The notes beneath the pieces are model-generated. The model ran no database searches. It had not been told where the DNA came from and worked only from the letters and a program-made list of their open reading frames with translations. This document shows positions 1-55,549 of a stretch of 55,549 nucleotides of DNA, piece after piece. Location of the stretch: positions 1 through 55,549 of the forward strand of contig JAQTPK010000014.1 of the NCBI GenBank assembly GCA_028712885.1, read 5' to 3'. Positions within the stretch are counted from its first letter, which is position 1, and every line of letters starts with the position of its first letter. The translations under genes and the position numbers were made by a program. The stretch comes from Syntrophales bacterium (GTDB lineage: Bacteria > Desulfobacterota > Syntrophia > Syntrophales > UBA4778).

Positions 1-122
1 AGGTGCTTTGGCAAGCCGAATTTTCGGCAACTATATCCGTTATCAAAGAACGTGAAAGTTACTCGCAATTTTAAGGAGCAAGGGAACTTTCATTAATAGA
101 AAATCGATTTGGGCAACAGCCC

Positions 123-170
123 CTTGAGGGCCTGCTGCCCAAACAGTCCAGCGGTTTTCCGGTGATTTTT
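123..170 (+). repeat. Solitary copy of a 48-bp repeat end
   Basis: This 48-base stretch matches the reverse complement of 7583-7630 at about 42 of 48 positions by eye. It includes the shared core AGTCCAGCGGTTTTCCGG. The similarity stops at about 170. It looks like one end of the palindromic element at 7320-7630, left alone here upstream of the XRE gene. Bases 1-122 are open in all three forward frames for only a few dozen codons at the left edge. They may hold the tail of a gene that begins outside the window, but no family can be recognised. Confidence 0.6.
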
Positions 171-212
171 GACATTCCATCATACAATCTCTTTAGCATC
201 TCGACATATGGA

Positions 213-241
213 TTGACACATACCTTTTTCAGGCATATAGA
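213..241 (+). promoter_or_regulatory. Sigma-70-type promoter of the XRE gene
   Basis: TTGACA at 213-218 and TATAGA at 236-241 are separated by 17 bases, which is close to the sigma-70 consensus. The likely transcript starts near 248 and runs about 85 bases to the ATG at 336. A GAGGTG ribosome-binding site lies at 326-331. Confidence 0.6.
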
Positions 242-335
242 GGCGCAAGCTGCCGTTCTTTTGCCGCTTAAAAAAGGATAGCCGACTTACGTGGCCGTAT
301 GGGAAGCAGTGAAGCCAATATCATCGAGGTGATTT

Positions 336-701
336 ATGCAGATACGCATGAAAAGGCCCCATAATGAAATTAAAGATAAGGGTGTCGTCTTGTGGTTAAC
401 TCTTCCGGAAAAAAATCTGGCAGGTTTTCTGAGAGCGGCGGAAAAATTCGGAGTGAGCCGGATCTCCGATACAGTCCCCTGGAGAGATGCGTTTTCCGAA
501 TACCCTGATGAAGAAATGCCCGGAACAATTCTCTGCGGCGCCAGAACTAAAGGAGGATTAACCCAGAAACAGCTTGCGGAAAAGCTTCGTTTGAATCAGG
601 GCTACGTTTCCGACATGGAGCGCGGAAGACGCGCCATCAGCAGGTCCATGGCAAAGAAACTGGGAGAAATTCTCAAAATCAATTATCGGGTGCTTCTGTA
701 G
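336..701 (+). CDS. XRE-family helix-turn-helix regulator
   Basis: A 121-residue protein with a lambda-repressor-like HTH in its second half (about residues 66-118). The signature is visible as LTQKQLAEKLRLNQGYVSDM followed by ERGRRAISRSMAKKLGEIL. The first 60 residues are not a known sensor domain; they may be a small dimerisation or ligand region, or a remnant antitoxin-type N-terminus. The ATG is supported by GAGGTG five bases upstream. It sits 96 bases before the response regulator and could be co-transcribed with it. Members of this family bind operator DNA, often their own promoter. No toxin gene is visible next to it, so a simple toxin-antitoxin assignment is not supported. Confidence 0.85.
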   Translation: MQIRMKRPHNEIKDKGVVLWLTLPEKNLAGFLRAAEKFGVSRISDTVPWRDAFSEYPDEEMPGTILCGARTKGGLTQKQLAEKLRLNQGYVSDMERGRRAISRSMAKKLGEILKINYRVLL

Positions 702-797
702 CTGCCGCCCCTTATGAATATTGTTTCAAGTATCATGGCGGATTTGATCGGCCGCCTTGAAGATATGGAAAAGCAGTCATTCAGGAAAGGAGAAAGC

Positions 798-1166
798 ATG
801 GAACGGATTCTGGTTGTGGACGATGAAGTCGAGATTCTCGAAAGCTTGAGAGAATTTCTCACCTCTATAAACTACGAAGTCCACACTGCCGCCAACGGCT
901 CGGATGCCATCAGGAAGGTCGAAGATGTAAAGCCGGATGTTGTTCTTCTCGATATCATCATGCCGGGAATGGGCGGCTTCGATGTCCTGAAGAAAATAAG
1001 GGACATTGATCCTGATATTGGAATTATCATGGCTACCGCCGTTGCCGACGAGGAACTGGCAAGAAGGACTCTTAATCTGGGCGCATACGATTATATAACA
1101 AAGCCGTTCGACCTTGGCCGTGTTGAGGAGGTCGTGATGATCAAGATGGCGGAGCGAAGGGGTTGA
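798..1166 (+). CDS. Single-domain response regulator (CheY-like)
   Basis: A 122-residue receiver domain with no output domain. Acidic residues D8 and D9, the phospho-acceptor D52 (in VVLLDIIMPGMGG), T80 and K102 (in YITKPF) are all present, so it should accept phosphate from a histidine kinase. The start at 798 is preferred over 714 because a strong AGGAAAGGAG lies just upstream and the receiver fold begins at once with MERILVVDDE. The likely partner is the large PAS histidine kinase that starts 94 bases downstream, which has no receiver of its own. With no DNA-binding domain it probably acts by protein contact or as a phosphorelay intermediate. Confidence 0.9.
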   Translation: MERILVVDDEVEILESLREFLTSINYEVHTAANGSDAIRKVEDVKPDVVLLDIIMPGMGGFDVLKKIRDIDPDIGIIMATAVADEELARRTLNLGAYDYITKPFDLGRVEEVVMIKMAERRG

Positions 1167-1260
1167 GGCGATTACAGGCCGGATCAATGTGAGCAGCCTG
1201 CCGGAGAGCAATAACGCCCTTATTGACTGATGTCGGATATCCCGGCGGAGAAGAACGAGA

Positions 1261-4200
1261 ATGAAAGCAAAAAAGCATAACGACCGGCATGAGATCAAAA
1301 AAAAGGATTCGCTGCTCTTTTTCTCCCGGACAGGAAAACGGATGAAAAACCGGATGCACCCGGAGATGTTCCGCTCCATCGTCGAATCGGCGGGAGATTC
1401 CATTTACCTGGTTGACCGCGATTGCAGATATCTGTTCATCAACAGCGCTCATCTCCTGCGGCTCGGGATGTCGAATGAAGATGTTACGGGAAAATCATAC
1501 GGAGAATTCCATACGAAGAGACAGGCGAAGGAATTCGAAAGAAGAGTAAACGAAGTATTTGAAACAGGCAAAAAGGCTCAACATGAACATAGAAGCCGAA
1601 GAGATCAAAGATATTTTCTCCGGACATTCAGTCCGCTGAAGAACCCCTCCGATGGGGAGGTCATCGGCGTCACGGTCGTATCGAAGGACATCACGGATAT
1701 AAAGCGGGCGGAAAGCGCTTTGCAGAAAAGCGAGGAGAAATACCGGAGCATCTTCGAGAACGCCGTTGTGGGCATCTTCCAGACGTCTCCGGAGGGAAAG
1801 CTGTTGAATTCAAACACGGCCTTTGCCCGGATGTACGGATATCAGAATCCCCGGGATCTGGCGGCGGAAATCGAGGACGTCGGAAGACAGCTCTATGCCG
1901 ATGATCGGGACAGGAGAAAAGTGGTAAAGATTCTTATGAAACAAGGCTCCGTCGGGCCTTGTGAGTTTCCCGTCAGGCATCGGAACGGAAGCATCTTCTG
2001 GATATCCATGACGGCCCGCGCAGTCAGGAATTCAACCGGGCGCCTGCTCTATTATGAAGGAATGAATGTGGATGTTACGGAGAGCAGACTCGCTGCGGAA
2101 AAGACAAGGGAAAGCGAAGAGCGGTGGCGGCAGCTGTTCAATGCCATGCCGAGCGGTGTAGCCGTTTTGGACGCGGTTGACGGCGGGCGGGATTTTATCA
2201 TCAAGGATTTCAATGCCGCGGGTGAAAAGATCGAAGGTATACCGGGAAAAGATATCCTTGGCAGGCCGGTGACGGAAGCATTTCCCGGCGTGCGGGCATT
2301 CGGCATTCTGGATGTTTTTGAGCGGGTATGGAAGACGGGACATCCCGAGTATCTCCCGGCGTCGCTTTATCAGGACGGGCGTAATCCGGGTTCGTGGAGG
2401 GAAAACTGGGTATTCAAGCTGCCGGGAGGAGAGATCGTCGCCATATACAACGATATTACCGGACGCAAACGGATCGAGGAGCAACTGCGGGCGAGCGAGG
2501 AGAAGCACCGCGGCATTATCGAGAATATGGATGAAGGATATCATGAGGTGAACCTTGCCGGAAGTTTAACTTTCTTCAACGAATCGTTCCGGAAAATGAT
2601 GGGGTATTCCCGTCAGGAACTGCCTGGGATGAATTACCGCAAGTATGCGGCGGATGAGGAGAACGCGAAAAAAATATATCAAGCTTACAATGAAGTATAT
2701 CGGACGGGAAAACGCCTCGAGTGGTTTGAATGGGAGATTGCGCGGAAAGACGGGGCGAAAAGAACACTGATGGTGACCGCGAACCTGAAAAGAGACCGGG
2801 AAGGCCGGCCTTCAGGATTCAGCGGGATTGTTAACGATATCACTGAAATAAAGAAAGCGGAGCAGGATTTACGGCAGAGCGAGGCAATTCTCGCCGAAGC
2901 CGAGAAGATCGCACATCTCGGAAGCGCGGAAGTGAACTTCGAAACAGGGAAGGTCAAATGGTCGGACGAACATTATCGTATCTGGGGATACCAGCCGGGC
3001 GAAGTAAAGCCGAGTCTGGAACTGATGATCAACGCGCTGCATCCCGCGGACCGCGAAATAATGGCGCAGGCAATCGTTGACGAAATCGAAGAAAAACATT
3101 GTCTGGATGTCGAGGTGCGGGTCGTCAGGCCGAACGGAGATGTCAGGTTTGTCCGCTGCATCAGCAATACGCATCGCAGCGCGGAGGGCAAGGCCATGCG
3201 GATATTGGGAACCGCACAGGACATCACCGACCGCAAGCAGATGGAAGAGCGCCTGAAAGTCAGCGAAGAAAAATACCGCAACATTCTGGAAGACATGAAA
3301 GACGGCTACTGGGAAGTAGATTTGCGCGGCAATATGACATTCTGCAACCCGGTCCTGCCGGAATTCCTCGGTTACTCCGGTGATGAGGTAATCGGAATGA
3401 GTTACCGGGCGTACATGGACCCGGAGACTGCGGAGACCGTGAGGGAGTCCTTTCAGAGCGTCTACAGAAATGATAAGCCGAAAATGGCAAGATATAAAAT
3501 TACAAGGAAGGATGGCACGCAAGCAATAGTTGAGACATCGGTATCCTTGAGAAAGAGCAAGGGAGGAGCGGCTGTAGGGTTTCAGGGCATTATGAGGGAT
3601 ATCACGGGTCGCGTTAAAAATGAGCAGGCCCTGAGGCAAAGCAGAGATTATCTGCAAAAGCTGAATGATGCCCTGGGAGACGCAGTCGCCACGTTCAAAT
3701 TCCCGGACAGGACGATTGAATATGCAAACCGGGCGGCAATGGATATGTCGGGTTATACGGGGGATGAAATTTTCGGACGGAACGCCGGGATTCTTTACCC
3801 GGACGAGGAGCAATATCTGAAGGTCGGCGACATATTAGCCGATGCCATGAAAAAAGGGAAAGAGGTCGTGCGTTTCGAAACGGTCCTGAAAAGGAAAACA
3901 GGCGAAACATTTCCCGTCCAGGTTACGGCAACCTTTATAAAGAATGGCGGCGTTTCGAGAATCATCACGGTCAGCCAGGACATTTCATTGCGGCGGAGGG
4001 CGGAGGAATCCCTCCGTGCGGCGGAAGAACTCTACAGAACCCTCGCAACGAATTCTCAAACGGCTATTTATATTGTCCAGGACGGAAAGATCCGCTTTAC
4101 CAATCCCTATCTTCTTCAGTATTCGGGTTATTCGGAAGAGGAACTCATGGGAGTTGAAATCGAGAAATTCATCCATCCCGAGGACAGGAAAATGGTCAGG

Positions 4201-5094
4201 GGAAAGGCGGTCAGGATGCTGAAGGGCGAATTGAAGTCGCCTTACGAGTACCGGATAATAGACCGGTACGGCCAGACCAGGTGGCTCGTGGAAACCGTCG
4301 CGTCAATTGATTTCCAGGGGAGAAAAGCAACGCTCGGCGGCACAATGGACATCACGGAAAAGAAATTGCTGGAGCAGCAACTGGACAATACCCGGGAGAT
4401 GCTGATGCAGTCGGAGAAACTCGCGGCCATAGGCAAACTGTCGGCGGGAGTCGTCCACGAGATCCTTAATCCCCTGAACGTTATTTCCATGAGGCTGCAG
4501 CTGTTGGAAAAAACGGAGATCCTTTCGGAAAAAGCCAGGAACGCCCTGGAAATCTGCACCGCCCAGGTAGAGCGTATCGTTAAGATCACAAGGAATATCA
4601 ATCAGTTTTCCCGCATTTCGACACGAAATGTCGTGCAGGGCAATTTCAATGAATCGGCGGAACGAGTTCTTATGCTGATGGAACCTAAACTGAAGACGAA
4701 TAATGCGACTGTAGAGAGGGCATATGCGTATGATCTGCCTCTCGTGCCGATGGATATATCCCGGATTGAGCAGGTAATCCTGAATCTGGTCAACAATGCT
4801 CTCGATGCAATGAGCGGCAGGGAAGGAAAGAAGATCAGGGCATGTACGTTCTTGAAAGAATCGGACGGCAAAAAGTTTGTGGTGGCGTCATTCAGTGACA
4901 ACGGAACGGGAATCCATCCGGATGACATGAGAAAAATATTTGATCCATTCTTTACGACGAAAGGTCCGGACAAAGGGACCGGTCTCGGCCTCTCCGTCTC
5001 CTATGGAATCATCAAGGACCACAACGGCAGGATATGGGCCGAAAACAATGAATGGGGAGGGGCGAGTTTCTTCATCGAGCTGCCGATTCATTAA
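1261..5094 (+). CDS. Multi-PAS sensor histidine kinase (eight PAS domains)
   Basis: A 1277-residue kinase with no clear membrane segment, so probably cytoplasmic. Eight PAS/PAC units can be counted in series, beginning near residues 38, 160, 285, 415, 540, 670, 800 and 925. Several begin with the typical YRSIFENA or YRNILEDM pattern and end with DITxxKxxE linkers. The fifth resembles a PAS_3 fold. A HisKA domain follows, with the phospho-accepting His at 1066 (VVHEILNPLN). The HATPase_c domain has an N-box (NLVNNALDAM, about 1174), DNGTGI and GTGLGLSVSYG (about 1238). Such arrays sense redox, light or small ligands through haem or flavin, but no ligand can be read from the sequence. The ribosome-binding site at 1261 is weak; an internal ATG at 1342 also precedes the first PAS domain. 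The probable output is the receiver encoded just upstream. Confidence 0.9.
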   Translation: MKAKKHNDRHEIKKKDSLLFFSRTGKRMKNRMHPEMFRSIVESAGDSIYLVDRDCRYLFINSAHLLRLGMSNEDVTGKSYGEFHTKRQAKEFERRVNEVFETGKKAQHEHRSRRDQRYFLRTFSPLKNPSDGEVIGVTVVSKDITDIKRAESALQKSEEKYRSIFENAVVGIFQTSPEGKLLNSNTAFARMYGYQNPRDLAAEIEDVGRQLYADDRDRRKVVKILMKQGSVGPCEFPVRHRNGSIFWISMTARAVRNSTGRLLYYEGMNVDVTESRLAAEKTRESEERWRQLFNAMPSGVAVLDAVDGGRDFIIKDFNAAGEKIEGIPGKDILGRPVTEAFPGVRAFGILDVFERVWKTGHPEYLPASLYQDGRNPGSWRENWVFKLPGGEIVAIYNDITGRKRIEEQLRASEEKHRGIIENMDEGYHEVNLAGSLTFFNESFRKMMGYSRQELPGMNYRKYAADEENAKKIYQAYNEVYRTGKRLEWFEWEIARKDGAKRTLMVTANLKRDREGRPSGFSGIVNDITEIKKAEQDLRQSEAILAEAEKIAHLGSAEVNFETGKVKWSDEHYRIWGYQPGEVKPSLELMINALHPADREIMAQAIVDEIEEKHCLDVEVRVVRPNGDVRFVRCISNTHRSAEGKAMRILGTAQDITDRKQMEERLKVSEEKYRNILEDMKDGYWEVDLRGNMTFCNPVLPEFLGYSGDEVIGMSYRAYMDPETAETVRESFQSVYRNDKPKMARYKITRKDGTQAIVETSVSLRKSKGGAAVGFQGIMRDITGRVKNEQALRQSRDYLQKLNDALGDAVATFKFPDRTIEYANRAAMDMSGYTGDEIFGRNAGILYPDEEQYLKVGDILADAMKKGKEVVRFETVLKRKTGETFPVQVTATFIKNGGVSRIITVSQDISLRRRAEESLRAAEELYRTLATNSQTAIYIVQDGKIRFTNPYLLQYSGYSEEELMGVEIEKFIHPEDRKMVRGKAVRMLKGELKSPYEYRIIDRYGQTRWLVETVASIDFQGRKATLGGTMDITEKKLLEQQLDNTREMLMQSEKLAAIGKLSAGVVHEILNPLNVISMRLQLLEKTEILSEKARNALEICTAQVERIVKITRNINQFSRISTRNVVQGNFNESAERVLMLMEPKLKTNNATVERAYAYDLPLVPMDISRIEQVILNLVNNALDAMSGREGKKIRACTFLKESDGKKFVVASFSDNGTGIHPDDMRKIFDPFFTTKGPDKGTGLGLSVSYGIIKDHNGRIWAENNEWGGASFFIELPIH

Positions 5095-5235
5095 AGTCCG
5101 GATGCATGAGACCTTAAAAACTCTTGCTGCAAAAAACAATCACGTACAAATCCAATATCGGCCTCCAGTATTGATTTACAGTCTTATTTTGTATATCTTG
5201 CCCCTGGAGTGAATTATAAAGAGGAGCCAAGAGAA

Positions 5236-5514
5236 ATGGCAAAAGACCCGGGACTCGGCAAGAAAATCGTCGCGACTGTCCTCAGCGTCAAGGGAGAGTG
5301 CAGCGCCGGCCACCAGCCTGGCGAGGCATTCGAGATCAGCTGCCACGATACCGGCGGGCTGTGCGGATTTTTTTATCATGACATTTTTCCGGCCCTCTCC
5401 ACGTTCCAGTTCGGAGGAAATCTCCCCTGGTGGGAAGGAGATACGATCCAGGTCCAGTGTCCAGACAGTGACAATCTCGTCGTGATGAAACTGGAGCGGT
5501 CGGACCGGGAATGA
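5236..5514 (+). CDS. TIGR04076 family protein
   Basis: A 92-residue protein of the TIGR04076 family, whose function is unknown. The family hallmarks are present: VKGECSAGHQPGEAF near the N-terminus, GLCGFFYHDIFP in the middle, LPWWEGD, and a late CPDSDN. The conserved Cys and His residues suggest metal binding or redox chemistry. The start at 5236 has GAGGAG ten bases upstream; an in-frame start at 5209 would add nine residues before the family's usual N-terminus. Its stop overlaps the start of the acid phosphatase gene by four bases, so the two are probably translated together. Confidence 0.8.
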   Translation: MAKDPGLGKKIVATVLSVKGECSAGHQPGEAFEISCHDTGGLCGFFYHDIFPALSTFQFGGNLPWWEGDTIQVQCPDSDNLVVMKLERSDRE

Positions 5515-6365
5515 AAAAGCCGCCCGCAATTTTACTGCACTGGATTCTGCCGGCGCTGGCATGCGTCCTGATGCTGTCAGGATGCGCGGGCATTCAGTCT
5601 CACGCCCGCCCTGCGCCCGTTCCGGATATCGCGCCGGGTTTCCCTGCCGGTTATCTTCCCCCTGATCTTCTCCCGAACAGCCGGGCCCTGCTGAATCCGC
5701 CTCCTGCGGAAGACAGCCCCGCTTTCGCTCTTGACCGGAAAATCGCCGCCGAAGCGCTGACCCTGCGGGGTACGCCGCGCTGGAAGCTGGCGGTCGAGGA
5801 TGCGAACCTGAAATTCCCCCGCGCCGCCGGCGCCTTTGCCTGCGCTGTTCAGGTCCGGATTTCCGAAAAGGAAACGCCGCGTCTCTATACGCTCCTGCGG
5901 CGCACAATGACGGATGCCGGCTTTTCCGCCTATTCCGCACAGAACCATTACAAGCGGCCCCGCCCGTTCATCGTAAACCGGGAACCAAGCTGCACCCCGG
6001 ATGAAGAAAATTTCCTTTCGCAATACGGATCCTACCCTTCAGGGCACACCTCCATCGGCTGGGCCTGGGCGCTTATTCTCGCCGAGATCGCGCCCGGACG
6101 GACGAATGAAATCCTCGGCCGAGGCCGGGCATTCGGCGAAAGCCGCATTATCTGCGGCGTCCACTGGCGCAGCGATGTGAATGCCGGTTTCCTGGTGGGC
6201 GCGGGCGTCGTCGCCCGCCTGCATGCCGATCCCGTCTTTCAGGCCGACCTGGAAGCGGCGAAAGCCGAACTGGCCGCTGCACGCGCAAAAGGGATTCCCC
6301 CGCTGCGGGACTGCGCCGCGGAGAGGGCGGCGCTCTCCTTTAAGCTTTTCCCGGCCGGAAAATAG
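5511..6365 (+). CDS. Class A acid phosphatase-like lipoprotein (PAP2), copy 1
   Basis: A 284-residue PAP2-superfamily protein closest to bacterial class A non-specific acid phosphatases (PhoN type). The N-terminus is a lipoprotein signal ending in LSGCAG near residue 25, so it should be anchored in the periplasm. YPSGHTSIGW and SRIICGVHWRSD supply the motif 2 and motif 3 residues (Ser-Gly-His, and Arg/His/Asp). In motif 1 the usual Lys of KX6RP is Gln (AQNHYKRPRPF), while the Arg-Pro is kept. Known family members dephosphorylate nucleotides and sugar phosphates through a phospho-His intermediate; losing the Lys should weaken phosphate binding. The gene overlaps the TIGR04076 gene, and a close paralog follows 81 bases later. 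Confidence 0.88.
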   Translation: MKKPPAILLHWILPALACVLMLSGCAGIQSHARPAPVPDIAPGFPAGYLPPDLLPNSRALLNPPPAEDSPAFALDRKIAAEALTLRGTPRWKLAVEDANLKFPRAAGAFACAVQVRISEKETPRLYTLLRRTMTDAGFSAYSAQNHYKRPRPFIVNREPSCTPDEENFLSQYGSYPSGHTSIGWAWALILAEIAPGRTNEILGRGRAFGESRIICGVHWRSDVNAGFLVGAGVVARLHADPVFQADLEAAKAELAAARAKGIPPLRDCAAERAALSFKLFPAGK

Positions 6366-6446
6366 TATCAGCCAGGGAGACCCGTTCAATTATGAAAAAA
6401 GTTTTACGATAATAATCTTGATGCAACTCGAGGCGGTTTGACCGTT

Positions 6447-7301
6447 ATGAGCAGGTTTCTTCTTATGCTTCGGCATGGGTTTCTGGTTGCGCCGGCATGC
6501 GTCTTCATCTTTTCGGGCTGCGCCGAAATGAAATATTATTACGGCCATGTTCCGGAAATCGCCCCGGGCTTCCTGGCCGGCTATCTGGAAGCCGAATCGC
6601 TTCCGAACAGCCTGAGCCTGGTGAATCCCCCCCCCGAAACAAGAAGCCATGCTTTCGAACTGGACTTGACAATATACGGCGCCTCCAAGGGTTTTCGGGG
6701 CACGCCGCGCTGGAAGCAGGCTGTCAAGGATACCAATCTCGCCTTTCCCGGAGCCGCATACGCCTTCTCCTGCGCCCTTAACGCACCGATTTCCGAGCAT
6801 GAAACGCCGCATCTTTATATGCTCATGAGGCGGGCTATGACTGACGCGGTGCTCTCGACCCGTTCTGTTAAAGAGTTCTATAAACGACCGCCTCCATTTG
6901 TTTTCAGCATGGATCCGACCTGCACCCCGGATGACGAAAAGCCGCTTTCCGAAATCAGTTCTTATCCATCGAAACACGCATGCATCGGCTGGACCTGGGC
7001 GCTCATTCTCGCCGAGCTGGCGCCCGAGCGCGGCGACATGATCCTCGAGCGGGGCCGGTCTTTCGCGGAAAGCCGCGTCGTCTGCGGAACGCACTGGCAG
7101 AGCGATATCGATGCCGGGTTCATAATAGGAGCCGGGGTGGTTGCCAGACTGCTTGCCGATTCTGAATTCCGGGAGGATTTTAATGCCGCCAGGATAGAAA
7201 TGGCAGCCGTCCGCGCAAACGGACTCTTCCCGCAGCACGACTGCAATATGGAAAAGGCCGCGCTGTCGTTAAAACTCCACCCGTCAAGGCATAATCGATA
7301 A
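6447..7301 (+). CDS. Class A acid phosphatase-like lipoprotein (PAP2), copy 2
   Basis: A 284-residue paralog of the upstream protein, the same length when the ATG at 6447 is used (AGGCGG lies ten bases before it; a TTG at 6438 sits too close to that site). It has a lipoprotein signal (FSGCAE). Motif 1 keeps the Lys but the Arg of RP is Pro (KEFYKRPPPF). Motif 2 is PSKH in place of PSGH, so the oxyanion Gly is Lys. Motif 3 (SRVVCGTHWQSD) is intact. With two active-site changes it may be catalytically dead, binding-only or altered in specificity. Copy 1 has lost a different residue. Together the two genes look like a tandem duplication that has diverged. Confidence 0.85.
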   Translation: MSRFLLMLRHGFLVAPACVFIFSGCAEMKYYYGHVPEIAPGFLAGYLEAESLPNSLSLVNPPPETRSHAFELDLTIYGASKGFRGTPRWKQAVKDTNLAFPGAAYAFSCALNAPISEHETPHLYMLMRRAMTDAVLSTRSVKEFYKRPPPFVFSMDPTCTPDDEKPLSEISSYPSKHACIGWTWALILAELAPERGDMILERGRSFAESRVVCGTHWQSDIDAGFIIGAGVVARLLADSEFREDFNAARIEMAAVRANGLFPQHDCNMEKAALSLKLHPSRHNR

Positions 7302-7319
7302 TTAAGGCGAATGTCAAAA

Positions 7320-7630
7320 TTCAAGGGCCTGTTGCCCAAATAAACTCATTTATACTTTCAATGTCCGGCGGTCGGGTCGGATTCCTCCCGGCGCACAGGT
7401 CTTTTCTGCCGCTCTATTCTCTCGCTCCGCTGTAACGCACATTCGTCCGGAATCGAAGCACGGTGAGAAAGCCGTGGTGGTTGGCCGGCCTCAGGGTGCG
7501 TTACGGGCGCTCCGCTGCGAGAAGAGCGGCGGCGAAAAGACCTGTTAATGCGCCGTCCGGAACCCGGCCCCACCCGCGCACCGAAAATTTCCGGAAAACC
7601 GCTGGACTATTTGAGCAACAGGCCCTCAAG
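7320..7630. repeat. Imperfect palindromic repeat element, MITE-like
   Basis: About 310 bases bounded by inverted copies of a short end: GGGCCTGTTGCCCAAATA at 7325-7342 and its complement (one mismatch) at 7608-7625. Inside, the left half (about 7395-7450) and right half (about 7490-7555) are also inversely related; both contain ACAGGTCTTTTC and GTAACGCAC on opposite strands. No convincing reading frame is present. A further copy of the right end lies at 123-170, so the sequence is repeated in this genome. A non-autonomous mobile element or a large REP/BIME-type unit would fit. Flanking target duplications were not recognised. Confidence 0.55.
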
Positions 7631-8103
7631 ACCTGACCCCAGCGGCTTTTTGGGCTGAAGACAAAATGACCCAATATCATTGCTACAGTAATGATTTGTA
7701 TGCAAAGGGCAACCGAAAAAATCTTGACAGCCGCTCCCATTCATGACAGTCAGTGCCGAGGCAGGTTCTTGCCTGCCCGATCGAGGCGGAAAACAATTAC
7801 GGCCTCCCGGGCCGCCCCTGATCATGCGGACTTCCATGGACCAGAGGACGATTAACCTCCGCCGCACGACAGCTTACAAGCGCCCAGACAGAATCGAAGA
7901 AAAACCTCCAGACCGACCCTTCCCGGACGGCCTGGTCCTGGAGCCTTGCCTGCATAGTAGCGTCTTGTCCGGTTCAGAGGCGTTCGCATCCGGACGGGAG
8001 TAGACGATAAAACGGCGTTGCCCCTCTCCTTCCCCGCACCGCAGTCGTGGGGCATTCAACGCTTTCACCACGGGCAACGACCATCACAGCCCCGGAGAAC
8101 ACC
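7631..8103. other. Non-coding leader of the exported-protein operon
   Basis: About 470 bases without a believable gene. A TTGACA occurs at 7724-7729 but no good -10 follows at the right distance. A small hairpin (GGCAGG/CCTGCC) lies near 7760-7780. The promoter of the operon starting at 8104 should be here but cannot be placed with confidence. Confidence 0.4.
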
Positions 8104-8973
8104 ATGAAAACATCCCTTCTTCTTTCCGGTATCCCGAAAATCCGCTCCTTTATTTATATTTTGGCGGCATTTCTTACGGCCGCCGGAGCGGCCATAGCTC
8201 CCGCCGAGGCAGGACCCGCGATGCCGGCGGCGATCAGCCGGGCAATGGAACAACCGGCGCTTGCCGGGGATGCATCGCTGGGCTCCCTGTTTCCCGACGA
8301 ATTAGAAATCATCTCCAAATCCGGGGGCAACCTCGATCAGAAGGCGCGATTGAAGCTTGCAGCCGTGCGGCGGGACCACGCCAAGGCGCTCTTCAGGTTT
8401 CATAGGAGCAGGCAGCGCGAGGACGCCCTGGAGCTTGCCCTGCGCTACGCGAATTCCGCGCGGGAGCTCGATCCTTCCGATCCGCAGGGGCACCTCCTCG
8501 CCGGGATCATCTATTCGGAAATGGGGGAGTATCTCTTCGCGGGCATCAAGGCCGTCCAGTCGTTCGAACGAGCCGTAACGCTCGCCCCCGGCGTCCCATC
8601 GACAAGAATCCTTCTGGCTTTCGCTTATCTGAAAGAAAATGACCGCGACGACGCCCTGGAGCAGTTCGAGGAGGCGCTGCGACTGGACAGCTCTCTCGTC
8701 TCGCCGCGGATCGTCGGCCCGATGAACCTCTGCTACATCGCCCTCGGCAAGACCCAGATCGGCGAAGATTTCTACCGGCAGCTGCTGGCGAAAAGACCTG
8801 AAACGCCTTATCTGGCCCTCTCCAGGGCCGTGCTGCTCAAGCACGACCGCCGGCTGGACGAAGCGAGGGGCGAACTGAACAGGGTGATCGGCTGGCGGCA
8901 TGCCTCTGGCGAAGACAAGCGGTACGCCCGCGAGCTGCTGCGCAAGATCGTTGAAATGGAAGGGGGGCGGTAA
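8104..8973 (+). CDS. Exported TPR-repeat protein
   Basis: A 289-residue protein with an N-terminal signal peptide (hydrophobic stretch IRSFIYILAAFLTAAGAAIA, cleavage near APAEAG). It is followed by helical tetratricopeptide-like repeats at about residues 110-270. Typical TPR patterns are ALRYANSARELDPSDPQGHL, SFERAVTLAPGVPSTRILL and ALEQFEEALRLDSSLVSPRI. TPR proteins act as scaffolds for protein complexes, so a periplasmic adaptor role is likely. The ATG at 8104 has GGAG seven bases before it and gives a clean signal peptide. It is the first gene of an eight-gene set of exported proteins; the next gene begins one base after its stop. Confidence 0.8.
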   Translation: MKTSLLLSGIPKIRSFIYILAAFLTAAGAAIAPAEAGPAMPAAISRAMEQPALAGDASLGSLFPDELEIISKSGGNLDQKARLKLAAVRRDHAKALFRFHRSRQREDALELALRYANSARELDPSDPQGHLLAGIIYSEMGEYLFAGIKAVQSFERAVTLAPGVPSTRILLAFAYLKENDRDDALEQFEEALRLDSSLVSPRIVGPMNLCYIALGKTQIGEDFYRQLLAKRPETPYLALSRAVLLKHDRRLDEARGELNRVIGWRHASGEDKRYARELLRKIVEMEGGR

Positions 8974-8974
8974 G

Positions 8975-11900
8975 ATGACGCACAAGCATGAACGCCGGCA
9001 CGCCCCTGTTCTCGATATCGCGCGAAGCGCACTCTTTCCCGCCCTGCTCTCTCTCGCTGCGCTGGTCCTTTCCGTTTCTCCGCTTCCCGCCCGGGCAAAC
9101 GACCTCGGCCGGCTCCTGGAAGAAGGCGAGCGGATCGATGCCCGGATCGACACCGTCGAGCGAGACAGGCACGAAGCGCTGATTACTTACTTCAGCGAGG
9201 CCGTGCAGAACATCGATCCGGAATACCGGGAGAAATTCGTCCGGAAGGCGCGCACCGAACTGCCGCGCGACCGGCGAGATTATCGCGCGGAGCTTGCGCG
9301 GAGGCAGGCGGCCCTCGACCGGAAACTCTCCGCGGCGGCGGGAGAATATCAGCCTCTCGTCAGGAATTTCGAAATCGGAGAAATCGAAGAGAAGAATCTG
9401 CTTGTCCTGAGAGACCGGAAAATCAAAGAAGCTCACCGCAAGATCAAGGACCGGAAAAAACGGCTGCAGGAAGTCTGCCGGATTCAGGACGCCTATGCCG
9501 CCAGGAGCAGGCAACTGGTCGCTCAATACCGCCAGCCCCTGATCGATAGACTGATCGCAGACGTCAACGCCGGCCTGCCGGAGGGGAAAAGAATCGGGCA
9601 AACGCTCGGGCAGGGCCTGTACAAAACGGATGCCGCCGGGAAGCGCATCCTGAACCCGGATCATCGGGGATGGACCGGTGATATCGATTTCGGCGGGTCC
9701 GAGGTCGCCGCCAAGAGACTGGAGCGCCTGCTGAAAGCCGTGGGGATGGCGCCCGAGAATCATCCGGGGTATCTCGACGCCAAGCGGCTGGAGATCACCG
9801 TCAACAAGACGGGCGCGGCGGATGTTCCGGGCGGCGAATTCCATGAAATGCAGGCCGGGGTCGACGCCCTTTCGAAGGAAACCTACGTGTCGTGCTCGAT
9901 GGGCTCCGAACAGGCCGGCAGGTCGTATGTCGAAGTAAACGACCACTACAAGAAGGCCTCGGGCGGCCTGCGGGAGCCTCCGGAGAAGCTCTTTCAACGC
10001 AGGGACAAACTGCAGGGGATGGCCAAGGGGGCTCTGAAGGCGGGGTTCGGGGGAAAACCCAAGCCTGGCGCTGCGCAGCCCGATGCCGGGGAACACGCCA
10101 AAAAGCTCGGGGCCGCGCTGAAAAGGGCCGGCTTCGACGGCACGGCCGAAGATTTCAAGCGGCAGCTTGAAATCATCAAGACCAGTCCCAAGGTCGCCGA
10201 CGTCATGTTCGACCGCAACGAGATGGCCGTCTTCCAGAAGGCTTGCCGGGAAACCCTGGAGCTTGCGCTCGACGAGGCGGGGCAACGGGCTCAGAAAGAA
10301 ATGCGCGCGCTGCAGGGAGAGATTTCCCGCACGGACAACGAGGCCGCCGGCCTGGAGAAAAAAGCCGCGGAGGCGAAAAGCCGCGGCGATGCGCGCGCCG
10401 CCGGGGAACTCGACCGCCGGGCGAAGGAGCGCAAATCGCGGGCGGCGGAGCTCCGGAAACAGGAGACAGACTCCCGGGTCAAGATGAAAGCCGCCGACGC
10501 GGCGCGCCGTAAAATCGTGACGGGCGAACCGATCCATGTCAAAGAGAAAATAACCCCTCTGGAAAGCGGCCGAAAGCCCGCCAAGGGGGCCCCGGGCTTG
10601 GTCGGAGCAAAGACCTATATGAAATTCATCGACCTCAAGGGGTGGACGGAGGACTTCATCAAGGGGGTCGACCAGGCGGTCGCGGAAGAGCGCGAAGGCG
10701 ACAGCAGCCTGAAAACCTGGGGCAAGTCGGTCGGCTATGTCCTGGCGGAATCCACGGGGATCCCCTCGATTTATGAATTATACCGGGCCGAAGTTGCGGA
10801 GGCGGATCGAAGGATCAAGGAGGAAATCGATCAGATCGATTTTTCCAGCCTGGATGAAAAGGCCAGGAATGAACTGATCAAACAGATTACGGTGGTGGAG
10901 ACGTTCACCGCGGCCTCCCGCATGGGCAAAAAGCTTGGAATGGGCATGGCCGAGGGACTGGCCACCGCCCCGGTCCAGGCGGGCGCCATGCTGGGTGAAC
11001 TGTATGCGAAGAAGGACCTGGAAGACTCGGAGGCCGCCTCGAAGGCCATGGGCGCCAGGCTAATCCAATACAATGCCCGGAAGATGAAGCGGCTTCAGGC
11101 GCTCATGGACGACATCCGCGTCAACGGGTTCGACGACGCCAAGGCGCTGGAAAGAGACACGCTGGTCCGGTATTTTTACGCTTTCAGAGAAAAGCATCAG
11201 GCAGACCGGGAGCTTTCGGTTTTCGCCGAGCGCTGGGTCCAGGCCATCGAGTCCCACCAAACCCCGGGCATCGGCGCCATTGCGGCGCAAAAACGGGGTC
11301 AGGCGATTTTCGACCCCAAAACCGGACGGCAGACCGTCCCGCTCAAGCCGGGGGATATCTGCGTCGTCCAGGCGGCCAGAACCGGACGCTGGGACAAGCA
11401 ACACGAAATCCAGTGGCTGGTGAACGGGGTGAGTTTCAGGACCGCGAAGGGCGACGACCCCCGGGCCGCCGAGCTTCGGTTCGACTCGACCGGCATGGAA
11501 CCGGGCGATTGCGCCGTGGCGGTGCGCATCATCGACGTCTCGGGCCGGACGCGGAAGATCCTCGCCCACCGGAGCGTGTACTTGACCCTGGGAGAGGACC
11601 TGCCCGTCATGGCGCCTTTCCGGGTCCGCTCCGCCCTCAAGGATTATGACGGCCCGCCGCTGCCGCCATCGGTCCAGAACGGAGATATCCTTGCCTTCCA
11701 GGCGGATCTGAAGCATCCGGACGGGGAGGCTCAGCCGGCGCAACTCGTCTGGCAGGTGTACGACCAGGCCGGCAAACCCATCCAGGAACTCGGGAAGCAG
11801 GAGCAGATCCTGGCGGCGGGCGAAACCAGAAACCATCGCTTCAAGATCCGGCTGGACGACCTGGGCGAAGGTGGCTATGCGGTCCGGCTGACCCACTTTT

Positions 11901-13591
11901 TCACCGCGCGGCCCGACGGGAAAACGCAGGCCGAGGCCCGCTTCCGGGTCTCCCAGCCGGTCCGGATCGAGCGGGTCCTCGTGACGGACGACCCCGGCGA
12001 CCAGACCCACAAGCCCGTTCTGTCGCCCGATCAGGCGCCCCTCCTCTACGCCCACTACAGGCTGAGCCCGGGCGTGAAGAAGGCAAACATCATGCTCACG
12101 GCGAAAGACGCAGACGGCCGCGTGATCGAAACCGTTGCCGTGGAGCGTCCGCGCCCCGGCGAGACACCCCCTTACCGGGTAGGGCTGGCCGTACCGAACG
12201 CGAAAGTTCCCATCGGCGCGGAGATCATCTTCGAGGCCGAGATCACCGCCGGCGGCGGCAAGCGGCACGCCGCCCGGACCGCCTTCAGGAAGGAGGCCTA
12301 CCGGCTGGTCCTGAATGTTCCCGAAACCCTGAGATCGGGCGAAAGCAAACCCTTCTCCATCACCGTTCCGAAAAGCTTCCGGGGTCCCTTTACGGTCGAT
12401 GTGCGCGCCACCGGGCGCGGCTTGAGCGCCGGCCATGCGCCGGGCAATTTGTCCGGAACCGTGGGTGGCATCGCCGCCGGGACGGCGGAGATCGGCAATC
12501 TTACGGTGAGCGTTACGGATGCGGACGGGAAGAAGGCCTCCGCTCAGGCCAGGGTGGAAATACAACCCGCGGGAAAAGTATTTTCGATACCGACTCCGCC
12601 TGCGCAAAAGTTTTCTCCCCCTCCCGTTGCGCCGCAATTGCCCCCCTCTACCCCGGGGCCCATATCCCCTTCGCATTCGGGAATCGAGAGCGCTTCTTCT
12701 TCCCAACAGAAGCCAATGCCCGAACCACAGGTGAAGGCGCACCAGAAGAAGAGCGAACCCCAAACCGTCTATTGGGTTGTCAACACGTCGACCTGGAGCA
12801 GACACAGCCAGGCGACAACCATGCGCGCCCAGGTCACAACCGGAAATCAGCCGCCCGTCACCGGCTTCTCCCAGCCGGTCTCCGGCGCGGCCGGTCACTA
12901 CCATGTCGTCGTGAAGGCGTACGGCACTTTGGATCCGCGCGAGGCGCAGCAGATCGCAAACGGCATCAACCAGGGAAAATACCGTGATGTATTTCCAAGA
13001 ACCCGCCATGATGTGTCGGGGCATATCGGCAAGGGATTGGAGGGGTCGCCGCTGGTGAACTACGGTCCCGGCGTCAAGGCCCTGGCCGGGCCGGCGCAGG
13101 CAGCCCGGGCGACGGCGGAAAGCGCCGGGAAGAAATCGTCTGCTTTCCGCAACGAGGCCGCCAGGCGCCTCAATGCACTTGCCGCCGGCCTCGAGGCGGG
13201 GGTCAGAAAGATGGCGGGAGACATCAGCGTTCTGCAGTATTCCATCGACAATTCCAAAAAAGCGCTCGCCCAAGATCTGGCCGAATTGAAGCGAATCGCC
13301 GCGCCGCTGGGCGCCAAGGCGCGGACCATGACGAAAGAGCAGTTCATGGCCAGGCACGGCGCCGAGTTCCGGCAGGCCGCTCAAATGGAATCAAGATACA
13401 ACGAAAAAACCAAGGCGCACAACCGCCTGGTCGAAAAGCGCAACGGCTTGATCAAAAGGCAAAAGGAAATTGCGGCGCTGTATGACGCCGTTTCCGCCGC
13501 ATGGCGCAAGGGGGACGTTGAAAGATGCATTGAAATCGCAAACGGTTCGCCCTTGGCGAAAGAATTCGGCTACAAGCCGCTATCTAAATGA
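8975..13591 (+). CDS. Giant exported coiled-coil and beta-domain protein, unknown function
   Basis: A 1538-residue protein with a signal peptide (about residues 15-40, ending near ARAND) that I do not recognise as any named family. Layers that can be seen: charged helical and coiled-coil segments (about 45-180), a compact region with GWTGDIDFGGSE and conserved-looking Gly/Asp residues (about 225-320), a long Ala/Lys/Glu coiled coil (about 430-530), and a helical region (about 540-770). Then come several beta-rich, Ig-like segments with Asp/Gly turns (about 780-1190), a Pro/Ser linker (about 1195-1255), a small domain with repeated Trp/Tyr, and a C-terminal coiled coil (about 1370-1510). It looks like an extended periplasmic or surface fibre or scaffold. 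It follows the TPR gene by one base and precedes the MORN/WG gene by 13. Confidence 0.75.
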   Translation: MTHKHERRHAPVLDIARSALFPALLSLAALVLSVSPLPARANDLGRLLEEGERIDARIDTVERDRHEALITYFSEAVQNIDPEYREKFVRKARTELPRDRRDYRAELARRQAALDRKLSAAAGEYQPLVRNFEIGEIEEKNLLVLRDRKIKEAHRKIKDRKKRLQEVCRIQDAYAARSRQLVAQYRQPLIDRLIADVNAGLPEGKRIGQTLGQGLYKTDAAGKRILNPDHRGWTGDIDFGGSEVAAKRLERLLKAVGMAPENHPGYLDAKRLEITVNKTGAADVPGGEFHEMQAGVDALSKETYVSCSMGSEQAGRSYVEVNDHYKKASGGLREPPEKLFQRRDKLQGMAKGALKAGFGGKPKPGAAQPDAGEHAKKLGAALKRAGFDGTAEDFKRQLEIIKTSPKVADVMFDRNEMAVFQKACRETLELALDEAGQRAQKEMRALQGEISRTDNEAAGLEKKAAEAKSRGDARAAGELDRRAKERKSRAAELRKQETDSRVKMKAADAARRKIVTGEPIHVKEKITPLESGRKPAKGAPGLVGAKTYMKFIDLKGWTEDFIKGVDQAVAEEREGDSSLKTWGKSVGYVLAESTGIPSIYELYRAEVAEADRRIKEEIDQIDFSSLDEKARNELIKQITVVETFTAASRMGKKLGMGMAEGLATAPVQAGAMLGELYAKKDLEDSEAASKAMGARLIQYNARKMKRLQALMDDIRVNGFDDAKALERDTLVRYFYAFREKHQADRELSVFAERWVQAIESHQTPGIGAIAAQKRGQAIFDPKTGRQTVPLKPGDICVVQAARTGRWDKQHEIQWLVNGVSFRTAKGDDPRAAELRFDSTGMEPGDCAVAVRIIDVSGRTRKILAHRSVYLTLGEDLPVMAPFRVRSALKDYDGPPLPPSVQNGDILAFQADLKHPDGEAQPAQLVWQVYDQAGKPIQELGKQEQILAAGETRNHRFKIRLDDLGEGGYAVRLTHFFTARPDGKTQAEARFRVSQPVRIERVLVTDDPGDQTHKPVLSPDQAPLLYAHYRLSPGVKKANIMLTAKDADGRVIETVAVERPRPGETPPYRVGLAVPNAKVPIGAEIIFEAEITAGGGKRHAARTAFRKEAYRLVLNVPETLRSGESKPFSITVPKSFRGPFTVDVRATGRGLSAGHAPGNLSGTVGGIAAGTAEIGNLTVSVTDADGKKASAQARVEIQPAGKVFSIPTPPAQKFSPPPVAPQLPPSTPGPISPSHSGIESASSSQQKPMPEPQVKAHQKKSEPQTVYWVVNTSTWSRHSQATTMRAQVTTGNQPPVTGFSQPVSGAAGHYHVVVKAYGTLDPREAQQIANGINQGKYRDVFPRTRHDVSGHIGKGLEGSPLVNYGPGVKALAGPAQAARATAESAGKKSSAFRNEAARRLNALAAGLEAGVRKMAGDISVLQYSIDNSKKALAQDLAELKRIAAPLGAKARTMTKEQFMARHGAEFRQAAQMESRYNEKTKAHNRLVEKRNGLIKRQKEIAALYDAVSAAWRKGDVERCIEIANGSPLAKEFGYKPLSK

Positions 13592-13604
13592 ATTGGGGGT
13601 GTCC

Positions 13605-16004
13605 ATGAGAAATCTGAGATCATCGGCGGCGATCGCCGTCATCATGATTCTGGCCTGTGCAGGATTGGCGGCAGGCGCGGTCGCGGATAGCGGAATTGTC
13701 GACCAGAACGGATGCAAGCATACAGGCGCGCCGAAGCCGGGCATCACCGTAACCTGGTCGGGCGGCTGCGTCAACGGCTCCGCCGAAGGCAGCGGCACCC
13801 AGGTCTGGTTCAAGAACGGGGTTGAAACATCGCGCTATGTCGGACCGATGCGGGCGGGCGCCCGGCACGGCAAGGGCATCTACACCTGGAAAAGCGGGGA
13901 CCGCTACGAAGGGGATTTTGCCGATAACAAAAGAACGGGCAAGGGCGTTTACACCTGGCCGAGCGGAAGCCGCCACGAAGGGGACTTTGTCGACGGCAAG
14001 CGGACCGGGATGGGGGTTTATGTGACCAAGGCCGGCTTGCGCAAGGAAGGGGAATTCCTGGACGGGGCCTATGTCCCGGACCTCGACATCAAATTTCACA
14101 GGTCGGTGTCCGGCAAAGCCATGACGAAGAAGAGTTACAGGAAGGACTCCGTCAAATACGGCATGGTGAACAATAAACTGGAATTTCTCGCACCGCCGGT
14201 CTTTAAAGATTTGAGTCCCTATATTGAAGATCGCGCTCGGGCGCTTTTCAAAGAAAAGTGGGGATTTCTGGGTGTGAAGGGCGACTATGCCGTTCCGCCT
14301 TCTTTCGATTACGCAGGCCACTTTTCGGAGGGGCTGGCGAGCGTCTGTGTCGGCGACCGCTGGGGCTATATCGACCGGCAAGGCAATTGGATCATCCGGC
14401 CTGAATTCGAATACGGAGCAGGTTTTTCTGAAGGCATGGCGGTGGTGCGCAAAGGCCGGAAATTCGGATTTATAAAAAAAGACGGAACATACGCCGTGGA
14501 GCCGCGATTCCAGGATGCAACCGCTTTTTCCGAAGGACTGGCCGCCGTGAAGATGGGGGGCAAGTGGGGGTTCATCGATCCATCGGGAAAAATGATCATC
14601 AAGCCTGACCTCGTGAGCAAACCAGGTAGATTCAAAGCGGGGGTGGCGATTGTCCCTGTTAGACGGGGCAAGAATGTGATTGACAAAACCGGCAAAATAA
14701 TCATCGACAGCCAGAGGGATAAAAATTGGGAGTGCACTGTCCGTCAAATAACAAATGAAGAGTTTTCTGCTGATGGGCTTGCTCGGTTCATCCAATACAA
14801 AGACCCTGCAACCGGACGAAAATATAACAATTCGGAACTGATCTATGGCTGTTTTACTCCTAAGGGGGAAGTTGTTGACTGCGGCGGCGATAATAGAGGC
14901 CGTACGAGCTTCTCCGGATTTCTTCCGTTAAAGGTGATCAAAGAGGGGAGAAAGTACTTTCTGGCGGATGAAACGGGCAAAAAGACCCTGGATCTCTCAA
15001 GCCTGGAGCAGAAGATCCCGTGGGCGGCAGGCGTGAGGACAATACCTGAATTCGAATATCTCGGGGGCGGCGTTGTTCATTATTATGAAGCGAGGAAAGA
15101 CAAGAACGCAGTTTTTGTGGACGGGAAGTGGATTGCCCCCGCCCCCTCGCTGAAGCATCGGATGTCCCCTTTATCCTTCGTCGAGAAGTGTCGCCATGCC
15201 GTGGTCTTCAAAACAGAAGAAGATGGCAGGTGCACTATTTACAAAAGCGACGGCAAATGGGCAAGAGTGCCCGTCGAAGAGCTTGTTCCCAACTTGGCGG
15301 AACGTCTGAAATATTATGAATCCTTCGAATCGGCCAAGGCAGCGCCGGCGTCGCCTGGCGCCGCGAAGGATCCCCAAGCCGCCGCCTCGGCCGACCGGCC
15401 GGGAAGCTGGGACTGGAAGTACGCCTACGGCCGCCCCGGAGATAAAGGCGCCGGGCAGTACATTGTGAAAACCGAGAACGCGGAGGTCTTCTTTGAAGAC
15501 CCCGTCTATTACTGGAAACCCGGGACGGGGGGCGTCAAGCAGGGGGCAAAGCCGGGCGTGATCGTTTACCGGTTCCGCTGGGATAAAACGGCGGCCGCGG
15601 CCAGGCTTTTCATCAATCTGCCCACCTTTCACTGGGCATACAGCAGGGGGCATAACAAGTTGTACGGATCCAGAGACGGCGCCGCCTGGGTCGAACTGAT
15701 GGACGTCCCGCCGCCCGCATTCGGAAAGGCCAGTTCCGGTGTTTTCGACCGGAATCTTCCGGATCGGCTGCTGGGGGGCAAAGAGCTGTGGCTCAAGGTG
15801 GAGCTGGACGCCTTCGGCCCCGGGGTCGGACGGGGGCGGGTGTTTGCCAATACCGCGCAGGCCAACCGCTTTCAGAAAGGCTCGAATGCAGAGACATTCA
15901 GACTGGAGGTCCGTTTTGCCCCGAAAACGGACGCTCAGCCGCCCGCGGCCGCGGCGCCTCAGGAACGGAAGGTTCCCGCGCCCAAGGGACGGGTGCTGGA
16001 TTGA
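13605..16004 (+). CDS. Exported MORN- and WG-repeat protein with C-terminal beta-sandwich-like domain
   Basis: A 799-residue protein. A signal peptide (residues 1-28, ending in AGAVADS) is followed by about four MORN repeats (residues 70-155; GKGIYTW, YEGDF, GKGVYTW, HEGDF, KEGEF). About five WG repeats follow (residues 185-390; KWGFLG, RWGYIDRQG, KFGFIKKDG, KWGFIDPSG with SEGLA spacers). After an Ala/Pro linker near 610-640 comes a Trp- and Tyr-rich C-terminal domain (about 640-780) that could be a carbohydrate-binding-like beta-sandwich. MORN and WG modules are beta repeats that usually serve in binding. The start at 13605 follows GGGGGT and gives the signal peptide; upstream in-frame codons run into the previous gene. 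It lies in the middle of the exported-protein operon. Confidence 0.85.
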   Translation: MRNLRSSAAIAVIMILACAGLAAGAVADSGIVDQNGCKHTGAPKPGITVTWSGGCVNGSAEGSGTQVWFKNGVETSRYVGPMRAGARHGKGIYTWKSGDRYEGDFADNKRTGKGVYTWPSGSRHEGDFVDGKRTGMGVYVTKAGLRKEGEFLDGAYVPDLDIKFHRSVSGKAMTKKSYRKDSVKYGMVNNKLEFLAPPVFKDLSPYIEDRARALFKEKWGFLGVKGDYAVPPSFDYAGHFSEGLASVCVGDRWGYIDRQGNWIIRPEFEYGAGFSEGMAVVRKGRKFGFIKKDGTYAVEPRFQDATAFSEGLAAVKMGGKWGFIDPSGKMIIKPDLVSKPGRFKAGVAIVPVRRGKNVIDKTGKIIIDSQRDKNWECTVRQITNEEFSADGLARFIQYKDPATGRKYNNSELIYGCFTPKGEVVDCGGDNRGRTSFSGFLPLKVIKEGRKYFLADETGKKTLDLSSLEQKIPWAAGVRTIPEFEYLGGGVVHYYEARKDKNAVFVDGKWIAPAPSLKHRMSPLSFVEKCRHAVVFKTEEDGRCTIYKSDGKWARVPVEELVPNLAERLKYYESFESAKAAPASPGAAKDPQAAASADRPGSWDWKYAYGRPGDKGAGQYIVKTENAEVFFEDPVYYWKPGTGGVKQGAKPGVIVYRFRWDKTAAAARLFINLPTFHWAYSRGHNKLYGSRDGAAWVELMDVPPPAFGKASSGVFDRNLPDRLLGGKELWLKVELDAFGPGVGRGRVFANTAQANRFQKGSNAETFRLEVRFAPKTDAQPPAAAAPQERKVPAPKGRVLD

Positions 16005-16012
16005 GGAGGAAC

Positions 16013-16639
16013 ATGATGGAAAAAAGAAAGGCAACAAGAGCGTTGATGCCGCTGACCATCGTCCTCAGCGCGCTTGTTCTGATATCCTGCGCCTCGGCGC
16101 CGCCGCCGATCATTGTCAAGAGTGAGGGCCCTTACGCGATCGGCGACCGGGGCCCCGCGGGCGGCTGGATCATCTACGACAAGGGGGACGATTCCCAAGG
16201 CTGGAGATACCTGGAAGCCGCGCCCGAGGATCAGACGCCGGCGAGCTGGCGCCATCAGGGCCTGGTTAAATGGGGCTGCCACGGGACATCCATACCGGAA
16301 GCCCGCCGCGCCGCCGTCGGCGCCGGCATGAAAAATACCAAGGCCATATTGAAGGAATGCGATGAACCGGACACCGCCGCGCGGAAGTGCGCCGAATATC
16401 GCGGCGGCGGGAAGAGCGACTGGTTTTTGCCGTCCCTGGACGAACTGAACCTGATCTATACGCATCTGTTCAAACAGGGACTCGGGGGCCTCCGTCTCGG
16501 CGAGTACTGGAGTTCCTCCGAAACCGGCAACGGCCGCTACGCCTGGAACATCAATTTCAGCAACGGCAAACAGCTCTACTGCAATAAGTACCCCGCTTAT
16601 CGCGTTCGCGCCGTCCGGGCCTTCATGGAGAAAAAGTAA
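16013..16639 (+). CDS. DUF1566-domain lipoprotein
   Basis: A 208-residue lipoprotein. The signal sequence ends in LVLISCAS, giving a lipidated Cys near residue 26. The rest is a DUF1566 (Lcl C-terminal-like) fold: GPAGGWIIYDKGDDSQGWRY early, then SDWFLPSLDELNLIY, YWSSSE, AWNINFSNG and a final RVRAVRAF. The domain is common in surface lipoproteins of Deltaproteobacteria and Leptospira and its role is unknown; the fold is related to C-type-lectin-like or formylglycine-enzyme-like cores. Translation starts at 16013 behind GAGGAGG, eight bases after the MORN/WG stop, so the genes are probably in one operon. Confidence 0.85.
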   Translation: MMEKRKATRALMPLTIVLSALVLISCASAPPPIIVKSEGPYAIGDRGPAGGWIIYDKGDDSQGWRYLEAAPEDQTPASWRHQGLVKWGCHGTSIPEARRAAVGAGMKNTKAILKECDEPDTAARKCAEYRGGGKSDWFLPSLDELNLIYTHLFKQGLGGLRLGEYWSSSETGNGRYAWNINFSNGKQLYCNKYPAYRVRAVRAFMEKK

Positions 16640-16683
16640 AAACAACAGGCGGCGATCAAGCCATCGAGACGAGGACAGGGGAT

Positions 16684-17709
16684 ATGAAATTTATTATCCG
16701 GCGAATCCTGATGGTCTCCCTGATGCTGTGGCTGCCCGCGGCAGGAGCGCTCGCGGCGCAGGACGCGCCGGTTCCGGGTCCCTATGAGATCCAGCGCCGC
16801 ATCGCCGCAAAGAGCGGTTTCGATGTCGCCGCGCTGTGGCGCAATCTGGGGATTTCCTCCGAGCTGGAAACCGTTTATTCGCGGGTCGGCATCGTCCCGG
16901 ACGAGCCCGCGGTCTTCGACCATTGCGAAGATTGTGAGGCCGAGGTCCGGACCCTGCGGTGGCGGGGGTGCCCTGCCGGCACAGTCGCTTTGAGAATCCG
17001 CGATCGACGCGGTTTCTGCCGGTTTCTCTTCTTCAGGACGGTCCTGACCGGGAAGGCACCGGGCCGTTCGCCGTGGCGCTTCATCGGACACGCCGATCAT
17101 GATTTTTCCCGAGAGGATCCGCCGGACTGCCGGACGGAGACACTGGGGGGACGGCGGTACGTCGTCATGACCGCGCAGGGCGCCTCCGGCACGGGCGTTT
17201 CCCTGGCGTACGAGCGCCGGTACGAGATCGCCTCCGACCGCGTCAGGGAGGTTCTGAGCCTGCCCGCGAAAGGTCACGAGTGCGCCGATGCCTCCTCGCT
17301 CTGCCGCCGGTTCGCAGCGCGCGTCGTCGAGGCGGACCGGGGCGGCAACCGCATCCGGGTCGATTTCAGCGTCGAATACCTCGGCGACCGCTTTCTCCTG
17401 GACGGCAGGACCTTCGAGGAATTTCCTCTGTTCACGCTGCGGCGGCGTGCGGTTTACGTCCGGGAGGGACCGCTGCGGGACTATGTTCTGTCTCCCCTGG
17501 AATCGGAGATCACCTCCGAGGAAGTCCGGCGGGTCCACGGCATCGGGGACCTCGCCTGCGGGGATTTCATCCGCCTCCATCACGGCGATCTCGAGCGGTT
17601 TGCCGCCGAAGCGGGCTCCGACGAAAAGGCCTGGCTGAAGCGCTACCTGTCCGGCTGCGAACCCACTCCTGAGCGGGAGCGGCTGCTCGGGTTCTTCGCG
17701 AGGCAATAG
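16684..17709 (+). CDS. Exported Cys-rich protein of unknown function
   Basis: A 341-residue protein with a clear signal peptide (residues 1-26, ending ALAAQDA). No known family is recognised. The mature part contains about ten Cys residues, several as close pairs (HCEDCE, ECADASSLC), which suggests disulfide bonds and an oxidising, periplasmic location. The central part is beta-rich with many Arg. The C-terminal 70 residues look helical (SEEVRRVHGIGDLACGDF). It lies 44 bases after the DUF1566 lipoprotein and 8 bases before the ankyrin gene. Confidence 0.7.
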   Translation: MKFIIRRILMVSLMLWLPAAGALAAQDAPVPGPYEIQRRIAAKSGFDVAALWRNLGISSELETVYSRVGIVPDEPAVFDHCEDCEAEVRTLRWRGCPAGTVALRIRDRRGFCRFLFFRTVLTGKAPGRSPWRFIGHADHDFSREDPPDCRTETLGGRRYVVMTAQGASGTGVSLAYERRYEIASDRVREVLSLPAKGHECADASSLCRRFAARVVEADRGGNRIRVDFSVEYLGDRFLLDGRTFEEFPLFTLRRRAVYVREGPLRDYVLSPLESEITSEEVRRVHGIGDLACGDFIRLHHGDLERFAAEAGSDEKAWLKRYLSGCEPTPERERLLGFFARQ

Positions 17710-17717
17710 AGGTCGCC

Positions 17718-18662
17718 ATGTCGCGGAAAATCCAAGCATGGTTTCCGGCCGTTTCCCTCGCTGCCGCCGGCCTGATGGCCCTTCTGGCAACAGCCGCCTG
17801 CGCGTTCGGCGACCGCGATCAACGAATGATCACGGCGGCCGGGCTGGGAGACGCCGCCCGTGTCGAGAGTCTGCTCAAGCGGGGCGCCGACGTCAATGCG
17901 CGCGAAACCGGCGGACAGCTCACCTTCATGCGCTATACCGCCCTGATGCGGGCGGCGGGCAAGGGGCATACGGCTGCGGTCCGGGTCCTTCTCGCCCGTG
18001 GAGCGGACATCCATGCCGGAGACTCCGAAGGGCGCACCGCATTGATGATGGCGGCGCAGGGGGGCCACCAGGCGATTGCCGAAATGCTCGTCGGCGCCGG
18101 CGCAAATATTCATGCCCGATCCAGGCAGGACGACACGGCCCTGATTGCGGCGGCCCGCGGCGGGCACGAAGGAACGATCCGGTGGCTCCTGAAAAGGCGC
18201 GCGGCGGTGAACGCGGCCAATGACTTGGGCGAAACCGCCCTCATGGCGGCGGCGCTGAGGGGCCATGCCCGCGCCGTTGAGGCCCTGCTGGGCGGCGGGG
18301 CCCGCACGGAAATGATCGACGAAATGGGCAACACGGCTCTGATCCTGGCGAGCACAGGGGTGTTGTACGAGGGAGGCGGATCGGCGGAGACTGTCGGGGT
18401 GCTCCTGGAGCACGGCGCGGATGTGAACCGGAGCAACGACGAGGGAGTCACTCCCCTGATCGGGGCGGCCGCCCGCGGCAACATTGAAGTAGTGCGCGTC
18501 CTGCTTGCGGCCGGCGCGGACCGCGAGGCCCGGATCTTTTTCGGCCGGGACAGGGGCGAGACCGCCCTGTCCCTGGCCATCCGCAACAAACACACTGAAA
18601 CGGCGCGGATCCTGCAAACCCCGCCCCCGAAGGCGGACAGCCGGGGGCGGCTGAAGAAGTGA
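17718..18662 (+). CDS. Exported ankyrin-repeat protein
   Basis: A 314-residue protein with an N-terminal signal peptide (residues 1-34, ending near CAFGDRD) and about seven ankyrin repeats from residue 38 to 300. Typical repeat cores are AARVESLLKRGADVNARE, TALMRAAGKGHTAAVRVLLA, TALIAAARGGHEGTIRWLL and TPLIGAAARGNIEVVRVLLA. Exported bacterial ankyrin proteins usually bind a partner protein; some protect catalases or act as antitoxins. No toxin is visible next to it. Its position between two exported unknown proteins suggests a shared periplasmic complex. Start and spacing (8 bases after the previous stop) fit an operon. Confidence 0.88.
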   Translation: MSRKIQAWFPAVSLAAAGLMALLATAACAFGDRDQRMITAAGLGDAARVESLLKRGADVNARETGGQLTFMRYTALMRAAGKGHTAAVRVLLARGADIHAGDSEGRTALMMAAQGGHQAIAEMLVGAGANIHARSRQDDTALIAAARGGHEGTIRWLLKRRAAVNAANDLGETALMAAALRGHARAVEALLGGGARTEMIDEMGNTALILASTGVLYEGGGSAETVGVLLEHGADVNRSNDEGVTPLIGAAARGNIEVVRVLLAAGADREARIFFGRDRGETALSLAIRNKHTETARILQTPPPKADSRGRLKK

Positions 18663-18672
18663 GAAAGGGAAA

Positions 18673-19572
18673 ATGAAGACACTTCCAATATGTATGCTTG
18701 CATTAGCAATGCTGCTCACGGCTGTGCCGGCCCCGGCCGATGTCGCCCCCGATCCGCTCAACCAGGGGGTGACGCCGGCGCGCCGGGACAGCCGCGTGCA
18801 GATGGTTTCCCAGGACGTGATCATCCGTCTAGGCGGCGACTGGTGCCTCGTGGAGGCGGATTTCCTGCTCCATAACCGCTCCAAAGCACCCGCGGCCATG
18901 GAAGTCGGTTTCCCCACAGGCTACAGGGACGAAGTGAAGGGACTGAAGGTCCGGCGAAACGGGCAACCAGTGGAGACGAAGAAATCCATCGAACAGGAGA
19001 TTACGGAACCGGACAGGGACCCGATCACCTACCATTGGACCCTGTGGAACATGCGGTTCGCCCCCGGAGAAAAGACCAGGCTCCTGGTGAGCTACCGGGT
19101 CAAGCCCCGGAAAAACCACGACTACCTCATCACGCCCTACCGGCGGTCTCTCGACCGGATCCGGGAGGACGCGGCGGACCGAAAGCCCATGCCCCCCGAG
19201 GTGCGGCGCATCATCGACGGCATGGTCAGCTATTCCACCGGTTACATCATGGTGACCGGCGCGGGGTGGTACGATCCCATTGAGAAGGCGACCGTCACGG
19301 TAAGACACCCGAAAGGTGCCGGCGCCGTCCGTTGGCTGGAACCGTCGAATCGCTTCACCTCCTCAGCGGAGGGGATTGAGTGGCGGTTTGAGTTCATCAA
19401 ACCCGATTTCGACATCAAAGTGGAATTCAGCGATACATGGACGATCGAGGATGAGATGGCCGCAGTGGAAAAGGCCGCCGGGACTGCGGGAAAAAACCAG
19501 GGGCTGAACGATCATCTGCGCTTTCTGAAGAAGATGAAAAAATGCCTGGCCTCGGGAAACTGCGGGGAATGA
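18673..19572 (+). CDS. Exported DUF4424-like protein
   Basis: A 299-residue protein with a signal peptide (residues 1-22, ending in VPAPADVAPD). The mature N-terminal half follows a pattern seen in DUF4424-like and vault-inter-alpha-trypsin-like beta domains: VQMVSQDVIIRLGGDW, then VEADFLLHNRSK and MEVGFPTG. Later comes LWNMRFAPGEKTRLLVSYRV. The C-terminal part has a FDIKVEF strand and a short charged helix. These domains are beta-sandwiches of unknown role. The family assignment is from memory of the pattern and is tentative. It is ten bases after the ankyrin gene and has a GAAAGGG ribosome-binding region. Confidence 0.6.
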   Translation: MKTLPICMLALAMLLTAVPAPADVAPDPLNQGVTPARRDSRVQMVSQDVIIRLGGDWCLVEADFLLHNRSKAPAAMEVGFPTGYRDEVKGLKVRRNGQPVETKKSIEQEITEPDRDPITYHWTLWNMRFAPGEKTRLLVSYRVKPRKNHDYLITPYRRSLDRIREDAADRKPMPPEVRRIIDGMVSYSTGYIMVTGAGWYDPIEKATVTVRHPKGAGAVRWLEPSNRFTSSAEGIEWRFEFIKPDFDIKVEFSDTWTIEDEMAAVEKAAGTAGKNQGLNDHLRFLKKMKKCLASGNCGE

Positions 19573-19609
19573 CCTTTTCCTGAATTTTTCCAGAATAGAA
19601 GGAGTGATT

Positions 19610-20107
19610 ATGTTGAAGTACGAGCTGCGTAACAGGAGGCGCTTGCGCACGTCTTTTCCGCATGTTCTGGCCGTGTCCGCCCTCCTCGTTATCTTGTTTC
19701 CCGCCGGTTCCGCCGGAGCGGTGATGCCGCCGGCGCATTACGCGAGCGTCGCCGGGGCCTCGAAGATCAAGGCCATAGCCGTGGTTAAATCCATCCAGGT
19801 CATGGAACGCACAAAACGCAGCACATACAAGCAGGTTGTGTTTGAATTGAAGCGCCCCTTCAGCGACGGCGTCCCGAAGACTTTCAGCGGAACGTGCTAT
19901 TCGGTCGATCACGCCTGGCAGGAGCCGGGCGCGGGCGGGACGATCTACCACTACCCCGTGGAGGGTGCGACTGTTTATGTAACGGTCGCCGCCGAAGGAG
20001 GGACCATTACCAGCTACACCGTCCTGAACGAGGCCGCGGAGAGAGAATTCATGCAGAACCCCGGAAAAATCCGCTACGGCATGGGGAGTGCATATCTGGA
20101 GAGGTAG
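19610..20107 (+). CDS. Exported protein of unknown function
   Basis: A 165-residue protein with an Arg-rich N-terminus and a long signal-like hydrophobic stretch (VLAVSALLVILFPAGSAGAV, residues 20-40). The mature part is about 125 residues, beta-rich, with one Cys (GTCYSVDHAW). It has no recognised family. The ATG at 19610 has AAGGAG five bases upstream and is preferred over the GTG at 19604, which overlaps that site. It is the last member of the exported-protein run, 37 bases after the DUF4424-like gene. The next gene on this strand begins almost 600 bases later. Confidence 0.65.
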   Translation: MLKYELRNRRRLRTSFPHVLAVSALLVILFPAGSAGAVMPPAHYASVAGASKIKAIAVVKSIQVMERTKRSTYKQVVFELKRPFSDGVPKTFSGTCYSVDHAWQEPGAGGTIYHYPVEGATVYVTVAAEGGTITSYTVLNEAAEREFMQNPGKIRYGMGSAYLER

Positions 20108-20204
20108 ATGGGGCAGTGCATTGAACGGTCATCAGGAAAGTCCTGCCTCGGGCAACGGAGTTCAGCAGGCAACCGGAACGGGGAACAGCATGCTGGAAAT
20201 AAGA

Positions 20205-20537
20205 TTATAGCCGATTCATTTTATCCTTTTTCCGCTCTTGTTTTTCTTTTCGGGTGCCCGTCCGCCTGGTTGAATTGAAGCCCTCATCGTCCCGTTCGAG
20301 AGCCGGCAGGTTGATGGAGCCCGATCCTTCGAATCCCGCCACCCGGACGGGCCCTACTGCCGCCCTCAGCTGCTCTTCCAGGGCACGCTTCTGCATGCTC
20401 TCCTGCCGGCCTCCAGTCTTCTCATATCCGCGCATGATAGTATCGCGAGCTTCAAAGCAGGCATTTTCGAGAGAGCCGGCCGTGGCATCGGCCATGGAAC
20501 CCTGCAGCAGAAAAATAATGATCAGAAGACGCTTCAT
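20205..20537 (-). CDS. Small exported charged protein, hypothetical
   Basis: A 110-residue reading frame on the opposite strand to its neighbours. It begins with a plausible signal peptide (MKRLLIIIFLLQGSMADATA) and ends in a highly basic tail (RKEKQERKKDKMNRL). There is no known family. The ribosome-binding site is weak. It ends 97 bases from the convergent end of the exported-protein operon. The signal peptide is the main reason for listing it; it could be a chance frame. Confidence 0.4.
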   Translation of the reverse strand: MKRLLIIIFLLQGSMADATAGSLENACFEARDTIMRGYEKTGGRQESMQKRALEEQLRAAVGPVRVAGFEGSGSINLPALERDDEGFNSTRRTGTRKEKQERKKDKMNRL

Positions 20538-20693
20538 GGATATTTACATTGACACAACAGTTCGAAGACAAGGCTTCTGCATTCAGTTATGCAGACGAGG
20601 AGCCATATTATCCGGATCATCATTTTAATGGACTCTCTTTCGCCTCTATTGTATATGCCGTCACAATCCGCTTTCAAACTGGAGACCTTACCA

Positions 20694-21557
20694 ATGGGAG
20701 AAAAAGAAGAAGATCTGCTCCGCCGTATCGACGGGCTCGAGCGGGAGCTGGCGGCCTCGCGAGAAAAGGCGAGCCGGTTGGAGAATCTTTTCGAGAACTC
20801 TCCGGATATCCTTTACTATATAAACAGCGAGGGTAATTTTATTCCGCTCAATGACGGCACGGTGGACGTGCTGGGTTATCCCAATGACGATTTGCGGCTG
20901 GAAAAATACGTGGCGAAAGTCGTCCACCCGGAAGACCGGGAAAAAGTCATCAAATCATTTTACGATTGCGTTGCCGCTCAGACGCCCTTTGTAAAGGGCC
21001 TGACATTCCGTATTGTCAAGAACAGCGGCGAGGTCATGTGGGCGGAGCTGTACTCGCGCATGAATTACGACGAGAATGGAAAGTTCCTGGAAGAAGTAGG
21101 CATCCTGCGGGACGTCTCGGAGCGCAGGAAGATGGAAGAGCGCCTCATAAGCCTGAACAGGAATCTGGAACGGGCCAACGAGGAGCTTCAGGCCGCTTAC
21201 CGGTGGCTGCGCGAGAGCAACGATTATCTGAAGGCATACCGCTACGAGGAAGATATCGGCTTCCTGGTGGATAGCGACGGACTGGTGGAATGGTGTTCAG
21301 AAAAGGTAATATCGTTCACAAAAAAAACGCGTACCGCCCTGATTGGCAGTTGCCTGACGGAACTGCTGGCGGAGGACAGTATCGAGGCGCTTAAAAAAGG
21401 TCTCCGGCAGGCCGCCAAGGGAATTACGGAACTCTTCCCCGTCAGACTCAAAGGGCAAGGAGAAAATACTGCAATTATGGACGTGAAAGTGACTCGCCTT
21501 ACGTCCCGCCAGGCTAAACGGCTGTGGGTGCTTTTCCAGAAACCCATTCAGTCCTGA
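20694..21557 (+). CDS. PAS-domain sensory protein without kinase domain
   Basis: A 287-residue protein. A short coiled coil (residues 1-25) leads into a PAS/PAC unit (about 25-150; LFENSPDILYYINSEG, VVHPEDREKVIKSFYD, GILRDVSERRKMEERL). A second coiled coil follows (150-180), then a second, degenerate PAS-like region (about 185-285). There is no HisKA, GGDEF, EAL or HTH output domain, so it may act as a partner for another sensor or as a truncated sensor. The start at 20694 has GGAG nine bases upstream; an earlier in-frame ATG at 20631 lacks a good site. It ends 23 bases before the promoter of the Fur-type gene. Confidence 0.8.
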   Translation: MGEKEEDLLRRIDGLERELAASREKASRLENLFENSPDILYYINSEGNFIPLNDGTVDVLGYPNDDLRLEKYVAKVVHPEDREKVIKSFYDCVAAQTPFVKGLTFRIVKNSGEVMWAELYSRMNYDENGKFLEEVGILRDVSERRKMEERLISLNRNLERANEELQAAYRWLRESNDYLKAYRYEEDIGFLVDSDGLVEWCSEKVISFTKKTRTALIGSCLTELLAEDSIEALKKGLRQAAKGITELFPVRLKGQGENTAIMDVKVTRLTSRQAKRLWVLFQKPIQS

Positions 21558-21580
21558 GATGTCCTCCCCGGTAAAAATAC

Positions 21581-21609
21581 TTGACAACGATTCTTCGGGG
21601 GTGTAAATG
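21581..21609 (+). promoter_or_regulatory. Promoter of the Fur-family gene
   Basis: TTGACA at 21581-21586 is a perfect -35. The -10 is weak: TAAATG at 21604-21609 with a 17-base gap, or TGTAAA at 21602 with 15. The Fur-type operator begins two bases later, so bound repressor would block the start of transcription. Confidence 0.5.
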
Positions 21610-21610
21610 A

Positions 21611-21631
21611 TAATGGAAATCGTTTCCATTA
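21611..21631. promoter_or_regulatory. Fur-type operator, perfect 9-3-9 inverted repeat
   Basis: TAATGGAAA, three bases (TCG), then TTTCCATTA form a perfect 21-base palindrome. Size, AT-rich halves and position between the promoter and the Fur-family start codon fit autoregulation. A closely related site lies before the next gene (22150-22170). Confidence 0.8.
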
Positions 21632-21647
21632 ACACGCGGTGAGCATA

Positions 21648-22127
21648 ATGAGGTCTAATTTCGGCAAAGGACCCGGAGGATGGTGTCACGGGAAAATGAG
21701 AGGTCGCGGTTACCGCATGACCGTCGGCCGGGAAGCCGTACTCGACGTCATAGCGCAGTCGGACGAGCATCTGAGTGCGGAAGATATCTATATGAAAATA
21801 CACCCTTTCTATCCGGCGGTAGGCTTGACGTCCATTTACAGGACCCTGGATATCCTTGTCTCAATCGGTCTTGTGCGCAAGCTCGATTTCGGGCACGGAC
21901 GGGCAAAGTACGAGCTGGCGGAGGACTCGAACGGCAAGGGCCATCATCACCATCTTGTCTGCAGGGGATGCGGCCGGATCATCGACTACAATGACTTTAT
22001 CGATGAAGAGTTAGCATTACTCAAGAAAACTGAGGAGAGCCTGTCCAGAAAGTATAATTTCAGGATAGATAATCACCTCATACAGTTTTACGGTTTCTGC
22101 GATACCTGCAAGAAACCCGAGAGATAA
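21648..22127 (+). CDS. Fur-family metal-responsive repressor
   Basis: A 159-residue Fur/PerR/Zur-superfamily protein. The winged-helix DNA-binding half (about residues 20-95) contains YRMTVGREAVLDVI, LSAEDIYMKI and VGLTSIYRTLDILVSIGLV. The dimerisation half has the HHHHLVCRGCG metal site and a second Cys pair near the C-terminus (CDTC), giving a structural zinc site. A Gly- and His-containing N-terminal extension (GKGPGGWCHGKMRGRG) is unusual. Which metal or peroxide it senses cannot be decided. The ATG at 21648 has GGTGAG four bases upstream; a GTG at 21639 is the alternative. A palindromic operator in its promoter and another before the next gene make it the likely controller of both. Confidence 0.9.
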   Translation: MRSNFGKGPGGWCHGKMRGRGYRMTVGREAVLDVIAQSDEHLSAEDIYMKIHPFYPAVGLTSIYRTLDILVSIGLVRKLDFGHGRAKYELAEDSNGKGHHHHLVCRGCGRIIDYNDFIDEELALLKKTEESLSRKYNFRIDNHLIQFYGFCDTCKKPER

Positions 22128-22149
22128 ATATTTAAATTTTTTTCTCCAT

Positions 22150-22170
22150 ACATGGAAACGGTTATCATTA
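22150..22170. promoter_or_regulatory. Second Fur-type operator
   Basis: Read on the minus strand, this 21-base site is TAATGATAAC then CGTTTCCATGT. It matches the operator at 21611-21631 at most positions and shares CGTTTCCAT exactly. It lies 20 bases before the start codon of the DUF5320 gene. Confidence 0.65.
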
Positions 22171-22190
22171 ACAAAAAGGAGGTGCTTAAA

Positions 22191-22580
22191 ATGCCGCGAG
22201 GCGACAGAACAGGTCCTGAAGGTCTGGGACCCATGACAGGAAGAGCGGCCGGCTTCTGCGCAGGCTACCCTGTTGCCGGACACATGAACCCGGGATCGGG
22301 AAGAGGACGGGGACGGGGCTTTGGCGTCTTCAGCCGCAGAGGCGGCCGGGGCAGGAGAAACTGGTTCTACGCTACCGGTCTGCCGGGATGGCAGAGGGCG
22401 GCTCAGGGCTTCCCGGTGTTCGGCCGGCAGGGCGGCGGCCCTTACCGGACCGGCCCTCATGCATTCGACATGACAGCCGAGGAAGAAAAGGAGGCGCTGA
22501 AGAACCAGGTCGAGATCCTCCGGAAGCAGATCAAGTCTTTCGAGCAACGCATGGAAGAGCTTGAAAAGGAAGGACAGTAA
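22191..22580 (+). CDS. DUF5320 family protein
   Basis: A 129-residue protein that starts with the DUF5320 signature MPRGDRTGPEGLGPMTGRAA, continues with GFCAGYPVAG and an Arg/Gly-rich stretch (SGRGRGRGF), and ends in a coiled coil (about 95-128; ALKNQVEILRKQIKSFEQ). The family is common in anaerobes. It is often found beside NifB/NifX-type dinitrogenase cofactor proteins and Mrp-type ATPases, which suggests a role in metal-cluster handling, but no such neighbour is present here. The start at 22191 has a perfect AGGAGGTG; an upstream in-frame ATG at 22152 falls inside the operator. A Fur-type site controls it, consistent with a metal-linked role. Confidence 0.85.
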   Translation: MPRGDRTGPEGLGPMTGRAAGFCAGYPVAGHMNPGSGRGRGRGFGVFSRRGGRGRRNWFYATGLPGWQRAAQGFPVFGRQGGGPYRTGPHAFDMTAEEEKEALKNQVEILRKQIKSFEQRMEELEKEGQ

Positions 22581-22590
22581 AGCCCTCTCA

Positions 22591-22636
22591 CTCTCCCTCT
22601 CGGGGGTGTCTCGAAAGAGCCCCCCTTGAGGGAGAG
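22591..22636 (+). terminator. Likely terminator after the DUF5320 gene
   Basis: CTCTCCCTC at 22591-22599 pairs with GAGGGAGAG at 22628-22636, with an inner GGGGG/CCCCC stem. Only a short T-rich stretch follows (TTTCTT), so it may be a weak terminator. Confidence 0.5.
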
Positions 22637-22704
22637 AAATTTCTTATCCGGAAATAGAGGATCATCTCCGGACTTCGTTCAGTTTTCCCTTCTTCAAAAA
22701 TTCA

Positions 22705-22733
22705 TTGACTATCTACCTATCAGTAGGTAAGAT
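22705..22733 (+). promoter_or_regulatory. TetR-type promoter with operator in the spacer
   Basis: TTGACT (22705-22710), a 17-base spacer and TAAGAT (22728-22733) make a good promoter. Overlapping the spacer, 22714-22729 is a perfect 6-4-6 palindrome: TACCTA, TCAG, TAGGTA. A repressor bound there would cover the RNA polymerase site. The TetR gene begins 30 bases downstream, so this is probably its own operator. Confidence 0.7.
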
Positions 22734-22762
22734 GCCCCCAAAAATAGCAGACGGACAGAACT

Positions 22763-23344
22763 TTGATACCCGCAAAGGCCGACACAAGGAGACAGATTCT
22801 CGATATTGCCGAAAATCTCCTGCTCGATCTTGGATATAATGGGTTCAGCTACAAGCATATTTCTTCCGCCCTCGGCATCAGGAACGCCTCCATCCATTAT
22901 CATTTCCCCCAGAAAAGCGACCTGGGCGTCGCCATCATCCAGCGGGCAAGAAGGCGCTTCTGGAGGTGGTCGCATTCGGAGGAGATGCAGAAGCGGAATC
23001 CGTTGGAAAAGCTGGACGCTTTTTTCATTCTCAACAAAAAATTCCTGCATGCCGGAGGGCAGTGCTGTCTGGGGGGAGTCCTCGAAACCTGCTTCAAGAC
23101 CCTGCCGACGGATATGCAGATGGAAACCCAGGCATTCATTTCGGACATGCTGGGCTGGCTGACGGAACTGCTGAGGGACGGGCGGGAGCGGGGGGCTTTC
23201 GCCTTTCCGGGAGATCCGCAGGACCAGGCGATAGTTATCATGTCGAGTCTTCAGGGGGCGCTGCAGGTTGTCCGCGCCACAGACCCGTCTTTGTTCGAGG
23301 CCGCCGCAAGACAGATCCGAAAAACGGTAAAAAGTGAAAAGTGA
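22763..23344 (+). CDS. TetR/AcrR-family repressor
   Basis: A 193-residue TetR regulator. The N-terminal HTH is typical: RRQILDIAENLLLDLGYNGF, YKHISSALGIRNASIHYHFP, QKSDLGVAII. The C-terminal ligand domain contains two adjacent Cys (GGQCCLGG). The start must be the TTG at 22763, since a stop codon lies in frame at 22745 and no ATG precedes the HTH; there is no clear ribosome-binding site, so the short leader may be read poorly. It probably controls its own promoter and the flavoenzyme cluster that follows on the same strand after a 92-base gap. Confidence 0.9.
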   Translation: MIPAKADTRRQILDIAENLLLDLGYNGFSYKHISSALGIRNASIHYHFPQKSDLGVAIIQRARRRFWRWSHSEEMQKRNPLEKLDAFFILNKKFLHAGGQCCLGGVLETCFKTLPTDMQMETQAFISDMLGWLTELLRDGRERGAFAFPGDPQDQAIVIMSSLQGALQVVRATDPSLFEAAARQIRKTVKSEK

Positions 23345-23436
23345 AAACGAAGAGGGTCCAAGGATTAGAGGATTCGAGTGTCCTTATGGTTCAATTGGGT
23401 CTTTGATCCATTTCTGAGCTTTAGGGAGGAGATGCC

Positions 23437-24216
23437 ATGAAGGAAGAAATAAGAAAATACATCATGAGTCTCGGCGCCGACGTCGCCGGCTTTGCCGCGA
23501 TAGAAGATTACAAGGCCGCGAGGTGCCCGGACCCCAGGACCATTCTTCCGGGGGTCAAATCGATGGCCGTCGCCGGGTACAGGGAGATAGACGGCGCCCT
23601 CGACAGCGGGAACATGAGAAGCAGCCTCTCTTCCCGCATGGGAGTTCTCGACCTTTCCAAGCGGAACACATATCTGATCTCGAGGCACATTGAAGACAAA
23701 TACGGCGGAAGGACCGTGCCGGTCCTCGGATCCTACCCCCTCAACATGTCCCCGCCCGGAATGGGTCTCGTTGCCGACGTATCGCTCCGCCACGCGGCCG
23801 TCGCGGCGGGCCTTGGAAATTTCGGCAGGCACAATCTTGTTATTCATCCCCGCTTCGGCACCCGCCTGATCTATACGGCCGTACTGACCGAACTGCCGCT
23901 TTCCTCCGACCCGCCTGTAACGGAGACGCTCTGCGACGAATGCGGCATCTGCGTCGCCGGCTGCCCCGGTAAGGCGCTGGATGAGGAGGGTAAGACGGAC
24001 AACATGAAATGCCTGCGCGTGTCTCAGCCCTGGGGAATCGGAGGGGCGATCGGGTATATGAGAAAATTCATCGGGGCGCCCCCGGACAAGCAGAAAGAGG
24101 CCCTGATGGACCCGCTCTTTCTCAGCCTGTACCAGGCCATGTTCGTCGGGTTTCAGTACAACTGCTTCAAGTGCATGGCCGGGTGCCCGGCGGGAGCGAA
24201 ATTCGAAAAGAAATGA
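23437..24216 (+). CDS. QueG-like 4Fe-4S reductase, short form
   Basis: A 259-residue iron-sulfur protein related to epoxyqueuosine reductase and the reductive-dehalogenase C-terminal region. CDECGICVAGCPGKA (about residue 168) and CFKCMAGCPAG (about 246) supply eight Cys for two 4Fe-4S clusters. VAAGLGNFGRHNLVIHP is the region seen in QueG-type cobalamin-binding folds. It is shorter than QueG (about 350-380 residues) and lacks the C-terminal HEAT part. Queuosine synthesis is therefore unlikely; a role as electron-transfer partner or reductase for the neighbouring flavoenzymes is an inference. It has a strong GGGAGGAG before the ATG and lies 13 bases before the nitroreductase gene. Confidence 0.8.
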   Translation: MKEEIRKYIMSLGADVAGFAAIEDYKAARCPDPRTILPGVKSMAVAGYREIDGALDSGNMRSSLSSRMGVLDLSKRNTYLISRHIEDKYGGRTVPVLGSYPLNMSPPGMGLVADVSLRHAAVAAGLGNFGRHNLVIHPRFGTRLIYTAVLTELPLSSDPPVTETLCDECGICVAGCPGKALDEEGKTDNMKCLRVSQPWGIGGAIGYMRKFIGAPPDKQKEALMDPLFLSLYQAMFVGFQYNCFKCMAGCPAGAKFEKK

Positions 24217-24229
24217 AGGGAGGACAAAG

Positions 24230-24895
24230 ATGGAGATTGCGGACGCGGTAACGGGAAGAAGAAGCATACGTAAATTCAAAAAAGATCCCATCCCGGAAAC
24301 CCTTATCAGGGAAATACTGGAACAGGCCCGGTGGTCGCCTTCCTGGGGCAACACGCAGCCATGGGAGTTGTACGTCATAACCGGAAAAGCCATGGAGGCC
24401 GTCAAGGAAGAAAACCGCCGGAGGATTCTTGATGGTTCGCCGCCCTGCCCGGACATACCGATGCCGCTGGAATGGCCCGACCGGATGAAGGCGCGTTACA
24501 TGGGCGTGGGGAAGAGCGTCCTGACCGCCCTCGATATCGCGCGGGAAGACAAAGAGTCGAGGTCCAGGTATAATGCGGACATGTTCCACCTCTTCGACGC
24601 GCCCTGCCTCATCGTGGCGGCCCAGGACAAGTCCGTATCCAGCAGGTACGCCCTGATCGACATCGGCCTCATCCTGCAGAATATCTGTCTCCTCGCCCAC
24701 GGGAAAGGTCTCGGCACCTGCATTATGGCCGTCTCGATTGCATACCCGGACGTGCTGCGGTCTATCGCAAAAATACCCGAAGACCGGATTATCGTCATGG
24801 GCGTCGTCGCTGGGTACCCGGAAGGGGATTCTGCGATTAACACATTCAAAAGACAAAGGACGGCTGTCGACGATTTCGTATCATGGATAAAATAA
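24230..24895 (+). CDS. Nitroreductase-family FMN oxidoreductase
   Basis: A 221-residue flavoprotein of the nitroreductase superfamily. RRSIRKFKKDPIP near the N-terminus is the usual FMN phosphate-binding Arg cluster. ARWSPSWGNTQPWELYVI follows, and GLILQNICLLAHGKGLGTCI supplies the central helix. VMGVVAGYPEGD is the second flavin-contact stretch. Family members reduce nitro groups, quinones, enones or activated double bonds with NAD(P)H; the substrate cannot be read from the sequence. It has GGGAGG upstream. Its stop is 32 bases before the FadH-like gene, so it is in the same operon. Confidence 0.88.
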   Translation: MEIADAVTGRRSIRKFKKDPIPETLIREILEQARWSPSWGNTQPWELYVITGKAMEAVKEENRRRILDGSPPCPDIPMPLEWPDRMKARYMGVGKSVLTALDIAREDKESRSRYNADMFHLFDAPCLIVAAQDKSVSSRYALIDIGLILQNICLLAHGKGLGTCIMAVSIAYPDVLRSIAKIPEDRIIVMGVVAGYPEGDSAINTFKRQRTAVDDFVSWIK

Positions 24896-24927
24896 AAAAG
24901 GACGTTTTTCCAGGAAGGAGAAAAGAG

Positions 24928-26859
24928 ATGCAGCAGTTCAAAAACCTGTTTACCCCATTAAGCATAAAGGGCCTGGAGGTCAGGAACAGGCTGGTCATGC
25001 TGCCGATGACTACGGGCTACACCGAGCCTGACGAAACGGTCGGGGATCGATTTATCAATTTTTTCGCCGAGCGGGCGAAAGGGGGCGTCGGCCTCATCAT
25101 CATTCCGTTTTCGCCGGTCCGGGCAGGCTCTCCCGTGGAGCCGGGGCTGTTCGAAGACCGCTTCATCCCGGGACTCCGCCGTCTCAGTTCCCGCCTCAAG
25201 GACGAAGGCGCCGGGACGGCTGCCCAGCTCATCACCTCCTATCATGTGATCTTCGCCGACGGCAACCCGGAGATCGTCGCGCCTTCGCCCGTGATGAACC
25301 AGCTGATGCGGGTGGTCCCGAGGGCGCTGACCGTCGATGAAATCCGCCAGATCGTCCGCGAATACGGCAGCGCGGCCCGCCGCGCCCGCGAGGGAGGATT
25401 CGACGCCGTCGAGATCCTTGTCGGCGGAGGCTATCTCCTCAACCGCTTCCTTTCACCCATCAGCAACAAACGTGAGGACGAGTACGGCGGCGACCTGCAG
25501 AACCGGATGAGGATCATCCTGGAAGTGATCGAGAGCATAAAGAGGGAAGCCGGTGCGGATTTCCCCATCGGCTGCCGCCTCAATGTTCAGGAGCAGATGC
25601 CGGGAGGTCACACCATCGAGGAATCGGGGATCGTCGCCGGCATCCTGGAGAAGGCCGGGATCGACGTGATCAACGCCTATACCGGCTGGCATGAGTCGCC
25701 GGTGCCTACGGTTGCGCCTTCCCTGCCCAAGGGCGCGTTCGCCCATCTCGCCGGCAGGATAAAGGCCGGCGTCGGCATACCGGTCATCGCCGCGAACCGC
25801 ATCAACGACCCCTTCACCGCCGAAAAAATAATAGCCGAAGGTCTGGCCGATTTCGCCGGCATGGGCAGGGCGCTGCTTGCCGATCCGGATCTTCCGAACA
25901 AGGCGAGGGACGGCAGGGTGGACGAAATCACCCCCTGCCTGGCCTGCTCCAACTGTCTCTCCGAAGTAATGGCGTCGTACCGGAAATGGGGCAAGCCTGT
26001 GTCGACGTTCTGCACGGTAAATCCGTTCGCGGGGAAAGAGGCGGAGTATGCGCTCGTCCCCGCCGCGCGGAAGAAGAGGGTCTTTGTCGTCGGGGGGGGG
26101 CCCGGGGGCATGGAAGCGGCGGTAACAGCGGCGTCGAGGGGGCACCAGGTCACCCTTTTCGAGAAGGGAAGCGAGCTCGGCGGCAGGCTCCTGATCGCGG
26201 CGCTCCCGCCCTTCAAGGAAGAGATCAGGAATCTGATTGTCAGCCTGGCGGCCCGGGCACGGAAGGCGGGCGTGGAAATAGTACTCAACAGGGCAGTCGA
26301 TGCCAAATGGATAGGGAAGCAGAAGCCGGATGTCCTGGTGCTGGCGACCGGCGCCGACAATCTCGTTCCGCCGATCCCCGGAATTGCGGGACCAAATGTG
26401 GTTCTGGCGGAAGACGTGCTTGCCGGCAGGAGAACGGTGGGGAACAAGGTTGCGATCGTAGGGGGCGGGATGGTCGGCTGCGAAACCGCGGAATTTCTCA
26501 TTGAGAGGGGTGTAACTCAGGTCACCGTCCTGGAGATGCTCGAGCGCCTGGCCGAGAACGTCTCGCTCACTTACCGCCCGTTTTTCCTGGCGAGGCTGAA
26601 AAAGGAGGGCGTCCGGATGCAGACCGGGGCGACCGTCACGCGCATTACCGACAAGGGCGTCCATGTGAGCCAGAACGGCGACGACGGGTTCGTCGAGGCC
26701 GATACGGTCGTGCTCGCGGTCGGATTCAAGGCCGATCCCGGAAAATCGGAGCCTTTCAAAGGCAAGGCGCCGGAGGTCTATTTCGTGGGCGACTGCGCCA
26801 AGGCGCGCATGATCAAGGACGCGATCGAAGAGGGCTTCCAGATCGGAAGATCCGTCTGA
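24928..26859 (+). CDS. FadH-like 2,4-dienoyl-CoA reductase/enoate reductase family enzyme
   Basis: A 643-residue enzyme of the old-yellow-enzyme plus pyridine-nucleotide-reductase type (FadH, trimethylamine dehydrogenase, enoate reductase). Residues 1-330 form the FMN barrel: FTPLSIKGLEVRNRL, GYLLNRFLSPISNKREDEYG, TGWHESPVPT with the proton-donor His, PKGAFAHL and ANRINDP. A 4Fe-4S site follows (CLACSNC and a later Cys), with a longer loop before the fourth Cys than in E. coli FadH. The C-terminal half has an FAD site (VFVVGGGPGGMEAA, about 390) and an NAD(P)H site (VAIVGGGMVGCETA, about 512). It would reduce a conjugated double bond, perhaps an enoyl- or dienoyl-CoA. GGAAGGAG precedes the ATG at 24928. 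A strong terminator follows the stop. Confidence 0.9.
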   Translation: MQQFKNLFTPLSIKGLEVRNRLVMLPMTTGYTEPDETVGDRFINFFAERAKGGVGLIIIPFSPVRAGSPVEPGLFEDRFIPGLRRLSSRLKDEGAGTAAQLITSYHVIFADGNPEIVAPSPVMNQLMRVVPRALTVDEIRQIVREYGSAARRAREGGFDAVEILVGGGYLLNRFLSPISNKREDEYGGDLQNRMRIILEVIESIKREAGADFPIGCRLNVQEQMPGGHTIEESGIVAGILEKAGIDVINAYTGWHESPVPTVAPSLPKGAFAHLAGRIKAGVGIPVIAANRINDPFTAEKIIAEGLADFAGMGRALLADPDLPNKARDGRVDEITPCLACSNCLSEVMASYRKWGKPVSTFCTVNPFAGKEAEYALVPAARKKRVFVVGGGPGGMEAAVTAASRGHQVTLFEKGSELGGRLLIAALPPFKEEIRNLIVSLAARARKAGVEIVLNRAVDAKWIGKQKPDVLVLATGADNLVPPIPGIAGPNVVLAEDVLAGRRTVGNKVAIVGGGMVGCETAEFLIERGVTQVTVLEMLERLAENVSLTYRPFFLARLKKEGVRMQTGATVTRITDKGVHVSQNGDDGFVEADTVVLAVGFKADPGKSEPFKGKAPEVYFVGDCAKARMIKDAIEEGFQIGRSV

Positions 26860-26874
26860 GGCGGGGAGAGATTC

Positions 26875-26912
26875 GGCCTGTTCCACTGCTGCAGTGGAAC
26901 AGGCCTTTTTTT
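26875..26912 (+). terminator. Strong rho-independent terminator
   Basis: A near-perfect hairpin: GGCCTGTTCCACTG at 26875-26888 and its complement ending at 26905, followed by seven T. It ends the flavoenzyme operon. Its T tract touches the stop codon of the convergent TetR gene. In the other direction there is no T tract. Confidence 0.9.
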
Positions 26913-27537
26913 ATTCCCTGCCGGACGAGACCGTTTTCCAGAAGAGGGGAAAAAACCGCGGCACCGTGTCCGCCAGCTTCCATTTCATCCCTTTGTAATA
27001 CCAGAGATGGATCTGGCGGTAGCAGAACATGAAATACAGATCCATGCAGTCCCTGGGAGTGACGGAGGCGTCGATTTCCTTCCTCCGGAGGCCGTACTGG
27101 CATATCTCCCGGAAAAATTTTTCCGCGTCCTTCCTGACGTATGTCTTTTCCCGCATCCAGGTGCGCATCGGCACGGTAACGAACGCCGCGACCGCCACAC
27201 CGGGATTTTGATCGTAATAGTCGAGCGTCGCCCAGAATACCTTCCGGAACATTTCCCTGCTGCTTTCCAGCCCTTTGACGTGCGCCTGGACGAGCCCTCC
27301 GATCTCGCTTATCTTCTCGTCCAGAATGGTGAAGAGGAGGTCCTCCTTGGACTGGAAGTATTTGTAGATCGTGCTCGGACTGAGACCCGATTTCCGGTAG
27401 ATGCCCCGGAGGTTCACCTGGTGAAAATCGTTCCGGGAGAACAGCTCGAGCACGGCCGGGTAGAGCCTTTCCTTCATTTTAGGAGGAAGGGGCGGCTTCG
27501 CCGCCGCCGCGTTCCTGGTCTGCTTCCGGCCTTTCAC
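26911..27537 (-). CDS. TetR/AcrR-family repressor of the acyl-CoA cluster
   Basis: A 208-residue TetR regulator. After a basic N-terminus the HTH reads LYPAVLELFSRNDFHQVNLR, GIYRKSGLSPSTIYKYFQSK, EDLLFTILDEKI. The C-terminal domain is Trp/Tyr-rich (DLYFMFCYRQIHLWYYKG), which suits a hydrophobic or acyl-CoA ligand, as in FadR/PsrA-like TetR proteins. It is the third gene on the minus strand after the ligase and the hot-dog protein, with a 30-base gap. A palindrome upstream of the ligase (30085-30097) is a candidate operator for it. Confidence 0.88.
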   Translation of the reverse strand: MKGRKQTRNAAAAKPPLPPKMKERLYPAVLELFSRNDFHQVNLRGIYRKSGLSPSTIYKYFQSKEDLLFTILDEKISEIGGLVQAHVKGLESSREMFRKVFWATLDYYDQNPGVAVAAFVTVPMRTWMREKTYVRKDAEKFFREICQYGLRRKEIDASVTPRDCMDLYFMFCYRQIHLWYYKGMKWKLADTVPRFFPLFWKTVSSGRE

Positions 27538-27567
27538 GGATGACCTCTTTTCGCTGTTTCCTCAAAT

Positions 27568-28452
27568 TCACCGGGAACCGTTCAGCCTGACATACCCGTC
27601 GCTCACGGCGTATTTACCCTCGTCATCGAGCACATCGAAGGAGACATGCCGGACGCCGTCCTCGTTCTCCCGTCGCGTAACGCGTACAATCACCGAGCTC
27701 CCCGGGAAAACCATTCCGGTAAAGCGGCAGGAGACGGCGGCCACCGACTCGGGGCGGCCCGAAGCCTCCACGTTCGTAATCTCCCTGACGGCAAAAGCCA
27801 GCGTCGCCGTGCCCTGGAGAATAATGCCGGGAAGGCCGACCTTCCGGGCGAATTTCCTGGAGGTATGGATCGGGAAATAGATGCGCGCGCAGCCGTCGTA
27901 GATATAAGGCCGCAGGGGATCTATCTTGACGCGCGAAGACCAGAGCGTTCCTCCCGGCTCCCCGAATCTGTGCGGAACAGGCAGCGCGTCCGTCCCCGCG
28001 CCCGGGCCATCGCATTCGACGCCGCGCAGAAGCCCTCCTACATGCTCCGTGAATACCTTCCCGCCGCCGCGGTCCGCGGCGTCGTACCTGATGACGATAT
28101 ATGTCCCCGCCGGATGGGGGGCGATGGCGCAGATGGATCCATTAATTTTAAGCTCGACGCCGGGCTCGATCGGCGCGTGGAATTCCAGGTGCTCCGTGTA
28201 GTGCACCTGCCGCTGCATGGCCGCGAAAGGAAAATCGGCGGCCTGGATGAACTCCGGCAGATTCTCCGAAATCGGCCAGGTGGCGGCCACGCTGAACATC
28301 GGCGGGGCAATGACGCCCGTTTCCGCCTCGTCGTCGAAGAAGGCGGGGTTATCGTCGTCGACGGCCGCGGCATAGTTCATGGTATCGCGCCAGCTGACGG
28401 TCCTGGAGCAGGGTTTCAGAGGAGTTCCCGCAAAACGCGTGCTTACTTTCAT
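27568..28452 (-). CDS. Double hot-dog MaoC/FAS1-like dehydratase
   Basis: A 294-residue protein with two hot-dog domains, as in type 2 enoyl-CoA hydratases and mesaconyl- or itaconyl-CoA hydratase-like proteins. The N-terminal domain (about 1-150) has YAAAVDDDNPAFFDDE. The C-terminal domain (about 165-290) has IYFPIHTSRKFARKVGLPGI and the helix LQGTATLAFAVREI. The usual hydratase-2 motif GDxNPxH places Asp and His together; here the first domain has Asp and Asn without His, and the second has His without Asp. Catalysis may be lost or use residues from both domains. Ten bases separate it from the ligase gene, so it probably acts on the same acyl-CoA. AGGAG lies upstream. Confidence 0.82.
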   Translation of the reverse strand: MKVSTRFAGTPLKPCSRTVSWRDTMNYAAAVDDDNPAFFDDEAETGVIAPPMFSVAATWPISENLPEFIQAADFPFAAMQRQVHYTEHLEFHAPIEPGVELKINGSICAIAPHPAGTYIVIRYDAADRGGGKVFTEHVGGLLRGVECDGPGAGTDALPVPHRFGEPGGTLWSSRVKIDPLRPYIYDGCARIYFPIHTSRKFARKVGLPGIILQGTATLAFAVREITNVEASGRPESVAAVSCRFTGMVFPGSSVIVRVTRRENEDGVRHVSFDVLDDEGKYAVSDGYVRLNGSR

Positions 28453-28461
28453 CGGAACACC

Positions 28462-30057
28462 TCAACTCCTTCCTGTCATGGCCTTGACTTCCTGTTTCAG
28501 GGCCATCTTGTTCACCTTGCCCGTAGGAAGCAGCGGCAACAGCGGGCGGATAAAGAACCTCTTCGGCACTTTGAAGTTGGCCAGCCGCGTCTTGCAGTAT
28601 TCCCTCAGGCCTTCTTCGCTGATTTCCTGTCCGGGTTTCTGCATGATAAACGCCCAGCCGACTTCCTGGAAGATGTCGTCGGGGGCCGCCACCACCGCAG
28701 CGAAGACTACGCCTGCATGCGATTCGAGAATGTCTTCAATCTCGCGGGGGTAAACGTTCTCCCCGCCCGTTTTGTACATATCAGTTTTCCTGTCCGTAAT
28801 ACAGATATAACCGCGCCCGTCCCTGCAGGCGAGATCGCCGGTAAGATACCACCCGTCCTTGTCCATTACCTTTGCCGTCTCTTCCGGTTTGTTCAGATAA
28901 CCCTTGAAGAGAATCGGGCCGCGCACGGCGATCTCTCCCACGTTCCCGTCCGGGAGCTCGTTTCCGTCTTCATCGACTATCTTCAACTCGAAAGGCGGCG
29001 GCGCCTTACCGGCCGTCAGGATCAGAGTATCCAGGGAATCCCCCGGCTCGGTATAGGTCACGAATCCGCACACCTCCGTGCTGCCGTATCCCGTGATCAT
29101 CCTGGCGCCCGTCCTGCTGCAGATGGCGGCAAGGGCCCGGACCAGGACCTCCGGTGCTTTTGCCCCCGCCCAGGCGAAGACCTCGATGCTGCTCATGTCG
29201 GTCTCCTTGAAGAGCGGCTGCTGCATTTCCAGAAGGAACATCACCGGAAGCTGGCCGAGAAAGGTGAGCTTCTCCTTTTGTATCATCCTGAGCGTCTCCA
29301 CGGGATCGAACTTGTCCATACACACCAGGCAGGCACCCGCCATGATGCTGCCGAATCCGATCTCCACGTCGGCGGCGACGTGATTGACGGGGAAATGAAG
29401 CAGTACCCGCGATCCGGGGTGTATGTAAAATTTCTGAACCTCCACTTTTATATTCTCCACGATGCTCCGATGCGTGTGCACGACTCCCTTAGGCTTCCCC
29501 GTCGAGCCGGACGTGTACATGAGCAGGGCTTCGTCATTTCCGCTGGCGGAAGCGGCCCTCCTGTCCAGCTCGGGCAGCAGGTGGTCTCTTGCCTTTCCGG
29601 TAAAATCAAGGAAACTTTCCGCGCCGGCAATCGGATCGCCGAGAATGAGAATTTTCCTGATGAAGGGGAATTCTCCCGCAAGAGCGCGGATCCCTTCCCC
29701 GAGGTCGTTGTCCAGAAAACGCCGCAGCGCGATGAGCACTTTCGGCCTGCTGTCGCCGATCTGGTACCGCAATTCATCCATCGTAAACTTCGGATTCATT
29801 CCCATCCAGACGGCCCCCACCTTCCCCGCGGCCATATAGCTGGTCAGAAATTCCGGCCTCGCCATGGCCAGGAAGGCCACACGATCCCCTTTTTCGACGC
29901 CGATTTCGAGCAGGGACAAGGCCACTTTGTCCGTCTCCTTTTTCAAATCGGCCCACGTCAACCTCGATTCCTCAAAAACGACCGCCTCGGCACCGGGCCT
30001 CTCGGCGGCCCATTTCTCAACGTAATGCCACGTCTGCGAAAGACTTTTCCACGCCAT
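28462..30057 (-). CDS. Acyl-CoA synthetase (AMP-forming ligase)
   Basis: A 531-residue ANL-superfamily enzyme that activates a carboxylic acid to its CoA thioester through an acyl-AMP. The P-loop-like motif YTSGSTGKPKG (about residue 182) is followed by GYGSTEVCGF, GWYLTGDLACRDGRGY, then DRKTDMYKTGGENVYPREIE. The catalytic Lys is in LPTGKVNKMALK at the C-terminus. Chain length and substrate cannot be stated; the GENVYP motif is shared by medium-chain and aromatic acyl ligases. It leads the operon with the hot-dog protein and the TetR repressor. The ATG has AAGGA ten bases upstream. Confidence 0.92.
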   Translation of the reverse strand: MAWKSLSQTWHYVEKWAAERPGAEAVVFEESRLTWADLKKETDKVALSLLEIGVEKGDRVAFLAMARPEFLTSYMAAGKVGAVWMGMNPKFTMDELRYQIGDSRPKVLIALRRFLDNDLGEGIRALAGEFPFIRKILILGDPIAGAESFLDFTGKARDHLLPELDRRAASASGNDEALLMYTSGSTGKPKGVVHTHRSIVENIKVEVQKFYIHPGSRVLLHFPVNHVAADVEIGFGSIMAGACLVCMDKFDPVETLRMIQKEKLTFLGQLPVMFLLEMQQPLFKETDMSSIEVFAWAGAKAPEVLVRALAAICSRTGARMITGYGSTEVCGFVTYTEPGDSLDTLILTAGKAPPPFELKIVDEDGNELPDGNVGEIAVRGPILFKGYLNKPEETAKVMDKDGWYLTGDLACRDGRGYICITDRKTDMYKTGGENVYPREIEDILESHAGVVFAAVVAAPDDIFQEVGWAFIMQKPGQEISEEGLREYCKTRLANFKVPKRFFIRPLLPLLPTGKVNKMALKQEVKAMTGRS

Positions 30058-30084
30058 AAAGGTTTGTCCTTTCCGTTATTTTTT

Positions 30085-30097
30085 GTAACATAGTTAC
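30085..30097. promoter_or_regulatory. Candidate TetR operator upstream of the ligase operon
   Basis: GTAAC, ATA, GTTAC form a perfect palindrome 28 bases upstream of the ligase start codon. Further GTTAC half sites occur near 30106 and 30153. The region is AT-rich and should hold the operon promoter. The TetR gene of the same operon is the likely binder. Confidence 0.55.
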
Positions 30098-30335
30098 GTA
30101 TTTTGGGTTACTTTAGACATGTAAGAACAAATTTGTCAATTATGAATATCATTGTTACGGGATTCTTATTCTTGACTTGAGCGGATCAGGTGCGCTAAGA
30201 ATCTTGCGGTACCGCCGTCAACCGGGAAGACTCCCGGTTTATCCCGAAGAAAGCGGCGAGAGGGATACGGCCTGCAGAGCATTCGGGTTTTCGCAAACCT
30301 CGCCGCCGGCCTTTCCAAAGCCTGCTGGTTCCGAG

Positions 30336-31259
30336 ATGAAACAGCTGTCCCTATTCGACTACAGCACGCCGGCCGAGCAGTGGGAGGAGGAATCCGCCAG
30401 GAGAGCCCTCGACGAGCTCTTCAGCCACGCGCGCATGTATCGATCCGGCGAGGCTTACGGAAATCTCCTGAAATTCATCGCCCGATTCCGTTCCTATTCC
30501 CCTTATAACGCCATGCTCCTGCATATCCAAATGCCGGAGGCGGTCCATGTCGCCCCCGCCCACAGGTGGATCAGGGAATACGGCCGCACCGTAAAGGCAA
30601 ATGCCCGCCCCCTGGTCATTCTTCAGCCGATGGGCCCGGTCATGTTCGTCTTTGATTTGTCGGAAACGGAACAGGGGACGGCCGGCGCAAGGCCCCTGCC
30701 GCGCGAAAAGGAAACCGCCCCGGACGCCCGAAAGACGGGCGGGCGGTTCCAGCAGACGATGGAAAATGCCATTCGGGACGGAATACGCATCAGAATGAAA
30801 AGGGATCTGCCGCAGGCGGCCGGACCGCTCCAGGAGGCCCAGGGAAGAGATATTTCCCCGCTGCCGTTTCCGATCGGCAGAAAAAAGCAGGAAGGTCTTC
30901 AGTACATGGCCGTGCCGGTCGGATTTGAAATATCCCTTAAAGAGGGACTGGATGCCGAGACCCTGTATCCGGCGCTGGTCCATGAGCTTGCCCGCCTCTA
31001 CTGCGGGCACCTGGGGAGCCCGAACCGGAAATGGTGGCCGAACCGCACGGGCCTGTCCCGGGAAGTACGCGAATTCGAGGCGGAATCGGTCGCCCGGCTT
31101 GTTTGCGCGCGCCTCGGCGTCAGACCCCCCGGAGAACTGATCGGCTCGTTCCTGGAAGGAATCGGGGATATCCCTCCGATCAGTCTCGAATGCATTATGA
31201 AATCCGCAGGGCTTATCGAGCAGATGGGAAACGAGCGGCTGAAGCCGCGGGAAACATGA
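30336..31259 (+). CDS. IrrE/ImmA-like protein with damaged zinc motif
   Basis: A 307-residue protein related to the ArdC-N/IrrE-type metallopeptidases found on plasmids and in phages. The N-terminal half has NLLKFIARFRSYSPYNAMLL and WIREYGRTVKANARPLVIL. The C-terminal half has the peptidase region VHELARLYCGHLG, then EFEAESVARLVCARLG with the third-ligand Glu. The zinc motif HEXXH is HELAR, so the second His is Arg and zinc proteolysis is doubtful. The start MKQLSLFD at 30336 is the usual family N-terminus; an extension to 30177 is not supported. Related proteins often travel with mobile DNA. It lies alone between the ligase promoter and an EamA transporter. Confidence 0.75.
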   Translation: MKQLSLFDYSTPAEQWEEESARRALDELFSHARMYRSGEAYGNLLKFIARFRSYSPYNAMLLHIQMPEAVHVAPAHRWIREYGRTVKANARPLVILQPMGPVMFVFDLSETEQGTAGARPLPREKETAPDARKTGGRFQQTMENAIRDGIRIRMKRDLPQAAGPLQEAQGRDISPLPFPIGRKKQEGLQYMAVPVGFEISLKEGLDAETLYPALVHELARLYCGHLGSPNRKWWPNRTGLSREVREFEAESVARLVCARLGVRPPGELIGSFLEGIGDIPPISLECIMKSAGLIEQMGNERLKPRET

Positions 31260-31302
31260 CCATCCGCCCGGTATCCTCCCTTGACGGCTTCCTTCCCTGG
31301 AT

Positions 31303-32187
31303 ATGAGTGATCAGAAGAAGGCATATTTATACGCCATAGCGGCCGTCCTGTTCTGGTCCACGGTTGCCTCCGCCTTCAAAATCACCCTCCAGTACATGAG
31401 CCCCGTCCTGATGCTTCTGATCGCGTCCGGAGTTTCCGCCGTCATTTTTTTCGCCATGCTCGCGTTCGGCGGCAAGTTCCACCTCCTTCGCGCCTGCACG
31501 GGAAAGGACCTGCTCAGATCATTTCTGCTCGGCGGCTTGAACCCTTTCCTGTACTATCTCATGCTCTTCAAGGCCTATTCGCTGCTCCCCGCCCAGGAAG
31601 CCCAGCCGTTGAATTGGACGTGGCCCATCATGCTGGCGCTCCTTTCCGTTCCCATTCTGAAGCAGCGGATCGGCCTCAGGAGCGTCGCCGCCCTGCTGAT
31701 CAGCTTTGCCGGCGTAATGTTCATTTCCACGGGAGGCGACCCCCTTTCCCTTCATTTCACAAATCCCTCCGGGGCATTCCTGGCCCTGTCGAGCTCCGTC
31801 GTCTGGGCGCTCTTCTGGATCTTCAACGTCCGCGACGGAAGGGACGAGAGGGTAAAGCTGTTCCTGAACTTTTCCGCCGGTTTCATCCTGACCGCCGCGT
31901 TTTTCCTCGCCGCCGGCGCCTCCGTCCCGCCTGCCTTTCCGGGGATTATCGGAGCGGCCTATATCGGCCTCTTCGAAATGGGGATAACGTTTTTCGTCTG
32001 GCTCAAGGCGCTTACGCTTTCGCGCACGACGGCGATGGTCGGGAATCTCGTTTACGCTTCCCCTTTTTTATCGCTTGTCCTGATCCATTACATTGTCGGG
32101 GAGGAGATACAAGCATCCAGCATTCTCGGACTCGTTCTCATCCTCAGCGGCGTCGCCGTTCAGCAATGGGGAAGGCGTGAAAAATGA
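31303..32187 (+). CDS. EamA-family (DMT) transporter
   Basis: A 294-residue inner-membrane protein with about ten hydrophobic helices arranged as two EamA halves (about 8-140 and 155-290). The first half begins AYLYAIAAVLFWSTVASAFK, and the second contains SGAFLALSSSVVWALFWIFN and ends GLVLILSGVAVQQWG. Family members export amino acids, nucleotides or other metabolites by proton exchange; the substrate is unknown. The ribosome-binding site is weak. It is 43 bases after the IrrE-like gene. Confidence 0.88.
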   Translation: MSDQKKAYLYAIAAVLFWSTVASAFKITLQYMSPVLMLLIASGVSAVIFFAMLAFGGKFHLLRACTGKDLLRSFLLGGLNPFLYYLMLFKAYSLLPAQEAQPLNWTWPIMLALLSVPILKQRIGLRSVAALLISFAGVMFISTGGDPLSLHFTNPSGAFLALSSSVVWALFWIFNVRDGRDERVKLFLNFSAGFILTAAFFLAAGASVPPAFPGIIGAAYIGLFEMGITFFVWLKALTLSRTTAMVGNLVYASPFLSLVLIHYIVGEEIQASSILGLVLILSGVAVQQWGRREK

Positions 32188-32268
32188 ACAAGGGCAGCCC
32201 TCATGCAACGACAAGGCGCAGCAGCATACGCCGCTGCTCCAGCGTCCGGCCGTGCCCGCATTTAAAAA

Positions 32269-34932
32269 TCATCCCGGGGACGTCCGTTTTCTGTTCCTGA
32301 TCCATTTATCCAGCTCGACGACGATGACTACCGCGGCGGAGACCGCGAGGATGCGGACCCATTCCGAGATCTCAATCGGCTCGGTCCGAAATACCCACTG
32401 GAAGGCCGGCACATAGAGAACCGCGAGCTGGGCAAAGAAGGCGGCCACCATACTGTAAAACAAAAAGGGGTTGCCGAGCGGGTTCATGCGGAACACGGAT
32501 TGGATTTCCGACCGGCTGTTCCAGGCCTGGAAGAACTGAAAGAAAACCATCGTCGTAACCGCGACCGATCTCGCTTTTTCCAGGGATTCTCCCGCATCCA
32601 GCGCCGTTATAAAATTGTAGAGGATACCCGCCGCTATCAGAACGGAGACGATCGCCGTCCTCTCGATCAATATGCGAGACATGATCGGCTCTTTCGGATC
32701 CCGGGGGGGGCGTTCGATCACTCCTTTTTCGCCCGGCTCGAATGCCAGGGCCACATCCTGAAGCCCGTTGGTGACCAGATTGATCCAGAGAAGCTGGGCG
32801 GGCACATACGGTATGGGCACGCCGAGGATCATCGCCCCGGCAATGGACAGAATTGCGGCAATCCCGGTCGGTATCAGGAAAAAAATCACCTTGCGCAGGT
32901 TGTCGAAAACAATCCTTCCCTCCTTCACGGCGGCGAAGATACCCGCAAAATTATCGTCTGTCAGGACCATATCGGATGCCTCTTTGGCCACATCGGTCCC
33001 CGACTTCCCCATGGCAACCCCGATGTGGGCCGATTTCAGGGCGGGGGCATCGTTCACGCCGTCGCCGGTCATCGCCACGATATGGCCGTGCCTTTTCAAC
33101 TGCTCGGTAATCCTGAGCTTGTGCTGAGGGGAGACCCTGGCGTACACGGATGTCGCGTTTACTTTCTGATACAGGCCCTCATCGCTCATTATTTCCAGTT
33201 CCCGGCCGGTGACGACCTCCGGGTCGGCGACTCCTATCCCCATTTTTCCGGCGATAGCCTTGGCCGTGACGCCATGGTCTCCTGTAATCATAATGACCCG
33301 TATCCCGGCCCGCCTGCATCCTTCCACCGCCTCGATCGCCTCCTGCCGCGGCGGATCGATCATCCCCTGCAATCCTGCAAAAGCAAGTTCCGAGATATCG
33401 TGATGGGAAAGCGAATCCGCCTCCGGCGATGTTTCTTTGCAGGCCATGGCGAGAACCCGAAGCCCCTCGCCCGCCACATCTCTCGCCGCATCAAGAATCT
33501 CTTCCTTCCTGAAGGTGCCGGCGATCGATCCGGAGCACATTTCCAGAACCCTCTCCGGAGCGCCTTTGACAAAGATCAGTTTCTTTCCCTCATGCTCATG
33601 AAGGGTCGCCATGTATCCTCTTTCCGATTCGAAAGGGATGATCGCGATCTGCGGAAAGCGACGCTTCTGCTCTGCGGAGTTCAGACCCGATTTTTCCGCC
33701 GAGACGATCAGCGCCGCTTCCGTCGGGTCTCCGCCGACTTTGTAATCCCCGTCCTCCTTATAAACCTCCGACTCGTTGCATAACAGCCCGATGCGGAGGG
33801 TCTGCAGCATGAGCGGGTATTCCTTAATATTCACATGGATCCCGTCGTGAAGTATCGCCCCGCTCGGCTCATACCCGGTCCCTTCCACCTCGTAGAAAAA
33901 AGACCCGTCGTAAACAAGCTTGACGGTCATTTCATTCCTGGTCAAAGTCCCTGTCTTATCGGAACAGATGACCGTCGTGCTGCCGAGAGTCTCGACCGCA
34001 GGCAGCTTCCGGATGATTGCGTTGTGCCTCGCCATTCTCGCCACGCCGATGGCCATCGCGATCGTCACTACGATGGGCAGTCCTTCGGGTATCGCGGCCA
34101 CCGCGGCGGCAACCGCCACCATGAACATGTCCTTGGCGCTTTCTCCGATGAGCATCCCGATCAGGAACATGAGGGCGGCGGCCCCAAGGACCAGCAATCC
34201 GATCGCCCGGGCGAAGCTGTTGATTTTTTCCTGTATAGGCGCCTTGACGACGCCCACGTCCCTGACCTCATCCGCGATGCGCCCCAGCACGGTTCGCGTG
34301 CCGGTTTCGACGACGACCCCCCTTGCCCTTCCGCTCACGACGATCGTGCCCATGAACCCCATATTGACCTGATCGCCGGGAGTCAGGTGGGCGTCCGGAA
34401 GCGCCTCCGTATGTTTTTCGGCAGGCAGCGATTCGCCCGTCAGCATCGATTCGTCCACTTTCAACTCGGTGCTGCGGAAAAACCTGAGGTCCGCGGGAAT
34501 TCTCATCCCCGATGCGACCAGCACGACGTCCCCCGGGACAAGTTCCTCGCTTCGGATTTCCCTCTCTTTACCGTCCCGCAGGACTCTCGCCCGGGGCACT
34601 ACCATCTTCTTAAGGGACCGGACGCTTTCCTCCGCCTTGAATTCCTGGGTGTAGCCGATGATCGCGTTTAAGATCACGACGGCAAAGATGACTCCCGAAT
34701 CGATATATTCCTGCAGGGCGGTCGTTACCATCCCGGCAACAAGCAGGATATAGATGAGAGGACTCGTGAACTGATGAAGGAGTATTTTCAGACGGCCGAT
34801 CTGCTCCTCTTCGCCCAGTTTGTTCGGGCCGTATCGGACCATCCGCCCGGCCGCCTCGGGGCCGGCGAGGCCATCTTCGGAGCTGCCGATTTTATCGAGT
34901 ACCGCCTGCCGATCGAGTTGATACCACTCCAT
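32269..34932 (-). CDS. P-type cation-transporting ATPase (Ca2+-ATPase-like, P2 class)
   Basis: An 887-residue pump with all P-type landmarks. These are an N-terminal cation-ATPase domain, the actuator TGES loop, PEGLP in M4, the phosphorylated Asp at 325 in SDKTGTLTRNEMTV, a KGAPERVLEMC nucleotide region, MITGDHGVTAKAIA, and TGDGVNDAPALKSAHIGVAM. M6 reads WINLVTNGLQDVALAFEPGE. In SERCA the same place is NLVTDGL, so the usual Ca2+-ligand Asp is Asn, with another Asp three residues later. Ca2+ is likely, but Mn2+, Na+ or H+ cannot be excluded. AAGGAG lies six bases before the start codon. No partner gene is near. Confidence 0.92.
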   Translation of the reverse strand: MEWYQLDRQAVLDKIGSSEDGLAGPEAAGRMVRYGPNKLGEEEQIGRLKILLHQFTSPLIYILLVAGMVTTALQEYIDSGVIFAVVILNAIIGYTQEFKAEESVRSLKKMVVPRARVLRDGKEREIRSEELVPGDVVLVASGMRIPADLRFFRSTELKVDESMLTGESLPAEKHTEALPDAHLTPGDQVNMGFMGTIVVSGRARGVVVETGTRTVLGRIADEVRDVGVVKAPIQEKINSFARAIGLLVLGAAALMFLIGMLIGESAKDMFMVAVAAAVAAIPEGLPIVVTIAMAIGVARMARHNAIIRKLPAVETLGSTTVICSDKTGTLTRNEMTVKLVYDGSFFYEVEGTGYEPSGAILHDGIHVNIKEYPLMLQTLRIGLLCNESEVYKEDGDYKVGGDPTEAALIVSAEKSGLNSAEQKRRFPQIAIIPFESERGYMATLHEHEGKKLIFVKGAPERVLEMCSGSIAGTFRKEEILDAARDVAGEGLRVLAMACKETSPEADSLSHHDISELAFAGLQGMIDPPRQEAIEAVEGCRRAGIRVIMITGDHGVTAKAIAGKMGIGVADPEVVTGRELEIMSDEGLYQKVNATSVYARVSPQHKLRITEQLKRHGHIVAMTGDGVNDAPALKSAHIGVAMGKSGTDVAKEASDMVLTDDNFAGIFAAVKEGRIVFDNLRKVIFFLIPTGIAAILSIAGAMILGVPIPYVPAQLLWINLVTNGLQDVALAFEPGEKGVIERPPRDPKEPIMSRILIERTAIVSVLIAAGILYNFITALDAGESLEKARSVAVTTMVFFQFFQAWNSRSEIQSVFRMNPLGNPFLFYSMVAAFFAQLAVLYVPAFQWVFRTEPIEISEWVRILAVSAAVVIVVELDKWIRNRKRTSPG

Positions 34933-35256
34933 TTTTTCTCCTTAAATATCAGATTTCCTAAATGCGGCGCCCTTGGGATAACCGTGACTGCACCAGAGGC
35001 ATACAGCCGATCTGAAGCCTTATCTGCGTTTCTTTTAGATAATTCCGGTATTCTTTGTCAATCGGTTCATCTGTCCCCATACGGTAGAAATGAAGATAAT
35101 GTATAAAGTTCCCCAAAGCATCCTCAATACGGATGATCCTTATTTAGACGAGTCGTTTGGATGAGGAGCGGCAAGCTGAACGGGGGTTTACCTGCTGATC
35201 GGTTGCGGGATATACAAGCCGTAGATCAAACATGCATTCACCCGGCCCGACCGGGT
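34933..35256. other. Divergent intergenic region with possible leader or small RNA
   Basis: About 320 bases between the ATPase and the pil operon with no convincing gene. A TTGTCA occurs at 35055-35060. A small hairpin (ACCCGG/CCGGGT, 35240-35256) directly precedes a strong terminator. The sequence was compared from memory with the c-di-GMP-I (GEMM) riboswitch, often found before pilus genes in Deltaproteobacteria. The GCAAA and GACGCAAAG cores are missing. Confidence 0.4.
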
Positions 35257-35258
35257 TA

Positions 35259-35293
35259 AAAAAGGAGGCTGCGCAGGAAGCAGCCTCCTTTTT
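35259..35293 (+). terminator. Strong terminator upstream of pilM
   Basis: AAAAAGGAGGCTGC pairs with GCAGCCTCCTTTTT around a seven-base loop. The A and T tracts make it work in either direction. No gene reads into it from the left, so it ends either a short leader RNA or a small RNA, about 140 bases before the likely pilM start. A further hairpin (CGCCGG/CCGGCG) follows immediately. Confidence 0.8.
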
Positions 35294-35432
35294 GCGCCGG
35301 ACACCGGCGTTTTCACGGGGAAATGTTCCCGATGCAACCATAATGGCTGAAGCCAGCGAAAAAGCTTCTGGTTTTCTCAAGTTCAGGCGGGAAAATGTCG
35401 ATATGTTTGTATCCCGTTATGCAGGATTCATT

Positions 35433-36584
35433 ATGAAATGGCCGCTGCTGAAGCTTCCGCCGGGTTTATTGCGGACTGATGGAATTCCAGGCCTGTCCGG
35501 TTTCCGGACACGGTATCCAATCGCGCTTGATCTCTTCGAAGGCGAAATTCAGGCGCTCCAACTCCAAAAGACGGTCAAAGGCCTGGGGGTGAAGGCTATT
35601 TTCCGCTGCGAGGCTGAAGAAGCGGCTGAATCTTCCGGAGCCGGCGGCCCGGCCTGCTGGAAAAGGATCAGGAAGAGCGGCTTTTCGGGACGCAGCGCTG
35701 TCGCCCACGTCCCCGCCCAGGACATTTCCGTCTTTCCGATCCGTTTTCAGATCGAGGGAAGAGAAACTCTTGAAGGAGCGATTGTCAGGGAATCCAGGAG
35801 GCATCTTCCTTTTCAGATCGAGGAAGCCGTCCTGGATTATCCCTGCGTTACGCCCTGCACCAACGGGTCCGAAGCCGCTGAGTCTTACAAGGCCATCGTC
35901 ATTGCCGTTCACCGGGAAAAAATAAAAGAATACCTCGCGGAGATGGAAAAGACCGGCTTTATTGTCGAGGCCCTCGAGTACGGCGTCTGCTCGCTGATCC
36001 GGCTGCATTCGTACCTGCATACAATCGAATCCGAACCGGTCATCCTCTGCCACATCGGCCGAAAGAATTCCATCATAACTGTCGCCAACCGGGAGAGTAT
36101 TCTCGGGCAACGGACGATTTCTTTCGGTTTCGACGCCATTTCGGACAGGATCGCCTCCAATTTCGGACTATCCGGAAACCTGCGGGGCATCGTTTCCCTT
36201 CTGAAGAAGTATGGGCTTGCTTTCGATCAGGAGACAAAAACGGATAGAAAAAAAGAAGGCGAAAATTCCGGAGTATATCGCGCATTCTACCAGGTCATAA
36301 CTCCCCGGGTTGATGAGATGATCCATGAAGTGCATAAACTGGTCAGCTACGTGCGGGCCGAGGGGCAGAATCCTGCGTTCAAGGCGATTTACTTCTACGG
36401 ATACGGCGCGCTGATTAACGGGCTGGAGGCATACGTTGAAAAAAGGATGAATATCCCCGTCAAGAGTTCCGATCCCTTCAGCGGAATCAACCCGGGAAAG
36501 GAAGCGGCGGTTGACGAAATCCCGCAGGGGGCGCCTGTCGCCCTGATGATGGGTCTGGCGCTGAGGAAGGTCCCATGGGTTTGA
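35433..36584 (+). CDS. pilM: Pilus assembly protein PilM (actin-like)
   Basis: A 383-residue protein at the head of a PilMNOPQ-type operon. It has the shape of the actin-like PilM/GspL ATPase: a first strand PIALDLFEGEIQALQL, a middle region with SYKAIVIAVHREKIKEYLAE, VILCHIGRKNSIITVAN, and a late YFYGYGALINGLEAYV. It should sit on the cytoplasmic face and bind the N-terminal tail of PilN. The start is uncertain. ATG at 35433 has AGGA six bases upstream; 35403 and 35343 are alternatives. Anything before 35294 would be translated through a terminator hairpin. It overlaps pilN by ten bases. Confidence 0.8.
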   Translation: MKWPLLKLPPGLLRTDGIPGLSGFRTRYPIALDLFEGEIQALQLQKTVKGLGVKAIFRCEAEEAAESSGAGGPACWKRIRKSGFSGRSAVAHVPAQDISVFPIRFQIEGRETLEGAIVRESRRHLPFQIEEAVLDYPCVTPCTNGSEAAESYKAIVIAVHREKIKEYLAEMEKTGFIVEALEYGVCSLIRLHSYLHTIESEPVILCHIGRKNSIITVANRESILGQRTISFGFDAISDRIASNFGLSGNLRGIVSLLKKYGLAFDQETKTDRKKEGENSGVYRAFYQVITPRVDEMIHEVHKLVSYVRAEGQNPAFKAIYFYGYGALINGLEAYVEKRMNIPVKSSDPFSGINPGKEAAVDEIPQGAPVALMMGLALRKVPWV

Positions 36585-37159
36585 GAGACGTCAACCTGAT
36601 TGCGGAGGATGAGATATCCACCCGGCACGCCGTGCGGCATGTAGTATTCTGGACCTGCGGTCTGATTGTTATAACTTCCCTCCTCGGCGCCTTCTACCTG
36701 GCGTATGGCCAGGCGCTGAAAGCTCAGCGGCGGGCGATAGCGGAAAACAGCGACAAACCCGGCCTCCTCCAGGCAAGGATCGCGCAGATCCAGGCCGTCC
36801 GGGCGGAGATCGACAGGATCGGCCTGCAGCAATCGGCCCTGGAATCGGCCGTCCGGAATAAACGCCCCTATTCGCTGCTGGTGGAAAGGCTCGCGGGCGC
36901 AATGAACGACAGGACATGGCTCGCGCAGCTGGCGATTGAATCCGCCCGGGCGCCCGACGCGGAAGCCGCGATAAGGGTTTCGGGATTTTCCTTCACCAAC
37001 AGCGACCTGGGCGATTTTCTCCACCGGCTTTCCTCCGACCCGCTTTTCCGAAGGGTAGAGCTGAGGCTCTCTTCAGAGGGGGCCGCAGCGGGGGATTCGC
37101 GGGCGTTCCCGGCCGGCAGGTTCGTCCAGTTCCAGCTCGAGGGCAGGATATCAAAATGA
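36575..37159 (+). CDS. pilN: Pilus assembly protein PilN
   Basis: A 194-residue inner-membrane protein. It has a short cytoplasmic tail with the PilM-binding signature (LRDVNLIAEDE), one membrane helix (VVFWTCGLIVITSLLGAFYL, about 25-45), a periplasmic coiled coil (50-95) and a ferredoxin-like domain (about 100-190; WLAQLAIES, IRVSGFSFTNSDLGDFLHRL). It links PilM to PilO in the alignment subcomplex. It overlaps both pilM and pilO, so translation is coupled. Confidence 0.88.
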   Translation: MGLRDVNLIAEDEISTRHAVRHVVFWTCGLIVITSLLGAFYLAYGQALKAQRRAIAENSDKPGLLQARIAQIQAVRAEIDRIGLQQSALESAVRNKRPYSLLVERLAGAMNDRTWLAQLAIESARAPDAEAAIRVSGFSFTNSDLGDFLHRLSSDPLFRRVELRLSSEGAAAGDSRAFPAGRFVQFQLEGRISK

Positions 37160-37689
37160 AGCTTACCATGAAAAAAATAGATAGCGCCTGCATCGTCGCC
37201 ATCCTGGCCGTATCGCTGTCTTTCGGGTTTTTTCTCGCGCAGAAAGCCTTTCAGGAAAGGCGCGCGGTACGAACGGCCGATGAGGCCATGCAGAATACTC
37301 TCAGGCAATTGAGGGAGGCGGAAGCGGATCTGCAGCGCCTCCATCTCGGCCTCGGGGGGAAAAAACGGGAACTCGCCAGGCTTAACGAAAGGATCCCCGA
37401 AACGGTCGAAATGGGGCCGTTCCTGAAACAGGTTGACGGAATGATCCGCAGCCGCAACGTCTCCCTGCAGGGGCTCCAGCCGTCGTCACAGACGAAGGAG
37501 AATTATTTTTCAAAGATGCAGGTCCGCCTGCTGCTGAAGGGGCCGTTTCAAAACATCTATTCCCTGCTGCACGACCTGGACAAGATGGACCGGCTGGTGA
37601 AAACGGAAAAATTGACCATGACGAGGTCGGTTTCGGACAGGGCCTGCCAGGCGGATCTGGTGCTGGCCATTTATGCGCAAAAGGGCTGA
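37156..37689 (+). CDS. pilO: Pilus assembly protein PilO
   Basis: A 177-residue protein with one N-terminal membrane helix (ACIVAILAVSLSFGFFLAQK), a coiled coil (about 40-85) and a periplasmic PilO-type domain. The domain contains RIPETVEMGPFLKQVDGMIR and LLLKGPFQNIYSLLHDLDKM. PilO pairs with PilN in the periplasm. Its ATG overlaps the pilN stop (ATGA). Length and order match the usual type IV pilus alignment complex. Confidence 0.9.
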   Translation: MKLTMKKIDSACIVAILAVSLSFGFFLAQKAFQERRAVRTADEAMQNTLRQLREAEADLQRLHLGLGGKKRELARLNERIPETVEMGPFLKQVDGMIRSRNVSLQGLQPSSQTKENYFSKMQVRLLLKGPFQNIYSLLHDLDKMDRLVKTEKLTMTRSVSDRACQADLVLAIYAQKG

Positions 37690-37697
37690 GGACTCAC

Positions 37698-38198
37698 GTG
37701 GCGGGCTTTGGAAAAATAAGCGAGCGCACCAAGATAGCGGCGGTTGTCGGGCTCTCTCTGGTCCTGCTCGGGACGGCGTATTTCCGTTTTTTCCATAAGA
37801 GCGACCTCTTCCCGGGGAAAACCGGACCGGCGTCCGCGGCCGTGCCGGTTGCGGCGAAGACGGCGGCGCCGGCTGCCGCTCCCCCGGCGGGTTCCGCCTG
37901 GCCGGAAAACGCGGTTTCGCCGGCGTCGATCAGGGACATTTTTTCTCCGCTGTCGAGGTCTTCGGAACGGAAAGAGGCGGGAAGCGCGGAGCCCGGGCCC
38001 GGCCCGGTCGCGTCCTGGAAACTGAAGGGGACTATTCTGGGCGGCGGCCCGCCCATAGCAGTAATAAATGAAAAGTTTCTCCGCGAAGGAGAGAACATCG
38101 GCGATTACCGGATAGTGCGGATCAAAAAGAATGAAGTCATCCTGAAGTCGGGGCAAGAGCAGATCGTATTAGAGGTTTTGCCAAATGCTGAAAAATAA
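37698..38198 (+). CDS. pilP: PilP/GspC-type periplasmic linker protein
   Basis: A 166-residue protein starting at a GTG with GAGGA upstream. It has one membrane helix (about 12-30), an Ala/Pro-rich periplasmic linker (40-70) and a small beta domain at the C-terminus: WKLKGTILGGGPPIAVINEK, IGDYRIVRIKKNEVIL. This is the homology-region fold shared by PilP and GspC that touches the secretin N0 domain. PilP is usually a lipoprotein; here a transmembrane helix is used instead, as in GspC. It overlaps the secretin gene by 14 bases. Confidence 0.82.
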   Translation: MAGFGKISERTKIAAVVGLSLVLLGTAYFRFFHKSDLFPGKTGPASAAVPVAAKTAAPAAAPPAGSAWPENAVSPASIRDIFSPLSRSSERKEAGSAEPGPGPVASWKLKGTILGGGPPIAVINEKFLREGENIGDYRIVRIKKNEVILKSGQEQIVLEVLPNAEK

Positions 38199-39603
38199 GC
38201 TCCTTCTCCTTCTATTCGTCCTGTCGGCCGTGATTTCGGTCGAATTGCGATACGCCGGCCCCGCGGGAGCCCAGGCTGCTCCTCCGGAAAAGCAGGTTCA
38301 GCAGGCTCCGAAGCCGCAGCCGAGCCGGGAGGCGGAGCGCGCCCCCGACACATCCGCCATTATGGCGCGGATGCCGCAGTCCGGGCTTCTGAGCGTAAGC
38401 TTCTACCAGTGCGAGATCCGCGAGCTTCTCCTTGCGCTTGCCATCAAGCGGGGCCTGAACGTCATCATGGACCAGGACGTGTCGGGAAAGGTCTCCGTGC
38501 ATCTGAACCACGTCAGCGTCGAGCAGGCGCTCGATTCCCTGACCGCGGCCGGCGGGCTGGGCTATTCAAAACGGGGGGACGTCTATTACATCCACAAGCT
38601 GAAAAGTCCGAAAGACCCCCAATCGGACCGCCTGCAGGTGCGCATCTTTAATCTGAAATTCATTACGATCGACAAGGTCCAGGACGTCATCGGCGCCCTT
38701 CCGGGAATGCGGATGATCAAGATACACGAGCCTTCAAAAACGATCATTGTGGAAGACACGCCCGAAAATATCGCCAGGGTCGAAGCCCTGGTGAAGTACT
38801 GGGACGTGAAACCGAAGCAGGTCATGATCGAGGCGAAAATCCTCGAAATTTCCCTGACGGACGACATGAGCCTCGGCGTGGACTGGCAAAAGACAATCGG
38901 GGACGTCACCTTCGGCACGTCCGGCTTTGCCACCGGCACCAAGGGGCTGGTCACCAACGTCCTGAGCGGCGCGACCAACAGCCGGTTTACGGCCGCGCTG
39001 CGCGCGCTCCAGACGAAGACGAGAGTCAACACCATCTCGACACCGAAAATTCTCGCCGTTCACGGCAAAGCGGCGCGCGTGCAGGTGGGGGGCAAGCAGG
39101 GATACAAAGTTACAACCAGCAATCTCGGCGTTACCACAGAAACTATCCAGTTCCTGGATACGGGGACGATACTTGATATCACGCCTTTCATAGACGACAA
39201 GGAGCACATCCTTTTGACCGTTCAGCCGAGCATCAATTCCGTAACCTTTGACGACCAGAAGAACCCGGTCGTAAGGTCCACGACGGTCAACACCTCCCTT
39301 ATCGCCAGGAGCGGGGAGACGATTTTTATCGGAGGGCTGATCGAGGACAGAAGTTCGGGCACGCTGGAGGGCGTCCCGATTCTCAGCAAGATTCCCCTGA
39401 TCGGGTTCCTGTTTGGCGGGCGTTCGCGGACAATCGGGAAATCCGAGCTCGTTGTCCTGATCACGCCACAGATCCTCGAGCAGGAGATCCGGCGGGAATC
39501 CGGCGAAGCGGCGGAAAGGGTAAAGGAAAAGCACGAGCAGGAACCGCCGAAGCACCTGGGCAGCGATTTTATAGAGTTCCTGTCGCCGGACGAGTTTCCG
39601 TAA
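38185..39603 (+). CDS. pilQ: Outer-membrane secretin PilQ/GspD family
   Basis: A 472-residue secretin, shorter than typical PilQ or GspD (600-800). After the signal peptide and a Pro/Gln linker come an N0/STN-type domain (about 70-140; SFYQCEIRELLLALAIKRGL) and one N1-type domain (FNLKFITIDKVQDVIGALPG, IIVEDTPENIARVEALV). The beta-barrel secretin domain follows (about 225-440; KVTTSNLGVTTE, GTILDITPFIDDKEHILLTV, FIGGLIEDRSSGTLEGVPIL, IPLIGFLFGG). The reduced number of N domains is like MshL. It forms the ring through which the pilus or substrate leaves. Last gene of the plus-strand operon. Confidence 0.92.
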   Translation: MLKNKLLLLLFVLSAVISVELRYAGPAGAQAAPPEKQVQQAPKPQPSREAERAPDTSAIMARMPQSGLLSVSFYQCEIRELLLALAIKRGLNVIMDQDVSGKVSVHLNHVSVEQALDSLTAAGGLGYSKRGDVYYIHKLKSPKDPQSDRLQVRIFNLKFITIDKVQDVIGALPGMRMIKIHEPSKTIIVEDTPENIARVEALVKYWDVKPKQVMIEAKILEISLTDDMSLGVDWQKTIGDVTFGTSGFATGTKGLVTNVLSGATNSRFTAALRALQTKTRVNTISTPKILAVHGKAARVQVGGKQGYKVTTSNLGVTTETIQFLDTGTILDITPFIDDKEHILLTVQPSINSVTFDDQKNPVVRSTTVNTSLIARSGETIFIGGLIEDRSSGTLEGVPILSKIPLIGFLFGGRSRTIGKSELVVLITPQILEQEIRRESGEAAERVKEKHEQEPPKHLGSDFIEFLSPDEFP

Positions 39604-39783
39604 AACAGGCATTAGACTTTGGGCGTCAGACATTGGGAATCGCGGGAAAGGCGCGAAACGCTGGGACGAATATCTCTACACTTCCGATCTTTCTCGGGTA
39701 TGCACCTGGTATGCTATTATAACTTAACTGTCTGATGTTTTAAAATCCAACGTCCAGCGTCTAAAGCCTGACGTCTAAGGCTA
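39604..39783. repeat. Convergent intergenic region with inverted heptamer arrays
   Basis: The left side holds five units with an exact 7-base step from 39608: GGCATTA, GACTTTG, GGCGTCA, GACATTG, GGAATCG. The right side (39741-39776) holds related units on the opposite strand: GACGTCA, GGCTTTA, GACGCTG, GACGTTG, GATTTTA. The two arrays could pair in RNA from either strand, so they may serve as a bidirectional terminator between the convergent pil operons. Confidence 0.7.
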
Positions 39784-42135
39784 TCAAAATTCCCTTATCT
39801 TTTTCCAGAAGACAACCCGGATCCGGTTATTGTCCGTATCGCTCACGTAAATCCGGCCGGCCCCGTTCGCCTGGGCCGGGGCGATGCCGGCCGGCCAGTT
39901 GAGGCGGGACGTTACCGCCGGCTGGTTGTCGTAATCGAAACCCGAATTACCCTGGCCCGCGATCGTCACGATCACGGAATCCGAGGCCCGCACCATTCTG
40001 ATCACGTGATTCATGGTGTCTGCGATATAGAGATTACCTGAGCCGTCGATGAATACGGAACGCGGGTAATTGAGATGCGCGCTTGCGGCGCTCCCGCCGT
40101 CGCCGGCATAGCCGGCAACGCCGCTTCCGGCAACGGTGCTGATTACGCCGCTCTGGCCGTCCACCCGACGGATTTTGTGATTGGAGGTGTCGGCGATATA
40201 AAGGTTTCCCGATCCGTCCAGCCAGATGCCTTCGGGAGTATTGAGCCGGGCGGAAGCAGCCGACCCGCCGTCCCCTGTCGAGCCCGGAAGACCGTTTCCC
40301 GCGACTGTTGTAATGATTCCGCCGGAGCTCACTCTCCTGATCCGGTGATTATCCGTATCGGCGATATAAATGCTCCCGCTTGCCGCGGCATGTACGGCCC
40401 TGGGGTCGTCCAGCTTGGCAAACACCGCCCAGCCCCCATCCCCCGAATCCCCCGAACTGCCAGTCCCTGCAACCGTGCTGATTATTCCTGAACCGGCATC
40501 CACTTTCCTGACCCTGTGATTTTCCGTGTCTGCAATGAATATATTTCCGTTCTGGTCCACGTGCACCCCCCGCGGGCTGTCCAGGTGGGCCCAAACTGCG
40601 TAGAAGCCGTCGCCCCAACTCCCCCGGATGCCGGATCCGGCAACCGTGCTCACCACGCCGGTCACGGTGTCGAGCTTGCGGATCCGGTGGTTTCCCCGGT
40701 CCGCGATATAAAGGTAATAGCGGGAATCCGCCGCGCTGTACTGAAGGGTGATCTGACCGGGCGCGTTCAGGCCTCTGCCCGTCGCCGGAATCGTGGAGAT
40801 GCTGCCGCCCGGTGCGAATTTCCGCAGAGAGTTGTTCATCGTGTCGGAGATGACCACTTCCCCGTTCGACTTCACGCATGCGCTCCTCGGCCCATCCAGC
40901 TCGGCGCCGGTCGCGGCCCCGCCGTCACCGGAGTACCCGGCAACGCCTGTACCCGCGACTGTCGCGATAACGCCGGAAGTATTTACTCTTCTCACCCGGT
41001 GATTATCGGTATCGGCGATCAGGATATTGCCCGAGGTGTCTACGAACACTCCATGGGGGTCGTTGATCCTTGTCGACGTCGCCTGCACGCCGTCTCCGAG
41101 ATAGCCGCTCTGCCCGTTCCCGGCTACGGTGCTGATGTTGAAAGGCGACGCGGCGCTTACTTTTCGTATGCGATGATTATCCGAATCGGCGATGAACAGC
41201 TCGCCCGCCGCGTTCACGTATATTCCTTCCGGATGGTTGAGGCGGGCGGTCGCGGCCGCTATGCCGTCGCCGTTGTATCCCGCCGCGCCCGTCCCGGCCA
41301 CCGTCTGAATCAGGAAAGGCGACGCGGCGTTCATTTTCCGGATCTTGTTGCTCTCCGTATCGGAGATGAAAACGTTTCCCGCGGAATCGACAAAAACGGC
41401 ATGGGGCCGGTTCAACCGGGCGGAAGCTGCCGGCCCGTTGTCGCCGGAATCGCCGGCCGTTCCGTCGCCGGCGATCGTGCTGATATAACCGAAGGGATCC
41501 ACCTTGCGGACGCGGTTGTTTCTGGTATCCGCGATATATATGCTCCCGGATGAATCGCCGGAGACGCCCTGGGGAGAGTCAAGCCGGGCCTGAACCGCCG
41601 GACCGCCGTCCCCGCTGAAGCCGCTGGCTCCCGTCCCCGCCACCCTCACGATCGCGCCGGAAGTCGTGTCTACCTTCCAGACCGAGTGATTGTCCGTATC
41701 GGCGAAATAAATGTTATCGGCTGCGTCCCGGTAGATCTGATCCGGCTTTCTCGCCATTACCGGAGTGTCTATATAATAGCGAAGCCCGGCCAGGAGCGGC
41801 CTCAGCTCATCCTTCCTTTTTACCGAAAGCAAAACCGAGTCGGTAAATCCGGAAACCGTGGAGCTCAGTATTTTCCTGCTATAGACCGACCCGTTGCAGG
41901 TGAAATCCTCTCCGTCCGCGCCTGTCCTCAACGCCGGATTTTGGGTAAGCCGCCAGATGGAATCCTCGATCACGGCCAACCGGTCCATCTGGAACTGCAT
42001 CGACGCAGCCTGATTGAATCCCATCCTGGCTTGCATCCCCGCCCCGCGGTTCAGGGCCGCCGCCGTTACGGCCAGCAGCGTCAGCATGAACAGGATCACT
42101 ATTAATATGAATCCATCTTTATTGTAACTTTGCAT
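39784..42135 (-). CDS. PilX/GspK-like minor pilin fused to twelve NHL repeats
   Basis: A 783-residue protein. The N-terminus (NKDGFILIVILFMLTLLAVT) is a class III-like prepilin leader and hydrophobic helix of the PilX/GspK kind, without the Glu at position 5. A short pilin-like region runs to about residue 115. The rest, about 650 residues, is twelve NHL repeats with the core (I)YIADTxNHRIRKV and Gly/Asp-rich loops (SGDGG), enough for two six-bladed beta-propellers. A tip-located pseudopilin carrying a large propeller would present it outside the cell as an adhesin or receptor, much as PilY1 does with its propeller, though PilY1 itself is absent here. The ATG at 42135 is preferred to the TTG at 42141. 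Last gene of the minus-strand pil run. Confidence 0.85.
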   Translation of the reverse strand: MQSYNKDGFILIVILFMLTLLAVTAAALNRGAGMQARMGFNQAASMQFQMDRLAVIEDSIWRLTQNPALRTGADGEDFTCNGSVYSRKILSSTVSGFTDSVLLSVKRKDELRPLLAGLRYYIDTPVMARKPDQIYRDAADNIYFADTDNHSVWKVDTTSGAIVRVAGTGASGFSGDGGPAVQARLDSPQGVSGDSSGSIYIADTRNNRVRKVDPFGYISTIAGDGTAGDSGDNGPAASARLNRPHAVFVDSAGNVFISDTESNKIRKMNAASPFLIQTVAGTGAAGYNGDGIAAATARLNHPEGIYVNAAGELFIADSDNHRIRKVSAASPFNISTVAGNGQSGYLGDGVQATSTRINDPHGVFVDTSGNILIADTDNHRVRRVNTSGVIATVAGTGVAGYSGDGGAATGAELDGPRSACVKSNGEVVISDTMNNSLRKFAPGGSISTIPATGRGLNAPGQITLQYSAADSRYYLYIADRGNHRIRKLDTVTGVVSTVAGSGIRGSWGDGFYAVWAHLDSPRGVHVDQNGNIFIADTENHRVRKVDAGSGIISTVAGTGSSGDSGDGGWAVFAKLDDPRAVHAAASGSIYIADTDNHRIRRVSSGGIITTVAGNGLPGSTGDGGSAASARLNTPEGIWLDGSGNLYIADTSNHKIRRVDGQSGVISTVAGSGVAGYAGDGGSAASAHLNYPRSVFIDGSGNLYIADTMNHVIRMVRASDSVIVTIAGQGNSGFDYDNQPAVTSRLNWPAGIAPAQANGAGRIYVSDTDNNRIRVVFWKKIREF

Positions 42136-42141
42136 GGTCAA

Positions 42142-42233
42142 ATTCAGTTCCGAGTTCAGAGTTCCGGGTTCGGAAATATGAACTCCGGCTTCTGACTTTT
42201 TCTTATCTTAAACTCTGAACCAGAACTCGGAAC
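42142..42233. repeat. Heptamer-period repeat, GTTCCGA type
   Basis: Units stepping by seven: GTTCCGA, GTTCAGA, GTTCCGG, GTTCGGA, starting near 42147. A complementary set (CTGAACC, AGAACTC, GGAACTT) lies near 42217-42237 and runs to the stop of the next gene. The two sides can pair as a hairpin in the mRNA between the pseudopilin genes. Confidence 0.65.
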
Positions 42234-42917
42234 TTATTTATTTATCCGCCTTGCCCTTGCCCTCGTTTTCAGAGCCACTTCCCCTCTTCCGTCACTCACC
42301 GTGAGCTCTATCTGGACCACGTCGCCTGAAATCCGGCTGCATTGGAAGAGGGTTACGTGCTCGCAGATTACACGCGGGGACAGATTATTACCCTGGGACG
42401 AACTGCTGTAATCGGGCAGGGTTTCTCTCAGCTTTTTGTTCCCCGCATCGCTTTCGTCGAGATCGAAGGTGACATAGTCGTATGCATCGCTTCCTCCTGC
42501 ATTGACCAGTCCATCCGCGTCAAAATCCGCATCGGGTATCCCGTCCCCCGCAGCATCATATTCATGGGTAGTATTATTGTATGTATCCAGCACACGCTCG
42601 CTGATGCGAAGCCGGGATTCGGCGGTCGCAGTATCCGGTTCCGCTATCAAATCCGTTTCCTCTACGAACATGACCATGCGCTCCATCGCGAAGCGCGCCG
42701 CTGAAACGAGGTCCTGCCTGCCGCGCGTCGATGAATAGGCCGTCACGGACGACCCCACGGCCTGGTACATGGCGAGCATGATTACTCCCAGCACCGCCAC
42801 GCTGATCAGCAGTTCGATAAGCGTAAATCCGAATATCGGGCATCCGGCTTCGGGCTTCCGGCCTCGGGATAAAAAAGCCTTGAAGAAGTAACGAATGCGA
42901 TCCCCTTTTCGACTCAT
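42234..42917 (-). CDS. PilW/GspJ-like pseudopilin
   Basis: A 227-residue prepilin. The leader ends PIFG and is followed by FTLIELLISVAVLGVIMLAM, a full type IV pilin helix with Glu at position 5. The body (about 50-225) is beta-rich with an Asp-rich segment (DADFDADGLVNAGG) that could bind calcium, as GspJ- and PilW-type minor pilins often do. The ATG at 42917 is chosen because upstream sequence consists of repeats. It sits between the PilV-like gene and the NHL-fusion gene, each junction carrying heptamer repeats. Confidence 0.85.
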   Translation of the reverse strand: MSRKGDRIRYFFKAFLSRGRKPEAGCPIFGFTLIELLISVAVLGVIMLAMYQAVGSSVTAYSSTRGRQDLVSAARFAMERMVMFVEETDLIAEPDTATAESRLRISERVLDTYNNTTHEYDAAGDGIPDADFDADGLVNAGGSDAYDYVTFDLDESDAGNKKLRETLPDYSSSSQGNNLSPRVICEHVTLFQCSRISGDVVQIELTVSDGRGEVALKTRARARRINK

Positions 42918-42993
42918 TGGATTTTCCCGCTTTTCCCGCCCGTCCCGCCTTTCCCTAATGCCCAATGGCCCGACGCTTGACGCCCAACGCCTT
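42918..42993 (-). repeat. Heptamer-period repeat between pseudopilin genes
   Basis: On the sense (minus) strand the units from 42991 downward are GGCGTTG, GGCGTCA, AGCGTCG, GGCCATT, GGGCATT, AGGGAAA, GGCGGGA, in a strict 7-base step, then two GCGGGAAAA units directly before the PilW-like start codon. The AGGGA and GGGAA parts may act as ribosome-binding sequence. Confidence 0.75.
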
Positions 42994-43449
42994 TCAGTGG
43001 TTTGCTTTAAAAGTCTTGAACTGTATTCCTTTCAGAGCAGCAGTGATCTCCAGAAGGCCGCCCCAGGCACCGCCCCGGCTTGTGATTACGACGGTCGGAG
43101 TATAAGTGCTGCCGCGATACGAAAAAGTCTCCTGCCCCGAGCCGAACAGCGTATCGAGATTGACGGGATTGGCGTTGCCGCCGCCGGCCAGGTCGCTCAG
43201 CGTCTTGAAATCCAGGGCCGCAACGCGGTTCAGCGTTCCCCGGCACCGGCCGGCGAAAACCGCCGCCTCCTCTTCCCCTCCGGAAGAAAGGATCCCGGGC
43301 GAATAGGCCTCGATCATGGCATAAACCGCCACCGAAAGGATCAGGAGGGCTACGACCACCTCGAAAAGGGAAAATCCCGGTCTTCGCCCAGAAAATATTT
43401 TCCGGCGTGTGCGCGAAAGAAATAATAATGCATGCGTTCTCGATAGCAT
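42994..43449 (-). CDS. PilV/GspI-like pseudopilin
   Basis: A 151-residue prepilin. A basic leader ends in RRPG and is followed by [20 protein letters not shown], with Glu at position 5. The globular part is short and beta-rich ([30 protein letters not shown]). Size and order (FimT/GspH, then this, then PilW/GspJ) match the minor pilin set that primes pilus assembly. Its ATG lies just downstream of the perfect heptamer tandem repeat. Confidence 0.85.
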
Positions 43450-43464
43450 ACCAGGGTGATCCTT

Positions 43465-43562
43465 CCCTTTGCCCTTTGCCCTTTGCCCTTTGCCCTTTGC
43501 CCTTTGCCCTTTGCCCTTTGCCCTTTGCCCTTTGCCCTTTGCCTTTTGCCTTTTGCCTTTTT
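43465..43562. repeat. Perfect heptanucleotide tandem repeat, 14 units
   Basis: Eleven exact copies of CCCTTTG (43465-43541) followed by two CCTTTTG units and one CCTTTTT (43542-43562). On the sense strand of the operon it reads as GGCAAAA then GGCAAAG units. It begins at the stop codon of the FimT/GspH-like gene and ends 16 bases before the PilV-like start codon. One more short stretch of the same units lies inside the 5' end of the FimT-like gene (about 44139-44155). The open frames inside it are artefacts of the repeat. Confidence 0.97.
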
Positions 43563-44187
43563 ACTTCACCCTGATTCTTCCCGCTATTCCATCCACGGAG
43601 ACCGTTTTCTGCCCCGCGCCGGAGCTCAGCACGAAACTGGCGCCCGCGGAAGAGGAATGGCCGTCGGGGTAAAAGATTACCTCCCCTCCCGAGGTAATCG
43701 CCACTCCCCTTAATGCTTCCATGGTATCCAGGTCCTTGAGGTACCAGTTTTTATCGAGCGGGTTCAGTACAACGCCGTTGGCATCGACCGGCGGATCACT
43801 GTCGTGATGAGGGGAAGAATCGTTCCGGTACCGGTTGTCGTATACGCGAAACAGGTTGCCGCTCGCGTCCGCAATGACGCCGAAGGGCCTCTGGTACCGG
43901 ATGGATAGATTGGCGGCGTACTGAAGTCCGGAAACCAGTTCCGAGGCCGCTTCATTCAGCCTTGTTTCCGCTGTAAACGATGAAAACGACGGAATGGCGA
44001 TCGCGGCAAGGATGCCGGCGATCAGAATGACCAGCAGCAGATCTATCAGGGTAAAACCGTCCGAGGCGTCAGGGCGGCTGCGCAATCGCAAACGGCAGAG
44101 TGCGGAAATGAGGATGCGCCGGTTTATGGGGCCTTCAGCCCTTTGCCTTTTGCCCCGAGTCTTTCTAATACGTCGCGTGCGCAACAC
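43561..44187 (-). CDS. FimT/GspH-like pseudopilin
   Basis: A prepilin of up to 208 residues. The helix [20 protein letters not shown] has Asp at position 5 where Glu is usual. The body contains [20 protein letters not shown] and a YFLKD-type beta region ending in ISGGEVIF-like strands, typical of FimT/GspH. The start is unclear: no ATG or GTG is in frame before the helix. The TTG at 44187 overlaps the end of the main pilin gene by 23 bases; nearer TTG codons are near 44095. Part of the 5' end consists of the GGCAAAG-type repeat, so the N-terminal 20 residues may not be genuine. Confidence 0.8.
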
Positions 44188-44728
44188 CGCCGCTGCTCAG
44201 GTTGTCATCTGAGAAAAGAAGTCCCGTAATGGGGAAGTATTTGTATCCGCCCGCATCGGACCCTGTCCTTGCTACCGAGAGGCTGGCCTCATCGAAATCA
44301 ACCACGAGATCACTTTTATTGTTAAAGGGGTTCGTAGGAATGCCGTGCTTCAGATACGGACCGAAAACGGGCTCCGTAAGAGCGGTTCTACTTGCGTTTG
44401 TTTTCCCGGTGGCATCGGAGTAAAGAGTGAGCTGGTCGAGAGCAGCCGTCTTCGCCTCGGCATCGCTTGTTGCCGCCCCGCTTCCATCAGTTTTTACAGC
44501 ACCGGGATACTTGTTATTATGCTGCTGATAATAGAGCTCGATGGCGCTCCGCATTGCGCTCAGGTTGGTTTTCAATGTGCTGATCTTGGTGTCGTCCTGG
44601 CTTACCGAGAATTGCGGCACGACGACCATGGCGAGAATGCCAAGTATTATTATCACAATCAACATCTCCACCAGGGTAAAACCTGACGAATTCTTGACGC
44701 ATCCTGCATGTTTCTTGATCATATTCAT
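44165..44728 (-). CDS. Major pilin / GspG-like prepilin
   Basis: A 187-residue prepilin. The ATG at 44728 has GAGAGAGG upstream and gives a 16-residue leader ending NSSG, then FTLVEMLIVIIILGILAMVV with Glu at position 5. The body has the GspG/PilA-like segment MRSAIELYYQQHNNKYPGAV, and an Asp/Asn-rich C-terminal loop with TNPFNNKSDL. It is the first pilin after pilC and the likely main subunit. The 165-base spacer before it (44729-44892) may hold its own promoter, but no clear -35/-10 or -24/-12 was found. Confidence 0.9.
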   Translation of the reverse strand: MNMIKKHAGCVKNSSGFTLVEMLIVIIILGILAMVVVPQFSVSQDDTKISTLKTNLSAMRSAIELYYQQHNNKYPGAVKTDGSGAATSDAEAKTAALDQLTLYSDATGKTNASRTALTEPVFGPYLKHGIPTNPFNNKSDLVVDFDEASLSVARTGSDAGGYKYFPITGLLFSDDNLSSGGVAHATY

Positions 44729-44892
44729 TGAATGGCCTCTCTCAACGGTTGTTACAAATGCACTCAACCAATCGCGTAACAAAGTTAACCCCCTGCCGGA
44801 TATAGTTATTTATCGGCTGGCATGCAACAAAAGTTAAATGGGAATCGCCCTCCTGTGGTGATTATTCTCAAAAAACATGCCGTTTTCTTTTT

Positions 44893-46023
44893 TTAACGCA
44901 GCGCGCCGGCGATTTTGAACATGGGGAGGATGACCGAGGAGACGATGAGCCCGATAATCGCCCCCAGGATAACAAGAGCGACAGGCTCGATCAGAGAGCT
45001 CGCTGTTTTCAGCGACTGCTGGATCTCTCCGTCATAGAATTCGGCGAGCCGGATCATGACCATGGGAAGATTGCCGACTTCCTCGCCGGTCGCGATCATC
45101 TGCTTCACCGATTCCAGGACGTACGGGTTCGTCGAAAAGGGCTGGGAAAATTTCCCGCCCTGCTCCACGTGCTCGCGAATCTCGTCTATAAAGTGGACGA
45201 AATGCCTGTTGACGAAGGTGCCCCGGGTCGCCTCCAGCGCCTGGAGGAGCGGGACATGGCTCTCCAGCAGGTGCCCGAGCGTGCGGAGGAACTGGCAGGT
45301 ATAGATCTTGTTGCTTATCCCGGAAATGACGGGGGCGGAAACGAGAAAGCGGTCGCGAAACGCCCTCCCCCGCTCTCCCGAAAAAAAATACTGCACGCCG
45401 AGCGCAAAAGCGGCTGCACCCGCGGCGTAGATCCACCAGTAATTCCGCAAAGATGCGCTCAACTGCATCAGGAATCGAGTGGTAAAGGGGAGCACGCTTT
45501 CCTTGCCTTCGAACAGAACCGCAAATTTGGGCAGGATCCCAATCATGATAAAAAGGATGACGGCGACGGAAAGCACGCACAAAATGACCGGATATGTCAG
45601 CGTGGTCCGGACCTGCGTCACCAGCGCCCGGCGGCGCTCCATGATGCTCGCGATCCCGTCCAGAGATTTTTTCAGGAATCCGCCCGTTTCGCCGGCCCTG
45701 ACCATGGAGATGAAGATCGGATTGAATACCTGGGGGTGCTTCCGCATCGCATCGGATAGCTGGCGGCCCTCCTCGATGTCCTGGAGCATGGAGACAACGA
45801 CTTCCCGGAGGGCGGGCTTGCTCGTCTGGTGCGCGATCGCGCGGAGGGCCTGGTTGAGAGGCGTCCCGATTTCCACCATCAGGGAGAGCTGGGAAGTGAA
45901 GAATATGATATCGCTGTAGCGGACCCTGTCCCTGAGCAGGCGCAGTAAATTGATCCGCTCCCGCCCGGATTCCCGGGGGGCCGCCGAGGCATCAATTTTT
46001 TCTGTGCTGTACGAAATAGCCAC
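44893..46023 (-). CDS. pilC: Inner-membrane platform protein PilC/GspF
   Basis: A 376-residue polytopic protein with two GspF domains (about 38-160 and 240-362) and three membrane helices (TYPVILCVLSVAVILFIMIG; WWIYAAGAAAFALGVQYFF; VALVILGAIIGLIVSSVILP). SQLSLMVEIGTPLNQALRAI and RTLGHLLESHVPLLQALEAT are the paired domain starts. It anchors the PilB motor to the growing pilus base. It starts at a GTG. The gap to pilB (46024-46080) is filled by heptamer repeats. Confidence 0.93.
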   Translation of the reverse strand: MAISYSTEKIDASAAPRESGRERINLLRLLRDRVRYSDIIFFTSQLSLMVEIGTPLNQALRAIAHQTSKPALREVVVSMLQDIEEGRQLSDAMRKHPQVFNPIFISMVRAGETGGFLKKSLDGIASIMERRRALVTQVRTTLTYPVILCVLSVAVILFIMIGILPKFAVLFEGKESVLPFTTRFLMQLSASLRNYWWIYAAGAAAFALGVQYFFSGERGRAFRDRFLVSAPVISGISNKIYTCQFLRTLGHLLESHVPLLQALEATRGTFVNRHFVHFIDEIREHVEQGGKFSQPFSTNPYVLESVKQMIATGEEVGNLPMVMIRLAEFYDGEIQQSLKTASSLIEPVALVILGAIIGLIVSSVILPMFKIAGALR

Positions 46024-46080
46024 GAGCGGTTTCTGTTTTCCGATTTGAACCTAAATCCCAAAGCCCAACGCCTGAAGCCT
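46024..46080 (-). repeat. Heptamer-period repeat between pilB and pilC
   Basis: From 46079 downward on the sense strand: GGCTTCA, GGCGTTG, GGCTTTG, GGATTTA, GGTTCAA, in exact 7-base steps, starting at the pilB stop codon. The same GGCnTTR pattern occurs at 42.97 and 39.6-39.8 kb. Confidence 0.75.
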
Positions 46081-47814
46081 TTATAATTCCATTGAGATGA
46101 CGCGCCGTATCTCCTCAATCGTGGTCTTACCTTCCAGTACCTTCTGGTATCCCACGTCCCGCAGCGACTTATGGCCCCTCTCCTTCAGGTATTTCTGAAG
46201 ATCGTCGTTCGTCGGGTTCCTTATGATCAGCGCCTGGAGACCCTCATCCATCTCGAGAATCTCGTGCAGCCCCGTCCTCCCCTTGAAGCCCGAATCGTAG
46301 CACTCGGAGCAGCCGTTCCCGCTGAAAAGATGGAGCCTTTTCTCTTCTTCCACGCCGAGCTCCCGGAGGACGGCCCCGGAGGGATAGTATTTTTTCCGGC
46401 AGCTCGGGCAAATGATTCGGATCAGCCTCTGCGAGAGGGCGGTCAGGAGCGCGGACGAGATCAGGTACGGCTCGATTCCCATCTCGAGCAGTCGGGTGAT
46501 GGCGCTGGCGGCATCATTGGTGTGGAGCGTGGAGAGGACGAGATGGCCCGTCAAGGCCGCCTGAATGGCTATCTCGGCGGTATCCCGGTCCCGGATCTCG
46601 CCGACCATGATGATGTCGGGGTCCTGCCGCAGGGCGTGCTTCAGGAACTTTGCGAATGTCAGACCGATCGACTCTTTCACCTGGTTCTGGTTGATGTCCT
46701 TCAACTGGTATTCGACCGGGTCCTCGATCGTGATAACGTTCTTTTCGAGCGTGTTGAGCAGGGTGAGCGCCGCGTAAAGCGTGGTCGTCTTTCCGCTTCC
46801 CGTCGGGCCGCAGAGCAGGATCAGCCCGTGCGACTTTTTCAGACCGGCCTTGAACCGGCTGAGGGTGTCGGGGTCGAACCCGAGCTTATTGATGTCGAGG
46901 ATGGCCTTGCGCTGGTCGAGTATCCTCAGGACAACCTTCTCGCCGTGAATGCTCGGCATGGAGGAAAACCTGAGATCGACGATCCCGCCGTCCGCCTGGA
47001 CCTGGATGCGCCCGTCCTGGGGGATTCTCCTTTCGGCGATATCGAGATGGGCCATGACCTTGAGGCGGGAGACCACGGCGGGGTGCATCTCGATTTTGGG
47101 GGACATGAGCTCGTACAGGATCCCGTCGATCCTGATCCGCACCCGGAAATTTCCGGGCTGGGGCTCAAGGTGGATATCGCTGGCGCCGTCCCGTATCGCG
47201 CGGAGGATGATCATGTTGACGAGGTTGATGACGGGGCTGCCCTCGGCCATTTCGGCCAGCTCATTGATCCCCTTTTCGGGGTCCGCCTGGACCAGCTCGA
47301 TGGCGGTCTCCTCCGCGCTCGACATGACCTCGTCGATGCTTGCCTCTCCCCGGTAGCATTCGTGGATCGCCTCCACGATATCGTCCGTGCGGCAGAGCAC
47401 GGGCTGGACTTCCAGGTTCGCAGTCCGCGATATTTCGTCAAAAACAAAGATGGCGTGGGGGTCCGCCGTGGCCAGCGTGAGGATGTTGTTGACGCGGAAC
47501 ATCGGAACGACCTGGTAGGCGAGGGCCTTCTCCTTGGGAAGGACGTGGACTATCTTGGGGTCGACGAGCCCCTTGCGGAGCCAGATATGCGGTATGCCGA
47601 GCTGCTCCCCGAGCACATGGGTCAGCTCTTCTTCGGACAGGATTTCCTTCTCCACCAGGAGCTGGCCGAGGGGCTTGTTGCTCCCCTTCTGCTGGCGGAG
47701 CAGTTCGTTCATCTGCTCGGGCGAGATCCGGCCTTTGCGGACCAGAATTTCGCCGAGCCTTTTTCTGACTGGAAGATTGCGGCTTTTCATTTTTCGATCA
47801 GCAGGCGCCCTCAC
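46081..47814 (-). CDS. pilB: Pilus extension ATPase PilB/GspE
   Basis: A 577-residue motor. Two MshEN-type N-terminal domains (about 15-150; RLGEILVRKGRISPEQMNEL) are followed by the ATPase core. The core has Walker A GPTGSGKTTTLYAAL (about 335), an Asp box IEDPVEYQLK, Walker B DPDIIMVGEIRDRDTA and a His box STLHTNDA. A four-Cys zinc site (CPSC, then CSEC) precedes GRTGLHEILEM. MshEN domains of this kind often bind c-di-GMP in related proteins, so pilus extension may respond to that signal; this is an inference. It starts at a GTG sharing GTGA with the end of the STAS gene; ATG at 47790 is an alternative. No retraction ATPase (PilT) is in the window. Confidence 0.94.
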   Translation of the reverse strand: MRAPADRKMKSRNLPVRKRLGEILVRKGRISPEQMNELLRQQKGSNKPLGQLLVEKEILSEEELTHVLGEQLGIPHIWLRKGLVDPKIVHVLPKEKALAYQVVPMFRVNNILTLATADPHAIFVFDEISRTANLEVQPVLCRTDDIVEAIHECYRGEASIDEVMSSAEETAIELVQADPEKGINELAEMAEGSPVINLVNMIILRAIRDGASDIHLEPQPGNFRVRIRIDGILYELMSPKIEMHPAVVSRLKVMAHLDIAERRIPQDGRIQVQADGGIVDLRFSSMPSIHGEKVVLRILDQRKAILDINKLGFDPDTLSRFKAGLKKSHGLILLCGPTGSGKTTTLYAALTLLNTLEKNVITIEDPVEYQLKDINQNQVKESIGLTFAKFLKHALRQDPDIIMVGEIRDRDTAEIAIQAALTGHLVLSTLHTNDAASAITRLLEMGIEPYLISSALLTALSQRLIRIICPSCRKKYYPSGAVLRELGVEEEKRLHLFSGNGCSECYDSGFKGRTGLHEILEMDEGLQALIIRNPTNDDLQKYLKERGHKSLRDVGYQKVLEGKTTIEEIRRVISMEL

Positions 47815-48152
47815 GCCTCGCTTCTTACCGCTTCCTGCACATCGCGGTACACGTTAAACACATTGATCAGGCGGGTGGCCAGGAGAATGTCCCAGCAGAC
47901 TTTGTTGAGTCCGCATATCTTCAGTTTCTGGCCGCGGCTTTTCATTGCATCATGCATGCGCAGCAGCAGCTCGAGAGCTTTGCTGTCCATCAACGAAACC
48001 GATTTGCAGTCCAGGACGATTCCGGACTTCTGCTTGACCAGGGCGTCGAAAACATGCTCCAGGTCATCGCAGTTCTTGAAGGTCAGCATATCCCTGGGTA
48101 TCAGGATGTTGTTGGCGCCCGCCTTCATTATTCCTATTTTTGAGGACGACAT
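47811..48152 (-). CDS. STAS-domain anti-sigma-antagonist-like protein
   Basis: A 113-residue STAS-fold protein of the SpoIIAA type. The conserved strand-helix is IVLDCKSVSLMDSKALELLL; the Ser in MDSKAL occupies the usual phosphorylation position. It would be controlled by a serine kinase and phosphatase, and would bind a partner in a regulatory switch. No anti-sigma kinase or PP2C phosphatase is seen in the window. It overlaps pilB (four bases) and follows the HD-GYP gene by one base, which ties it to pilus control. Confidence 0.88.
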   Translation of the reverse strand: MSSSKIGIMKAGANNILIPRDMLTFKNCDDLEHVFDALVKQKSGIVLDCKSVSLMDSKALELLLRMHDAMKSRGQKLKICGLNKVCWDILLATRLINVFNVYRDVQEAVRSEA

Positions 48153-48153
48153 T

Positions 48154-49614
48154 TTACTTCTCCCCGTCTTCCGATATTATTGACGGGAAGGCCTTCATGA
48201 ATACCCTGACTATGTCGGGGTCGAGCTGGGTTCCGGCCGACTCCTCGACTATCCGCAGCGCCTCCCGCGGATGCTTGGCGGAGCGGTAGGCGCGGTCGGA
48301 ATTGACGGCGTCAAAAGTGTCCGCAACCGCGATGATCCGCGCGTGGAACGGAATATCCTCCCCTTTCAACCCGCGCGGGTAACCTCCCCCGCCGAAGCGT
48401 TCATGGTGATGGAGGATCCCTTCCAGGGATTTCGCCAGGGGGGCCAGCGGCTTCAGGATATTAAAGCCCTTCTCCGGATGGGACTTGATGATGCGGAATT
48501 CCTCGTCGTCGAGCCTGCCCGGCTTGTTCAGGATGTTTTCGGGTATCCCGATTTTCCCCACGTCGTGCAGGATGGCCGCCCAGTGCAGAACGCTTCTCTC
48601 GGGCGCTTCCATCCCCATCTCGTCGGCTATCATAAGACAGTACCGGTTCACCCGCTCGGAATGGCCGCGGGTATAAATATCCTTCGCCTCGATAGCGGCG
48701 ACGAGGGACTCCACGACGTTGATGACGAAGCGCTCCAGCTCGCCGTAGAGTTCCGCGTTGGTTACGACGCCGGCGACCTGTTCCGAAATCGATATCAGCA
48801 GTCTCAGCTCGCTGCGGCGGAATGTCTCCCTCATGTTGAACGACGCCATGCCGAGCCAGCCGTAATACTTGCCCTTGTCTTGTATCCTGACCGCAAGAAA
48901 GCGGAACGGATCGGGATGCAGGGCCGCGAAAGCCGGCACGGACCTGGAATCGTTCAAGACGAAATAATTTTCGGCCAGGCTCGGACTGTCCGGAGGGATG
49001 CACGCGAACAGTTTCTGGATGAAGCGCGGCAGCCCTTCCATCTTCCGGCTGCCGACCATGAAATCCAGCTCCGGCCGCCCGGGGAACAGGGAGAAAACGA
49101 ACTCCATCCGCATCGTGCTCAGGAGCTCGCCGATGAGCTCCTTCAGCATACCCCCCGAGAAGCTCAGGGTCTTGATCTGCGGCGCGATCCGGGAATAAAG
49201 ATAGATGTGCTCGACCAGCTGGGCCAGCTCCTGGCTCATCTGCTCCGTCTCGCGCTGGGTCGCCCATTTTTCCTCCATCATGGAAGATACGCTGACAAGG
49301 AGCTTTTCCAGTTTGAATACCTGCTGTTTCCCGATCTCCGCCTGCCCGTTTCCGTTGCTGCAGGCGATCAGCGAACCCGCGACATCGCTGCCGTGCATAA
49401 GGGGCACTCCGGCGAAAAAGCTCCCCGGGGATGAGACGGACCGGAATGCATTTTCCCGGGCGATCTGCACGGCGAGTTCCGTTATCCGCTCCAGGCAGCC
49501 CGCGGGGCCTTCGGAAAGCAGGGGAAAGCCGTCCGGATCGGCAATCATGAACCGGTACCCGCTGACTCCTTCGAGACCGTCCAGGAATTGCCTGAAATAG
49601 CCGTAATCCATCAC
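48154..49614 (-). CDS. HD-GYP domain protein with N-terminal sensor regions
   Basis: A 486-residue protein. The first 110 residues resemble a PocR- or GAF-type sensor domain (GYRFMIADPDGFPLLS). A coiled coil and a second GAF-like region follow (about 150-290). The C-terminal HD-GYP domain (about 300-480) has HSERVNRYC, HDVGKIGIPENILNKPG, HHERFGGGGYPRGLKG and ARIIAVADTFDAV. The usual HHERxDGxGYP is altered: Asp is Gly, although the GYP triad and the HD metal residues remain. HD-GYP proteins hydrolyse c-di-GMP or related dinucleotides. Its place between the two-component pair and pilB suggests control of pilus assembly through a second messenger. Confidence 0.9.
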   Translation of the reverse strand: MMDYGYFRQFLDGLEGVSGYRFMIADPDGFPLLSEGPAGCLERITELAVQIARENAFRSVSSPGSFFAGVPLMHGSDVAGSLIACSNGNGQAEIGKQQVFKLEKLLVSVSSMMEEKWATQRETEQMSQELAQLVEHIYLYSRIAPQIKTLSFSGGMLKELIGELLSTMRMEFVFSLFPGRPELDFMVGSRKMEGLPRFIQKLFACIPPDSPSLAENYFVLNDSRSVPAFAALHPDPFRFLAVRIQDKGKYYGWLGMASFNMRETFRRSELRLLISISEQVAGVVTNAELYGELERFVINVVESLVAAIEAKDIYTRGHSERVNRYCLMIADEMGMEAPERSVLHWAAILHDVGKIGIPENILNKPGRLDDEEFRIIKSHPEKGFNILKPLAPLAKSLEGILHHHERFGGGGYPRGLKGEDIPFHARIIAVADTFDAVNSDRAYRSAKHPREALRIVEESAGTQLDPDIVRVFMKAFPSIISEDGEK

Positions 49615-49618
49615 GCGC

Positions 49619-50008
49619 TCACGTATTCATGAGTTTGTCTTCAAAATACCTGTCTATGCAATCCGCCAGCCGCAAAGGACTGAAGGGCTTCTCCATGAAA
49701 ATGGTGTCTTTCATCCCGTCAATCCATTTCTGCTCGTCCGGAGATATCCTCGCTGTCATGATCACCGTCAGAAAGGAGCGGAACTCTTTCAGGGGATTGA
49801 CCATTTTGCAGAGCGCCTCGCCGTCGAGTTTCGGCATCCTTATATCCGAAATGACGGCATCGGGCTGCAATGATCTGATCGCTTCCAGTCCCTCTTCCCC
49901 GTTCTTGGCGGTAATGACTTCATATCCGCGCTTTTTCAGAATGACTTCGATCACGCGGCGGATATGCACTTCGTCGTCAATAACCAGCACTTTCCTAGGA
50001 TCTGGCAA
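49619..50008 (-). CDS. Single-domain response regulator
   Basis: A 129-residue receiver domain. VLVIDDEVHIRRVIE gives the acidic pair, DAVISDIRMPKLDGEAL the phospho-acceptor Asp (about residue 55), and IFMEKPFSP the conserved Lys. A TTG start at 50008 is supported by AAGGAGG eight bases upstream, and it overlaps the kinase gene by 14 bases. No output domain is present, so it probably signals by protein contact, perhaps to the HD-GYP protein encoded four bases after it. Confidence 0.9.
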   Translation of the reverse strand: MPDPRKVLVIDDEVHIRRVIEVILKKRGYEVITAKNGEEGLEAIRSLQPDAVISDIRMPKLDGEALCKMVNPLKEFRSFLTVIMTARISPDEQKWIDGMKDTIFMEKPFSPLRLADCIDRYFEDKLMNT

Positions 50009-51809
50009 TGAAATAATCCTCCTTGGGAATCCTGATGATGAACTGGCTTCCAGCTCCGGGCTCGCTGTGCACTTCGATCTCGCCGCCGTGCAGCCGCACG
50101 ATTTCCGACGTTATGGCCAGTCCGAGGCCGCTCCCGACCTGTTCTTTGATGGAGTTCTGCCCGGAGCGGTAGAATTTTTCAAAAATATGCGGGAGGTCTT
50201 CCGGGGAGATGCCGTGGCCGGTATCCGTCACCTCGAAATTAACGTATCCGTTGACCTCCCCGATGGAGAAGGTTATCCGCCCTTTTTCAGGCGTGTATTT
50301 TATGGCGTTTCCGAGAATGTTGATTATCGCCGCTTTGAGGAGTTCCTTGTCCGCGATCAGGGAGGGGAAAACATCCGGCAGCTTTCTTTCGATGGCGATC
50401 TGCTTGTCCCGCGCCGCCGCATCTATCGACGTGAGGCACCCGTCGACAAACCAGTCCGTGTGGACCAGACCTTTATTGGGCGTCAGGCTCCCCATCTCTA
50501 TCTTGGAGATATTGAGGATGTTCTGGATCATGCCGGTCAGCCGGTTGGTTTCTTCGTTTATGGTATTATAAAATTCTTTTCGCATCTCCTCGTCCGTGAT
50601 CTCGCCGATCATGAGCATCTCGCCGTAGGATTTGATGTTCGTCAGCGGCGTGCGCAGCTCGTGCGCGACGTGGGCGATGAAATCGTGCTGGACCTCCTCG
50701 GACTTCTTCCTGGATGTTATGTTCTTGATCATGAACAGCCTGGCGATGACAGTGCGGTCGCCGTCCAGAAGGTCGGAAGAGGACGCCTGAAATACCTCCC
50801 CCGGGGATGCGTCCGGAAACGTCACTTCAATGCTGTCCCGCACCCGTCCCGAATCCTCGGTGAACAGAGGCCGGATGTCATCACGGTCGAGAACTTTTTC
50901 CACCGGAGAGTCCAGGACCTCCTCGCTTTTCCTTCCCAGCAGCTTCAGCATGGAATCGTTTATCAGATGTATATGGCCCTGCAGATCGGTCACGATTATT
51001 CCCTGTCCGATCGCATCCAGGATCTTCGACTGCAGTTTTTTCTCGAACTGGATCACTCCCAGCCGGGAGGCAAGGCTGATATTTTCCTCCCCGATGGACC
51101 CGAGCTTCGACTTGACCTGGGTAAGGGATTTTTTCAGCTCCTCCACGACCGGCAGGAACTGGCCGCCTTTCGGTGCATCGGCGGGAAACGCGCCGCTCTC
51201 CACGGCATTCTTCAGGGAGGAATGCACGTCCTTCAGGGGCTTCAGTGCGGCGATCACGCCGTAGTAGAACAGGACGAGGGCGGCAAAAATGAAAAACGCG
51301 ATCATGGAAAGAAAGCTCACGCGCTCCAGGGAGAAAAGCTGAACCGGCAGCGGCCTGAGCCCGATGCGGACGGTCCCGGTCCTGCTCCCTTTTTCGAGAA
51401 CCGGCTTGGCAAACTCATGGGCGGTCTCGCCTGAGCCGCCGGGTCTGAAGCTCTGCCGGACGAACCCCTGGGAGGCCAAAGACCTCGTCTGGATTTCCGG
51501 AGGTATCGACTCAGAAATGTTCGTCGAATCCAGGGACATGATCTGCTTCCCCCCGGAATCGTGAACGTAAAGGTAAATAAGGCCGGTGTTGGCGGTGTAT
51601 TCCGCTATCGACTTCAGCAGGAAATGCCTGTTGTCGGCCTTAAAGTCATCTATGGAATAAAGCGAAACGAGGCTGACCAGGTAAGTTCCCCTGTCCTCGA
51701 CCTCTTTGATCCTGTTCCTCTCTTCGCTCCTCACGAGGAAGTAAAGGAGAAGCGCCATGCACAAAAGAAAGAGGACCGCAAAAGCGACACTTACCTGCTT
51801 CAGCCTCAT
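49995..51809 (-). CDS. Membrane-bound PAS sensor histidine kinase
   Basis: A kinase of about 604 residues. There are two membrane helices (about 6-26 and 185-207) with a 155-residue periplasmic sensor domain between them. A HAMP-like coiled region, a PAS domain (about 260-370; GIIVTDLQGHIHLINDSMLK), HisKA with HVAHELRTPLTNIKSYGEML (His at about 385) and HATPase_c (NILGNAIKYT, DTGHGI, GSGLGLAIT) follow. This is the PhoR/WalK layout. It overlaps the response regulator gene and so is its cognate kinase. ATG at 51809 is preferred; a GTG four codons upstream is possible. Confidence 0.92.
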   Translation of the reverse strand: MRLKQVSVAFAVLFLLCMALLLYFLVRSEERNRIKEVEDRGTYLVSLVSLYSIDDFKADNRHFLLKSIAEYTANTGLIYLYVHDSGGKQIMSLDSTNISESIPPEIQTRSLASQGFVRQSFRPGGSGETAHEFAKPVLEKGSRTGTVRIGLRPLPVQLFSLERVSFLSMIAFFIFAALVLFYYGVIAALKPLKDVHSSLKNAVESGAFPADAPKGGQFLPVVEELKKSLTQVKSKLGSIGEENISLASRLGVIQFEKKLQSKILDAIGQGIIVTDLQGHIHLINDSMLKLLGRKSEEVLDSPVEKVLDRDDIRPLFTEDSGRVRDSIEVTFPDASPGEVFQASSSDLLDGDRTVIARLFMIKNITSRKKSEEVQHDFIAHVAHELRTPLTNIKSYGEMLMIGEITDEEMRKEFYNTINEETNRLTGMIQNILNISKIEMGSLTPNKGLVHTDWFVDGCLTSIDAAARDKQIAIERKLPDVFPSLIADKELLKAAIINILGNAIKYTPEKGRITFSIGEVNGYVNFEVTDTGHGISPEDLPHIFEKFYRSGQNSIKEQVGSGLGLAITSEIVRLHGGEIEVHSEPGAGSQFIIRIPKEDYFIARS

Positions 51810-52120
51810 AGCCCCCAACACATAAAAATATAAGGATTTCGGATAACTCCGACCATAGCAATATTCGGGATCTGGGAGGAGAGTACGGCAGTAAGCCGCA
51901 ACTATCCTTTAATGGTATCGGCTTCCCCCCCTGAAACTTTAGGCTTCAGCTGCAAACACGTCAGTTTTATTAATTAATTTTCTTGGAGGAAAGAACTCTT
52001 CAGATTATTGAAATTAAGTATTTAAGGTATAAACGGCAAGCAGGTTGGGGAAAGGAAGGGCAGGCCTATATTCTGGCGGCTAAAGAGTACACTTTAACCA
52101 ACTCGGAACCCCGGACTTTT
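51810..52120. other. Intergenic region, AT-rich, no gene
   Basis: About 310 bases between the kinase and the CBS gene. It contains small hairpins (CTGAA/TTCAG near 51932-51954; GGC/GCC near 51888) and an isolated GGAGGA at 51985-51990 that is not followed by a convincing start codon. It should hold the promoter of the kinase operon. No named riboswitch was recognised. Confidence 0.35.
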
Positions 52121-52816
52121 TTATCGATATACTTTATCCAGTTCCGACACCGCTTTCTTGACGCCCGGATCGGTCACTTTTCCCGTGACAAACAGAAGCT
52201 TGTACTCCTTCTTCCAGAGCGCGGCTATGAAATCGTCCGTCCTCAGACCCTTCAGCCGCAGCATGATCAGCTCGTTTTTCCCGTCCCGCAGGGGATGGGA
52301 AAGGAAAGTGAGGAGCTCGAGAAAATAGTCGTTGCAGAGCCCCGCTATTTCGGAAATCATTCCTATCTTCTCTCCCACGGGAACGCTCAGATAGACCCTG
52401 ACCCCTTCACACCTTGCCTTGGCAATCCCAGCGAGCGCCTCCAGGACGTCGGATTCGGTGATGATCCCGGCGAGCGCCCCCTTTTCGTTGAGCACGGGAA
52501 GGGCGCCGACGTGGTGCTCCCTCATGCTGCCCCCGGCATCCTCGAGTGGAGTATTAAGCCCGCAGGTGATCAGTTTCTTCGACATTGCATCGCGGACTTT
52601 GCTGCTCCGAAGAACATTTTTGATGTCTTCAGTGATCGGCTCGTTTTTCAGGAACGGAAGGATATTGGATTGAGTGATGATTCCCGCCAGGCCGCCTTCC
52701 CTCAAGACGGGCAGGCGCCTGATCCTGTTTTTTTTCATCAGCTCGAACGCGTCCATCAGGCTTATATCCTCGGTGGCCGTGACGGGGTTTTCCGACATCC
52801 AGTACCTTACGATCAT
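52121..52816 (-). CDS. Tandem CBS-domain protein
   Basis: A 231-residue protein. Two CBS domains make up residues 1-130: YWMSENPVTATEDISLMDAF with IRRLPVLREGGLAGIIT, and VRDAMSKKLITCGLNTPLED with VGALPVLNEKGALAGIIT. A C-terminal ACT-like or unknown domain follows (about 140-230). CBS pairs bind adenine nucleotides or SAM and sense energy state. No enzyme domain is attached. GGAGAG lies eight bases before the ATG. It is flanked by hairpin and repeat sequence on both sides, so it may be a single-gene transcript. Confidence 0.88.
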   Translation of the reverse strand: MIVRYWMSENPVTATEDISLMDAFELMKKNRIRRLPVLREGGLAGIITQSNILPFLKNEPITEDIKNVLRSSKVRDAMSKKLITCGLNTPLEDAGGSMREHHVGALPVLNEKGALAGIITESDVLEALAGIAKARCEGVRVYLSVPVGEKIGMISEIAGLCNDYFLELLTFLSHPLRDGKNELIMLRLKGLRTDDFIAALWKKEYKLLFVTGKVTDPGVKKAVSELDKVYR

Positions 52817-53090
52817 TTTTTACTCTCCGTAAAAAAAAGTTCACAGTTCACGGTTCACAGTTCGACAGACCACGTTCAAATGCACGTGGGGCCGGCTGCA
52901 ACGCCTCCGTAAATTCCTATCGTCAATTATAGGGAAAGATTTAATTTGAAAATCAAGACTGAGCTTCGAACTGTGGACTGTGAATGAAATTGGTTCACTT
53001 TTCCCGGAATTCGCCGATATCTAAGATATTCATGAATCTTTATGTCTTTGTTGAGTGAACCGTGAACTGCGAACTGAGAACTGATCTCTG
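52817..53090. repeat. Heptamer-period repeats, GTTCACA/GTGAACT type
   Basis: The left array is GTTCACA, GTTCACG, GTTCACA, GTTCGAC (52839-52866). The right array is its inverse on the other strand: GTGAACC, GTGAACT, GCGAACT, GAGAACT (53055-53082), stopping just before the start codon of the next gene. A middle patch (GAACTGT, GGACTGT near 52968-52982) belongs to the same type. All step by seven bases. The two ends are complementary and could form a long stem. Confidence 0.75.
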
Positions 53091-53402
53091 ATGTTGGATC
53101 CCGGAAAGTTAACCCGAAAAATCATCCGCCGGCTCGTAAAAAAGCACAAGGGCATTATCCTGAGCGAGACCAGGCTCATGTCTGATTTCATGAGGACATT
53201 GATGAAGGGCAGGAATACGGGAGAGGGATGGACATCCGCAGAGAGGGCGCTGATACGGGACGGCCTGAAGCACCTGTCCATCTATGTTCCCCTCCTGATC
53301 ATCTTCAGCTTGCCCGGAGGGGCCCTTCTTCTTCCGTTCCTCGCGGAAATTCTCGACCGGAGAAAGCGGCGGCGGCTTGGACCGGCTCAAGAGAGAAGCT
53401 GA
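53091..53402 (+). CDS. Small LETM1-like membrane protein
   Basis: A 103-residue protein. A basic helical N-terminal half (LTRKIIRRLVKKHKG, then MSDFMRTLMKG) is followed by one strongly hydrophobic segment (YVPLLIIFSLPGGALLLPFL) and a basic tail (EILDRRKRRRLG). The segment resembles the short LETM1-like proteins of Deltaproteobacteria, in which the SLPGG turn is typical. The function is unknown. The ribosome-binding site is weak; the heptamer repeat array runs almost up to its start codon. It is the only plus-strand gene in this part of the window. Confidence 0.65.
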   Translation: MLDPGKLTRKIIRRLVKKHKGIILSETRLMSDFMRTLMKGRNTGEGWTSAERALIRDGLKHLSIYVPLLIIFSLPGGALLLPFLAEILDRRKRRRLGPAQERS

Positions 53403-53552
53403 GAGACTGAAAGCTGAGGAGCTGACAAGGTGAGAGGATCGCGGTTTTTTCTTTCTCAGCGGGGTCATGCCGACCAGTTGGTTGTCAGGGGTGAGAAGCT
53501 CCCACGACCCTTCGGTTTTATTCCAGCAGGCGGTTCAGCATCTCCGAAGAAA

Positions 53553-53579
53553 GCAGAGTGAATCTGAAATTCACTCTGC
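53553..53579 (-). terminator. Terminator of the NarL-class kinase gene
   Basis: GCAGAGTGAAT and ATTCACTCTGC form a perfect 11-base stem with a five-base loop. On the minus strand TTTCTT follows directly. It lies 11 bases beyond the kinase stop codon, so it most likely ends that minus-strand transcript. On the plus strand the trailing sequence is poor in T. Confidence 0.65.
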
Positions 53580-53590
53580 CTTCCGACTCT

Positions 53591-54934
53591 TCAGCTCTGC
53601 CGTTCAGAACTCCCCATGAGATTGCGCGGGGGGGAAAGCGTAAATCTGACCAGGGTTCCTCCCGCTGGCGGACGGGTAATCTCGATTCCTCCCCCGATCA
53701 GACCCGCCCTTTCCTTCATGCCGAGAATGCCCAGGGCTCCCGGATGTGCGGCTTCATCATCCCCGATGCCTTTGCCGTTATCCCTCACCTCGAGAATGAT
53801 TTTTCCATCGCGTACCTGCAGCGAGGTTTTGACTTCCGTTGCTTCCGCGTGGCGGGCGATATTGGTCAGGGATTCCTGAAAGATGCGGAATATGTTTATT
53901 CCGGCATCTCCCCTCAGCGCCATTTTTTCGGTGTTGTTAATGAAAAAGCACCGGATTCCCGTCCTCTTTTCGAACTCCCGGCACTGCCACTCGATCGCAG
54001 CCGCGATCCCGCAGTCGTCCAGGACGGGCGGCCGGAGCGAAGATGCGATCCGTTTTATCTTCTGAATGCATTTATCCGTGTTTTTGACGATCGATTTTGC
54101 CTTCCGAACCAGGACGGAAGTGTCTCCATCCATGTGACCGCAGATCCAGGAGGCCTCCATTTTGATGCTGACCATGTCCTGGCCGAAATCGTCGTGCATC
54201 TCCCGCGACAATTCCAGCCTCTCCCGCTCCCGGACCTCATGGAGTTTCGCGGCGAGGTCCTTCAGGCCCCGTTCCGCCTTTTTTTTCGCCTCTATCTCCT
54301 CCGCCATCGCCGCATTGCTGCGCAGCAGTTCGGCGGTTCGTAAACTGACTTTCTCCTCGAGCAGCTGGTTTGATTCCTGCAGGGCCCTGCTCAAGGCCTT
54401 GTATTCCGATATGTCCGTCACGACGGAGCGGAACCGCGACTGCGCCCTGTCGCTTGTTTCCTCCAGACGGCTCTCCATAACGGCTTCGAATTCGGTCCCG
54501 TCTTTATTCAGCAGATTCAGTTCTATCCGCTGTCTCCCGCTCTTCCGAAAAATTTCGTGCTGATGGGCATGGAACAGCTTCCTGTGCGGGGGAACTACAT
54601 AGAGAAGAAAGGGGGTTCCGATCAGCTGCCTGGCTCCGATTCCGAGCATCTCGGCCGCGGCCCTGTTCGCCTCCGTGATCATCCCTTTCCGGTCGAAGGT
54701 GAAATATGCGACCGGGGCGAAATCATACAGGTCGTGGTACCTCGCCATCTCTTCTTCGATTCTGGCCTGGTATTGCCTCAATTCTTCGTTCTGCAGTTTC
54801 AGCTCTATCTGGGCAATCTCCAGTTCCCGGATAATGTCGCCGGCCTGCCCGTGAGCATGTCCTGCTCCCTTCCCGGACACGCAATGCTTGCGGTACAGCC
54901 TCTCCGCTTCTCTGCGAAGCTCCGTTTTTTTCAT
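53591..54934 (-). CDS. PAS sensor histidine kinase, NarL/DegS class (HisKA_3)
   Basis: A 447-residue cytoplasmic kinase. An N-terminal coiled coil (residues 30-68) precedes a PAS/PAC domain (about 68-195; FAPVAYFTFDRKGMITEANR). A second coiled coil follows (200-240). The HisKA_3 domain carries REMHDDFGQDMVSIK, with the phospho-His at about 246. HATPase_c contains FRIFQESLTNIARHAEATEV and DNGKGI. Kinases of this class pair with NarL/FixJ response regulators. No such regulator is in the window, so it is an orphan here. It lies 34 bases after the CheB/CheR/PAS fusion gene on the same strand and is probably co-transcribed with it. Confidence 0.92.
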   Translation of the reverse strand: MKKTELRREAERLYRKHCVSGKGAGHAHGQAGDIIRELEIAQIELKLQNEELRQYQARIEEEMARYHDLYDFAPVAYFTFDRKGMITEANRAAAEMLGIGARQLIGTPFLLYVVPPHRKLFHAHQHEIFRKSGRQRIELNLLNKDGTEFEAVMESRLEETSDRAQSRFRSVVTDISEYKALSRALQESNQLLEEKVSLRTAELLRSNAAMAEEIEAKKKAERGLKDLAAKLHEVRERERLELSREMHDDFGQDMVSIKMEASWICGHMDGDTSVLVRKAKSIVKNTDKCIQKIKRIASSLRPPVLDDCGIAAAIEWQCREFEKRTGIRCFFINNTEKMALRGDAGINIFRIFQESLTNIARHAEATEVKTSLQVRDGKIILEVRDNGKGIGDDEAAHPGALGILGMKERAGLIGGGIEITRPPAGGTLVRFTLSPPRNLMGSSERQS

Positions 54935-54968
54935 TTTTCCCGCCGCTGAAAAATGCCTGAACAGCTCG

Positions 54969-55549
54969 CTACCGTAATATCCCTATTTTCTCCTTCAGGC
55001 GTCCGATATCCGTAAACGTCACGGCCACGCCGTCGATAACGTTCTCGACCGTCCGGTACGGCATGATCCGCATCAGGTAATTATGACCGTCCCTGGTCCG
55101 AACCTCCTGCTCTTTCGGGACGAGAGCGTCCAGAACCTGGCGCGCATCCATGTCCAGTCCTTCGTACTCGAGGTTCGCGACGATATGGCTGATGGGGCAC
55201 CCGATATCGCTGTGGATCAGATTGATCAGCTTGGTCGCCTCCTGGGTGAAGCGCTTGATTCTCAGGTCGCGATCCAGGAAGATGATCCCGCTATTGGTGC
55301 TGTCGAGAAGGTTCCTCATGTCGTTTTCCGCCCGTGAGAGCTGCTCTATTTTGACCTGGAGCTCGGAATTGACCGTCGCCAGCTCCTCGTTGACGGACTG
55401 CATCTCCTCCTTGGAAGTCTCCAGCTCCTCGTTGGTGCTTTGCAGTTCCTCGTTGGCGGACTTGAGCTCCTCATTGGACGCCTGAAGCTCTTCAATCGTG
55501 GCCTGCAGGTTTTCCCGGGTGTACTTCAGTTCTTTTTCTATCTCGTGCA
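54969..55549 (-). CDS. C-terminal part of a CheB/CheR/PAS fusion protein (partial)
   Basis: The 5' end lies beyond the right edge; about 193 C-terminal residues are visible. A long coiled coil of NEEL repeats comes first ([20 protein letters not shown], then [20 protein letters not shown]). A PAS domain follows ([52 protein letters not shown]). This linker and PAS combination is the hallmark of CheB-CheR-PAS fusions, which join methylesterase and methyltransferase domains of chemotaxis; the enzymatic domains would be upstream of the window. In related loci the fusion sits next to a histidine kinase, as here. Confidence 0.85.

Follow-up and report, generated by a model that had tools for sequence, protein, structure and literature searches.

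Positions 8104-20107 of the window, by which we mean the whole 55,549-nucleotide stretch of Syntrophales DNA that was analysed, hold eight plus-strand genes (g1 to g8). They raise the question of whether a run of exported repeat proteins forms one system and, if so, what that system might do.

Layout of the locus and export signals

The first-pass annotation described eight tightly spaced genes, each with a signal peptide, and the coordinates, the gaps (1, 13, 8, 44, 8, 10 and 37 bases) and the signal-like starts were all reproduced here. In each of the eight N-termini, a charged n-region is combined with a hydrophobic segment (12-residue mean Kyte-Doolittle score of 2.2-3.2), as called by a simple hydrophobicity and lipobox rule that is cruder than SignalP and that also flags 12 of the 38 other ORFs in the window, inner-membrane anchors included. 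A clear lipobox was seen in g4 (LISC), with a possible one in g3 (ILAC) and a weak one in g6 (TAAC).

Pfam families above cut-off were found in four of the proteins, namely TPR in g1, MORN and WG in g3, Lcl_C/DUF1566 in g4 and ankyrin in g6, while g2, g5 and g8 have no match above cut-off in Pfam or NCBIfam. Among the PADLOC anti-phage defence models, the only match came from g6, through its ankyrin repeats, and comparison of the locus with PHROGs returned nothing meaningful. The annotation had also stated that no known secretion, toxin or defence system is present, and indeed no described system was matched in Pfam, NCBIfam or PADLOC; nor do the locus genes encode an outer-membrane secretion route. 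Neither a consensus promoter nor a strong terminator was seen in the interior of the locus, in a scan that gave fewer sites there than in shuffled sequence and is for that reason uninformative. A terminator-like site at 19563-19582 was discounted, as shuffled sequence yields more such sites.

Conservation of the cluster and its C-terminal tag

Relatives of g2, the giant of the locus, were sought across the phylum Desulfobacterota (NCBI name Thermodesulfobacteriota) with two queries. The whole giant, searched against 297 genomes of the phylum, found two relatives besides its own genome, and a three-row profile of its best-conserved part added three further loci from a public genome scan and three from 100 genomes of the order. 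Eight further loci, all in the same phylum, carry the giant's core, which makes nine with the window: L004 (Desulfurivibrio sp. AMeS2), L010 (Deltaproteobacteria bacterium HGW-Deltaproteobacteria-15), L011 (UBA5756), L012 (Desulfobotulus alkaliphilus), L005 (G208), L022 (G375), L023 (G309) and L021 (G384), the last with the core only. L013 is identical with the L004 record. Its distribution is patchy, with 4 of 100 genomes in the order and 3 clear cases among 395 in the phylum, the own genome counted. A hit in G029 (E 4.5e-4) was not counted among the relatives, since it covers 53 positions of a protein whose start is pilin-like.

At least one partner gene is kept beside the core at seven of the eight further loci, and the conserved clustering spans several families and two classes, Desulfobulbia and Desulfobacteria. 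The first-pass annotation had proposed to judge the grouping by whether at least four of the eight genes stay together in other Desulfobacterota, and to abandon it if gene order was kept in no relative. At L010 six of the eight occur together (g1, g2, g4, g5, g6 and g7), in the order TPR protein, giant, Sel1/WD40 tagged repeat protein, the Lcl_C lipoprotein g4, a small exported protein, a single ORF that joins g5 to g6, and g7. Four are present at L004 (g1, g2, a g6 fragment and g7), where the TPR protein and giant are followed by a WD40/PDZ tagged protein, the same small protein as in L010, the g6-like ankyrin fragment, g7 and the contig end. The remaining loci carry overlapping subsets: TPR, giant and WD40 tagged protein in L012; TPR, giant, WD40/PDZ tagged protein and a 264-aa tagged protein resembling the C-terminal quarter of g3 in L011; a 754-aa N-terminal protein, the giant core, g8, a pair of tagged WD40 proteins of which one has Sel1 repeats, and g4 in L005; a small protein, g5, a WD40/PDZ tagged protein, TPR and giant in L022; and a WG protein, TPR, giant and an ORF containing g8 in L023.

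A near-constant neighbour of the giant is g1 (8104-8973), an exported TPR protein of 289 aa (Pfam TPR_19, 7e-11). Its homologues, at approximately 28-34% identity, directly precede the giant in L004, L010, L011, L012, L022 and L023. In all six the end of the TPR gene overlaps the start of the giant gene by 4 bp; in the window the two genes are 1 bp apart. Judged by gene position and homology, g1 is a near-universal partner of the giant.

The gene-3 position carries repeat proteins that end alike. In the window it is occupied by g3 (13605-16004), an exported MORN and WG protein (Pfam MORN 4e-16, WG 9e-42) that ends in PKGRVLD, the codons of the GRVLD motif and the stop lying at 15987-16004 on the plus strand. 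Elsewhere the position holds unlike repeat proteins (WD40, WD40 with PDZ, Sel1 with WD40), and g3 is not similar to any WD40 protein of the other loci; its C-terminal module (aa 601-799) is a separate protein in L011 (8019-8813, 60% identity). What these proteins have in common is a C-terminal motif, (G/A/P)(R/T)(V/I)LD, present as RGRVLD in L004, KGRVLD and KARILD in L005, KGRVLD in L010, KPRVLD and KGRVLD in L011, RGRILD in L012 and RGTVLD in L022. Among the WD40 proteins, the linker ahead of the tag cannot be aligned, whereas the final R-(V/I)-L-D can.

A codon-pattern scan of the DNA of seven genomes, read in frame and with short or antisense frames set aside, found [GAP]R[VI]LD followed by a stop in eight locus proteins and in one real ORF outside, an ABC-transporter-ATPase-like ORF in Desulfobotulus. 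We infer from this distribution that the (V/I)LD tag is a short linear recognition motif, and its occurrence on unrelated repeat proteins offers a cheaply tested hypothesis of a recruitment or sorting signal. The literature searched on the gene combination and on the tag yielded no description of either.

The content of accessory genes varies between loci, as it would if unrelated exported genes had come to lie together by chance. Yet L010 has the same genes in unchanged order, the other loci have overlapping subsets of them, and the tag is nearly confined to the locus; a chance run is therefore scarcely credible.

The giant protein: a conserved core with exchanged ends

The giant g2 (8975-13591) is an exported protein of 1538 aa with no Pfam family above cut-off, and consists of a helical N-terminal part with an RGxxGDxD motif, a helical middle, four Ig-like domains and a variable C-terminal part. 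The conserved core (aa ~763-1198; 11261-12568) was modelled by AlphaFold as four tandem Ig/FnIII/macroglobulin-like beta domains. In the model of window aa 41-1220, these beta-sandwich domains reach a pLDDT of mostly 80-91, and the N-terminal half is poorly predicted. The core is 43-63% identical to those of L004, L005, L010, L011 and L012, the value for L010 over window aa ~765-1212 being 63%. Foldseek matched it to C3/alpha-2-macroglobulin at E 1e-12 but with a low TM-score, single domains gave VIA-align Z values of 10-11, and by both methods the fold matches also FnIII and Ig-like arrays, RbmA and transglutaminase beta domains. On the predicted structure, the likeness is a generic fold resemblance. 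It extends to the tandem arrangement of beta-sandwich domains in alpha-2-macroglobulin, complement C3, FnIII arrays and Ig-like adhesins such as RbmA, but is unaccompanied by a sequence match; the core, the N-terminal protein of L005 and the RGxxGDxD domain all gave nothing significant when compared by sequence with solved structures.

Outside the core, the giants are unrelated between loci, as shown by BLAST among them and by sliding identities. The exchanged parts are the first ~300-740 residues and the last ~250 residues. For instance, the C-terminal module at aa 1252-1372 (12728-13090) is common to the window, L010 (46% identity) and L011 (55%) and is missing from L004 and L012, whose last ~300 residues are unrelated to the C-termini of the other three. 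At the opposite end, the giants of L010 and L011 show no relationship up to aa ~296/349, beyond which their identity is 46-49%.

The L010 giant is itself a mosaic. Its identity to L004 is 57-87% through residue ~720 and 42-58% thereafter; towards L011 and the window, identity climbs from about 10-46% to about 50-75% past the same point, so that its nearest relative switches at aa ~720-780. Rate differences alone are not a sufficient explanation. The DNA agrees: L004 and L010 are 79% identical over 2918 bp, covering the end of the TPR gene and the N-terminal half of the giant and ending at L010 position 9949, and similarity of L010 to the window (70%) and to L011 (68%) begins at L010 position 9854. 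Furthermore, the giants of L004 and L012 are 77% identical as proteins and ~82% identical as DNA over 4.2 kb. As Desulfurivibrio belongs to Desulfobulbia and Desulfobotulus to Desulfobacteria, such identity across different classes implies horizontal transfer. Viral contigs held no relatives of the core, of both N-terminal types or of the RGxxGDxD domain, and tblastn of the giants' N-terminal parts found no match in plasmids.

The N-terminal part of the window giant begins with an extra helical or coiled-coil stretch (aa 41-238; 9095-9688; helices predicted with moderate to low confidence), the first ~100 residues of which fall in alignment gaps in L022 and L023. It is followed at 9689-10177 by a putative nucleotidyltransferase-like region with the motifs RGWTGDIDF and RLEITVNK. 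This N-terminal region has homologous counterparts in L022 and L023 and a weaker one in L028, and RG..GD.D is invariant in the alignment of all four; we take it to resemble the [ST]DxD motif of nucleotidyltransferases. The corresponding motifs are GSDRDV in L005, NTDRDV in L004, L010 and L012, and GTDSDY in L011. In two AlphaFold jobs the RGxxGDxD region had a pLDDT mostly below 50 (about 24-57 in the second), and the second model of the N-terminal region found no Foldseek match under E 1. Set against the hallmarks of the nucleotidyltransferase superfamily, an NTase fold with G[GS]...DxD and a third carboxylate, the region shows motif-like conservation, and the enzyme-like reading is a lead only, and unproven. 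L028 (G340) was not accepted as a member of the locus family, having the RGxxGDxD region alone in common and no operon partners.

Profile comparison of the N-terminal types I, II, III and IV showed only II and III to be related, beyond the first ~300 residues. In pairwise shuffles, the window N-terminus was linked to those of L022 and L028, and the other types gave z of at most 2.5; a single N-terminal family common to all giants is consequently not claimed. No terminal module of any giant was identified with confidence.

These results bear on how the locus as a whole had been interpreted. That it is one conserved locus centred on the giant, exported and built mostly of binding modules is supported, but the fixed structural assembly that the first-pass annotation envisaged is not, because the ends of the giant are unrelated between loci, the set of accessory genes changes from one locus to the next, and the core occurs in scattered genomes. 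A related reading, in which the products form a structural or sensory complex in the envelope of the producing cell, as a periplasmic scaffold or stress-sensing assembly with no role towards other cells, would account for the predicted export of all parts, the predominance of protein-binding repeats, the ordered assembly that the tag suggests and the conservation of g7 and g5. However, patchiness, transfer between classes and swapping of modules are unlike housekeeping envelope machinery, and we consider this reading unlikely.

Accessory proteins and the candidate display function

Three of the exported accessory proteins, g5 to g7, recur at other loci. The Cys-containing protein g5 (16684-17709; no family) is 54-58% identical to L010 16182-17198 and L022 1373-2392. 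The ankyrin-repeat protein g6 (17718-18662; Pfam Ank_2, 2e-45) is 66-68% identical to the C-terminal half of the fusion ORF at L010 16182-18038; this fusion of g5 and ankyrin repeats suggests that g5 and g6 act together or physically associate. Among the best-conserved of the accessory proteins is g7 (18673-19572), 60-66% identical to its counterparts in L004 and L010 and otherwise without a match among 237 sampled genomes of the phylum. It is DUF4424-like at 3e-4, its 20.4 bits lying below the Pfam gathering score of 27.

An exported giant beside small exported proteins invites comparison with polymorphic toxin and CDI-type systems (PMC3482391), which likewise combine, in a large exported modular protein, one conserved region with terminal modules that are exchanged, are patchy and mobile, and contain ankyrin, TPR, Sel1 and beta-propeller repeats. 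In a classic system of this type, the N-terminal module of the giant would be a toxin for neighbouring cells, and immunity would come from g5/g6 or from further small proteins that are exported. The swapped terminal modules fit such a scheme, as do the RGxxGDxD and GSDRDV-type motifs of several giant variants and a pre-toxin PT-TG domain in the N-terminal protein of L005 (4e-4, below the Pfam cut-off and in L005 alone). Ankyrin immunity has precedents as well (PMC4686830, PMC3482391): in Bdellovibrio, the periplasmic ankyrin protein Bd3460 protects the cell from its own endopeptidases, and such proteins can inhibit partner enzymes (PMC4686830). The parallel is an analogy only: like Bd3460, which is encoded beside its partner Bd3459, g6 is an exported ankyrin-repeat protein next to a candidate partner, but that partner is g5, and no peptidase family was found in the locus.

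The differences are nevertheless substantial. Variation here affects both ends of the giant, most strikingly the N-terminus, rather than the C-terminus alone, and only Sec-type signals are present, with no recognised secretion leader. No toxin domain was detected by Pfam, NCBIfam or PADLOC, and the two AlphaFold predictions do not confirm the nucleotidyltransferase reading. The earlier statement that the locus contains no clear enzyme holds at the level of Pfam, NCBIfam and PADLOC, but the absence of any enzyme does not follow, given the RGxxGDxD motif in g2 and the weak PT-TG match in one relative. Moreover, g4 to g7 of the window share 54-66% identity with their L010 counterparts although the N-terminal modules of the two giants are unrelated, whereas cognate immunity genes would be expected to co-vary with them, as an unrecognised small gene might still do. 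This favours partners of the conserved core over toxin-immunity pairs, and a classic toxin system appears improbable.

Taken together, these genes form a multi-gene system that is coherent, conserved and capable of transfer. Its presumed mode of action comes closest to that of an exported, polymorphic adhesin or effector system, short of the full definition, and it has the look of machinery for contact or binding more than for housekeeping. That it is a horizontally spread, exported, polymorphic display system for adhesins or effectors has, in our estimate, not quite an even chance of being correct. The Ig-like array, in the periplasm or on the cell surface, would be a scaffold or stalk from which the variable terminal modules, whether adhesive or effector, face neighbouring cells or partners. 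The TPR protein, whose translation is coupled to that of the giant, may help the giant's folding or export, and the C-terminal (V/I)LD peptide would dock repeat proteins onto a receptor shared within the system. TPR protein, Ig-like array and tagged repeat protein would then make up the display platform. A more specific proposal seems rather unlikely, namely a new exported machine in which the giant bears exchangeable enzymatic ends on its Ig-like stalk and the beta-propeller and WG/MORN partner proteins are recruited by the (R)(V/I)LD peptide via an in-system receptor. The mosaic giant offers a route to new terminal modules, adhesive or toxic, in bacteria that are central to sulphur cycling.

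The lipoprotein g4 (16013-16639) might contribute glycan or ligand binding to such a display system. Its Lcl_C/DUF1566 domain (Pfam Lcl_C, 9e-11) passed the gathering score (42.5 bits against 34.9), and the protein is 63% identical to its homologues in L005 and L010. The parallel, an analogy only, is with the Legionella collagen-like adhesin Lcl, which shares this domain and binds sulphated glycosaminoglycans (PMC11162425). Unlike Lcl, g4 is a short operon-encoded lipoprotein without collagen repeats, and it scored 38 bits against the full NCBIfam adhesin Lcl model, which requires 500.

The last gene of the run, g8 (19610-20107), encodes an exported protein that adjoins the giant in L005 (14080-14652, 51-59% identity) and lies near it in L023, where it is 48% identical to part of the ORF at 12147-13466.

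Base composition and upstream genes

The G+C content of the eight-gene exported-protein operon (window 8104-20107) is 62%, as compared with 53% upstream and 57% downstream, a value above that of both flanks and consistent with acquisition of the locus. A short distance 5' of the operon, two paralogous PAP2-family lipoproteins are encoded in tandem (5511-7301, plus strand), and a 1277-residue histidine kinase with approximately six PAS domains is encoded at 1261-5094 on the same strand.

Related loci

Three related loci with the giant core, from Desulfurivibrio sp. AMeS2, HGW-Deltaproteobacteria-15 and genome G375, have in common one small, exported protein without a family assignment (8959-9504, 15570-16178 and 729-1307, respectively; 53-61% identity), which is absent from the window. 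In the G384 locus, the Ig-like core (562-3033) has no operon partners and is flanked on both sides by transposase-like ORFs on a 4-kb contig, a setting consistent with mobility. The 1653-residue exported protein of the G340 locus (9550-14511) belongs to a different giant family, its similarity to the window giant being confined to the RGxxGDxD region. A FecR-like stretch was also spotted in this protein by eye.

NHL-repeat protein

The 785-residue protein encoded on the minus strand at 39787-42141, which contains NHL beta-propeller repeats (3e-63), is possibly a pilus-tip-type protein. Its start is hydrophobic and pilin/PilX-like, and it adjoins a cluster extending from PilM (35232-36584) to a secretin (38185-39603).

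Follow-up and report, generated by a model that had tools for sequence, protein, structure and literature searches.

Known type IV filament tip effectors are either separate proteins (PilY1) or pilins onto which a lectin or vWA module is grafted. Among the modular pilins, PilB and PilC of Streptococcus sanguinis combine a pilin module with a bulky C-terminal functional domain and have been proposed to lie at the tip, and a survey built on IPR012902 lists over 1,200 such proteins in 264 architectures (PMC8179133). At the T4aP tip, a pilin without Glu5 (PilX) and a beta-propeller protein (PilY1) together end the minor-pilin run, and the same Myxococcus study likened PilX to GspK of the T2SS (PMC7541494). 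More generally, the conserved H, I, J and K pilins are described as a tip complex capped by the subunit that lacks Glu5 (PMC10191384), and in the MSHA pilus the binding of c-di-GMP to MshE promotes extension (PMC7096442). Superfamily surveys leave many systems as ‘generic’ (PMC6668835). Here we describe a predicted K-type pilin fused to twelve NHL repeats, encoded in a 55,549-nucleotide stretch of Syntrophales DNA (the whole of the DNA analysed, hereafter the window). In the papers covered by our search, no pilin-NHL fusion is described.

The protein is probably a variant within the modular pilin kind. Like the S. sanguinis proteins it has a putative pilin module followed by a bulky C-terminal domain, but it differs from them (PMC8179133) in a head without Glu5 and without an N_methyl match, in its pair of NHL propellers, and in belonging to a diderm machine with a secretin. 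It likewise resembles PilX plus PilY1 (PMC7541494) in that the minor-pilin run closes with a pilin lacking Glu5 and a beta-propeller, but here both are in one chain rather than two, with NHL repeats rather than PF05567, and apart from the genome's own PilX/PilY1 cluster. With GspK it shares the gene-order slot, the lack of an acid at position 5 and the presence of an extra domain, whereas it has no T2SSK match, carries NHL propellers in place of the GspK alpha-domain, and is encoded separately from the genome's own 322-aa GspK.

The pilin head and NHL repeats of the K-slot fusion

The fusion gene (39784..42135, minus strand) begins with an ATG at 42135 and is open and unbroken over 783 aa, which family scan, repeat motifs and AlphaFold2 divide into a leader (1-8), an alpha-1 helix (~9-65), a pilin domain (~66-125) and two propellers (~130-449 and ~459-780). 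Its N-terminus, MQSYNKDG followed by FILIVILFMLTLLAV, can be read as a prepilin leader and shows a Gly/Phe site and a hydrophobic helix that AlphaFold2 models at residues 6-65. Mature position 5 is Val, in agreement with the preliminary description, which had proposed a prepilin-type N-terminus without Glu5; in the window's pilin run this position is Glu in G, I and J and Asp in H, and the acid is missing in K alone. In Pfam scans the protein matched NHL at 207 bits (E 3e-63) and TEN_NHL at 205 bits, residues 8-45 reached 16.9 bits against PilX_N, below its cut-off of 25.5, and no match was reported to N_methyl, to the T2SSK domains PF03934/PF21687 or to the PilY1 beta-propeller domain PF05567. 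The putative pilin domain (66-125) was poorly modelled in both AlphaFold2 models (pLDDT ~32-54 in the model of residues 1-460).

Across the window K and the orthologs described below, no K protein has an acid at position 5: a prepilin regular expression parsed five of them, with V, A, I, T or L there, and L027 and G155, which were read by eye, have G; such expressions were not sensitive, one having missed L027 and another both L027 and G155. PilX_N scores were 16.5-16.9 bits in the K proteins of the window, G012 and G142 against the cut-off of 25.5, none was reported for G249 and L027, and only the sibling K of G223 passed (28.7 bits). N_methyl was absent from the window K and from four other scanned K proteins with a conserved or PilX-type head, and because of this an IPR012902-based survey would probably miss them, although an NHL pilin may still be among the 264 architectures of the survey, which we draw on in part (PMC8179133). 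Chance or a frameshift artefact is rejected on the unbroken frame and on full-length orthologs, which combine both parts in members of other families (48% identity) and make the fusion more than chance. As a separate observation, mature position 5 of the H pilin is Asp rather than Glu in each of the four machines examined (window, G012, G249 and L027).

The C-terminal part holds twelve NHL repeat motifs in ~640 residues, slightly fewer than the ~650 first proposed, at a step of 56-60 residues except for 48 between repeats 6 and 7. Twelve repeats are likewise present in the orthologs of G012, G142 and G249, each with 49-50 residues at that same step, while L027, G155 (by eye) and the G223 sibling have six, so that the repeat numbers over the seven K proteins, including that of the window, are 12, 12, 12, 12, 6, 6 and 6. 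An AlphaFold2 model of residues 1-460 (14-row alignment, pLDDT 81.8) showed exactly six four-stranded blades at 130-449, mostly at pLDDT 88-98, which matched the NHL domains of SOQ1 and NHLRC2 with Z ~44 and rmsd 1.6-1.9 over ~318 residues. In the full-length model (pLDDT 76.4, pTM 0.53) a second propeller lies at ~459-780 and matches the same two domains with Z ~42.6 and rmsd 1.8-1.9 over 314 residues. The two models trace the first blade differently (residues 69-151 and 157-174 fall below pLDDT 50 in the full model), and several structural matches of the full model span residues 152 to 777. The fusion is thus predicted by these models to carry two six-bladed NHL propellers, as had been suggested from the twelve repeats. 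A single twelve-bladed ring is opposed by the step of 48-50 residues that separates repeat 6 from repeat 7 in 4/4 twelve-repeat proteins, by the six-repeat versions and by the separate 1-460 model. Also rejected was an origin of propeller 2 as a blade-by-blade copy of propeller 1, the blade scores of the window protein having no i to i+6 pattern. Blades 1, 7 and 12 of the window protein best match blades 1, 7 and 12 in G012, G142 and G249 (3/3 each) and the inner blades mostly shift place among these orthologs, and judged by their sequences the blades at the propeller ends are those held fixed. The inner blades look homogenised across orthologs, with blades 3-5 of G142 nearly alike.

The extra domain (NHL, 207 bits, two propellers) is not specific to pilus biology, and we identified no ligand or active site on the propellers; a viral fold search returned distant propellers only. 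NHL proteins of ~2,700 aa were also seen in Thioploca MAGs (L033:3103-11163 and L064:3940-12087). Two alternatives to a tip adhesin bear directly on these propellers. They could be too wide for the exit, and would then retain the pseudopilus in the periplasm, limiting its length or plugging the secretin, perhaps as a sensor; the bulk of a tandem propeller pair and the NHL propeller that forms the extracellular domain of the kinase PknD are both in keeping with this, but six-repeat versions fill the same slot in three genomes, and PilY1, a large propeller protein too, has been reported to occur on purified pili as well as at the tip of the pilus (PMC7541494), and we consider such a cap or gate improbable. 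We give still less credence to the idea that, instead of being an adhesin, the NHL part brings an enzymatic or metal-binding domain to the cell surface: weak SGL and PhoX family matches point this way, as does a suggestion, in a paper from which we cite one part, that NHL proteins are able to bind mineral nanocrystals (PMC12016550), yet the SGL and PhoX matches lie within the repeats, where sequence common to propellers probably accounts for them, and no catalytic set was identified.

The machine around the fusion

The fusion had been described as the end of a minor pilin run, which it is, but its neighbours extend well past the minor pilins to a whole E-to-secretin machine. The minus strand reads E-F-G-H-I-J-K from the assembly ATPase: E (46081..47814; T2SSE 457 bits) carries an N-terminal MshEN c-di-GMP domain (PF05157 58.9 bits against a cut-off of 23.1; NF053729 57.6 against 38), and is followed by the inner-membrane platform protein F (44893..46023; T2SSF 187 bits), the G-like (major) pilin with Glu5 (44165..44728; N_methyl 32.7 bits, its top NCBIfam match being GspG below cut-off), the H/FimT-like minor pilin with Asp5 (43561..44112, start codon uncertain; GspH 29.5 bits, marker profile A2), the I/PilV-like minor pilin with Glu5 (42994..43449; N_methyl 22.9 bits), the J/PilW-like minor pilin with Glu5 (42234..42914, start codon uncertain; N_methyl 25.4 bits) and the fusion. 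Convergent on the plus strand are genes for PilM-like (35232..36584; PilM_2 73.5 bits), PilN-like (36575..37159; PilN 32.9 bits) and PilO/GspM-like proteins (37156..37689; PilO 44.3 and T2SSM_b 24.7 bits), a protein assigned to PilP/GspC by position only and without a Pfam match (37698..38198), and the secretin (38185..39603; Secretin 136 bits, PilQ 195 bits against a cut-off of 284). Thus both the type IV filament core (ATPase, platform protein and pilins with a class III leader, N_methyl being above cut-off on G, I and J) and the diderm set (secretin plus PilM, PilN and PilO, all matched in Pfam) lie in the window. In G012 and G249 both halves are co-directional from E to secretin, and in L027 the genes from G to secretin are. 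The E-to-K order matches that of the T2SS locus of G117, which is ordered E-F-G-H-I-J-K-L-M-C-D, and within this complete machine, arranged in T2SS order, the fusion takes the K slot.

Upstream of E, also on the minus strand, lie genes for a STAS-domain protein (47811..48152; STAS 44.6 bits), an HD-GYP-type protein with a weak GAF match (48154..49614; HD_5 143 bits, with the HD motif at residue 350 and GYP at 411), a single-domain response regulator (49619..50008; Response_reg 67 bits) and a histidine kinase with a PAS domain (49995..51821; HisKA 60 and HATPase_c 105 bits). The HD domain was confirmed at 7/7 loci scanned (window, G223, G249, G012, G142, G286 and G155), with the HD and GYP motifs themselves read in the window protein only, and STAS at 4/4 (window, G223, G249 and G142). 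The MSHA pilus (MshE) and the window machine both have MshEN on the assembly ATPase. MSHA gene order probably differs from that of the window machine, and the MSHA tip protein is not known to be an NHL fusion. Elsewhere in the window are a histidine kinase of 1277 aa that contains about six PAS domains (1261-5094, plus strand) and a 1563-aa ORF (8900-13591, plus strand) with no Pfam match at 1e-5, adjoining WG-repeat/MORN and ankyrin-repeat proteins.

Curated models for T4aP and T2SS leave the window machine unclassified, as its best scores stay below their cut-offs (PilB 601/675 bits, GspE 576/630, GspF 286/424, PilQ 195/284 and GspD 170/351), and it might fall among the ‘generic’ systems of superfamily surveys, so far as the cited part of that work defines them (PMC6668835). 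The chief rival to a surface filament, which we regard as unlikely, is a T2SS variant in which a short pseudopilus would remain in the periplasm with K at its tip, the K propellers binding export substrates and pushing them through the secretin with no display outside. The E-F-G-H-I-J-K order followed by L/M/C/D equivalents speaks for such a variant, together with the single-locus layout, the top scores of the G pilin and platform protein (GspG and GspF, respectively) and the operon itself, within which we found no retraction ATPase. However, the inner-membrane proteins are PilM/N/O-like rather than GspL/M, the secretin and ATPase score best against PilQ and PilB (though all such scores are sub-cut-off), MshEN and HD-GYP indicate a regulated pilus, no obvious substrate gene lies inside the operon, and a T2SS with a classical GspK is already present in the genome.

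That T2SS is one of several filament systems in the source genome (97 contigs, 99% complete), in which five ATPases exceed the T2SSE cut-off. It occupies contig C15 from F to E, and its 322-aa GspK matches T2SSK, as does the GspK of G117. Contig C51 carries pilD, fimT, pilV, pilW and pilX and then, at the contig end, an apparent PilY1 N-terminus, and a PilY1 cut by the contig start is found at C3:3-2618 (PF05567 64-67 bits against a cut-off of 28.1); these two pieces probably adjoin. PilA is encoded with pilS/pilR on contig C2. The earlier statement that no PilY1 is visible is therefore right for the operon and the window but not for the genome, as PilY1 is on C3 (67 bits, cut-off 28.1), with what is probably its N-terminus on C51. 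Among six fusion-bearing genomes PilY1 was above cut-off in four, weak in G249 and not found in G142. Since the genome encodes a fimT-pilV-pilW-pilX-pilY1 cluster as well as a T2SS, the fusion is not a genome-wide substitute for PilY1; it serves a third, separate machine alongside a canonical T4aP and a canonical T2SS.

Recurrence of the machine in the phylum

The fusion is not confined to one genome, as it was found in seven, and a search for the same domain pair beside pilin genes elsewhere, which the preliminary description had put forward as a check, was answered in G012, G142, G249, G229/L027, G155 and G223. The same machine is present in seven other genomes of the phylum, and in these six of them the K slot holds a pilin-NHL fusion with 12 or 6 repeats. 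With the window included, the fusion occupies the K slot at 7/8 machine loci; the eighth is G286, where the contig ends after F, cutting off the K slot, and where neither the H nor the K profile gave a match at the thresholds used. A secreted-looking 796-aa protein (L230:7720-10110) adjoins the sensor kinase of the G286 machine.

Profile searches support this membership. A K-head profile run on 155 genomes from the order gave three strong matches (G000, G012 and G142); 26 genomes matched at E 0.01, of which the remaining 23 scored no more than ~24 bits. In a sample of 395 genomes from the phylum it matched four (G000, G155, G229 and G249). An H-pilin profile again returned the K-head genomes strongly, plus two weak full-length matches, G214 and G223. 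G223 has the same operon with a K of 476 aa that combines a PilX_N head (28.7 bits) with six NHL repeats, a head not matched by the K-head profile at E 1e-5. Moreover, an ATPase profile run on the 395 genomes placed G000, G155, G223, G229, G249 and G286 at 1052-1126 bits, with G483 next at 669 bits, and the machine ATPases are 66-73% identical among five, 60% between G223 and the window, and share 31-43% identity with the remaining ATPases in the comparison. A scan of named genomes found 110 relatives, and among the 80 loci kept from it only L027 aligned to the pilin head according to the match ranges listed. Several further candidates were rejected: by ORF reading, partly without a family scan, G117 is an ordinary T2SS, G214 an ordinary T4aP minor-pilin cluster with a PilY1-like protein and G483 an ordinary pilB-pilT-pilS-pilR-pilA locus; the G009, G014 and G036 loci were read as T4aP minor-pilin clusters, and G043 as a chance match.

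The recurrence of the fusion in several related genomes looks like a conserved way to carry a large domain on a filament tip. Considering that the fusion is in every readable K slot, that its propellers come in sixes and that two unlike pilin heads bear them, the propeller would be the constant of the machine, with the head perhaps exchanged or the graft made twice, and we tentatively propose, without yet favouring it outright, that these loci form a previously undescribed class among c-di-GMP-regulated type IV filaments, whose defining feature is its propeller-bearing K.

A proposed propeller-bearing filament tip

We lean slightly towards reading the fusion as the apical (K-type) subunit of a distinct c-di-GMP-regulated type IV filament with its own adhesin-like propellers at the tip, in effect PilX and a propeller in one chain. 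Prepilin peptidase would remove the 8-residue leader, and the head would assemble with pilins H, I and J and so prime the filament, its lack of an acid at position 5 being what is expected of a tip-capping subunit. The NHL propellers would then be carried on the filament end, pushed out via the secretin, and may attach to a surface or partner in much the way that PilX and PilY1 of the T4aP do, but as a single chain. That the head should prime or cap the filament, with the propellers at its end, draws on the H-I-J-K tip model and the PilX/GspK parallel, each as given in the cited part of its source (PMC10191384, PMC7541494), and we infer display at the pilus tip from position 5, gene order and fold together. 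In the same way, the histidine kinase, receiver, HD-GYP and STAS proteins of the operon may set the c-di-GMP level, which the MshEN ATPase would sense and convert into filament extension; because c-di-GMP promotes MSHA extension through its interaction with MshE (PMC7096442), MshEN and the HD-GYP neighbour suggest MSHA-like c-di-GMP control. The analysis itself establishes the anatomy of the protein, its operon and its conservation and predicts two six-bladed propellers; leader cleavage, tip position, surface exposure, adhesion, a ligand, and c-di-GMP control of the machine are what we infer for this locus.

By building one or two six-bladed propellers into a K subunit, the fusion unites both ideas of a tip effector, the separate propeller protein and the modular pilin, in a single-chain tip that could be directly produced and studied. 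Since the slot is constant across families while the propeller number ranges from one to two, the fusion allows a clean test of the role of a tip propeller, and it points to a machine that family profiles have left unclassified.
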